Shown here: positions 1-29,054 of the stretch, one piece after another
Numbering within the stretch: position 1 is the first letter of the stretch
Layout: every line of letters begins with the position of its first letter
From: a virus
Direction: 5' to 3' (one strand)
Virus record (IMG/VR): IMGVR_UViG_3300038701_002503
Coordinates: 1-29,054 of that record
DNA: 29,054 nt
Notes under the pieces: model-generated
What the model saw: only the letters and a program-made list of their open reading frames with translations
Told to the model about the DNA's origin: nothing
Databases searched by the model: none
Translations under genes and position numbers: made by a program

Positions 1-102
1 GGAGAGAAAAAGAGGAAGGGAGATGCATGGTTTACAGGGCGACGTCAAAGTAACTTAATCTATTTCTGATAGTAGTACCTGCCTAGCTTGCTATAAGACT
101 GC

Positions 103-117
103 CAGCGGTCGCCGCTG
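103..117. other. Short GC-rich hairpin
   Basis: CAGCGG and CCGCTG form a perfect 6-bp stem with a 3-nt loop (TCG). It is strikingly GC-rich in very AT-rich surroundings. It is not followed by a T tract, so it does not look like an intrinsic terminator. Confidence 0.45.
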
Positions 118-424
118 TGATCATACAGATCTAAATATCTATTATCTAATCTATCTAACAATCTAATTAATAATTAATATCTATTATTCCTTGCAACTAG
201 TAACCAACTAATCTAATTATCTATCTAATGTGGTAGTGGAGTGAAAGGAGGGCGGTCAGTGGAGTAAACAACTTAATTATCAAGACATTATAGGAGTAGC
301 CAAACATCCAGCACTACCGTTGAATGTCAAGTATAGTAAGACCTAACAAAGGCTCAGTGGAGGGCATGTGTATTTTCTTATAGACTTATATATAAACAAA
401 AGTTATTAGGTCTTTTATACTACT

Positions 425-450
425 TACTCCACTATTCACACTATGATTTC
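425..450. repeat. 26-bp direct repeat, copy 1
   Basis: The stretch beginning TACTCCACTATTCACACTAT recurs at 512-537 with one mismatch (position 445, G versus A). The ACTCCACT core also occurs in inverted form (AGTGGAGT) at several places between 230 and 490. Confidence 0.8.
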
Positions 451-511
451 TAGGGTTTATAGTACCTATTGACTCATGGAGTGAACGAAATATGTACTCC
501 TTCGTCCTATG

Positions 512-537
512 TACTCCACTATTCACACTATAATTTC
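512..537. repeat. 26-bp direct repeat, copy 2
   Basis: This is the second copy of the repeat at 425-450, 87 bp downstream and identical at 25 of 26 positions. It lies just upstream of the palindrome and iteron-like block. Confidence 0.8.
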
Positions 538-642
538 CTTATTTAACAAGTGTTTCAAGCATGTAATAAACTAAAGAATTAAAAATGTTAAGGATTAAAA
601 AGACGGATTTATTGACGCCAAGGCTAAAACAAGCGTTAAACG

Positions 643-660
643 TTTACAAACGTTTGTAAA
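643..660. repeat. 18-bp perfect palindrome TTTACAAACGTTTGTAAA
   Basis: The sequence equals its own reverse complement over 18 bp. It contains one of two overlapping AAACGTTT words (638-645 and 648-655), each itself palindromic. This suits a dimeric DNA-binding protein; repressor operator and replication-initiator site are both possible. Confidence 0.75.
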
Positions 661-680
661 TTATGCACTTTTCTAAGTGT

Positions 681-760
681 TTTTAACTGTTTTAACTGCT
701 GCATATTGTTTTAACTGTTTTAACTCGCTTATTTACTTAGTGTTTTTAACTGTTTTAACC
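681..760. repeat. Iteron-like array of TTTTAACTG 9-mers
   Basis: Three head-to-tail pairs of TTTTAACTG or close variants are seen: 681-689 and 690-698, 709-717 and 718-726, 744-752 and 753-760. The last unit of pairs two and three deviates at its end. Pair starts are 28 and 35 bp apart. Regularly spaced direct repeats in AT-rich DNA next to palindromes resemble iterons of replication origins, or multiple sites for a phage regulator. Confidence 0.7.
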
Positions 761-777
761 TTGCTATATTAGCGTTC

Positions 778-791
778 GCAAAATATTTTGC
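778..791. promoter_or_regulatory. Palindrome GCAAAATATTTTGC, possible operator
   Basis: This perfect 14-bp palindrome lies 18 bp upstream of the -33 box of the first promoter. It has the same GCAAAA-nn-TTTTGC form as the elements at 10192-10207 and 17210-17225, which sit directly on the -33 boxes of two other promoters. A common regulator is inferred. Confidence 0.5.
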
Positions 792-808
792 AGTTTTTCA
801 CCTTAAAG

Positions 809-841
809 TTTGGATTGAAGTAAAGAAGGACCTTATATTTG
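809..841 (+). promoter_or_regulatory. Bacteroidetes-type promoter for the left early operon
   Basis: TTTG at 809-812 and TATATTTG at 834-841 match the Bacteroidetes -33 (TTG) and -7 (TAnnTTTG) elements, with 21 nt between them. A leader containing GTAGAAACAAACA leads to the ATG at 873, and similar leaders follow other promoters in the window. Confidence 0.75.
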
Positions 842-872
842 CAACTGTAGAAACAAACATAAAACAATTACA

Positions 873-1253
873 ATGACACTATTAACATCACAATCACAGA
901 GAGATCAATTAGAAAGCTTTATTCAAACAGAATTATTGAAGCGTGGCTTCCAGGCACCAATTGAAGAATTAAGAGAAAAGCACAACAGAAGTCAAATAGG
1001 TATTGAATTTCATACACCTGACTTCCAGACTACTCCGGTACTTTTTAGAAAGCTGCATATAACAAGCGGGAATAGTTCTATTAGAGCCACAGAAAGAACT
1101 ACATCAGACGGAACTGTTATTTATAACTTATGGGTTTCAGTTAATGTTAGATACATGGTTTTTGATGGCGGAAGCAATGGAACAAAGTTATTTGATGTGA
1201 ACGGCGAATTTGCTATTGGTCATGATGGTATTCATAATTTAATAGCGCAATAA
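873..1253 (+). CDS. Hypothetical protein, first gene of early operon
   Basis: This 126-residue soluble protein is not recognised. It has a Gln/Glu-rich N-terminal helix-like segment and then a probable beta-rich part (roughly residues 45-110). No membrane segment or catalytic motif is visible. It is the first gene behind the promoter at 809-841, with a leader of about 25-30 nt rich in A, and is followed after one base by the next gene. As the promoter-proximal gene it may be expressed early in infection, but this is inferred from position only. Confidence 0.7.
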   Translation: MTLLTSQSQRDQLESFIQTELLKRGFQAPIEELREKHNRSQIGIEFHTPDFQTTPVLFRKLHITSGNSSIRATERTTSDGTVIYNLWVSVNVRYMVFDGGSNGTKLFDVNGEFAIGHDGIHNLIAQ

Positions 1254-1254
1254 G

Positions 1255-1455
1255 ATGAAGTATTCAAGAAACCAAATAGAAAGAGCAAAGTTAGCAGTAA
1301 AAGAAGCTTACGATTCGTTGACAAGTAATAGCAATGAAGATCTTGACGCTGTCGGATTGTTTGACAACATTAAGGCTGAGCTTGTTATGCAGCATGACGC
1401 CTTTGATGACGCTTTAGAATTAATGGATCAAAAAGAAATTAACGATGGACAATAA
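1255..1455 (+). CDS. Small hypothetical acidic protein
   Basis: This 66-residue protein is rich in Asp and Glu and probably helical, with no recognised domain. It starts one base after the upstream stop. Its last codons (Asp-Gly-Gln-stop) overlap the next gene by 11 nt through the sequence ATGGACAATAA, an arrangement repeated exactly at the next junction (1782-1792). This tight overlap suggests translational coupling. Confidence 0.65.
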   Translation: MKYSRNQIERAKLAVKEAYDSLTSNSNEDLDAVGLFDNIKAELVMQHDAFDDALELMDQKEINDGQ

Positions 1456-1792
1456 AATAAAACTGAAAGTTGATGATCAGCTCTACCTTGAAAGATCAGG
1501 TATAATTGTTAAAACGCTTAAAATAGAAAGAGTCACAAAAACTCAAGCCATAAGCGGACAAACTAGGTTTAAAAGAATACAATCTAGCGGATCTTATATA
1601 CTAGCAATAGGTTCTGGTTTATGGGATAGATCTTATTACTATCTAAGAACAGATGAGCTTGATAAAAAATACATCAAACAAAGAACCATAAGAAAACTTA
1701 CAAATACTAATTGGAGTCTATATAGTTCAGAAGAGTTGATTCTTATTGATGAATTATTGATGAAAATAAAAAACGATAGAGATGGACAATAA
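1445..1792 (+). CDS. Hypothetical protein
   Basis: This 115-residue basic protein is probably beta-rich at the N-terminus (residues 1-60). It contains an RVTKTQAI..TRFKR segment (about residues 29-44) of a kind I have seen in small phage proteins of unknown function. No enzyme motif is visible. Both ends overlap neighbours by 11 nt through an identical ATGGACAATAA stop/start overlap. Function unknown. Confidence 0.65.
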   Translation: MDNKIKLKVDDQLYLERSGIIVKTLKIERVTKTQAISGQTRFKRIQSSGSYILAIGSGLWDRSYYYLRTDELDKKYIKQRTIRKLTNTNWSLYSSEELILIDELLMKIKNDRDGQ

Positions 1793-2234
1793 TAACAGAA
1801 TGTTTGAAGTAACAAGCAAAGATGAAGTCGTAAATGTTTTAGATTACTTTGGACTCAGATTCTTTTTTGAAGACTGTTTTAAAACATACGCATCAATGAA
1901 AATAGATAAGCCATTTAACCCTGTTTACATGGGGCTGATGGATGGTAATTTTACTATTTGCTCAAACATAATGACAGCAAGTAATAGAGATGGCGTTCAC
2001 TGCAAGTGGAGTGAACGTTTTTGGAATACACAACAATTTTTTGAAGTTGATGCATATTCAGATATTCATGCTATATTAAGTATTGATATAAGCGGTAAAG
2101 GTTACTTAAACTATCAATACAAGTATAAAAACAATCAGAACTATCCTGTAGATATTTATACCATCCCGAATAGTTTATGTTTGAAAGTATCTGAATGGTG
2201 CGAAGAGAATAACATTCACTTAATGATGTATTAA
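1782..2234 (+). CDS. Hypothetical protein
   Basis: This 150-residue protein is rich in aromatic residues (many Phe, Tyr and Trp) and has five cysteines, three of them near the C-terminus and its neighbourhood, but no recognisable metal-binding pattern. No membrane helix is predicted by eye. It starts inside the end of the preceding gene and is followed by the DUF2786-like gene after two bases, so it belongs to the same operon. Function unknown. Confidence 0.65.
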   Translation: MDNNNRMFEVTSKDEVVNVLDYFGLRFFFEDCFKTYASMKIDKPFNPVYMGLMDGNFTICSNIMTASNRDGVHCKWSERFWNTQQFFEVDAYSDIHAILSIDISGKGYLNYQYKYKNNQNYPVDIYTIPNSLCLKVSEWCEENNIHLMMY

Positions 2235-2236
2235 TT

Positions 2237-3058
2237 ATGAGCAGCGAGAAAAATAAAAAGATTTTAGATAAAATTAGAAAATTGCTTGCAAAAGCGAAAG
2301 ACCCAGCAGCTACTGAAAGTGAAATGGAAGCTTTTATGAAAAAAGCAAAGGAGCTGATGATGATTAACGACATCGAGGAATCTAGTATTGAGATTCACGT
2401 TTCAGATATTAATAAATCAGTTACCGTTTCAGAATTGTTTAAGCATTTCAAATTCAAATACGCTGATTTTGAGTGGGAATTAATGGATGTTATTGGTAAA
2501 GCCTACAACTGTAAAGTCTACTCAAAAAAACTATGGGATTCTGAATTGAGAGCTAGAAAAAAAGTTCAATTAACTTTAATAGGTACTGAGCAAAACAGGT
2601 TGGTGGCAATGGAAACATATGAAGTTTTATCTCATAAGTTCTTGAATTTCTTTTACTCTAGATATAAAGAATACAAGGTTAAAACGAAAGCTGATCATAT
2701 TAATAAAATGATAAGCATGGGATTGAAACCCGAAAAAGTAGACCTAAAAAGCTTAGAAAGAATTGGTGTAATGTCTACCAGAAGTGCATGGGCTGGATCA
2801 TATTTATCAGGATGCGTCGCTGGTTTGAGATCGGCTTACAGAGAGCAGCAGTCGGAGACGCTTAAAAAAATAGACTCACAGAAACACGGTTTGATGGTTC
2901 TAAAAATGAACGAACTGATTGAATTAGCTGTGCCAGCTTTAATAGGTAAAACTAGAGAAGTGAATAACGTAGGTAAAAAAGGATTAATAGATAGAGCAGC
3001 TTTCAATGAAGGATACGCTGACGGAAGATCAAGTAATACTAACAAATTAATAGGTTAA
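2237..3058 (+). CDS. DUF2786 family protein
   Basis: This 273-residue protein has an N-terminal segment (about residues 5-50; KILDKIRKLLAKAKDPAATE, then an EAFMKKAKELM helix) that matches the DUF2786 signature common in phage and prophage proteins. The central part (about 60-200) is basic and contains an AWAGSYLSGCVAGL segment. The C-terminus ends in FNEGYADGRSS, the Gly-Arg-rich ending typical of the family. No function is established for DUF2786. The family call is fairly secure; any role in DNA metabolism would be a guess. Confidence 0.75.
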   Translation: MSSEKNKKILDKIRKLLAKAKDPAATESEMEAFMKKAKELMMINDIEESSIEIHVSDINKSVTVSELFKHFKFKYADFEWELMDVIGKAYNCKVYSKKLWDSELRARKKVQLTLIGTEQNRLVAMETYEVLSHKFLNFFYSRYKEYKVKTKADHINKMISMGLKPEKVDLKSLERIGVMSTRSAWAGSYLSGCVAGLRSAYREQQSETLKKIDSQKHGLMVLKMNELIELAVPALIGKTREVNNVGKKGLIDRAAFNEGYADGRSSNTNKLIG

Positions 3059-3061
3059 ATA

Positions 3062-3436
3062 ATGAAACTAATTACAGAACAAGAAGCTGTCGCAATCATT
3101 GAAGAGAAGTGTGCTTCAGCAAGTATTCACTCACTTTTTTTAAAAGGTGTAATAATGGGGTCAGTCAAAGCTGCCATGGATCTAGCTGCTGTGAAAATTG
3201 AGGCAGCTAAAAAAGATCACGAAGCACTTAACCCAGACAGACGCCAACGTTTAACAACTGTTTTAAGAAGTTATTGTAATGGTGATATAAAAGACTCGCT
3301 TAGGTCTCTTATGGTTGAAAACGAACTGACTTTTAAGGAGTGGATTGAGCTTAGACATAGTGGTGACATTGACTACTTATCGCATAGCCAGTTCGAAATA
3401 ATTAGTTCACTTTTTAACAGACGAAACGATGCATAA
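3062..3436 (+). CDS. Hypothetical protein
   Basis: This 124-residue, mostly helical soluble protein is not recognised. Its N-terminal half (residues 1-55) is Ala-rich and could form a long amphipathic helix; the second half is mixed charge. The ATG follows the DUF2786 gene by three bases and the end overlaps the next membrane protein by 8 nt. Function unknown. Confidence 0.65.
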   Translation: MKLITEQEAVAIIEEKCASASIHSLFLKGVIMGSVKAAMDLAAVKIEAAKKDHEALNPDRRQRLTTVLRSYCNGDIKDSLRSLMVENELTFKEWIELRHSGDIDYLSHSQFEIISSLFNRRNDA

Positions 3437-3620
3437 AGATTTGACAGACTGGTTGTATTTAATAGGAGGAATTATTGCGTTCTCTGCTGTTTTTACTTTT
3501 TTAATCTTTACGATTCTAGATAATCAGAAAATGAAAAAAGATTATCTAGACACGATGAATTGGTTAGCTGAACATGAATCTAAAAAAAACCAAGATGGCG
3601 AGAAAAGAAAAAATAGTTAA
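3429..3620 (+). CDS. Small single-pass membrane protein
   Basis: In this 63-residue protein, residues about 9-31 form one strongly hydrophobic segment (WLYLIGGIIAFSAVFTFLIF), followed by a charged tail that is probably cytoplasmic. There is no cleavage site, so it is probably an anchored membrane peptide. Small membrane proteins in phage early operons often act on the host envelope or in superinfection exclusion; that role is inference. Overlaps with both neighbours support a genuine gene. Confidence 0.65.
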   Translation: MHKDLTDWLYLIGGIIAFSAVFTFLIFTILDNQKMKKDYLDTMNWLAEHESKKNQDGEKRKNS

Positions 3621-3882
3621 GGTTCCACCTATACATTCAGTCAGCTTTGATTTAAACGGGTTAACTGAATCAGGTAAAAAGTTAATAAAAGGAACTCACG
3701 CTGTATCACCTCTAGACAAGAATAAAACCTTATGCAGCTTAGATATTCACGACAACGTATATGACGCAGAGCCTGAAATCAAAACAGAGCGAATCAGGGT
3801 TACTTGCGACAGTTGTGCGAAAATTATTCACTATTGTAAGCAAAACAGCACTGATGCCAGAATCATTAGAAAAGACGATTAA
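3595..3882 (+). CDS. Zinc-ribbon-like small protein
   Basis: I start this 95-residue protein at the ATG at 3595 (Met-Ala-Arg-Lys) rather than at the upstream ATG at 3574, because that shortens the overlap with the previous gene to 26 nt. A His (in GTHAVS), a Cys (in KTLCS) and a C-terminal CxxC (RIRVTCDSCAKII) could bind one zinc ion, as in several small phage proteins of unknown function. The N-terminus is Lys-rich. Nucleic-acid binding is plausible but not shown. Confidence 0.6.
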   Translation: MARKEKIVKVPPIHSVSFDLNGLTESGKKLIKGTHAVSPLDKNKTLCSLDIHDNVYDAEPEIKTERIRVTCDSCAKIIHYCKQNSTDARIIRKDD

Positions 3883-3964
3883 AGAAAAGCTTGACAGCTT
3901 GATATCAAAAAACAAAACAATCAAAAAACTGATTGACGTTTTTAAATTATCACCAGATGACTAA
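3854..3964 (+). CDS. Very small basic hypothetical protein
   Basis: A 36-residue frame from the ATG at 3854 overlaps the previous gene by 29 nt and the next by 8 nt. The product is Lys/Leu/Ile-rich and could form a single amphipathic helix. The same frame stays open upstream to 3761, but that would overlap the zinc-ribbon-like gene by 122 nt. It fills the only gap between two likely genes, which is the main argument that it is real. Confidence 0.45.
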   Translation: MPESLEKTIKEKLDSLISKNKTIKKLIDVFKLSPDD

Positions 3965-4241
3965 AAAAAATCTAAACACAATTAAAAACCTAATTAAGGT
4001 TCAAGGTAAGGAACAAAGCATTGATAAGATTCAAGAGGAAGCTATGGAATTGTCTCTTGAGATGCATCAATACAAATGCCCTACCAAGAACAAAAAGAAG
4101 CGTTTGGAACGTGTTTATTTAGAGCTGGCTGATATGAAAATACAAATGAGAAAGGCTGAAATGCTTTTTAGCAAAAAGAAAATCAACCGTTTAGTTAATA
4201 AGAAGCTTGACGAACAAAGAAAAAAGCATGGGATTAAATAA
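3957..4241 (+). CDS. Hypothetical coiled-coil-like protein
   Basis: This 94-residue, highly charged protein is probably almost entirely helical, with a basic C-terminus. The ATG at 3957 is preferred to a non-ATG start at 3933. An IQEEAMELSLEMHQYK helix followed by an ELADMKIQM segment recalls the EExxE-type helices of MazG-like phage proteins (an E..E in a helix followed by ExxD), but it is too divergent for a firm call. It overlaps the next gene by 14 nt. Confidence 0.6.
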   Translation: MTKKNLNTIKNLIKVQGKEQSIDKIQEEAMELSLEMHQYKCPTKNKKKRLERVYLELADMKIQMRKAEMLFSKKKINRLVNKKLDEQRKKHGIK

Positions 4242-4512
4242 AAAGATACTCATTGTTGGTCACCTTAGTATTGGAAAAACAACTTTACCTGAAGCTAAAT
4301 CAGTTCGACTAGAAAACTTAAAAAAAGAGTTGGATAAATCTAGTAATGCAGCAACAAATGAAAATGTGAAAAAAAGTTTGGTGACTGATGCTGTTGAAAT
4401 TATGAGTCTCAGAAGTTACAACAAGACGAAAAATCTAGAATCTTATTACCCAGGTAAAAGTAAAAGAAACCAAAGACGAAGTAAAAAACGTCGTAAAAGT
4501 AAAAGAAAATGA
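4228..4512 (+). CDS. Hypothetical protein with very basic tail
   Basis: The ATG at 4228 gives 94 residues; the frame is open further upstream from a TTG at 4207, but the ATG start is preferred. GHLSIGKTT near the N-terminus superficially resembles a P-loop but lacks the rest of an NTPase fold. The last 20 or so residues are almost only Lys, Arg and Ser, as in several other proteins of this window. The stop overlaps the next start as ATGA. Function unknown; the tail suggests nucleic-acid contact. Confidence 0.55.
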   Translation: MGLNKKILIVGHLSIGKTTLPEAKSVRLENLKKELDKSSNAATNENVKKSLVTDAVEIMSLRSYNKTKNLESYYPGKSKRNQRRSKKRRKSKRK

Positions 4513-4625
4513 TTAAAGAAATAATCGGATTAATTGTTTGCGCTGTTGTTTATATAGTATTAAGGCAATTAGCTATAAATAAAATCATGTCTGACGGGTA
4601 TGAAACAAAAGATAATTTTAAATAA
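4509..4625 (+). CDS. Tiny membrane protein
   Basis: A 38-residue frame begins in an ATGA overlap with the preceding stop. Residues about 4-24 are hydrophobic (IIGLIVCAVVYIVL) and form one likely transmembrane helix, followed by a polar tail. The start/stop overlap and the continuous gene packing support it. Function unknown. Confidence 0.55.
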   Translation: MIKEIIGLIVCAVVYIVLRQLAINKIMSDGYETKDNFK

Positions 4626-4632
4626 GAAAATT

Positions 4633-4833
4633 ATGGATCTAAATACTGCATTAAAAAGAACTAAGGTTGGTGAATCAAAAATTATCGGGAAATCGATTTC
4701 GATTAATATTTCTCAAAACGGTTATCAGTCTTTAAGTATTGATATTGAGTTGACTCAAGCTGAAGTTCTTCAAGAAAAACTTAAAAAAGAAATAGAGAAA
4801 ATAAAAAGGAAAGCTGACGCCTTAGACAAGTAA
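4633..4833 (+). CDS. Small hypothetical protein
   Basis: This is a 66-residue protein from the ATG at 4633 (Met-Asp-Leu-Asn). An in-frame ATG at 4600 would add 11 residues but overlap the upstream tiny membrane gene by 26 nt. The N-terminal part (TALKRTKVGESKIIGKSISI) looks beta-rich and the C-terminal 30 residues form a charged helix (EVLQEKLKKEIEKIKRK). Not recognised. Confidence 0.55.
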   Translation: MDLNTALKRTKVGESKIIGKSISINISQNGYQSLSIDIELTQAEVLQEKLKKEIEKIKRKADALDK

Positions 4834-4854
4834 GCAAAATAAAAATAGATTAAA

Positions 4855-5751
4855 ATGTTAAAATCTGATTTAATTGAAGCCTTTAAGGAAACTCTAAAAG
4901 ATCCTAAGGTGGTTAGTAAAATGGCTGAAAGCTTTGCAAATGAAGTTATTAAGCAAAAAACAGCAGTAAACAATGACGAAGATAGAGCTGTGAAAGCTCA
5001 TGTTATTTTTGCTGACAAAGGCGACACAGATGCTACTTTCATGAACGCGAAAGACGTGCTGCATGAGCTTAGTTTGTTTGGTCATGAAGATCTGAGAGTT
5101 CGCACTTTAGGAAAGTCGCTTTTAAAAGATGCTAAAGACACTAAGCAAGCAAGCGGAGGTCGTGTGTATTTGATAAAGCAAATCATCAAGGACATCACGA
5201 AATACGAACCTACTAAGGCTGCTGTCAAAGACATTGATGTTAAAGATCCTGAGGAAGTTGAGACACAAGGGAAAGACAAAAAACCTAAAAAGAAAAAAGA
5301 CAAAAAATTAACAGCTGAAAAGCTTCCTACTAAAACACCTGAAGAAGCTTTTGACGAACCAAGCGAAGAGATACCTGATATTGAAAAAGTAAACATGAAC
5401 AAGTTGATTGAAGCTGGAAATGAATACGAAGATATTGATGCCATGAAAGAGCACTTGTCGAGCATGAGTATCAGCAAGCTTATCAAGTACATCAACAAAA
5501 ACGAGCTACCAGTAATGGCTAACAAATCTGACAACGAAGATACTGTTGTTGATAGAATCGTTGCTGTTTTTACTCATCACATGTCTAAAAATGACGCCGA
5601 GCAAGCTAGTGAGACGCAAGCAGCAAAGGACAAAAAGAAAAAGAAGGAAAAGTCTAAAAAGAAGAACAAATCGGTTGAAGATGTTGATCTGGGCGAGTTG
5701 TCTAAAAAAGACAAGAAAAAGAAAAAGAAAAAGAAAAATAAGAAAAAGTAA
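4855..5751 (+). CDS. Lys-rich protein with possible SAP-like helical domain
   Basis: This 298-residue protein begins with a helical domain (about 1-120). A Lys-rich linker (about 140-160) and a second small helical segment (about 180-240: KLIKYINKNELPVMAN then DTVVDRIVAVF) follow; the latter resembles SAP-type DNA-binding helices, weakly. The C-terminus is a run of nearly pure lysine interrupted by Asp and Ser. The composition suggests a nucleic-acid-binding or scaffolding protein. It is the last gene of the left operon, just before a new promoter at 5772. Function not established. Confidence 0.65.
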   Translation: MLKSDLIEAFKETLKDPKVVSKMAESFANEVIKQKTAVNNDEDRAVKAHVIFADKGDTDATFMNAKDVLHELSLFGHEDLRVRTLGKSLLKDAKDTKQASGGRVYLIKQIIKDITKYEPTKAAVKDIDVKDPEEVETQGKDKKPKKKKDKKLTAEKLPTKTPEEAFDEPSEEIPDIEKVNMNKLIEAGNEYEDIDAMKEHLSSMSISKLIKYINKNELPVMANKSDNEDTVVDRIVAVFTHHMSKNDAEQASETQAAKDKKKKKEKSKKKNKSVEDVDLGELSKKDKKKKKKKKNKKK

Positions 5752-5771
5752 TTCTTTTTAAAATGTTTTAT

Positions 5772-5779
5772 TATCTTCG
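5772..5779 (+). promoter_or_regulatory. Promoter -7 element upstream of the helicase operon
   Basis: TATCTTCG followed by TGCTGTAG matches the core of the other promoters here (TATCTTCG-TGGTGTAG at 7836 and 23960). No good TTG lies at the expected -33 position; the nearest candidate is TTC at 5752-5754, 17 nt upstream. The element is therefore weaker or depends on an activator. Confidence 0.5.
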
Positions 5780-5831
5780 TGCTGTAGGCGCAAAAATATA
5801 ATGATAAAAGACATTATTATTTCATAAGCAT

Positions 5832-5906
5832 ACCAATCCAGGCACTTCACTAAAATCATTGTATTGTTAGTTTGTTGTCTACAAACCTGGGTTGGTTTTT
5901 GCTTTT
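5832..5906 (+). terminator. Long-loop hairpin with T tract: terminator or structured RNA
   Basis: ACCAATCCAGG (5832-5842) pairs with CCTGGGTTGGT (5886-5896) over 11 bp with one G-U pair and no mismatch. The 3' arm runs into TTTTTGCTTTT. The loop of about 43 nt is unusually long for a simple terminator, so the element may be a structured leader or the 3' end of a short RNA begun at the promoter at 5772. Confidence 0.45.
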
Positions 5907-5919
5907 AAAAATATATATT

Positions 5920-6114
5920 ATGGCGATAGACAAATCAAATGTCGATGAAAACTATAATGAACTGATGAATCTTATGTCAGTTCAACCAATCAATCATTCA
6001 CACTATTTTCAGACAATGCTTAAAGTCAAAGAGCTATTAAAAAGAATAGACCTTGAGGCTTACAATAGAGGTTTCAAACATGCTGTTGAAATCGAATTCA
6101 AAAAACCTATTTAG
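5920..6114 (+). CDS. Small hypothetical protein
   Basis: This 64-residue protein begins at the ATG at 5920; the frame is open upstream from a TTG at 5872, but that would place the start inside the hairpin. It is mixed-charge and mostly helical, with an ELLKRIDLEAYNRGF segment towards the C-terminus. Its TAG is followed at once by the ATG of the next gene. Not recognised. Confidence 0.6.
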   Translation: MAIDKSNVDENYNELMNLMSVQPINHSHYFQTMLKVKELLKRIDLEAYNRGFKHAVEIEFKKPI

Positions 6115-6408
6115 ATGAATCAAGAAGCTGAACTTAAAAAAGAGTTAAGACATATCGAGATCAAAAAACAAAAAGTAAAAGATTCTTTTGAAAACGAAAA
6201 AGACTGGATAAGTTTTTGTCAATTAACAAAACCAATACCTCAAAAAAGAATTCCGAAAATGCCTTCAACTAATCTTGGTTGGTATTTATCTCAATATAAT
6301 TTAATACAGGAAAAAAAATCACAACTTACTCCGACTCAAAGAATACGAGTTAAAAACGTTGTTCATCATTATGCAAGGATAGGTGATATTAGTTTAACAT
6401 TTGAATAA
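6115..6408 (+). CDS. Hypothetical protein
   Basis: This 97-residue basic protein has a charged N-terminal helix (residues 1-30), a Pro/Lys-rich middle, the segment PSTNLGWYLSQ (about 50-60) and a basic C-terminal helix. STNLGW is also encoded in the leader upstream at 5878-5895. It lies directly between the small gene and the VirE-type helicase in a tight rightward operon. Function unknown. Confidence 0.6.
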   Translation: MNQEAELKKELRHIEIKKQKVKDSFENEKDWISFCQLTKPIPQKRIPKMPSTNLGWYLSQYNLIQEKKSQLTPTQRIRVKNVVHHYARIGDISLTFE

Positions 6409-6410
6409 AT

Positions 6411-7634
6411 ATGAAGTACGATGGAAAGAATAGTAAGGCTTTCAATTACATCGACTCTCAGTATGTTTTTAGATTTAATGTGGTCACTGGTTTTTACGAA
6501 TTTAGAAAAAGAAAAAAGAAATCTAAATGGAAGCTTTATGATGACAGATTTAAGAACAACCTGCTGCTAGAGTTGATGGCTGAATATATTGAGATTAGCG
6601 ATAATAAAGTCAATACATTTATTGAAAGTATTGAGTTTTCGCCAGATTACAATCCGTTCGAGGAGTACTTTGAAAGCCTACCGAAAAAGAAAAAGAAGAA
6701 AAACTATATTAAAAAACTAGCAAAAACAGTTCAAACTGATAACGATAAGAGATTTGCAAAAACGTTAGAAAGATTTTTAGTGGGTTGTATAGATTGCCTT
6801 ATGAGAACTGACAGCGTCAATGATGTTTGTTTGGTTTTTCAATCAAAGCAAGGTTTAGGTAAAACCAGGTGGATGAGATCGCTGCTACCTAAACAGTTTC
6901 AAAGTGAATATTTGTACGAGGGAAATATTGATACAAGCAATAAAGATCACGTCATGTACTTGAGCCAGTATTGGTTTATACATTTAGACGAGCTCGAGGC
7001 TTTAAACGGAAACGATATTAAGTCAATAAAGTCATACATAACCAGGCAGCGTATTTCTGTTCGCAAAGCCTATGGGCGATATAATAGCCATTTAATTAGA
7101 AGAGCGAGCTTCCTTGGCTCTGTAAACGATAATAAATTCTTGAGTGACATGACAGGAAACAGACGTTGGTTAGTTTTCAAAGTCAAGGGTATTGATTACA
7201 TGCACAAAATCAATCCTGATGATGTATGGGGTCAAGCTTATCAACTATGGAAAAAAGGATATAGACACTGGTTTGATATGGAGGAAATTGGATTCATTAA
7301 TGACCAAAACGAAAAATTCAGAAATGTTGGTTTAGAAGAGGAATTGCTTTTAAGATACTTTACATTTAACAAAAAAGAAGGTCTTGGTGAGCTTTTAAGC
7401 AGCAGCGAGGTGATAGAAAAAATAATCGTCAACGTCCCGGCTTTTACTTCAAAACTGTATGCAGTGAAAATGGGTAAAGCACTAAGCAAGCATTCAAAAT
7501 ATAAAAAACAATCAAGTGGCGTTCAAAGATACTTTGTAAACTACGAAGGAGTAGACGCTCCTGTAAGCAGTCCATCACCAGTCTCTCATTCAAAAAACAA
7601 AGAAATAGGTGAGGATGATGATTTACCATTTTAA
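6411..7634 (+). CDS. VirE-type (virulence-associated E) replicative helicase with SSB-like tail
   Basis: This 407-residue protein has a Walker A motif in FQSKQGLGKT (143-152) and a Walker B-like WFIHLDELEAL (188-198). Downstream RRASFLGSVNDNKFLSDMTGNRRWL is the arginine-finger and sensor region characteristic of the VirE/phage SF3-like helicase family (PF05272). Such ATPases usually sit behind a primase domain in one polypeptide; here the primase is a separate gene at 16320. The linker after the ATPase is Ser-rich and the protein ends in GEDDDLPF, which looks like the acidic protein-docking tip of bacterial SSB. It is likely the replicative helicase of the phage, loaded or recruited through that tip. 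Confidence 0.85.
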   Translation: MKYDGKNSKAFNYIDSQYVFRFNVVTGFYEFRKRKKKSKWKLYDDRFKNNLLLELMAEYIEISDNKVNTFIESIEFSPDYNPFEEYFESLPKKKKKKNYIKKLAKTVQTDNDKRFAKTLERFLVGCIDCLMRTDSVNDVCLVFQSKQGLGKTRWMRSLLPKQFQSEYLYEGNIDTSNKDHVMYLSQYWFIHLDELEALNGNDIKSIKSYITRQRISVRKAYGRYNSHLIRRASFLGSVNDNKFLSDMTGNRRWLVFKVKGIDYMHKINPDDVWGQAYQLWKKGYRHWFDMEEIGFINDQNEKFRNVGLEEELLLRYFTFNKKEGLGELLSSSEVIEKIIVNVPAFTSKLYAVKMGKALSKHSKYKKQSSGVQRYFVNYEGVDAPVSSPSPVSHSKNKEIGEDDDLPF

Positions 7635-7636
7635 TT

Positions 7637-7810
7637 ATGCCAGCAAACAATAAGATAAAGAAAAAAGAACATTATTTAATTATAGGGTGTTTCATGACTG
7701 AAGCAGATAATACTGTTGCGAACATCTCTAGAATTCTAGATATTTCTAAGTACAAAGTAAGTTATCATATTGACAAATATTTTGAGAATAAAAAAAAACC
7801 GGTGGAATAA
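7637..7810 (+). CDS. Small HTH-like DNA-binding protein
   Basis: This is a 57-residue protein. The segment NTVANISRILDISKYKVSYHIDKYF (about 25-49) reads like a helix-turn-helix: a first helix, a short turn at Asp-Ile-Ser, and a recognition helix. It starts two bases after the helicase stop, and its last codons (Lys-Lys-Pro-Val-Glu) lie inside the duplicated promoter cassette, as do the last codons of the gene at 23656. A regulator is plausible from the HTH; the target is unknown. Confidence 0.6.
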   Translation: MPANNKIKKKEHYLIIGCFMTEADNTVANISRILDISKYKVSYHIDKYFENKKKPVE

Positions 7811-7883
7811 TTTGGAATGAACTTGAGAATGGTTGTATCTTCGTGGTGTAGAAAACAAACAGTTAAAAACAATACATTATGGA
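7792..7883 (+). repeat. Duplicated ~92-bp promoter cassette, copy A
   Basis: Aligned without gaps to 23916-24007 (offset 16124 bp), this segment includes the end of the upstream gene, the promoter, the leader and the first codons of the next gene. I count 8 mismatches, all between the two promoter boxes (7822-7835); from the -7 box to the start codon, 41 bp or so, the copies are identical. Confidence 0.85.
7811..7843 (+). promoter_or_regulatory. Promoter for the small gene and FolE operon
   Basis: TTTG (7811-7814) and TATCTTCG (7836-7843) are spaced 21 nt apart, fitting the Bacteroidetes promoter. The leader GTAGAAAACAAACAG leads to the ATG at 7879. It drives the genes from 7879 into the deazaguanine cluster. 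Confidence 0.75.
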
Positions 7884-8055
7884 CAATTTATTAAATCTTG
7901 TAGAAACAAACGGAATTAAATTAGGAGCTAATTTAGATCACGGAAAAGTTACGATGGTACAATGCTTAAACGAAAAAGAATTGGCTGTTGGGTTTAATTT
8001 TACGAAAACAGTTTACTACCAAGTAGATGGATGGGGTAATTTAGTTGAACTTTAA
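7879..8055 (+). CDS. Small hypothetical protein
   Basis: This 58-residue protein starts with the ATG at the end of the conserved leader. It appears beta-rich (VTMVQCLNEKELAVGFNF, then VYYQVDGWGNLVEL) and looks like a small single-domain protein. Not recognised. Position directly behind a strong promoter, with the same leader as the gene at 24003, suggests high expression. The two downstream proteins are not similar to each other beyond the first residues. Confidence 0.6.
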   Translation: MDNLLNLVETNGIKLGANLDHGKVTMVQCLNEKELAVGFNFTKTVYYQVDGWGNLVEL

Positions 8056-8066
8056 AAAATAGCATT

Positions 8067-8759
8067 ATGAAAGTTATAGGATTCGCAGAACAATTTTACA
8101 CCTTGTGGGAAGTTGAAAAAACTAAAGTTGAAATAAATCGTTTTCAGTTCAAAGAAAAAACCCATTTTCTATATATTCAAAATTTATCGAAAGATTTAGA
8201 GATTGCAAAATCTAAAATCAATGAACCTTTTGAAATTGATACTAATTTAAGGGGTGAAAAAAGATCTTTTTACACAGAAGGTGATCCGCAAGGGGTGATT
8301 CCTGATACTGTTTTTAAGTTCGGAAAATATCAATATGAAGAGATTAAAAATTGCAGCGACACAGGTTATGTTAAATGGTATTACAGCGAGACAAACAATA
8401 GTCATGCCTTGGATTTGCTTTTAAAAAACGGTTATGAATTGATAGACGGTGTTTTATATGATTTAAACGAGGCTAAAAAACAAAAACATCTTTTAAATTT
8501 AAAACGAGGGCATTTGTTTAACAATAAGGAAAGAGTTGAGCTAAAAATAAAAACTATTGAGTCATTCAGTTTTGAAGGTTATTACGGAATCACTTATGTA
8601 AGGATTTACGAAACTGAATGCGGAAAAGAAGTTAAGTATATAGGCGGAAGTCCTTTAAATATTAGTGATGAAGATTTTGAATCAGTGAAAGCTACAATCA
8701 AGCACGACATTTATGAAGATCAAAACGAAACAAAAATACAACGAATAAAAAGATTATGA
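8067..8759 (+). CDS. Protein with exonuclease-X C-terminal-like and SSB-like segments
   Basis: This 230-residue protein has a middle segment, VFKFGKYQYEEIKNCSDTGYVKWYY (about 81-105), that matches the FGKYKGK..YLKWL pattern of the small domain at the C-terminus of ExoX-type nucleases. The C-terminal third (about 148-230: GYYGITYVRIYETECGKEVKYIG, then KATIKHDIYEDQNETKIQRIK) resembles an OB-like module appended to many phage replication proteins. No nuclease domain is present. It overlaps folE by 4 nt, so it may be co-translated with it. A role in DNA or RNA binding is inferred. Confidence 0.55.
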   Translation: MKVIGFAEQFYTLWEVEKTKVEINRFQFKEKTHFLYIQNLSKDLEIAKSKINEPFEIDTNLRGEKRSFYTEGDPQGVIPDTVFKFGKYQYEEIKNCSDTGYVKWYYSETNNSHALDLLLKNGYELIDGVLYDLNEAKKQKHLLNLKRGHLFNNKERVELKIKTIESFSFEGYYGITYVRIYETECGKEVKYIGGSPLNISDEDFESVKATIKHDIYEDQNETKIQRIKRL

Positions 8760-9406
8760 AAAACGATCCAGAATTAGGAAAAAAAGTTGCTGAGCACCTT
8801 AAGTCTTTAAGCTTAGAAACACCTGTCAAAAATGTAATGCAATACAGCGAAGCTGATAAGCTCGTTGTGATTGAAGAAAAATTCAAGTCAATCATGCAGA
8901 TGCTAGGTTTAGACCTTGAAAATGACAGCCTGCAAGAAACACCGAAACGAGTTTCAAAAATGTTTGTCAACGAAATATTTGAAGGGCTTGACTACAATAA
9001 TTTTCCACGATGCATGTCTGTTGAAAACGAATTTAAGTGCGACGAAATGGTAATTGAAGGAGGTATTGATGTCAGCAGCGTATGTGAGCATCATTTTCAA
9101 AATATAGAAGGAATTGCTAAGGTAGCCTATATTCCTAAAGATAAGGTCATGGGTTTATCAAAGCTTAATAGAGTAGTTAGGTTTTTTAGCAAGCGGCCAC
9201 AAGTGCAAGAGCGATTAGGTTTACAAATTCAGGCCGCATTATCTTTTATTCTAGAGACCGAAAATGTAGCTGTCGAAATAAGAGCCATTCACCATTGTGT
9301 TAAATCAAGAGGTATCGAGGATAAAAACTGCTGGACAACAACCAGGAAGCTTGGCGGAAGCTTTAAGGATCCAGAGGTTAGAAACGAATTTTTAAACACT
9401 AATTAA
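8756..9406 (+). CDS. folE: GTP cyclohydrolase I (FolE)
   Basis: This 216-residue enzyme converts GTP to 7,8-dihydroneopterin triphosphate, the first step to 7-deazaguanines. The zinc ligands are visible as Cys110 and His113 (CEHH) and Cys181 (IHHCV), and the motifs ETPKRVSKMF, AYIPKDKVMGLSKLNRVV and QVQERL are intact. The residue numbering agrees closely with the bacterial enzyme. It starts inside the end of the preceding gene (ATGA overlap). In a phage lacking other folate genes, the clear context is the queE/queD/dpdA cluster downstream, so it probably raises flux to modified bases in DNA. Confidence 0.95.
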   Translation: MKNDPELGKKVAEHLKSLSLETPVKNVMQYSEADKLVVIEEKFKSIMQMLGLDLENDSLQETPKRVSKMFVNEIFEGLDYNNFPRCMSVENEFKCDEMVIEGGIDVSSVCEHHFQNIEGIAKVAYIPKDKVMGLSKLNRVVRFFSKRPQVQERLGLQIQAALSFILETENVAVEIRAIHHCVKSRGIEDKNCWTTTRKLGGSFKDPEVRNEFLNTN

Positions 9407-9407
9407 G

Positions 9408-9707
9408 ATGAAACAAAAAAGAAAATCTTCAGAATCATTACATGATTACAATAAAAGAATGAACAAAAATAGATTTCCTTGGATTGATATTTTAGGATGG
9501 ATAGGTGTCCTTTTATTGCTACTAGCCTACTATTTAGTCACTCAGAAAATAGTTAGCCCAATTGGTTTAAATTATAATTTGATAAACTTATCTGGAGCCT
9601 CGATGCTTTGTGTAGTTTTTGTCAAAAAGAAAATTTGGTCAAACCTATTTTTAGAAATCGTATTCATCTCGATAGCGTTAATCGCGATCTATAAAAACTT
9701 ATTTTAA
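9408..9707 (+). CDS. CBU_0592-like membrane protein
   Basis: This 99-residue protein has a basic N-terminus (1-23) followed by probably three hydrophobic segments (about 24-45, 53-73 and 76-97). The pattern ILGWIGVLLLLLAYYLV, then a SGASMLCVVF turn and a C-terminal helix, is typical of the small CBU_0592 membrane family (function unknown). It sits between folE and queD with 1-nt spacing on each side, yet has no known link to deazaguanine synthesis; a role in the host envelope is possible. Confidence 0.65.
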   Translation: MKQKRKSSESLHDYNKRMNKNRFPWIDILGWIGVLLLLLAYYLVTQKIVSPIGLNYNLINLSGASMLCVVFVKKKIWSNLFLEIVFISIALIAIYKNLF

Positions 9708-9708
9708 T

Positions 9709-10188
9709 ATGTACCAATCAACAAAAATAATAGACGGATTCAGCACTTGTTTCAGACAATGGCGAGCAAAGACTTCACATTGCAGATTTATCCACGGTTA
9801 TTCAATTAGATTTAAACTTACTTTTCAAGCTGCAAAGTTGGATGACAGAAATTGGGTTCAAGATTTTGGTTTCACAAAAAGCAAACTAATGATTGAACCT
9901 AATGGCATAAGTATAAGTATCAAGGACTGGTTTAAATACATGTTTGATCATACAACTATTGTGGCAGAAGACGATCCTATGCTAGAGCTTTTTAAAGACT
10001 ATTCAGCTGAGGCTGATTGTGAAGGTGTTTTTGATTTAAGAATTTTACCAAATGTTGGTTGTGAGGCTTTTGCAAAATATGTATTCGATTTTATTTCTGA
10101 AAACATATTAGAAGGCCAAAGCAGAGTTTCGCTTATCTCTGTTGAGTGCATTGAAAACGAAAACAATTCAGCAATCTATAAAGATTAA
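9709..10188 (+). CDS. queD: QueD, 6-carboxytetrahydropterin synthase (phage type)
   Basis: This 159-residue T-fold enzyme is expected to turn dihydroneopterin triphosphate into 6-carboxytetrahydropterin. FSTCFRQWRAKTSHCRFIHGY (11-31) contains the Cys25 and His24/His29 region; the third His of the usual HGH motif is Tyr31, a variation I recall from phage QueD-like proteins. WVQDFGFTKSKL (49-60), FDHTTIVAEDDP (about 79-90) and the C-terminal GCEAFAKYV (the usual T/S-x-E helix) are present. It is longer than the ~120-residue bacterial enzyme. It is the last gene before a promoter at 10203. Confidence 0.85.
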   Translation: MYQSTKIIDGFSTCFRQWRAKTSHCRFIHGYSIRFKLTFQAAKLDDRNWVQDFGFTKSKLMIEPNGISISIKDWFKYMFDHTTIVAEDDPMLELFKDYSAEADCEGVFDLRILPNVGCEAFAKYVFDFISENILEGQSRVSLISVECIENENNSAIYKD

Positions 10189-10191
10189 TTT

Positions 10192-10207
10192 TGCAAAAAG
10201 TTTTGTG
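10192..10207. promoter_or_regulatory. Operator-like palindrome over the -33 box
   Basis: TGCAAAAAGTTTTGTG matches the 17210-17225 element at 14 of 16 positions. Its TTTTG half is the -33 box of the promoter that follows, so a bound protein would directly block or contact that promoter. Confidence 0.6.
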
Positions 10208-10231
10208 GTTGGATATATTGCCTTATATTTG
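10203..10231 (+). promoter_or_regulatory. Bacteroidetes-type promoter for the dpdA operon
   Basis: TTG at 10203-10205 and TATATTTG at 10224-10231, 18 nt apart, match the -33 and -7 elements. The leader (GCATGGTAGATAACAAAACA) is similar to the other leaders in the window. It drives the NUMOD4-like gene and the deazaguanine genes behind it. Confidence 0.75.
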
Positions 10232-10260
10232 CATGGTAGATAACAAAACAATTTTACACA

Positions 10261-11067
10261 ATGAGCACAAATTCACAAGTCAGTCACAAAACGCTTTTCG
10301 AAGATTTAGGTTATTTTATAGAGTACTTATATGATGACGGTAAATTAGCTGGAACAGTCAATGTTGATAAAAACGACAGAGATTCTGTAGGTTATTACAG
10401 CACTCAACATCACGTTGCTGAAAAAGATATTGTTTTTAAAAACAAACGGATTAAAAAAGGAATGAACTACCGAACTAGAATTTATCCAATGTGCGGTAAA
10501 ATAATAATTAATAAAATAGAAGATAAAATGCCAAAGCAAGTAGAAATCAAAAATGCGCCAGGTTATGTAATTACACCTGAAGGAATTGTAAGCAATGCAA
10601 AAACCAAAAAACCAGTTTCTGAATCAAAAGGTTCTGTTAGACTTACGGTTGACGGAAAAAGAAAAACGTTTAAAGTAAAAGACCTTTTAGTCACTTATTT
10701 TCCTAGTAATAACGTAGATGAGAAAAAAGGGAAAGGATGGAGTAAATCTGGTTCAGTAACTGCTGATGGCAAGCCTAAAGCTGATAGCAAGCCTAAAGCT
10801 GATAGCAAGCCTAAAGCTGATAGCAAGCCTAAAGCTGATAGCAAGCCTAAAGCTGATAGCAAGCCTAAAAAACTTTCTAGAAGCCAGGAAATTTATATTA
10901 TGCAAAGCGAAGGAAAAACAGCTAAAGAAATCAAAGAAGCTAACCCGGATTTCTCTTTAGGTCATATAGGCAACGCTTTAAGGCATGCTAAAAACAATCC
11001 AGAAGTGATTAAAAAAGCTAAAAAGCTGAAAAAGCTGAACGAAAAGTTTAAGTCTAAAAAGAAGTAA
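10261..11067 (+). CDS. NUMOD4-like DNA-binding protein with KPKADS repeats
   Basis: This is a 268-residue protein. Residues 1-88 form an unrecognised N-terminal domain. Residues about 90-135 (KNAPGYVITPEGIVSNAKTK, then DGKRKTFKVKDLLVTYF) match the NUMOD4-type DNA-binding motif of homing endonucleases. Residues 171-203 hold five perfect KPKADS repeats, and the C-terminus (SRSQEIYIMQSEGKTAKEIKEA) looks like a helix-turn-helix followed by a Lys-rich tail. No HNH or GIY-YIG nuclease domain is present, so it is more likely a DNA-binding regulator or nucleoid-type protein. It is the first gene behind the promoter at 10203. Confidence 0.65.
   Translation: MSTNSQVSHKTLFEDLGYFIEYLYDDGKLAGTVNVDKNDRDSVGYYSTQHHVAEKDIVFKNKRIKKGMNYRTRIYPMCGKIIINKIEDKMPKQVEIKNAPGYVITPEGIVSNAKTKKPVSESKGSVRLTVDGKRKTFKVKDLLVTYFPSNNVDEKKGKGWSKSGSVTADGKPKADSKPKADSKPKADSKPKADSKPKADSKPKKLSRSQEIYIMQSEGKTAKEIKEANPDFSLGHIGNALRHAKNNPEVIKKAKKLKKLNEKFKSKKK
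10771..10869 (+). repeat. 18-bp tandem repeat inside a gene
   Basis: Five perfect copies of AAGCCTAAAGCTGATAGC (10771-10860) are followed by a partial sixth (AAGCCTAAA, 10861-10869). They encode KPKADS units. Perfect DNA identity points to recent expansion by slippage, and copy number may vary between isolates. Confidence 0.9.
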
Positions 11068-11068
11068 G

Positions 11069-11416
11069 ATGAAGATTAATATAGTCGTAACTTTACAAGT
11101 AGAAGGAGTTCACAACTGGCCTGAGTGTCCGATTGAAGAAGTTAATTTTTTGAAACAGCTTCATAGGCATTTATTCAAAATCAAGTGTAAAAAAGAAGTC
11201 TCTCATGATGACAGAGATGTTGAAATCATACAGCTTAAAAGAAAAATTCAATACCACCTTAAAACAGAATATGGTATCGGGTACGAAGGGTTAAACGGTT
11301 GTCATTTTGGTAGAATGAGTTGTGAGCAAATAGCTCTAGAGCTTGTCAGAACTTTTGATTTGAACTATTGCGAAGTTCTTGAGGACGGAGAGAACGGTGC
11401 AGAAATAACAAAGTAA
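11069..11416 (+). CDS. Second QueD-like T-fold protein
   Basis: This 115-residue protein has the spacing of a small PTPS/QueD fold: GVHNWPEC (His15), then HRHLFKI (His32 and His34; compare HGHNYxV in QueD) and a C-terminal SCEQIALEL helix in place of TAENLA. All three putative zinc histidines are kept. An EVSHDDRDVEIIQLK segment is a hallmark I associate with a phage family of this fold with no assigned reaction. It has a 1-nt gap to the radical SAM gene. It may act on a pterin or on a deazaguanine; the fold call is fairly good, the reaction unknown. Confidence 0.6.
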   Translation: MKINIVVTLQVEGVHNWPECPIEEVNFLKQLHRHLFKIKCKKEVSHDDRDVEIIQLKRKIQYHLKTEYGIGYEGLNGCHFGRMSCEQIALELVRTFDLNYCEVLEDGENGAEITK

Positions 11417-11417
11417 T

Positions 11418-12137
11418 ATGAAAAAGATTAAAATTTTCGCAATGGAAACCACAAACCATTGCAATGCGAAATGTTGGTTTTGCCCGCATCCTGATCCAAA
11501 GCTGCATAATAGACCAAAGGGATTAGTGAGCATGGATACAGTAGATCAGATTATCAAGATGCAAGCTGCTGACACTATTTCAATCAACGGTTTAGGCGAA
11601 CCATTAATGCATCCAAGAATCATTGAAATAGTTCAGAAGTTTACCGACGCTGGTATCAAAACATTAATAAACAGTAATGGAAAGATGGTTACTCAAAAAA
11701 TGTACGACAATCTTTACGACGCTGGGTTAACTAGATTAGTAGTTGCGAGTGATTACTTTGAATGGAAAGAAGGAAAAGTAATTGAGAAAGACGATTTTAA
11801 AATAGAGCATATCGTAGTTGATTCTGAGCCAAAAGAGTTTCAAGAGAAAAAAGAGCTCTATGACTGGGCAAGCAGAGTTGGTGAAGCTAAAAATAAACCA
11901 ACGAATTGTTCGTATATTGAGGATAATTGGATCCAGGTTCAATGGGATGGACGAATTGTAAGATGCTGCCAAGATTTCAATACTGAGGAACCATTTGGAA
12001 CTATATTTGATTTTGATGCTGACGCTATTGCCGGAAAAGGAATAGACGCTTGCGGTACTTGCCAAGGCTTTAGATTTAAACATGCTTTGGTGGTTGGAGA
12101 TTACGAGGGATTAAAAGAACATAAAACAGAAAGATAA
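11418..12137 (+). CDS. Radical SAM enzyme with SPASM-like C-terminus
   Basis: This 239-residue protein has the CxxxCxxC motif at Cys15, Cys19 and Cys22 (HCNAKCWFC), binding the [4Fe-4S] cluster that cleaves S-adenosylmethionine. INGLGEPLMHP (about 54-64) is the GGE-like motif and TLINSNG follows the usual strand. The C-terminal part carries WDGRIVRCCQD and CGTCQG, typical of SPASM-type auxiliary cluster ligands. It is distinct from QueE, which is encoded separately at 14385. It is flanked by the T-fold protein and the glycosyltransferase and lies three genes before queE, so its substrate may be the 7-deazaguanine or a peptide; not known. Confidence 0.8.
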   Translation: MKKIKIFAMETTNHCNAKCWFCPHPDPKLHNRPKGLVSMDTVDQIIKMQAADTISINGLGEPLMHPRIIEIVQKFTDAGIKTLINSNGKMVTQKMYDNLYDAGLTRLVVASDYFEWKEGKVIEKDDFKIEHIVVDSEPKEFQEKKELYDWASRVGEAKNKPTNCSYIEDNWIQVQWDGRIVRCCQDFNTEEPFGTIFDFDADAIAGKGIDACGTCQGFRFKHALVVGDYEGLKEHKTER

Positions 12138-12138
12138 A

Positions 12139-13128
12139 ATGAAGATCATATACATAGCTTTAGAGAATATTGAGCAAAGATATACCCCAATGATGAACAG
12201 CAGCTTAGGCAAGTTGTGTGACGTTGTGGTTTACCCAGAATTCAATTATCCGGAAGTAATAGAGAAAGGTCAGTTTTTAGATGTAAATAAAACAATTATT
12301 TTCAAGTCTAAACAACTGCAAATGATATCGGAAATGTTCTACAACGGAAAAGTCAATGACGGAGATGTTTTTCTTGTTGGAGATATATTTTTTCCAGGTA
12401 TTGAGTCAATTAAATACATGGCTGAACTACAAGGTATTTCAGTTAAGGTTTACGGTTTTAATTACGCAGGTAGAGCTGATAAAACGGACTTCGTTCAAAA
12501 GCTTGGCGGATGGGCTGATTACAGTGAAAAAGGTTACCACTTAGTTTGTGACGGTATTTTTGTTGGTAGTCAGTTTCATAAAGCACAAGTTTGTGATCAC
12601 TTTCGTTTACCTGCTTCAATGGTTCATGTTACTGGTTATATATGGGACAGAGATTACGTCGAGAACATTTTTGACGGAACTTTTGAAAAAGAAGATTTTG
12701 TTATTTTTCCGCATAGGTTGTCAAAAGAAAAGGGTATCAAAGAGCTTTTACAGTTTGCAGCTATCACAGATAAAAAAATATTGGTAACCAGCAGCGGTAA
12801 TCGTGTTGATATTGAATTACCAGAAAATATTAACTATGTAAGCAACTTATCAAAGAAAAATTATTACCGATACTTGGCTAGAGCTAAATACTATTTGAGT
12901 ACCGCTTACCAAGAGACTTTTGGATATACACTTCAAGAAGCTATTCATTTCGGGTGCAAAATCGCAGTTCCTGACAGGGCTTGTTACAAAGAAATGGTTC
13001 CTTTAAGTGCTGTTTATAAAAGCGTTGAAACAATCGATTTCGTTGATGTTGATGAGAGTTATACCGAGCAATGGAATAAAAATGCTCACGACGTAATTAG
13101 GTTAATAAACAATGAGCGAAGAAAATGA
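12139..13128 (+). CDS. GT-B family glycosyltransferase (GT4-like)
   Basis: This 329-residue protein has an N-terminal Rossmann-like half without clear signature. The C-terminal half contains FPHRLSKEKGIKELL (about 194-208) and the EX7E motif of retaining GT-B enzymes (Glu259 and Glu267 in STAYQETFGYTLQEAIHFGC), followed by PDRACYKEM. The sugar donor is probably a nucleotide sugar. Its ATGA-type overlap with dpdA suggests a product used on the same pathway, for example glycosylation of the modified base in DNA, as phages do with hydroxymethylcytosine; this is inference. Alternatives are host-surface or capsid glycosylation. Confidence 0.75.
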   Translation: MKIIYIALENIEQRYTPMMNSSLGKLCDVVVYPEFNYPEVIEKGQFLDVNKTIIFKSKQLQMISEMFYNGKVNDGDVFLVGDIFFPGIESIKYMAELQGISVKVYGFNYAGRADKTDFVQKLGGWADYSEKGYHLVCDGIFVGSQFHKAQVCDHFRLPASMVHVTGYIWDRDYVENIFDGTFEKEDFVIFPHRLSKEKGIKELLQFAAITDKKILVTSSGNRVDIELPENINYVSNLSKKNYYRYLARAKYYLSTAYQETFGYTLQEAIHFGCKIAVPDRACYKEMVPLSAVYKSVETIDFVDVDESYTEQWNKNAHDVIRLINNERRK

Positions 13129-13922
13129 AAATAATAGTCGCCGGAAGTAACACAAGAGACGCTGAAAAAATTTGTAAAGAAAACAAAGTGATGAAGCTTT
13201 ATTCTCTTCTCAACGAAAGAAAACTGATTGAAAATTGGGATGACGAACACTTGCTTATGGTTGACAGTGGTGCTCATAGCTGGAACAAAGAAGGAATCAC
13301 TCCTGTCGGAATGAAAAGAAATTCAAAGCTCAAACCGGCTCGAGAATTTTACGATTTTTATTTAGATTTTATACAGCAGCACAAGGATAAAAAAGTGGTT
13401 TGGGTTGAATTTGACGTTTACGGACATTTACCAGTCAGCTTAATAGATGATTTTTACGATCAAGTTATGAGCATGAATATATCTGGTAAATTCATGAGAG
13501 TTTATCACCCAATGTTAGACGACGGAAGTATGTCTGTTTTAAAAAAATGGATGAATCAAGGTCATGAATATATAGGTATAGGAAACGACTCAACCAATAT
13601 GCTAGATGAAATATTTCACTTAACAAGGGATCAAACCAAGCTTCATGGTTTTGCGATGACAAAGCTTGGTTTGATGGAAAAATATCCGTTTTTCAGTGTT
13701 GATTCAACTTCACCTTTGAGTACCGTAATTTTTGGTAGATATACTAGGCCTATAATGGCTTTCAACGAAAGATCCGATATAAGCGAAGCGAAGTCAATTG
13801 AGTGCTTTGATGACGATTGGGACAGAATTGAAAACGCAATAATTGAAACAAAAAAAACCGAAGACTATGTTACAGAATTGTGGTCTAAAAAAGGAATACA
13901 ATGGCAGGATTTAAAATTTTAA
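13125..13922 (+). CDS. dpdA: DpdA-type DNA guanine transglycosylase
   Basis: This 265-residue protein belongs to the phage DpdA branch of the tRNA-guanine transglycosylase superfamily. It would swap guanine in DNA for a 7-deazaguanine by base exchange. The catalytic regions are visible: LMVDSGAHSW with Asp47, VWVEFDVYG (92-100), YIGIGND (149-155) and HGFAMT leading to FFSVDSTSP with Asp193. It lacks the zinc-binding Cys cluster of bacterial TGT and is shorter, as expected for phage members. It overlaps the glycosyltransferase by 4 nt and the ParB-like gene by 22 nt. The subfamily cannot be fixed by eye. Confidence 0.85.
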   Translation: MKIIVAGSNTRDAEKICKENKVMKLYSLLNERKLIENWDDEHLLMVDSGAHSWNKEGITPVGMKRNSKLKPAREFYDFYLDFIQQHKDKKVVWVEFDVYGHLPVSLIDDFYDQVMSMNISGKFMRVYHPMLDDGSMSVLKKWMNQGHEYIGIGNDSTNMLDEIFHLTRDQTKLHGFAMTKLGLMEKYPFFSVDSTSPLSTVIFGRYTRPIMAFNERSDISEAKSIECFDDDWDRIENAIIETKKTEDYVTELWSKKGIQWQDLKF

Positions 13923-14404
13923 AAACAAAAAAAATAGATTTACCAGAACACAACTTGGTAACCGAACTAGATCCGCTTGAAGCTTTAAGTTTTAAAAGAA
14001 TAGAAAACATCTTCGGTCAATATAAATCAATCACAGTTTGTGAAAAAAAAGGTAGGTATTTAATTGTTGACGGGGCAAAGCATTTTAAAAGCTTAATAGG
14101 ACAAGGTTTTGAAAAGATCCTTTGTTTTAATCTAGGTAAACTTAAAAAAGGCGAATACGAGACTACCAGAGCTCTTTTAAACGTACATCAATCTAGATTA
14201 GACTACTTAGGTATCGCAAAATTAATTGAGTCAATTAGAGACGATGATATGAGCTTGAACAATATATCAAACTTATCAGGTCTTGACTTGAAGTCGGTTG
14301 AAAGATATAAACAGTTATTGAAATTCGACTGGGAGGAATTTGATAAAAAAACGAAAAGCGAACAATTTAATCCTTTTGAAAGTTATGGAGAAGAAGAAGA
14401 GTAA
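13901..14404 (+). CDS. ParB/sulfiredoxin-like protein, DpdB-like
   Basis: This is a 167-residue protein. Residues about 20-75 form a ParB-like N-terminal domain (LDPLEALSFKRIENIF, then GRYLIVDGAKHFKSLIGQGF, where DGAKHF at 57-62 takes the place of the DGxxR/DGQR motif). A helix-turn-helix-like part (MSLNNISNLSGLDLKSVERYKQLL, about 110-135) and an acidic tail follow. In bacterial dpd clusters a ParB-like protein, DpdB, is needed together with DpdA for insertion of the base into DNA. The 22-nt overlap with dpdA makes the same partnership likely here. A plain partition or regulatory ParB is the alternative. Confidence 0.7.
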   Translation: MAGFKILKTKKIDLPEHNLVTELDPLEALSFKRIENIFGQYKSITVCEKKGRYLIVDGAKHFKSLIGQGFEKILCFNLGKLKKGEYETTRALLNVHQSRLDYLGIAKLIESIRDDDMSLNNISNLSGLDLKSVERYKQLLKFDWEEFDKKTKSEQFNPFESYGEEEE

Positions 14405-15092
14405 TTTAGTAATATCTGAAAAGTTTTACAGCATGCAAGGCGAGGGGCAAACCATAGGTGTTCCGGCTATATTTATAAGACTTGCTGCTTGTAATATACT
14501 ATGCAAGTCTGAAAGCTGGATTTGTGATTCAATTGAGGTATGGAAAAAAGGAACCAAAACAGAATTTGAAAATGTTTTAAGCGATTATGAAATCAGTTTA
14601 CTTAGACGAGGAGCTCATTTAATATGGACTGGCGGTGAACCGTTGCTGCATATGAAAAAAATAAATGAATACCTTGATTATCTTTGGTTAAACGAGATGT
14701 TTAGGCCAACTATGGAGATAGAAACGAACGGTACTTTGCCTATTAACGACACTTTATTCAGGCAACTTGATTATATCAATTGCTCGCCTAAGCTGCATAA
14801 CAGCGGGGTTGAATTTGAAAAAAGGGTCAACCTTGATGTTATCAGCCAAATTAACGAGCATCAAAATTCAATCTTTAAGTTTGTGATAAGCAACAAATCT
14901 GATCTAGACGAAATACACCAAGACTATGGCGGCATAATAGATCATAAAAAAATTGTTTTAATGCCTGCAGGCGAAACACAAGAAAAACTAAACGAAACAA
15001 GACCTAAAGTTGTTGAAGCTGCTCTTGAGCACGGATATAGATACAGCGATAGGCTTCATATAATAATTTGGAATCAAAAAACAGGAGTATAA
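14385..15092 (+). CDS. queE: QueE, 7-carboxy-7-deazaguanine synthase
   Basis: This 235-residue radical SAM enzyme rearranges 6-carboxytetrahydropterin to 7-carboxy-7-deazaguanine (CDG). SMQGEGQTIGVPAIFIRL (16-33) is the family signature. The cluster cysteines Cys36, Cys40 and Cys47 form a CX3CX6C motif, extended from the usual CX3CX2C. TGGEPL, EIETNGT and NCSPKLHNSG follow. I start at the ATG at 14385; an in-frame TTG at 14340 would overlap the ParB-like gene by 65 nt. The gene overlaps the next ATG by one base. With no QueC in the window, CDG may itself be the base supplied to DpdA. Confidence 0.9.
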   Translation: MEKKKSNLVISEKFYSMQGEGQTIGVPAIFIRLAACNILCKSESWICDSIEVWKKGTKTEFENVLSDYEISLLRRGAHLIWTGGEPLLHMKKINEYLDYLWLNEMFRPTMEIETNGTLPINDTLFRQLDYINCSPKLHNSGVEFEKRVNLDVISQINEHQNSIFKFVISNKSDLDEIHQDYGGIIDHKKIVLMPAGETQEKLNETRPKVVEAALEHGYRYSDRLHIIIWNQKTGV

Positions 15093-15241
15093 TGAACAAA
15101 GATGCGAAAACTTTACAAAAAGAATTTAAGACAAAAATTCAAGGAAAAGCAGTTAACGGAAAGTCAATAGTTTCAGCAACAACCGCAGGCAGAGCCGCTG
15201 CTTGGTTACGTAAAAACAAAAAACAAAAAGATGAAAATTAA
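15092..15241 (+). CDS. Small basic hypothetical protein
   Basis: A 49-residue frame begins in a TAATG overlap with the queE stop and ends 11 nt inside the clamp gene. It is Lys- and Ala-rich, with a central SIVSATTAGRAAAWLRKNK segment that could form one amphipathic helix. Overlaps at both ends are typical of real genes in this phage. Function unknown; a nucleic-acid contact is possible from the charge. Confidence 0.55.
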   Translation: MNKDAKTLQKEFKTKIQGKAVNGKSIVSATTAGRAAAWLRKNKKQKDEN

Positions 15242-16313
15242 AATAGATAGTGATTTTTTAATCAACTTAATCGATCCGCTTCAAGCTGTGATCAACCCTA
15301 GTCACAATATACCTATTTTACAATGCGTTAAAATAGAGTCAACTGGTAAGAAAATTATCTCAATAGGTGACAATCACGAAGTTCGGTGTAAAAACAGTGA
15401 AAAAATCAAAGTTGATAAGTTTGTTATTGCAGTGAATTTTCAGATGTTTTTAGCAAGTTTAAAAGCTATAAAAAGTCAGGAAATAAATCTTGAAATAACC
15501 GAGACGACTTTAATTATTTTTCACTCAAAAGGAAAGTTCTCTATACCGCTTGAATCTGTTGAAAGTTTTCCGGAGCCAAAACAAAATAACCTGACAAAAA
15601 AGTCAACCGTAAATGGTAAAAAACTTAAAGACACTTTAAAAGTAGCCTCTAGATTTGTTATGAACAACGAGTTGGTTCCTGTTGCAAACATCTCGATAGA
15701 TATTAAGAAAAAGAAAACTACAATTCGGTCGACAAATATGGCTTCTCTTTTTCAGGAAACTATTAAAGGCGGCGGGTCAGTTTCAAGTCTATTAATAAGC
15801 GGAAAGACTAGTAATGCTATCTACAATCTTTTACCTGATGAAGATGACTTAGAAATGCTGTATGGCGATAATTTAATCTTTTTTAAAGCAGGTCAAATGG
15901 AAATAATGGCTGTCCAGCAAAGCGGCCAATTTCCGTTACAAAAATTCAATGAAATTATTTCAACCATTGATGATGCTAAACCTATTGATGTTGATTTTAA
16001 AGATTTTGTTTCAAGTTTAAAACGTGTTAACACTTTATCCATGAAAGAAAAGGCTTCAACAATGCGACTCGAAATTTCTAAAAAAGAATTAAACATGAAG
16101 GTAGACAATGAAGTTTCTAGTAGCAGCGTTCGAGAGTTTTTAACATGCAAATTTAAAGGTGAAGCTTTAGTTGGTTTCAATCCTAAAATGTTGATTGAAA
16201 TTTTATCTGTGTTTGACGAGTCATCTAGTTTTTCAATTAATGCTCAGAATTCTTTTTGCATTAAAGGAGGAAAAAAATATGGTTTAATGGCTCCTTTTTT
16301 ATTAAAAAAATAG
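15231..16313 (+). CDS. DNA polymerase sliding clamp (beta subunit, DnaN-like)
   Basis: This 360-residue protein is close to the usual 366-residue bacterial clamp, with three repeats expected at about 1-120, 121-240 and 241-360. Landmarks are LQAVINPSHNIPILQCVKIES near the N-terminus, VQQSGQFPL near 225-233 and the terminal MAPFLLKK (compare MPMRL in bacteria). It would encircle DNA and tether a replicative polymerase. No polymerase or clamp loader lies in the window; either the phage encodes them elsewhere or its clamp works with host proteins. It follows queE and precedes the primase with 6-nt spacing. Confidence 0.85.
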   Translation: MKIKIDSDFLINLIDPLQAVINPSHNIPILQCVKIESTGKKIISIGDNHEVRCKNSEKIKVDKFVIAVNFQMFLASLKAIKSQEINLEITETTLIIFHSKGKFSIPLESVESFPEPKQNNLTKKSTVNGKKLKDTLKVASRFVMNNELVPVANISIDIKKKKTTIRSTNMASLFQETIKGGGSVSSLLISGKTSNAIYNLLPDEDDLEMLYGDNLIFFKAGQMEIMAVQQSGQFPLQKFNEIISTIDDAKPIDVDFKDFVSSLKRVNTLSMKEKASTMRLEISKKELNMKVDNEVSSSSVREFLTCKFKGEALVGFNPKMLIEILSVFDESSSFSINAQNSFCIKGGKKYGLMAPFLLKK

Positions 16314-16319
16314 ACAGAG

Positions 16320-17207
16320 ATGGGAAAAACCAAGATATCTATTTTTAAAAGTGTTAACAGTACTTATCCAAAAAAACAAGATCTAGATGAGTGGCTTCTT
16401 AAAACAATGAAGCCGCCATCTGATTTAAAAAAAAGAATAATTAAGTACAGAAAAACTGGCGACAAGAAAATAAAAGAGAAACTACCATGCGTCACTATTT
16501 CAGCAACTTTTAAAAACAAAAGAAATCTTGATAACATTAAATCAAAAAACGGCTTTATTGTTTTAGATATTGATAGACATGCAAAAAACAAGAAAAAACC
16601 GTCAAACACTTGCATCGATATGGCGCTCGTTAAGAGCTTTTTTTCAAAACATCCTTCAACATATTATTGCGGATATTCTTGCGGCGGAGATGGCGTCTAT
16701 GTAGTTATTAAGATCAGTAAAAAGAAGCCATTAATAGATTACTTCAACTACTTTGAGGAAGTGCTTAGACTTCATTCAATAGCAATTGATGAAAGCTGTA
16801 AGGATTACACCAGGTTAAGATTTTTTAGTTATGATAATGATGCGTATTATTGCCCCGAGGCCACTGAATTTAAAATCCCAAAAAAGAAAAAAATTAAAAA
16901 GAAAAAACAAGCTTTCAAAGGTGAGTTTATTAAAGACGATTACGACAAGGTTGAAAAAGTTTTGCAGCTAATTGAAGCAAATGCAATAGATATAACTTCA
17001 TCATATTCTGATTGGGTTAAAATAGCTGGAGCACTTTATAATTCATTTGGCGAAAAAGGAAGAGATTTTTTTCATAGAGTAAGTGTATATAATCATGGGT
17101 ACCATAAGAAAAAATGCGATAATAAATTTGATAAATGTATGAACATGTCAAAAATCAGTTTGTCATCTTTTTTTTACATAGCTGACAGCTACGGAATAAG
17201 ATATTAG
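16320..17207 (+). CDS. BT4734-type primase with PriCT-2 domain
   Basis: This is a 295-residue protein. Residues about 50-175 form a BT4734/VirE N-terminal-like primase-polymerase domain: LPCVTISATFKNKR, then FIVLDIDRH (the metal-binding Asp pair at about 82-84), STYYCGYSCGGDGVYVVIKI and CKDYTRLRFFSYD. After a poly-Lys linker (about 190-200), residues about 215-290 match the PriCT-2 helical domain (SYSDWVKIAGALYNSFG). In many Bacteroidetes elements these domains are fused to a VirE helicase; here the helicase is the gene at 6411. A promoter with its operator follows this gene. Confidence 0.8.
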   Translation: MGKTKISIFKSVNSTYPKKQDLDEWLLKTMKPPSDLKKRIIKYRKTGDKKIKEKLPCVTISATFKNKRNLDNIKSKNGFIVLDIDRHAKNKKKPSNTCIDMALVKSFFSKHPSTYYCGYSCGGDGVYVVIKISKKKPLIDYFNYFEEVLRLHSIAIDESCKDYTRLRFFSYDNDAYYCPEATEFKIPKKKKIKKKKQAFKGEFIKDDYDKVEKVLQLIEANAIDITSSYSDWVKIAGALYNSFGEKGRDFFHRVSVYNHGYHKKKCDNKFDKCMNMSKISLSSFFYIADSYGIRY

Positions 17208-17209
17208 AC

Positions 17210-17225
17210 TGCAAAAAGTTTTGCA
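17210..17225. promoter_or_regulatory. Operator-like palindrome TGCAAAAAGTTTTGCA
   Basis: The element has a perfect 7-bp inverted repeat around a central AG. Its right half supplies the -33 TTG of the promoter at 17221. A 14-of-16 match occurs in the same position relative to the promoter at 10203, and the same palindromic form occurs at 778-791. Confidence 0.65.
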
Positions 17226-17250
17226 TATACAATAAACAGTATTAAATTCG
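17221..17250 (+). promoter_or_regulatory. Promoter for the recombination operon
   Basis: TTG at 17221-17223 and TAAATTCG at 17243-17250 are separated by 19 nt, the usual spacing for a Bacteroidetes promoter. It precedes the ATG at 17273 and would drive the SSAP-exonuclease-helicase genes. Confidence 0.7.
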
Positions 17251-17272
17251 TGAAACGAATAAAAACAAAAAA

Positions 17273-17416
17273 ATGAACAGATTAGGTGTAATTTTTCAAG
17301 TAAAAGGTAAAAAAGTAACGAATCAATCTAAAGGCGAAATACAAGTATGGAGCCCTAGATGTCAAAATAATTCAGATTTCTTAAAGCCTGTAGATGAAGT
17401 ACTTTGTAAAGCTTAA
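17273..17416 (+). CDS. Small hypothetical protein
   Basis: A 47-residue frame begins about 20 nt after the predicted transcription start and overlaps the next gene by 23 nt. It appears beta-rich (LGVIFQVKGKKVTNQSKGEIQV) and contains two Cys. Position as first gene of the recombination operon supports it. Function unknown. Confidence 0.55.
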   Translation: MNRLGVIFQVKGKKVTNQSKGEIQVWSPRCQNNSDFLKPVDEVLCKA

Positions 17417-17807
17417 TGGTAAAAAAGAATATGTCGCTGTTCCTGTCTTGCAGACTAACAAAACATACAAAGTCGGTAGGTTAATGCCAAAAGGCGAAAA
17501 GGTTTTAACAGGATATTCTGATCATGAAACTATTGAATCCTGTTTAGTTTGCTGTAAAGCTCACAACGAAAGAATAGGTTTGTCAGATAAGCAAGTTGAT
17601 AAATGGATAAAAAAAATTAAAGATGGCAAAGGGCAAAAAAGCAAAAAAGGAAAAGGGAACTCCAAAAATGAAAAACCCTCCAAAACCTCCAAAAAAGAAA
17701 AAAGGAAAAAAGAGCAAAAAAGAAAAAAGAGCAAAAAAGGAAAAAATAATAAAGCATCAAATAAATCTAAGGGTAGCAAGAAAAAAGGACTTTTTAGAAA
17801 TAGATAA
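17394..17807 (+). CDS. Lys-rich hypothetical protein
   Basis: This 137-residue protein has a folded N-terminal part (1-80: MKYFVKLNGKKEYVAVPVLQ, then a CLVCC segment) followed by about 55 residues made almost only of Lys, Ser, Gly and Asn. The tail overlaps the start of the next gene by 185 nt in another frame, also read as Lys-rich. Either the tail or the next gene's start is over-called, or both frames are used. The N-terminal half is probably real; function unknown. Confidence 0.55.
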   Translation: MKYFVKLNGKKEYVAVPVLQTNKTYKVGRLMPKGEKVLTGYSDHETIESCLVCCKAHNERIGLSDKQVDKWIKKIKDGKGQKSKKGKGNSKNEKPSKTSKKEKRKKEQKRKKSKKGKNNKASNKSKGSKKKGLFRNR

Positions 17808-17988
17808 ATACATCGAAGGCGGAAAAAAAAAATGGAAAATGGTCAACGGAATTCCTTATTGGTGCATCAACTCTAAAGGTGAAATAGAGAATAAAAACTA
17901 TGTATCTAGCAGCGAAATGAACCAAGATACGTTTGTTAACTTATTGGTTCATAAACAGATTTTAATTTTAGTAGGTAGATATGAGTGA
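17623..17988 (+). CDS. Lys-rich hypothetical protein, overlapping frame
   Basis: The 121-residue frame has a very basic Pro/Lys-rich N-terminus (1-55) and an ordinary C-terminal part (KKDFLEIDKYIEGGKKKWK, then YWCINSKGEIENKNYVSS and a hydrophobic NLLVHKQILILVG end). The C-terminal part alone fills the gap to the annealing-protein gene and overlaps it by 8 nt, so it is likely translated. The real start may be later than 17623, for example the ATG at 17668, or the region could be reached by frameshift from 17394. Confidence 0.5.
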   Translation: MAKGKKAKKEKGTPKMKNPPKPPKKKKGKKSKKEKRAKKEKIIKHQINLRVARKKDFLEIDKYIEGGKKKWKMVNGIPYWCINSKGEIENKNYVSSSEMNQDTFVNLLVHKQILILVGRYE

Positions 17989-18520
17989 TGAAAAACAAAG
18001 TGTAGAAAGGTTTAATTTTCCGGATAAACAAGCCTGGAAAAAAGCCTTGCAAGCTTCGCCAAAAAGTAGCTGGATTCAGACAAGAAGCCTAGGAGGAAAC
18101 AAGTCATCAAAATATATGTCTATTCCAATTCAGCAAGCTTTGGCTGATATATTTTTTGAGGAATGTGATGTTATAGATGAAAGTTATCAGCAGGTTGAGA
18201 ACGAAATCTTGTGTACTGTAAAAATGTCAGTTTTACCAAGCTATCCTAATGCAGAGCACAGAATAATTGCCGGCACAGGAGCAAAACCGATAGCAGCTAG
18301 AAGCGGCAGTCGGATAGAGAAATTTCCGGTTGGTAAAATCACTAACTCACTTGAATATTGCGCCCCTAATGCACGAGTTTCAGCCATAGGTAATTGCTTA
18401 TCTACTTTTGGTAATATATTCGGCAGAAACTTAGGTAGAGCCGTTTCAACTGATTTTAGTCTAGCAGCTCCTTCTAGTAAAAAAGATAAAAAGAAAAAGA
18501 AGAAAGATGGCAAAAAGTGA
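17981..18520 (+). CDS. Putative single-strand annealing protein (Rad52/ERF-like)
   Basis: This 179-residue protein contains KYMSIPIQQALADIFFEECDVID (about 44-66), a polar strand series (ENEILCTVKMSVLP) and CAPNARVSAIGNCLSTFGNIFGRNLGRAV (about 127-155). This order (PIQ/PIE-QALDKIF, strands, a Gly-containing turn, then IxNxxKxxGxxFGRxL) is that of phage Rad52-fold annealing proteins. The Lys-rich tail is shared with other proteins here. It lies immediately before a YqaJ exonuclease, overlapping it by 14 nt, the usual SSAP-exonuclease pairing. The family assignment by eye is moderate. Confidence 0.6.
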   Translation: MSDEKQSVERFNFPDKQAWKKALQASPKSSWIQTRSLGGNKSSKYMSIPIQQALADIFFEECDVIDESYQQVENEILCTVKMSVLPSYPNAEHRIIAGTGAKPIAARSGSRIEKFPVGKITNSLEYCAPNARVSAIGNCLSTFGNIFGRNLGRAVSTDFSLAAPSSKKDKKKKKKDGKK

Positions 18521-19454
18521 TTTTAAAAAACCTCAAGTTTCTGAGATTAGTTTAGATATTGAAACCGTCGCTGAAAAACCAAAAGAAACAGATCTGCAAA
18601 GGACTGAAAAATGGATGCTTGACAGAATGGGTAGATGGACTGGTTCGCAGCAAAAAAACCTAATGACATGTTCATCTTCTGGAGGGAAATTAAGCTGGTA
18701 TGACGTTGATAAACTTTTTCATCCAGGTACATCTGTTTTAAAGTACATTTATGAAAACGCTATGGAAAGGCTCACTGGTAAATATACCGAAATGGGAGCC
18801 GGAACAAAGGAAATGCAGTACGGAACAAGAGTTGAGCCTTTGATTGCTAAATCGGCAAAAAAGTGGATGAAAAAAAACGGTATAAAAGGAAAATTAAAAG
18901 ACGTTGGTTTTAAGCAATTTCCGACAATGCCTCAAGCCGGAGTCTCGAGTGATAATATCTTAGTTTTAAAAAAACAATACAAAAAATCAACCTCGAAAGC
19001 AAACAAAAAAAGAAAAGCTGTCCCGGTAGCGACTGTTGAATACAAAGCTTGTACGAATTTTGGTACTCACTACGAAAGAACGTTTGAAGCTACTGATGAA
19101 AAAAGCAAAGATTTTTGGCAAACTCAAGGACAAATGATTGCATGGGAAGTCGATAAGTGCTACTATGTAGTGGCTCAGCCGCCTATCAATATAAATAAGT
19201 ATCTATATTATGATGGTGATATAATGGATTTATATGATGAATTTAAAAAAGAATGCCCTATAACGGTTGAAGTCATTAAATCATCAAAAACACATCAACA
19301 AGCTCTTTTGAAAAGGATTGCTATTGCTGAATCAGTTTTAGTTCTTTGGTTAAAAGATACAACAAAAAACCTAAGAGAATTACTGTATAAGCAGGTTGAT
19401 TATTTTAAAAACAATCAGGAGGAACTAAATATTTACATAGATGAAAAACAATAA
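18507..19454 (+). CDS. YqaJ-type exonuclease
   Basis: This 315-residue nuclease is of the lambda-exonuclease-like PD-(D/E)XK fold. Visible motifs are RMGRWTGS (40-47), QYGTRVEPLIA with Glu110, PQAGVSSDNIL with Asp149, VEYKACTNF with Glu178 and Lys180, and FWQTQGQM (203-210). These give the catalytic E...D...ExK set. It would resect double-strand ends to single strands that the annealing protein upstream pairs. A Lys-rich insert (about 155-172) between Asp149 and Glu178 is unusual. The gene overlaps the SbcC-like gene by 14 nt. Confidence 0.8.
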   Translation: MAKSDFKKPQVSEISLDIETVAEKPKETDLQRTEKWMLDRMGRWTGSQQKNLMTCSSSGGKLSWYDVDKLFHPGTSVLKYIYENAMERLTGKYTEMGAGTKEMQYGTRVEPLIAKSAKKWMKKNGIKGKLKDVGFKQFPTMPQAGVSSDNILVLKKQYKKSTSKANKKRKAVPVATVEYKACTNFGTHYERTFEATDEKSKDFWQTQGQMIAWEVDKCYYVVAQPPININKYLYYDGDIMDLYDEFKKECPITVEVIKSSKTHQQALLKRIAIAESVLVLWLKDTTKNLRELLYKQVDYFKNNQEELNIYIDEKQ

Positions 19455-21111
19455 ATCAAAAGAAGTGAAGATAGTTGGATTGCAAGTTTCAAAAGACTTT
19501 GGAGGACTAAAAGCTACCGAGCTGAAATTTGACGAAAAAAACAGATTAACAGTTGTAAAAGGTGAGGTTGGTGCTGGTAAAACAACACTGAACAAAGCTA
19601 TGAGATTAACTACTCAAGGAAGCGGAGTTTTAACTGATAAAAATCTGTATGGTGACATAGATGTCACAACTCAATTATCAGACGGAGATATGTCAATCTT
19701 TGTTGGGTGCAGAACAGATAAGCATCAAAATTTATCTTACTTTTTATATAGGATTGATAAAGACGGGAAAAAGGTCAAAGACGTTGTTTTAGACGGAAAA
19801 AGAGCAACTCCGGCAAGTTATTTAAAATCACTTCAAACGGCGCTCACGTGGCGTCTAGATGAGCTCACAAGCGAGAATCCAACAACGACCAGAAATATTT
19901 TGCTTGAACTGTATAGTTCAGAACTAGAGTCAAAAGGAGTAATTTTTGACAAAAAGAATCATAAATATACAGACAGCATAATTCATAAAATTGAAAAAGC
20001 TAAAAACCATAGAAGTCATATGGATATGAAGCGAAAAGAAGTCGGAGGGATTGCTGACGATATGACTAAAAAAGGAATCAATTTTGAGACAAGAAGAGAG
20101 CTGAAAAAAATTGATGAATTAGAAAAGGTAGCTGCTAAAATTAAATCAAAAATAAACTTTGCTGAAACAAACTTAGAGCAAGCTAAAGAAAACAAGCTTA
20201 ATAAATTAAAGCTTGAAGCAGCTGAAGTCGTTTCTGACATCAAAGATCTTAACGCAACTATCATAGAACAAAACAAAAAGATTGATTCTAGGGAAAAGAA
20301 TCTGTCAGAAGCTAACTTTTATATAGATGCTTTAATTGGTGATTTAAATAGAAGGAAATTTGTAAAAGAAACACTTATTAAGAACCTGCCAGACTTAGGT
20401 GAAAAAAGCCCAGAGGTTAAGTTTGACATAAGAAATAAAATTACCTCGAAACCTAAAAAGTTTAAAGATTCTGGAGTGATATATGATGCTTTATTAAGAT
20501 ATAAAGATATTCAGAAGAAGTATAAAAAAGTATCTAAATCAAAAGATGAAGCAGATACAAAGGATTTAGAGTTGCAACTTATAGAAGCGCAAAAGGCAGT
20601 CGATAATGCCAAATCGATTAACAAAGAAATTGAAGCTGTGAACGCTTTTCACGATTGGCAAGATGCTAACGATAAAGTAAATGAAATCAAAAAAGATTAT
20701 TATTTTAAGCTTACCGAGATTGATACCGGGGTAAAAGGTTTGTTTATTTGCACTGATCAAAAAAACGAAGAAGATGAAAACATTTACTTAATGTACGACG
20801 GTAGGTATGATAAAAAGTATTTCAATAATCCGGACAGAGAATTAAGAAAGCTTTCGTCATACAGCGGAACTCAAAAACCAATGATATGCTTGCTCATTCA
20901 GAACTACTTATTAGGCAAAAAAACAAAAACCTTGCCTTACTTATGGATAGATGATGTGCCGATTGATAAAAAAACCAGAGCTTTATTAGAAAAAATGGCG
21001 AAAGAGTTAGGGCTTTGGTTGTTTGTTAATTGGACTGGTGATTTTAAAGCGAAGCAACTTAAGAACGGCGAAATACTGCTAGAGAACGGCGAAATACTTA
21101 TGAACCAATAG
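19441..21111 (+). CDS. SbcC/Rad50-like AAA ATPase with coiled coil
   Basis: In this 556-residue protein the N-terminal ATPase half has a Walker A motif GEVGAGKTT (41-49). A long coiled coil covers about 175-270 and 350-400 (KIDELEKVAAKIKSKINFAE, then repeated Lys/Glu/Leu). The C-terminal half carries a signature-like KLSSYSGTQKPMICLLIQN and a Walker B-like YLWIDDVP. No zinc-hook CxxC is visible and no SbcD-type partner nuclease is adjacent. It ends in NGEILLENGEILMN, a small 21-bp direct repeat. Probable role in DNA-end processing or replication with the flanking exonuclease and helicase. Confidence 0.8.
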   Translation: MKNNKSKEVKIVGLQVSKDFGGLKATELKFDEKNRLTVVKGEVGAGKTTLNKAMRLTTQGSGVLTDKNLYGDIDVTTQLSDGDMSIFVGCRTDKHQNLSYFLYRIDKDGKKVKDVVLDGKRATPASYLKSLQTALTWRLDELTSENPTTTRNILLELYSSELESKGVIFDKKNHKYTDSIIHKIEKAKNHRSHMDMKRKEVGGIADDMTKKGINFETRRELKKIDELEKVAAKIKSKINFAETNLEQAKENKLNKLKLEAAEVVSDIKDLNATIIEQNKKIDSREKNLSEANFYIDALIGDLNRRKFVKETLIKNLPDLGEKSPEVKFDIRNKITSKPKKFKDSGVIYDALLRYKDIQKKYKKVSKSKDEADTKDLELQLIEAQKAVDNAKSINKEIEAVNAFHDWQDANDKVNEIKKDYYFKLTEIDTGVKGLFICTDQKNEEDENIYLMYDGRYDKKYFNNPDRELRKLSSYSGTQKPMICLLIQNYLLGKKTKTLPYLWIDDVPIDKKTRALLEKMAKELGLWLFVNWTGDFKAKQLKNGEILLENGEILMNQ

Positions 21112-21121
21112 ATAGCAGCTT

Positions 21122-22762
21122 ATGTCGGATAAAATTGAACTTTATAAACATCAAAAACAATTTGTAAAAAAAATATCAAAGCAGTTTAGAAAAGGTAACA
21201 AGCATGTAATAGGACAATCACCAACAGGATCAGGAAAGACGATTATGTTTTCACACATAGCAAGTGAAGCATCAAGAAAAGGAAAACGAGTTTTAATAGT
21301 GACAGACAGAGCCGAACTGCTGCTACAAGCTGGAGGAACTATTGAAAAGTTTGATATGAACCCTTTTTATGTTAAGCAAGGAGTAAGGTTCTTGAATCGA
21401 AAAAAATCAGTTTATATAGGTATGTCTCAAACATTGAGAAACAGACTAAAGAAGCCTTTATGGTTAGATTTTTTCAAAAAAGAAATCGACTTATTTATAA
21501 TTGATGAAGCTCATAAGCAAGAATTTAATCATTTATTCTCTCTTGATTTTTTAGCTGATAAATTCGTTCTTGGTGTTACAGCAACACCTTTTAGGAGCGG
21601 CAAAATGGTTCAGCTTGGTATCCAATACGACACCATTGTGACAGGAAAACCAATTAAATGGCTAATTAAAAAAGGTTATCTGCTTAACTGTGATATTTAT
21701 GATTGCGGAACTCCTGATATGAGCGGAGTATCAATAAACAGAGCTAAAGGCGATTTCAGCGAGTCTTCAATGTTTAAAAAGTACGACGATAGTAAATTGT
21801 ATAAAGGCTTGGTTAAAAATTATTTAAAAATGACTCCAGGTCAGAAGATGATGGTTTTTTGTTGTAACGTTGAACACGCGATAAAAACGACAAAAGAATT
21901 GCACAAAGCTGGTGTCGATGCTAAATTTATAGCAAGTGCAAAAACAGCGCCCAAGGAACCAAAGAAATGGACTCCAGCGACTAAAGCAGTATTCGACGAA
22001 AAATTTAGGTCATATAAGCTTTATGAAAAATGGGCTGGGAAATTAAGCGGAGAGAGAAAAAGAGTTTTTGATTGGTTTAAAAAAAGCAAAGATGGCGTCC
22101 TTGTCAACGTCGACATAGCTACTACCGGATTTGATGATCCAAGTGTTCAGGTCATATCTCTTTACCGAGCCACTATGTCTTTGGTTTTATACTACCAAAT
22201 GATCGGTAGAGGATCTAGAACAGTCAAAGACGGTAGCATGATTAAAACTCATTTTACTGTTTTAGATTTTGGAGGAAATAAAGCTAGGTTTGGTCCTTAT
22301 GATGTTGACAGGGATTGGAGTCTTTGGCACGAAGAATCTAAGCCAGGCGGAGGGATTCCGCCAATGAAAATCTGTGGAGAAGATAGCAAGTTTAATGACT
22401 TAAAAGGTGATGGAAAAGTTAAAAAAGGATGTAAAAGATTAATAATGGCTACCTATAAAATTTGTCCTTTTTGTGGTTTTAAATACCCGTTAAAAGATAA
22501 AGCAAAAGAAATAGATTTAGTATTATCAGAGATCACTGATGAAAACGGTGTTTCACTTAAACAAAAGTCTTTTAAAGATATGACTTTTGAGGAGCTTACA
22601 AAGTATCGAGAAATTAAAAAACATCACCTTAACTGGCTTTATTTAATGATATGGAAGCAAGGTGAAGAAGCGGCAATTAAGCGATATGCCAGTCAATATA
22701 ATTGGAGCAGTAGACGAATTTACAAAGTGCTTCAAATTTGCAACAGTAAATTCAAAAAATAA
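21122..22762 (+). CDS. DEAD/DEAH-box superfamily 2 helicase
   Basis: This 546-residue protein is a superfamily 2 helicase. Motif I is SPTGSGKT (33-40), motif II is DEAH (128-131), motif III is GVTATPFRSG and motif VI is QMIGRGSR (359-366). A C-terminal CPFCG, together with two upstream Cys (in KICGED and KKGCKR), forms a probable zinc site, as in many phage UvsW-like helicases. About 100 further helical residues follow. It would unwind or remodel replication and recombination intermediates. It follows the SbcC-like gene by 10 nt and precedes the SSB-like gene. Confidence 0.9.
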   Translation: MSDKIELYKHQKQFVKKISKQFRKGNKHVIGQSPTGSGKTIMFSHIASEASRKGKRVLIVTDRAELLLQAGGTIEKFDMNPFYVKQGVRFLNRKKSVYIGMSQTLRNRLKKPLWLDFFKKEIDLFIIDEAHKQEFNHLFSLDFLADKFVLGVTATPFRSGKMVQLGIQYDTIVTGKPIKWLIKKGYLLNCDIYDCGTPDMSGVSINRAKGDFSESSMFKKYDDSKLYKGLVKNYLKMTPGQKMMVFCCNVEHAIKTTKELHKAGVDAKFIASAKTAPKEPKKWTPATKAVFDEKFRSYKLYEKWAGKLSGERKRVFDWFKKSKDGVLVNVDIATTGFDDPSVQVISLYRATMSLVLYYQMIGRGSRTVKDGSMIKTHFTVLDFGGNKARFGPYDVDRDWSLWHEESKPGGGIPPMKICGEDSKFNDLKGDGKVKKGCKRLIMATYKICPFCGFKYPLKDKAKEIDLVLSEITDENGVSLKQKSFKDMTFEELTKYREIKKHHLNWLYLMIWKQGEEAAIKRYASQYNWSSRRIYKVLQICNSKFKK

Positions 22763-22786
22763 TTATTAATTTAAAAATCAAGTAAA

Positions 22787-23251
22787 ATGGGAGACAAGAA
22801 AAAGTCTAAAAAAGACAAGTCCGGAAAAAGCAAAAAAGAAGGCAAGGCGCCTAAGGCAAATAACAGCGAAACAGTCATGAAAAAATATGCTGGTAGTATT
22901 GCATTGAGCAAACTGAAGCACGTCATAATGACTAAAAAAGGAAAGAAGAAAAAAATCAAAGGTATTTTTATTCCTATAAAAGAAAATTACCTGATTGAAG
23001 GTGAGAACGGAGCTGTTTATATGAATTTGAATGTGGTTACAAAATCGCCTCAAGATGAGTACGGACAAAACGGTTTTATTTCTCAGAACGGTAATAAAAA
23101 ATGGAGTGAAGCTTCTGAAAAGGAAAAAGATGCTTTCAGAAACCTATCTATTTTAGGAAACATCAAAGACTTTGATGACAGCAAACCAGAGTCAACAGAT
23201 AATTCTGGATCTCACGGTGAGATAAACGAGGATGATGATTTACCATTCTAG
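22787..23251 (+). CDS. Putative ssDNA-binding protein with SSB-type tail
   Basis: In this 154-residue protein, Lys-rich residues 1-30 are followed by a beta-rich core (about 33-90: YAGSIALSKLKHVIMTKKGKK, then KGIFIPIKENYLIEGENGAVYMNLNVV). A Ser/Asp-rich linker leads to the terminal NEDDDLPF. The core resembles a Bacteroidetes phage family that I associate with ssDNA binding, and the tip is the protein-docking motif of SSB. The last ~23 bases of the gene match the end of the VirE helicase gene nearly exactly. It sits between helicase and nuclease genes, fitting a replication role. Confidence 0.65.
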   Translation: MGDKKKSKKDKSGKSKKEGKAPKANNSETVMKKYAGSIALSKLKHVIMTKKGKKKKIKGIFIPIKENYLIEGENGAVYMNLNVVTKSPQDEYGQNGFISQNGNKKWSEASEKEKDAFRNLSILGNIKDFDDSKPESTDNSGSHGEINEDDDLPF

Positions 23252-23656
23252 ATGAGAGAGGAAAAACTTCAATCATTAATAGCCACCGAGTTTAGTCAAA
23301 AACACCCCGAGAAATCGGGGCAGCTTTTTCATGTCTCAAATGAAAGGAACAACAAGATTCAAGCTTTTAAAGCTAGATCTATTGGTATCATTCCTGGGGT
23401 TGCTGATTTTATATTTTTCAGCAAAGATTTCAACATTGCAACTGAGTTAAAAATAAAAGGATCTAGGCATGAAGTTGCTAGGGTTAAAAAACAACTTCAA
23501 TGGGCTAAAGTATGGGAAAAAGAAGGCAACGTTTGGCGCTTATGTACGACCGTAGATGAAGCCATTTCTTGTTACGAGGGTAATTACAAAGGAATGACTA
23601 GAAAACAAGTTAAACAAAAATTAAAAGGTGTAAAAACCAAAACAATTCAATTCTGA
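23252..23656 (+). CDS. VRR-NUC domain nuclease
   Basis: This 134-residue protein has the compact VRR-NUC form of the PD-(D/E)XK fold: GIIPGVADFIFF with Asp52, ATELKIKG with Glu65 and Lys67, and VKKQLQWAKVWEKEG (78-92). It would cut branched or flap DNA; related domains act in replication and Holliday-junction processing. It begins immediately after the SSB-like gene and overlaps the next start by one base (TGATG). A strong internal hairpin at 23305-23320 lies in its coding sequence. Confidence 0.8.
   Translation: MREEKLQSLIATEFSQKHPEKSGQLFHVSNERNNKIQAFKARSIGIIPGVADFIFFSKDFNIATELKIKGSRHEVARVKKQLQWAKVWEKEGNVWRLCTTVDEAISCYEGNYKGMTRKQVKQKLKGVKTKTIQF
23305..23320 (+). other. Intragenic hairpin with GAAA tetraloop
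   Basis: CCCCGA-GAAA-TCGGGG forms a perfect 6-bp stem with a GNRA-type tetraloop. It is followed by CAGCTTTTT. It lies early in the VRR-NUC gene and is much more GC-rich than its surroundings, so it may pause or attenuate transcription or stabilise the RNA. Confidence 0.45.
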
Positions 23657-23934
23657 TGAAAAACGTATTAGATATAGATAACTGCATAATGATCCATGAC
23701 TTAAAGCAGATAAAAAAAGAACCTCCAGGCAAAAAAATAAAAAGCAAGCGGCAGTTGGCTAAAAAAATACTAAAAAAGAAGCTTCTCAAAGGAAGCGAGT
23801 CATCTATATATACAAAGCTATGGAGAAACGAAAAAGACGGCTTTGTAACGAGGCCAGATGAACTGATTGATGCTGTTTTAAATATTCTGGAAATTGAAGA
23901 AAAACAGCTTGTTTTAAAAAAACCGGTGGAATAA
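23656..23934 (+). CDS. Small basic hypothetical protein
   Basis: This 92-residue protein is Lys-rich and helical. KSKRQLAKKILKKKLLKGSESSIYTKLWRNEKDGF (about 33-67) suggests a DNA-binding helical domain. Its last residues (Lys-Lys-Pro-Val-Glu) are encoded by the duplicated promoter cassette, exactly as in the gene at 7637. The two proteins are otherwise not obviously similar, although both may be HTH-like. It is the last gene of the recombination operon. Confidence 0.6.
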   Translation: MKNVLDIDNCIMIHDLKQIKKEPPGKKIKSKRQLAKKILKKKLLKGSESSIYTKLWRNEKDGFVTRPDELIDAVLNILEIEEKQLVLKKPVE

Positions 23935-24007
23935 TTTGGAATGAAATTGAAGTTAGCCTTATCTTCGTGGTGTAGAAAACAAACAGTTAAAAACAATACA
24001 TTATGGA
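23916..24007 (+). repeat. Duplicated ~92-bp promoter cassette, copy B
   Basis: This copy aligns without gaps to 7792-7883. All differences lie between the two promoter boxes (23946-23959); the -7 box, leader and first codons are identical in the two copies. Confidence 0.85.
23935..23967 (+). promoter_or_regulatory. Promoter for the last rightward gene
   Basis: TTTG at 23935-23938 and TATCTTCG at 23960-23967 are spaced 21 nt apart, followed by TGGTGTAGAAAACAAACAG. It matches copy A at 7811-7843 in all conserved positions and drives the single gene at 24003. Confidence 0.75.
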
Positions 24008-24290
24008 AACTTTTCAATTAAACAAAGAAGTAGAAAACCAAATCAACACCAAAGAGTTGATACATCTAATTAACTACTTTTCAGATAATATATATTTTGA
24101 CGGATTTGACTGTTTAAATATATTAAGCATGAGTAGTAACGATGAAGATCTTATGGTAAAACAAATTTACAAGTTAAATATATTTTTCGCTCCTAGAAAA
24201 AACGTGAAGGTGACTTTTGAAGTTTATAGAGCTAAGAATTGGTCTTGTTCAAATACAAGTCACAAGGTGATTGATGTGATTGAGGCTTAA
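24003..24290 (+). CDS. Hypothetical protein at operon junction
   Basis: This 95-residue acidic protein starts with an ATG in the identical leader of the duplicated promoter. The N-terminus is helical and the C-terminal half (about 55-90: KLNIFFAPRKNVKVTFEVYRAKNW) is beta-rich. It is the only gene behind its promoter before the opposing tail operon; the two stop codons overlap at 24287-24290 with no terminator between. Function unknown; expression as a single gene suggests a dedicated role. Confidence 0.6.
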   Translation: METFQLNKEVENQINTKELIHLINYFSDNIYFDGFDCLNILSMSSNDEDLMVKQIYKLNIFFAPRKNVKVTFEVYRAKNWSCSNTSHKVIDVIEA

Positions 24291-24778
24291 ATCTTAGTCT
24301 TTTCAATTTTAGCATTAGAGATATCAATATTAATAGTTCCGGGTGAATAACTACCTGGAACTATTGCGTTAATAGCCAAAGCAACTTTCGCGAATTCAGC
24401 ATTAATTAAAGCGTTCTGGTTTTGCAGCCCTGTATCAAGCGGAGTGTGTCTTACAGCAAAATCAGAAGCCTCACCTATTTCACAAATTCCATTGGCTTTT
24501 AAATGAATCGAGCAACTTAGTGATCCATCTGGGTTTTCACTAAAAATACGTTTTTCGCCTGGTTTAGATATTTGATGTTTATTTATGTAACCCATTATCA
24601 CAGCATCTCCAGATTCATCAGTAGGTGCGTAAATAGCTATCATATCTTTTAAAGGTGACGAATCGTCGCCATAAGGCCCAGTCACTGAAGCTGTTTTTGC
24701 TCCATACTGAAGCACTTTTAAAATTCTTTTCCCTTTTGAAAGTAGATTTTCTTTTACTAAGCTGAAAGTCATTTTCAT
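24287..24778 (-). CDS. Baseplate spike protein (Mu gp45-like)
   Basis: This 163-residue protein has the pattern QYGAKTASVTGPYGDDSSPLKDMIAIYAPT, then SGDAVIMGYINKHQISKPGEKRIFSENPDGSL and C-terminal hydrophobic repeats. This matches the Mu gp45 family of baseplate and spike proteins, whose OB-fold sits at the tip of the contractile tail. Its start overlaps the hub gene by 4 nt. Order spike after hub after DNA-circularisation-like protein, in the direction of transcription, is as in Mu-type tails. Confidence 0.7.
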   Translation of the reverse strand: MKMTFSLVKENLLSKGKRILKVLQYGAKTASVTGPYGDDSSPLKDMIAIYAPTDESGDAVIMGYINKHQISKPGEKRIFSENPDGSLSCSIHLKANGICEIGEASDFAVRHTPLDTGLQNQNALINAEFAKVALAINAIVPGSYSPGTINIDISNAKIEKTKI

Positions 24779-25797
24779 GTTTCAAATATGTTTTTAGGAT
24801 TTTCACCAGTGAATGTTTCAGGTAAAACTAGATTAATTGACATAATCTCGCTTGAACTGTTTTCAGTGATATCTATTTCTTTCACAACTAAAAGACATCT
24901 TTTAAACAAATAAATTTCATCATTTTGAACCTCGACAAGATCGCCGCACTTAATATCGTGAATAATTTTATTTAATTCAATTTTTATTGCGATAGATCTC
25001 AGCTGACTTGCAAGTACATTATCAGCAGCTTTTTTCGTGTCAGTTTCAGTTCCGTTTGAAAGCGTTTTAACCAGTGATCTATTTTTTTTAACTAAATTAT
25101 TTTGAATAGTGTCAACAGCTTCTAAACCTGGGTTATCTTTAGACGGCTGCCTTATTACCGTGATCTCTGAGTGCATAGATTGGCCAGAGACTGATAAAGA
25201 CATTGATATCGTGTTTTCTTTGTTAAAAAAAGCCTTAGAGCCTGCTTTTAAATCTGGTTTGTAAAATAATAAACTACCGTCATTGGTATGTGTTATTATG
25301 ATATTCCGCTGTGCTGCTAACTTTTTAATAAATGACCCAATACTCTCAGACGGTTCAGCAACTGTTTTTGAATAGTTCTGGTTCATCAAAACCAAAGCCG
25401 AATCATCTACTATGTAATTAATATCAAACGGTCTTAGAAGGCTTGAAACTATGTCATCTAGATTCATGTTGTTTTTTTCAAGCGGGTAAGAACTAAAAGG
25501 TATGGCGCAATCCTCAATGATTCCCGACTTAGAATAACCTGATAAAGACTGCAATTTCCTTTCAGAGTCGCTGTTGAGCAATGTATTCAACAAGGTACCT
25601 TTGAGCAGCAAGTTGTTGTCGTTGTCTAAAATATCAACATCTAGATATCCTAATGGTTTGAATATTTTTCGCTGCTCTAGGTTACTAGGATTAAATCTAC
25701 CTTTAAAACTAAAAACAGACGCCATGGAATCAAGCTTAAAGCTAATTTTAAGTTCATCAAAAAACGAATAATTTCTACCGTCTATTTTTATTTTCAT
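24775..25797 (-). CDS. Baseplate hub protein (Mu gp44/gpP-like)
   Basis: This 340-residue protein contains FDELKISFKLDSMASVFSFKG, PLGYLDVDILDNDNNLLLKGTLL, SLSGYSKSGIIEDC (about 80-95), SIGSFIKKLAAQRNIIITHTNDGSLLFYKP and LASQLRSIAIKIELN. These match baseplate hub proteins of Mu and P2 type (T4 gp27-like fold), which form the trimer holding the spike. It overlaps the spike gene by 4 nt and touches the next upstream gene. Assigned by motif and order; the family identity is fairly secure. Confidence 0.75.
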   Translation of the reverse strand: MKIKIDGRNYSFFDELKISFKLDSMASVFSFKGRFNPSNLEQRKIFKPLGYLDVDILDNDNNLLLKGTLLNTLLNSDSERKLQSLSGYSKSGIIEDCAIPFSSYPLEKNNMNLDDIVSSLLRPFDINYIVDDSALVLMNQNYSKTVAEPSESIGSFIKKLAAQRNIIITHTNDGSLLFYKPDLKAGSKAFFNKENTISMSLSVSGQSMHSEITVIRQPSKDNPGLEAVDTIQNNLVKKNRSLVKTLSNGTETDTKKAADNVLASQLRSIAIKIELNKIIHDIKCGDLVEVQNDEIYLFKRCLLVVKEIDITENSSSEIMSINLVLPETFTGENPKNIFET

Positions 25798-27005
25798 TAT
25801 ACAAAGAATTTGACAACTCTACCTTTTCTTATTTTAAAAAGTTCGTCATTTTTGATATTATTTATTTTTCTGAATGTCTCAAGATTTTCGTCGCTTGCTA
25901 GCCCCATAAACCTATGAGTTAATATTATTAAATTACTGTCTTTTTTTAACTCATAGGTTCGCTCTTGTTTTGCATTAAAACTAATCACGAAAAGCTGACT
26001 AATTGTATAATTTATCAAGCTTAACAAGTTTGATTGAATGCTTAAATCAGGCGACCAAGATGAGCCTATTTCGTTAATTGACACTTGATTCGAATCAATG
26101 ATTGATAAATACTGCTCATATAAATTAGTTATCAACGAACTTACTGATTCAACGTCTCCTCTTGTGCTGTATTCGTTTTCAAGAGGAGTCACCGAACTAA
26201 GACACATACCGCAAAACAGACTAGCCGCTTGACTTTCAAAATAATACTTGTCAAAAACGCTTTCTACCTCATCTTTTAAGGTATTAAAAGCTTCGGAATA
26301 CGATTTTAATCTTTGCTTCGCAGTAATTGAAAAAAGAGCCGGAATGTTTATCACTTCTTGCAAAGATCTAAATGAATCAGCTGGCGAAACAACAATATTA
26401 TCGGCTGATTCAACGGCTTTTCTGATTGTGTTTTGATAGTTATTAAAAGAACCCTGATCTGGCTTAAATTTAGATGATGAGATGTTTGATTTCTCTTTCA
26501 CAGAAGTTATATCGCTTGTCTTTGGTTTGGTGTTTTCACTGAGGCTTTTTAGGTTTAATAAATTGATATTATTAACCATAGATTTAACTTCATCAACAGT
26601 TGATAAACTTGATAAAGGGTAGTCGTCAGTTATGCTTTCCCAGAAATCAACCGTTATTTCAGTGACATTATAGTTGTTGTCGTTCCTTTTTAGGTTAATA
26701 GGTTGACCAATTAATGTACCATAAAAAGGATGCTCTATTTGCCAAGGCCTGCTGTCGTTAGCTGAATCCTCAAATTGTTGAGACACTTCTAAATTATCAT
26801 CACCTTGAAACCAAAAAACCAAAGGATACTTTCCTGATTGAGGTTTTTTTCTATCTATAAAAGAGCCTTCAACATTGATAAAATCATACTTGGTTGAATT
26901 GTACTCTTTTTCTTTTGAGCCATTTTTCCATAAAGGATTAAAAACCTTTCCGTCGCCAGTTTTAATTTCAAACTCAACATTTTGCAACTTATCTCTCCAG
27001 CTCAT
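25797..27005 (-). CDS. DNA circularisation N-like tail protein (Mu gp43-like)
   Basis: This is a 402-residue protein. Residues 1-120 (MSWRDKLQNVEFEIKTGDGK, then PLVFWFQGDDNLEVSQQFEDSA and HPFYGTLIGQPINL..NVTEITVDFWES) match the N-terminal domain of the DNA_circ_N/Mu gp43 family. A Ser/Lys/Asn-rich linker and a helical C-terminal part follow. Despite the family name, these proteins are structural tail or baseplate components. It overlaps both neighbours by a few bases. The position upstream of hub and spike genes supports the call. Confidence 0.7.
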   Translation of the reverse strand: MSWRDKLQNVEFEIKTGDGKVFNPLWKNGSKEKEYNSTKYDFINVEGSFIDRKKPQSGKYPLVFWFQGDDNLEVSQQFEDSANDSRPWQIEHPFYGTLIGQPINLKRNDNNYNVTEITVDFWESITDDYPLSSLSTVDEVKSMVNNINLLNLKSLSENTKPKTSDITSVKEKSNISSSKFKPDQGSFNNYQNTIRKAVESADNIVVSPADSFRSLQEVINIPALFSITAKQRLKSYSEAFNTLKDEVESVFDKYYFESQAASLFCGMCLSSVTPLENEYSTRGDVESVSSLITNLYEQYLSIIDSNQVSINEIGSSWSPDLSIQSNLLSLINYTISQLFVISFNAKQERTYELKKDSNLIILTHRFMGLASDENLETFRKINNIKNDELFKIRKGRVVKFFV

Positions 27006-27748
27006 TTTTTTAGTGCTTTTTTAAATTGATATTCAGCGTTACTTACATAGAAATCCTCTAGCTTTTTAGACGCTAGATTTGCGCTTTGCCTCACAAAACC
27101 TCTACTTTTAACATTGTGTCTATTCGTGTCTCTTACTGAATAAAGTTTTTTAATTTTGAAACTTACCTTTCTGGTTTTTTTACTAGACTTGATCCCTTTT
27201 ACTTCATAGATAGTTCCTTTTGCTCCAGTTTTTAAAAGCATGTGTGATTTCCCGCTTTTTGCAGTACTCATGACAGCAGCCACAAAACGACTTTTTCTGG
27301 TTCCTTTATGCGATTTAAAAGCTTTTGTTCCGTTGTGTGCTCTTACTTTGTTTAATCTATTTTTCGCGCTCACACGTTTACTCTGGCTCTTAGATATCCT
27401 TGAATCGTCATGCGGAATTAGTTTTTTAGCCCTGACCATTCCTCCGTACTCTTGAGACTCTAGGTTTGAAGCCATTTCAGGATCCTTAGACGCATCAATT
27501 CCGGCTATTGAAATCATTTTCGACAAGTCAAAACCACTAGCCTTAGATACTGTTGAAAATCTTTTGAAAAACGTCTTTTGCCTAGTTGTGAACTTGCTTC
27601 TAGCTACTACCGGAATATTTTTTTTAGTTTCGAAAGCTGCATTGTTTAAAGTGTTTCTTACGGCTGATGGAAAAGCAGACCTATGAAGTTTTTCAAGCTT
27701 TGCGGTCAGTTTAATTATTTCATCATTATTGACATTTAATATTGCCAT
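27002..27748 (-). CDS. Virion morphogenesis/minor tail protein (gp10-like)
   Basis: This 248-residue, strongly basic protein has LEKLHRSAFPSAVRNTLNNAAFETKKN near the N-terminus (about 16-42), which resembles the opening helix of HK97 gp10-like and Mu gpG-like tail completion proteins. Residues 100-230 are Lys/Ser/Arg-rich with many basic clusters. It overlaps the gene before and the gene after by 4-13 nt. The family call is tentative; a structural role in the tail region is well supported by context. Confidence 0.55.
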   Translation of the reverse strand: MAILNVNNDEIIKLTAKLEKLHRSAFPSAVRNTLNNAAFETKKNIPVVARSKFTTRQKTFFKRFSTVSKASGFDLSKMISIAGIDASKDPEMASNLESQEYGGMVRAKKLIPHDDSRISKSQSKRVSAKNRLNKVRAHNGTKAFKSHKGTRKSRFVAAVMSTAKSGKSHMLLKTGAKGTIYEVKGIKSSKKTRKVSFKIKKLYSVRDTNRHNVKSRGFVRQSANLASKKLEDFYVSNAEYQFKKALKK

Positions 27749-28887
27749 TTAGTTGCTATTTCTCCGTTTGAATGATAATTGCTATTATTGAAACTAAAAA
27801 TCATTCCATTCACCGTTTTAAAGTTTCCTAAAAAACTTCTGTCAGCTCCGTCAAACGGATAGGTAAATAAATTTCCTTGAGTGTAAACTAAAAAAGAATC
27901 TTTTAAAGCAACTAAATTCGTCGTTTTTTTAAACCTAGAATCTAGTTGTTCATAGTTAAGAATTGACAGCGTATTTAAGTTCTCATTAAAACTTAAGAAA
28001 GCTAAATCTGAATCATTAACTGAATTATTTGACCCACCTAATGAACTATTTGATAAGATGATCGAGATACCATTGCAATACATGTGAGGTAAATTATCAG
28101 AGACGTTTTGAAGAGATATATTTTTGTTTTCAACAACTGTCAAGTCGTTAAGATTTATTGAATAAATATTGTACTGATCATCCTGAGTTGAGCACGTCAA
28201 ACAGAAAAATCTATTTTTAAATAAAATAACCTGAACGACTTTATTTTCTAAATTACCTTCATATACATTGATTAAATCTTGAAGGCTATAATTTTCTGGG
28301 TAATCCGTGAAGACATTTCCTTCGTTATAGTAGTACATCATTGACGAACTATTGTACGACAACGGATTACCAAATGAAACATTTAAAAAATCAACCTCTT
28401 GTCTGCTGATAGATTTAATAGTACAACCGTTTTGATTTATTTTCAACAAAACAACAGACGAGCTGATTATATTATCCTCAACTGTTAAAAGTAAAGCGTT
28501 TGGTTCAGACCCTTTTAGAGCGTAATCGCCTGGACTCAGATTTTCAGTTATTTTTCCAATAAAAAGATATTCATCAGGTAAACTCGAAAGCTTGATATTT
28601 ATTTCAACCACAAAACCATCAACGGTTAAAACTTGCTCAATATCATTCAGCTCGTTTGCCAGCAACTTGAGAGCTTTAAGAAACTGATAACCATTTTGCT
28701 CGTTATCTTGGATTTCGTTTGGTGTTACACCGGCGTCTCTTAGTACCTTGTAAATATTAGAATGAATATCGCCATAAATTTCCTCAACAACCGGTGTTCC
28801 TTGTTGGTTAATTGTTTCGTTAACTAAACCGCCATCAGGAAGATTATCTTCGTTTCTTACTAAGTCTTGACCTTTTATTGTTCTCAT
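27736..28887 (-). CDS. Tail-associated protein, possible receptor-binding
   Basis: This is a 383-residue protein. The N-terminal segment DNLPDGGLVNETINQQGTPVVEEIYGDIHSNIYKVLRDAGVTPNEIQDNEQNGYQFLKAL (about 13-70) matches the conserved start I associate with tail proteins of Bacteroidetes phages. The rest is beta-rich with repeated SLxDLxxVYEGN..VVQVILFKNRFFC and YNIYSINLNDLTVVEN-type strands, resembling a beta-propeller or a fibre body. It probably contacts the host or the fibre. The start is at 28887; the upstream gene ends one base before it. Confidence 0.6.
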   Translation of the reverse strand: MRTIKGQDLVRNEDNLPDGGLVNETINQQGTPVVEEIYGDIHSNIYKVLRDAGVTPNEIQDNEQNGYQFLKALKLLANELNDIEQVLTVDGFVVEINIKLSSLPDEYLFIGKITENLSPGDYALKGSEPNALLLTVEDNIISSSVVLLKINQNGCTIKSISRQEVDFLNVSFGNPLSYNSSSMMYYYNEGNVFTDYPENYSLQDLINVYEGNLENKVVQVILFKNRFFCLTCSTQDDQYNIYSINLNDLTVVENKNISLQNVSDNLPHMYCNGISIILSNSSLGGSNNSVNDSDLAFLSFNENLNTLSILNYEQLDSRFKKTTNLVALKDSFLVYTQGNLFTYPFDGADRSFLGNFKTVNGMIFSFNNSNYHSNGEIATKWQY

Positions 28888-28888
28888 T

Positions 28889-29054
28889 TTATAACTGTAT
28901 TACTTCGAAGTGAATTTTAATGTTTTGAGCAACGTTTCCTTCTTCTTGAATATAAGCTCTGAATCTTGTTGTTGAAACTTTTTTAAACACCATAACCCTG
29001 ATATCGTTATCTAGTTCGATGTTTCCTGTGCTTTCAATAAATTGCTTCACAAAA
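28889..29054 (-). CDS. Partial tail-region protein (C-terminal 54 residues)
   Basis: This frame runs into the right edge of the window. The visible part reads FVKQFIESTGNIELDN, then IRVMVFKKVSTTRFRAYIQEE and a terminal IHFEVIQL before TAA at 28889-28891 on the minus strand. It is separated by one base from the next gene's start, as elsewhere in the tail operon. It is too short to assign; a structural tail protein is expected from the context. Confidence 0.6.
   Translation of the reverse strand, partial: FVKQFIESTGNIELDNDIRVMVFKKVSTTRFRAYIQEEGNVAQNIKIHFEVIQL

Follow-up and report, generated by a model that had tools for sequence, protein, structure and literature searches.

A QueC-less 7-deazaguanine DNA-modification cluster with a QueD-like T-fold protein and a dedicated glycosyltransferase, whose altered base may carry a sugar

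The window (the whole 29,054-base viral record analysed here) contains a 7-deazaguanine DNA-modification cluster from which QueC is truly absent and which includes a T-fold protein of the phrog_17812 family (hereafter 17812) and a glycosyltransferase (GT) dedicated to the 7-deazaguanine pathway. 17812 and QueC exclude each other in the loci compared. The cluster probably serves to replace some guanines of the phage DNA by a 7-deazaguanine. Because it possesses a dedicated sugar-transferring enzyme and has 17812 instead of QueC, this base may be a sugar-bearing one, of which we found no report for DNA.

Gene content of the cluster

FolE, QueD, QueE and a DpdA-type transglycosylase belong to a single operon (Table 1), and together they provide the gene set of a phage DpdA system, i.e. 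a DpdA/TGT-like transglycosylase with catalytic Asp residues accompanied by the precursor genes FolE, QueD and QueE. A preliminary description of this DNA had named the same four proteins with intact key residues, which is confirmed by the profile matches and by the conserved DpdA residues: D47-S48-G49, D97, H174 and S191-x-D193-S194 are unchanged across 14 relatives. In the alignment, QueD retains C25 and the DH dyad and has HGY instead of HGH. The start of the DpdA gene overlaps the stop of the GT gene by 4 bases, and the QueE open reading frame opens at 14340 with TTG.

Four genes are absent from the preliminary description, namely those coding for the T-fold protein, the radical SAM enzyme, the GT and the ParB-like protein. 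The latter is a probable partner of DpdA; in locus L020, DpdA and ParB_N are found within a single open frame. The protein with KADSKP repeats has homologs in loci L001 and L016, and its relatives were seen solely in loci with both 17812 and the GT; it possibly stands outside the pathway.

Table 1 Genes of the 7-deazaguanine cluster in the window
Product	Position	Strand	Evidence
FolE, GTP cyclohydrolase I (GTP to dihydroneopterin triphosphate)	8756..9406	+	PF01227 2e-56; phrog_2197 3e-71; above NCBIfam FolE cut-off
CBU_0592-family small membrane protein	9408..9707	+	NF047864 41 bits, cut-off 25
QueD-type 6-carboxytetrahydropterin synthase	9709..10188	+	PF01242 (PTPS) 1e-13; phrog_2389 1e-40
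Protein with HNH-like DNA-binding stretch and KADSKP repeats	10261..11067	+	phrog_959 0.002
phrog_17812 T-fold protein	11069..11416	+	phrog_17812 6e-25; AF2 pLDDT 93.7; Foldseek
Radical SAM enzyme, weak SPASM-like C-terminus	11418..12137	+	PF04055 5e-10; SPASM 0.009
GT4-type (GT-B fold) glycosyltransferase	12139..13128	+	PF00534 1.6e-9; AF2 pLDDT 95.1; GT-B/GT4 structure matches
DpdA-type DNA guanine transglycosylase	13125..13922	+	phrog_887 1.4e-13; catalytic residues kept
ParB-like protein	13901..14404	+	phrog_16545 2e-4
QueE, CDG synthase (radical SAM, CX3CX6C)	14385..15092	+	phrog_2076 2e-56; invariant cysteines; cysteine spacing

Absence of QueC and its mutual exclusion with 17812

The profile search of the 29,054-base record with PF06508 gave no QueC match, as had been noted before, and the relatives L001 and L002 gave none either. 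It had also been supposed that QueC could lie beyond the window. A position just outside it is unlikely because two contigs, G001 (49,216 bases) and G003 (51,538 bases), both collinear with the complete 54.6 kb genome of Cellulophaga phage phiSM, lack QueC as well as QueF (PF14489); the search for these genes proposed in the preliminary description was run on these two contigs. In both of them, the slot holding QueC and QueF in phiSM is occupied by 17812, the GT and DpdA. QueF acting in place of QueC was considered and rejected, with no PF14489 match on G001 or G003 and weak matches on other contigs, one of which falls on the coordinates of FolE. The window lacks the QueC gene that marks preQ0-type clusters (CAjan, Rosebush), and it does not fit the dG+/preQ1 type (Gat-QueC, ArcS, QueF or QueF-L) by the two genes searched for, QueC being absent and PF14489 unmatched on G001 and G003. 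The proposed QueC-less modification cluster is real and no artefact of a cut contig, while CDG (7-carboxy-7-deazaguanine) as its end product is unsupported.

Among the QueE-anchored loci with DpdA, 30 contain QueC only, 15 contain 17812 only, four contain neither and none contains both (Fisher p = 2.5e-9 for loci which are not independent of each other). No QueC was detected in the whole contigs carrying 17812 (0/50), and 10 of the 12 complete GenBank phages with 17812 are without a QueC match, the remainder being Vibrio phage D479 with a partial match of 33 bits and phage X1 with a sub-threshold one. DpdA is located near 17812 in 45 of 49 full loci. From this exclusion, the 7-deazaguanine branch of a phage can be predicted by a simple sequence rule.

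Host QueC might supply preQ0, so that DpdA would insert preQ0 or preQ1 and 17812 and the GT would be accessory. QueC is indeed encoded by many bacteria (control genomes), but we regard this explanation as very improbable given that no locus compared is common to 17812 and QueC, that the three earlier steps are phage-encoded though often available in hosts too, and that the module displaced both QueC and QueF in the phiSM slot.

According to the preliminary description, guanine may be replaced by CDG or by a derivative of it. In the first case DpdA would insert CDG itself, resulting in DNA with dCDG, a possibility also raised by Hutinet 2019 for a QueC-less phage (PMC6884629). The absence of QueC and the production of CDG by QueE agree with this minority hypothesis, which we nevertheless consider very unlikely. 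17812 is present in 15 of the 19 QueC-less DpdA clusters (QueE-anchored), and since it accompanies most of them, CDG is probably processed. A dCDG phage would be expected to possess FolE, QueD, QueE and DpdA with no further CDG enzyme; the window encodes a candidate CDG-processing protein, 17812, and the genes between QueD and DpdA (17812, radical SAM, GT) had been overlooked when CDG was put forward as the final base.

The T-fold protein 17812

The phrog_17812 family is represented in at least 593 IMG/VR loci. Only the C-terminal half of the protein aligned with phage QueD in hhalign (82%), hence recourse was had to a fold search, in which the best Foldseek match of the AF2 model was E. coli QueD (4ntk, TM 0.73), with QueF-L structures among the weaker matches. 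The model shows a QueD/PTPS-type T-fold with three predicted zinc histidines (H15, H32 and H34) and a putative base-anchoring Glu (E105). H15, H32, H34, R49, E52, S84-C85-E86 and E105 are invariant in 166 or 167 sequences. 17812 does not have the catalytic features of a QueD enzyme proper: the Cys four residues before HxH is missing, Leu28 occupying the position expected for the catalytic Cys in 166/166 sequences, and no matching DH dyad is found in the conserved columns. The idea that 17812 provides zinc to the atypical QueD (HGY for HGH) as its partner was rejected, because a QueD of this type is also found in phiSM, where 17812 is missing.

The mutual exclusion of 17812 and QueC is most simply explained if 17812 uses CDG, the substrate of QueC. 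It is probably a candidate CDG decarboxylase acting in place of QueC, and possibly the published DpdL. Counted against this reading is that the one published proposal for decarboxylation at the CDG level in the literature covered uses an unrelated UbiD enzyme, TubF (PMC6112128).

It is also conceivable, though unlikely, that 17812 is no decarboxylase and converts the CDG carboxylate to another handle (e.g. reduced or activated) which would be glycosylated by the GT. The T-fold enzymes QueF and QueF-L act on the C7 substituent, the latter being among the weaker structural matches; the invariant Cys85 and Arg49 fit a carboxylate substrate, and the presence of the GT would be accounted for. Nevertheless, the family also occurs in phages without the GT, and no conserved reductase or activating partner is found with 17812.

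Glycosyltransferase and candidate tailoring genes

The GT has a predicted GT-B fold and the EX7E-type motif of GT4 enzymes, formed by E259 and E267 in the window, with Asp at the first position in some relatives. The variability of the full GT alignment precluded its use in a database scan, and a closer sequence set was used instead. All 44 GT-anchored loci obtained lie inside 7-deazaguanine clusters; 17812 is present in 42 of them, DpdA in 38 and QueC in none. This reciprocal search rules out the GT as a chance neighbour (42/44 with 17812). GT genes accompany DpdA_w in 26/26 loci and DpdA_big in 15/16, but DpdA_V in 0/25 and DpdA_ST in 0/13. Two proteins distantly homologous to the GT (91 and 110 bits) stand beside QueC and without 17812 in loci L134 and L151, which counts against the explanation preferred here.

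The radical SAM enzyme, a candidate tailoring enzyme, has a counterpart with 90% identity in L001, and L020, L083, L128 and L196 contain relatives of it in this slot or close to it. Its family is missing from most GT loci, which also weighs against our explanation. The tailoring-type enzymes recurrent among the GT neighbours comprise two radical SAM families and a pair of a Gfo/Idh/MocA protein and an alcohol dehydrogenase.

A further explanation, which we find rather unlikely, is that 17812 and DpdA yield plain dDG (2'-deoxy-7-deazaguanosine), with the GT and the radical SAM enzyme acting elsewhere, e.g. on a host surface glycan. In favour of it, 17812 occurs without the GT alongside DpdA_V and DpdA_ST in 38/38 loci, and Cui et al. 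reportedly described both dDG and DpdL, for which CDG decarboxylation is predicted, in phages in 2023. Against it stand the confinement of all the GT-anchored loci to 7-deazaguanine clusters and the short gaps preserved across several gene orders, no longer than 39 nt between the GT and DpdA in 19/42 loci and no longer than 54 nt between the GT and 17812 in 24/42.

Proposed pathway

The explanation we prefer, and consider somewhat probable, is that the QueC step is replaced by 17812, a sugar is added by the GT with the radical SAM enzyme, and the base is inserted by DpdA. CDG would be made by FolE, QueD and QueE and bound by 17812 in a QueD-like zinc-containing pocket, where it would be converted, most probably to 7-deazaguanine through loss of the carboxylate. 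Assisted by the radical SAM enzyme, the GT4-type enzyme would add or tailor a sugar on the 7-deazaguanine, and DpdA with its ParB-like partner would put the base into DNA in exchange for guanine. Attachment of the sugar could take place before insertion, on the free base, or afterwards. The system would likely serve to shield the phage DNA from host nucleases. C7 of plain 7-deazaguanine offers no GT-ready group, which was counted against this pathway; with neither hydroxyl nor amine at that position, the sugar would have to sit on the exocyclic amine, be joined through carbon, or be attached to a handle that the radical SAM enzyme creates.

More tentatively, and with somewhat less than even confidence, a general scheme can be suggested in which a glycosylated 7-deazaguanine takes the place of DNA guanine in a widespread phage class. 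The T-fold protein would divert CDG from QueC, and the sugar would be built by a dedicated GT4 enzyme together with a varying set of tailoring enzymes, namely two radical SAM families, dehydrogenase pairs and in some cases another GT. The 7-deazaguanine bases of phage DNA carry, to our knowledge, small groups at C7. If the scheme is true, the sugar would protect the DNA with a bulkier group, much as glucosylation does in T4, and guanine, not pyrimidines alone, would be glycosylated in DNA. No glycosyltransferase linked with 7-deazaguanine in DNA was found in the literature covered, Cui et al. 2023 and the 2024 MMBR review being outside its scope. The branch predicted from the exclusion of QueC by 17812 is open to direct testing in the cultured phages ACP17, the PA5oct group and X1, with phiST and MA9V-3 as controls.

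Comparison with known systems

One of the closest known systems is that of the Cellulophaga phages of the phiSM/phi38:2 group, with the cluster order FolE-QueF-DpdA-ParB-QueC-QueD-QueE. The window shares the genome backbone and the slot with phiSM, and FolE, QueD and QueE are 53-69% identical; unlike the window, phiSM contains QueC and QueF, has no 17812, GT or radical SAM enzyme, and its DpdA is distant (24% identity).

Cellulophaga phage phiST, Chryseobacterium phage MA9V-3 and Vibrio phage D479 resemble the window in that a TGT-like gene lies close to FolE and 17812 and full-length QueC is missing, with QueD and QueE also present in phiST and MA9V-3. In contrast to the window, all three have DpdA_ST or DpdA_V, no GT and often a dCTP-deaminase-like gene. 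In Acidovorax phage ACP17, the Pseudomonas PAC2/PA5oct group, Xanthomonas phage X1 and Synechococcus phage BUCT-ZZ01, as in the window, 17812, the GT and DpdA are clustered with QueE nearby, and no full-length QueC was found in any of them. They differ in possessing a larger DpdA (DpdA_big), and the radical SAM enzyme of the window was undetected beside the cluster.

The context presumably expected for DpdL, the predicted CDG decarboxylase, is FolE, QueD, QueE and DpdA without QueC, as in the window, and we know of no GT linked to it. The DNA glucosyltransferases of T4 are also phage GT-B enzymes, and their sugar hides the DNA; they differ from the GT of the window in their substrate, 5-hydroxymethylcytosine, and belong to other GT families. 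Glycosylated 7-deazapurines are known as natural products, such as huimycin (PMC7439116). In huimycin/dapiramicin biosynthesis a GT acts on a 7-deazaguanine derivative, as proposed for the window, but the product is a small molecule, not DNA, and is made via QueC (preQ0) (PMC7439116).

Gene content of the operon

The window is the complete IMG/VR record, with a length of 29,054 bases, and carries one tightly packed operon on the + strand (see the table), followed after the QueE gene by that of the DNA polymerase III beta clamp. The preliminary description had recognised FolE, QueD, QueE and a DpdA with intact key residues, and this is borne out by the operon's gene content and by the DpdA alignment, in which the DSG aspartate, D97, H174 and the SxDS aspartate are kept in 14 of 14 sequences. 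The genes of DpdA and of a GT-B, GT4-type glycosyltransferase (GT) overlap by four bases.

Features of the window, in operon order, and of related loci
Feature	Sequence	Positions
Operon (+)	window	8756-15092
FolE	window	
Small CBU_0592-family membrane protein	window	
QueD	window	9709-10188
Repeat-bearing HNH-like protein	window	10261-11067
phrog_17812 protein	window	11069-11416
Radical SAM enzyme	window	11418-12137
GT4-type glycosyltransferase	window	12139-13128
DpdA	window	13125-13922
ParB-like protein	window	
QueE	window	14385-15092
17812-DpdA genes	L008	9291-11887
17812 homolog cluster	L191	~1-12360
WYGKEVEGR- or FIGDEVEH-like start	L016	6336-6779
WYGKEVEGR- or FIGDEVEH-like start	L019	3453-3872
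WYGKEVEGR- or FIGDEVEH-like start	L003	5320-5718
dCTP-deaminase/dUTPase-like	L010	12078-12581
dCTP-deaminase/dUTPase-like	L005	6638-7195

In viral QueE the third Cys of the radical SAM motif is variably spaced, from CX3CX2C to CX3CX13C, versus the usual CX3CX2C, with CX3CX6C in the window. In QueD of the window group (alignment A3), HGY replaces the zinc motif HGH and the expected zinc His is invariably a Gln, whereas the Cys and Asp-His residues are retained. The repeat-bearing protein has tandem KADSKP repeats lying between an HNH-like segment and a basic C-terminus; the relative L001 encodes a copy with additional repeats (KADKTV), and the number of repeats thus differs among phages.

The phrog_17812 protein in place of QueC

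No match to QueC (PF06508) was found in the window or in the relatives L001 and L002. It had been suggested that QueC might lie outside the window. The complete genome of the Cellulophaga phage phiSM (54.6 kb) is, for the greater part of its length, collinear with the contigs of L001 (49.2 kb) and of another relative, L016 (51.5 kb); the ends of the latter contig have 120 bases in common inside a tandem repeat, which is compatible with a circular genome without proving it. The phiSM slot contains FolE, QueF, DpdA, ParB, QueC, QueD and QueE. At this slot the window-like phages possess no QueC or QueF homologs and instead carry phrog_17812 and GT, with DpdA merely 24-29% identical to that of phiSM, whereas most flanking genes show 50-70% identity. 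The missing QueC reflects the exchange of a module at one fixed site rather than a truncated contig, and the 7-deazaguanine system is indeed one without QueC.

phrog_17812 is a viral family, with at least 593 IMG/VR loci in a one-pattern search and 19 among some 85,000 species genomes of bacteria and archaea, mostly on MAG contigs of viral appearance. In the first 97 loci it nearly always adjoins FolE, QueD, QueE and a DpdA, of which there are several types, and DpdA lies within ~6 kb in 45 of 49 full loci. QueC is present in none of 50 whole contigs bearing phrog_17812, and ten of 12 complete GenBank phages with the family gave no QueC match, the others being D479 (partial match, 33 bits) and X1 (match under the cut-off). 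As an independent test, loci were anchored on QueE instead: among those with DpdA, 30 have QueC only, 15 phrog_17812 only, four neither and none both (Fisher p = 2.5e-9; p = 2.3e-5 for all QueE loci; the loci, being related, are less independent than p implies). A DpdA tree of 99 proteins nevertheless shows at least four changes in the QueC/phrog_17812 state. QueC and phrog_17812 are mutually exclusive, the latter standing in QueC's place.

Two other settings were observed. Faecalibacterium phage Roos (L008) carries a ParB-like protein, phrog_17812, DpdA and then a gene resembling a YhhQ/VUT-type transporter, with FolE, QueD and QueE not found nearby, and may salvage a 7-deazaguanine precursor. 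On a Paenibacillus polymyxa ISL-58 chromosome contig (L191) a phrog_17812 homolog accompanies FolE and a radical SAM enzyme, together with genes that resemble, by sequence, glycosyltransferases, a carbamoyltransferase and sugar-nucleotide genes; no DpdA was detected at this locus, which looks like a natural-product gene cluster built on 7-deazaguanine.

Predicted structure and reaction

The AlphaFold2 model of the 115-residue T-fold protein is confident (pLDDT 93.7) and has E. coli QueD as its best solved-structure match (TM 0.73, 14% identity), with QueF-L further down. H15, L28, H32, H34, R49, E52, S84-C85-E86 and E105 are invariant in 166-167 sequences, among which the Asp-His dyad is not conserved. 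Alignment with the PTPS homolog 2dj6 and comparison with the QueD sequence predict H15/H32/H34 as zinc ligands and E105 as the Glu holding a pterin-like ring, and place Leu28 at the position of the catalytic Cys of QueD. With the zinc and Glu residues retained and the Cys and dyad missing, a pocket for a pterin-like bicycle and a different reaction are therefore predicted. The obvious candidate substrate is 7-carboxy-7-deazaguanine (CDG), with R49 as the putative partner of its carboxylate, and the simplest putative reaction is zinc-assisted decarboxylation. Both dDG and dCDG were reportedly found in phages by Cui et al. (2023), who are also reported to have predicted an enzyme, DpdL, that would decarboxylate CDG; phrog_17812 may represent it. 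The decarboxylase proposed for tubercidin biosynthesis, TubF, is an unrelated UbiD enzyme (PMC6112128).

Glycosyltransferase and tailoring genes

A search anchored on GT gave 44 non-redundant loci, with phrog_17812 in 42, DpdA in 38 and QueC in none; both loci lacking phrog_17812 still have FolE, QueD and QueE. GT, phrog_17812 and DpdA stay close together across several gene orders and in unrelated phages, among them ACP17, PAC2, X1 and BUCT-ZZ01. GT belongs to the 7-deazaguanine pathway. Its presence varies with DpdA type (DpdA_w, 26/26; DpdA_big, 15/16; DpdA_Roos, 1/8; DpdA_V, 0/25; DpdA_ST, 0/13), which would fit a DpdA pocket required to accept a sugared base, although DpdA_w also occurs with QueC.

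Beside GT there are a second, longer radical SAM family (seven loci), the window's own radical SAM family and a Gfo/Idh/MocA and alcohol dehydrogenase pair (four loci), and about a dozen contigs carry two GTs; such changeable tailoring-type genes and second GTs fit sugar building. Short uncharacterised proteins that begin with a WYGKEVEGR- or FIGDEVEH-like sequence are confined to GT loci, the two scanned having no Pfam match. A dCTP-deaminase/dUTPase-like gene, as in L010, L005 and their relatives, is present in 34 of 58 loci with phrog_17812 and without GT, and in no GT locus.

Proposed pathway and comparison with known systems

FolE, QueD and QueE convert GTP to CDG by the established pathway. 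The phrog_17812 protein, replacing QueC, would act on CDG, as its co-occurrence strongly suggests, probably by decarboxylation (moderate confidence). GT, with or without the radical SAM enzyme, would put a sugar on the 7-deazaguanine, to which its strong association points, either before or after base insertion; possible acceptors are the exocyclic amine, C7 and a handle that the radical SAM enzyme would introduce. DpdA, which shares one open frame with ParB_N in the relative L020, would insert the base into DNA together with its ParB-like partner. CDG, which the preliminary description had raised as a possible DNA base, as such or in derived form, is unlikely to be the end product because phrog_17812 and GT are present.

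The literature search found no glycosyltransferase tied to 7-deazaguanine DNA-modification clusters, and one dedicated to them appears to be new within the searchable literature; that 7-deazaguanine derivatives can be glycosylated is known from huimycin (PMC7439116).

Follow-up and report, generated by a model that had tools for sequence, protein, structure and literature searches.

What do a radical SAM enzyme and a glycosyltransferase do in an operon that encodes the synthesis of a 7-deazaguanine and its insertion into DNA? DpdA-dependent 7-deazaguanine modification of phage DNA is a known system (Hutinet et al. 2019, PMC6884629). The window analysed here, a virus record of 29,054 bases, carries the genes of such a system together with the two additional genes, hereafter rSAM and GT. 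The reading favoured here, at a probability of about 0.6, is that the operon directs a QueC-independent pathway leading to a glycosylated 7-deazaguanine in phage DNA, with rSAM altering the sugar.

Organisation of the operon

The genes are arranged in the order FolE, a small protein, QueD, an HNH-like protein with a Lys/Pro repeat, a T-fold protein (Tf), rSAM, GT, DpdA, a ParB-like protein and QueE (Table 1). An earlier note on this DNA had placed rSAM and GT between the T-fold gene and dpdA at a spacing of 1-4 nt, and these coordinates and gaps were confirmed: 1 nt lies between the end of Tf (11416) and the start of rSAM (11418), 1 nt lies between the end of rSAM (12137) and the start of GT (12139), and the end of GT (13128) overlaps the start of dpdA (13125) by 4 nt (ATGA). 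The remark that QueE is already present also holds, as a separate QueE gene lies at the 3' end (phrog_2076, 1.9e-56), the true start of which is possibly an internal ATG. FolE, QueD, QueE and a DpdA-type transglycosylase are all encoded in one operon within the window, as in known DpdA systems. The window DpdA matches phrog_887 ('queuine tRNA-ribosyltransferase') yet falls below the cut-off of the NCBIfam DpdA model. The window differs from known DpdA systems in that it has no QueC, and Tf, GT and rSAM replace QueC/QueF and their partners. QueC (PF06508) did not exceed its cut-off in the window record or in 25 other records, several of these being fragments, and without QueC, 7-carboxy-7-deazaguanine (CDG) cannot reach preQ0 via the known route.

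Table 1. Genes of the modification operon in the window, with the evidence for each assignment
Gene product	Assignment	Coordinates	Strand	Evidence
FolE	GTP cyclohydrolase I, first step towards 7-deazaguanine	8756..9406	+	Pfam 190.7 bits; NCBIfam equivalog cut-offs passed
QueD	6-carboxytetrahydropterin synthase	9709..10188	+	PF01242 51.6 bits; phrog_2389 1e-40
Tf	Divergent QueD-like T-fold protein	11069..11416	+	phrog_17812 6.4e-25; AF2 fold nearest QueD
rSAM	Radical-SAM/twitch enzyme, BtrN-like, accessory	11418..12137	+	PF04055 above cut-off; BtrN profile match 3.6e-18
GT	GT-B/GT4-type glycosyltransferase, core	12139..13128	+	PF00534 above cut-off; AF2 GT4 fold; linkage 44/44
DpdA	DpdA-like guanine transglycosylase, variant subtype	13125..13922	+	phrog_887 1.4e-13; tblastn to annotated phage queuine tRNA-ribosyltransferases
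ParB-like	Recurrent DpdA neighbour	13901..14404	+	phrog_16545 2.2e-4; ParB-annotated gene at same place in phi38:2
QueE	7-carboxy-7-deazaguanine synthase	14340..15092	+	phrog_2076 1.9e-56; 53% identical to phi38:2 QueE

Linkage of GT and rSAM to 7-deazaguanine genes

A GT profile was searched against 2.9 million viral contigs and 84,980 species genomes. FolE, QueE, Tf or DpdA lies nearby in all 44 viral loci retrieved; most of the loci without a detected DpdA end at a contig edge, and in Sinorhizobium phage Phosso (L036) and in L128 the vicinity of GT contains no recognisable DpdA. Just two short MAG contigs matched among the species genomes, one carrying Tf-rSAM-GT and the other GT-QueD-QueE-FolE. 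Isolates with GT relatives (26-32% identity) are Pseudomonas phage PA5oct and its kin (the PA5oct/Paride group), Acidovorax phage ACP17, Phosso and Xanthomonas phage X1, in which the gene adjoins Tf or lies in its vicinity, accompanied by QueE and, in most cases, by FolE and a DpdA candidate. The GT family in isolates is mostly annotated as 'hypothetical protein', and no member was found outside 7-deazaguanine clusters in the viral contigs, species genomes or annotated phages. The linkage of GT in 44/44 viral loci and both MAG contigs is strong support for placing it in the 7-deazaguanine pathway, of which GT and Tf are almost certainly members.

With rSAM as the lone query, the close viral relatives retrieved numbered just two, at 90% and 45-46% identity, and a further 15 were distant. 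The 15 loci reached solely via distant rSAM homologues, which served as a control, possess no DpdA, Tf, FolE or GT, and so rSAM homology alone says little about the pathway. Recurrence of the two genes in phages lacking dpdA, which the earlier note had named as evidence against its proposal, was therefore seen for distant rSAM homologues (L133-L147), whereas GT was not found outside deazaguanine clusters. The arrangement Tf-rSAM-GT-DpdA recurs in other viral contigs, with a short rSAM in L003 and L018 and a long rSAM in L004, L006, L017 and L047, and is thus not due to chance. Between the window and L003, rSAM retains 90% protein identity despite synonymous sites near saturation (pN 0.06, pS 0.76), which argues that it is no passenger; the remaining operon genes are all less constrained in this comparison, at pN 0.18-0.36.

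Phages carry many cell-surface glycosyltransferases, and rSAM is present in a minority of clusters, both of which would suit an origin of GT and rSAM as unrelated cargo, for instance with host-surface or anti-defence functions, whose entry into the operon was fortuitous. The tight spacing and translational overlap, the strong constraint at the protein level and the finding of no GT orthologues in genomes without 7-deazaguanine genes all speak against such an origin, which is rejected for GT by its pathway linkage and is extremely improbable for the pair.

Fold and probable acceptor of GT

GT is a protein of 329 aa that scores 38 bits against Pfam Glycos_transf_1 (cut-off 26.4), and its AF2 model (pLDDT 89.9) has a complete GT-B fold. 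The structural neighbours of the model are GT4-type enzymes, namely sucrose-phosphate synthase, BshA, MshA, SenB, LmbT and BGluT, several of which tie in the fold comparison; T4 alpha-GT and beta-GT are not among the fold matches listed. The EX7E motif (E259, E267) and the HR...EK site (H192, R193, K198) are invariant in 21 GT orthologues. The N-terminal part of GT also holds a conserved motif, (F/I)N(Y/H)AGR(A/S)D. The GT-B fold, the EX7E motif and the basic donor-site residues place GT among the GT4-type (GT-B, retaining) glycosyltransferases. This fold is common to many small-molecule enzymes and hence is not DNA-specific. GT is also acidic, with a median pI of 5.6, which neither proves nor excludes DNA as its substrate; the isoelectric point was rejected as a guide to DNA binding, several DpdA subtypes being acidic too.

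BGluT, a tetrahydrobiopterin alpha-glucosyltransferase, resembles GT in its GT4-type fold and has a pterin as its acceptor, offering a parallel for a different role, in which GT would attach the sugar to a small molecule of the pathway, either a pterin (CPH4, for example) or the deazaguanine as a free base, before insertion or for storage or protection, without the sugar having to persist in DNA. The presence of BGluT among the structural neighbours and the acidity of GT are in keeping with such a role, as is the action of most of these neighbours on small molecules, as described in the literature. BGluT is not, however, prominent among GT4 enzymes (Z 20.8 versus up to 25.0) and shares only about 12-14% identity with GT, no closer than other GT4 enzymes. 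Pterin intermediates also occur in QueC-type phages, for example phi38:2 and NP1, and no GT is seen in the clusters of these two; DpdA is replaced along with GT, which fits a different inserted base. A small-molecule acceptor is quite unlikely on this evidence, and GT probably puts a sugar on the deazaguanine. CDG and 7-deazaguanine are without a hydroxyl, and the conceivable sugar linkages are an ester, an N- or C-glycoside, or a linkage through a group made by Tf.

Tf as the partner of a QueC-less pathway

Tf comprises 115 residues and belongs to phrog_17812, a family of unknown function in PHROGs. No PTPS or QueD match was found for it in Pfam, NCBIfam or PHROGs at E 0.1, and its AF2 model (pLDDT 93.7) has E. 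coli QueD as its best fold match (TM 0.73). The conserved residues H15, H32, H34 and E105 include three histidines and a glutamate that we take to correspond to the zinc ligands and pterin anchor of QueD. At least 578 stretches of viral contigs encode Tf relatives. Tf occurs without QueC in the records tested and is absent from the QueC-bearing phages phi38:2 and NP1, and it is the constant partner of the QueC-less pathway. With its likely metal site and base pocket, Tf would be the best candidate for CDG processing. A phage CDG decarboxylase, DpdL, was reportedly described by Cui and colleagues in 2023.

Tf and a DpdA-like gene are accompanied by a gene that, by eye, looks like a YhhQ-type queuosine-precursor transporter in Faecalibacterium phage Roos (L040, 9989-11887) and in L111 (10312-10818). 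No FolE or QueE is present within the stretch of Roos that was viewed, and its gene set suggests base salvage, with Tf acting late in the pathway.

rSAM is a BtrN-like twitch enzyme

rSAM is a protein of 239 aa that scores 40.4 bits against Pfam Radical_SAM (PF04055; cut-off 29.5) and carries the cluster motif CxxxCxxC at positions 15-22 (C15, C19, C22). The earlier note had described it as a radical SAM/SPASM enzyme, of which the radical SAM part stands. A full SPASM enzyme was rejected on the basis of a SPASM domain score of 16.7 bits, under the cut-off of 21.5, and of four auxiliary invariant cysteines (C164, C183, C212 and C215), a number in keeping with a twitch domain that holds one cluster, like that of BtrN. 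Among solved structures, a profile of the window rSAM and five relatives matched BtrN first (3.6e-18, positions 4-217), and the window rSAM alone matched BlsE at 8e-9, in the core only, and BtrN at 1.1e-7 over residues 5-196. BtrN thus matches rSAM along nearly its whole length, and the match across the core and the auxiliary-cluster domain, together with the four auxiliary cysteines, identifies rSAM as a BtrN-like twitch enzyme. A second QueE was considered and rejected, given an E-value of just 0.0036 for phrog_2076 versus 1.9e-56 for the true QueE and an NCBIfam QueE score far below the cut-off.

BtrN oxidises a hydroxyl of an aminocyclitol, and the target of BlsE is the sugar moiety of a cytosine nucleoside; both differ from the phage rSAM in being antibiotic pathway enzymes. 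By distant homology to these enzymes rSAM might act on the sugar, a tentative assignment. Its action could instead precede that of GT, with rSAM making an acceptor group on the base, and the gene order Tf-rSAM-GT-DpdA, which puts rSAM ahead of GT, and the status of rSAM as the most constrained gene of the operon are in line with this. No such rSAM was, however, detected nearby in 71/87 GT loci, and so it cannot be generally needed for the acceptor; the substrates of BtrN and BlsE, its nearest solved relatives, as known from the literature, likewise point away from a role in making the acceptor, which is somewhat unlikely.

Constant and optional parts of the cluster

The comparison covered 109 loci in which Tf was accompanied by a DpdA that could be recognised; duplicate views of the same contig, where spotted, were excluded. 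GT is present with four DpdA subtypes in 77/80 loci (29/29, 22/23, 21/23 and 5/5) but with the fifth subtype, the Cellulophaga phiST type, in 0/29. On the Tf tree, no more than three supported independent pairs bear on this correlation, and their direction is nearly always the one expected (p 0.25); the correlation is striking, but few independent events underlie it. Non-QueE radical-SAM genes are present near Tf/GT in 16/87 GT loci, in several architectures, and the slot between Tf and GT is elsewhere occupied by methyltransferases, a P-loop protein, a DNA-ligase-like protein, a cytidylyltransferase-cupin fusion or unknown genes. GT and Tf are therefore constant, and rSAM is one of several optional enzymes. 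The earlier note had treated the two genes alike, a view that is upheld for GT as a core gene but not for rSAM as an equal partner.

The content of the slot is diverse. A different and longer radical-SAM enzyme of 431-469 residues, with the domain in the middle of the protein, occupies it in L091, L092, L093, L095 and L096. The fusion protein, which joins a cytidylyltransferase-like part to a mannose-6-phosphate-isomerase-type cupin, lies in L112 (10348-11118) and possibly supplies a nucleotide sugar. L055 is closely related to the window operon, and a protein (9594-10037) of a family of about 133 residues (f9) occupies the rSAM position there; this family has no Pfam or PHROG match and recurs beside GT, as in L028 (9689-10090). 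Loci with a phiST-type DpdA (L038, L039, L075, L078, L084, L104 and others) often have a P-loop protein of about 156-166 residues adjoining Tf, possibly another tailoring route. One phage group (L005, L007-L016, L043, L045 and L052) has three glycosyltransferase-like genes around Tf, a B-family DNA polymerase and DpdA, namely GT, a second divergent copy and a member of a 464-residue GT4 family, and perhaps builds an oligosaccharide on the base.

ParB-like proteins lie directly beside DpdA in unrelated operons, at 13901-14404 in the window and at 5352-5816 in L152 (phi38:2 gp51), and further such neighbours of DpdA are f12, upstream of DpdA in L019-L030, and proteins in L057 (11294-11911) and L040 (9156-9992). 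The ParB-like protein may serve DpdA as a DNA-targeting or accessory factor.

Module exchange with Cellulophaga phage phi38:2

The closest isolated phages by QueE and the replication genes are the Cellulophaga phages phi38:2, phiSM and phi47:1, which share the operon order of the window and have close FolE, QueD, QueE, VirE and helicase proteins. Identity between phi38:2 and the window is 67% for VirE, 69% for FolE, 54% for QueD, 53% for QueE, 55% for the primase, 53% for the exonuclease and 70% for the helicase, and the gene order is similar, whereas the DpdA proteins are just 24% identical in a global alignment. Tf, rSAM and GT are all absent from the phi38:2 operon, where gp55, QueF and gp53 lie upstream of DpdA and QueC lies downstream of ParB; QueF, gp53 and QueC likewise stand in place of Tf, rSAM and GT in phiSM and phi47:1. 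The tailoring genes and DpdA thus differ together within an operon that is otherwise conserved, the pattern to be expected of phages that make and insert different bases. Given this synteny, Tf-rSAM-GT-DpdA looks like an exchangeable tailoring module that takes the place of the QueC/QueF module of a syntenic phage. A Lys-rich, low-complexity tandem-repeat protein is encoded at a similar place in both operons, at 10261-11067 in the window (SKPKAD) and at 2915-3523 in L152 (phi38:2 gp55, KKEAPVAKEA).

Proposed pathway and its product

In the proposed pathway, FolE, QueD and QueE would produce CDG, which would be processed along a QueC-independent branch. Tf would act on the 7-deazaguanine and supply the substrate for the later steps, and the DpdA variant would swap guanine in DNA for the resulting base. 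The GT4-type GT would transfer a sugar from a nucleotide-sugar donor onto that base; the relative order of glycosylation and insertion is one that we infer. Here and in a minority of relatives, the BtrN-like rSAM would then tailor the product, most likely by oxidising a sugar hydroxyl. The earlier note had likewise suggested a glycosylated 7-deazaguanine as a possible product. On a broader view, for which the odds appear even, the window would represent a widespread QueC-independent hypermodification, in which a 7-deazaguanine in DNA would be sugared by a GT4-type enzyme and the sugar diversified by exchangeable enzymes: a BtrN-like rSAM here, and methyltransferases, other radical-SAM types and extra glycosyltransferases elsewhere.

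The T4 glucosyl-hydroxymethylcytosine system (alpha-GT, beta-GT) would be a functional analogue, in that a phage-encoded enzyme places a sugar on a DNA base, but it differs in both the base and the handle. Glycosylated queuosine (mannosyl- or galactosyl-Q) is described in the literature as likewise a 7-deazaguanine derivative to which a sugar is added after insertion; it differs in residing in eukaryotic tRNA and in having as its acceptor a cyclopentenediol hydroxyl, which is not expected in the window system. To our knowledge, no sugar-bearing 7-deazaguanine is known in DNA. A search of 5.39 million open-access papers, a set that covers few subscription titles, returned no description of phage DNA with a glycosylated 7-deazaguanine, and term searches of the papers on MIJ3, PA5oct and Paride returned no mention of deazaguanine or base modification. 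The product is likely to be new, within the known DpdA-dependent modification.

If the proposal is true, the bases that phages decorate with sugars would include guanine alongside cytosine and thymine, by way of a queuosine-derived pathway, and bulky, probably restriction-resistant DNA would be present in many uncultivated phages and in the isolates PA5oct, Paride and ACP17. Such bases can disturb the sequencing and cloning of phage DNA. It would also suggest a role for the phrog_17812 T-fold family and for the GT family, and would place a radical-SAM enzyme in a defined context of DNA hypermodification.
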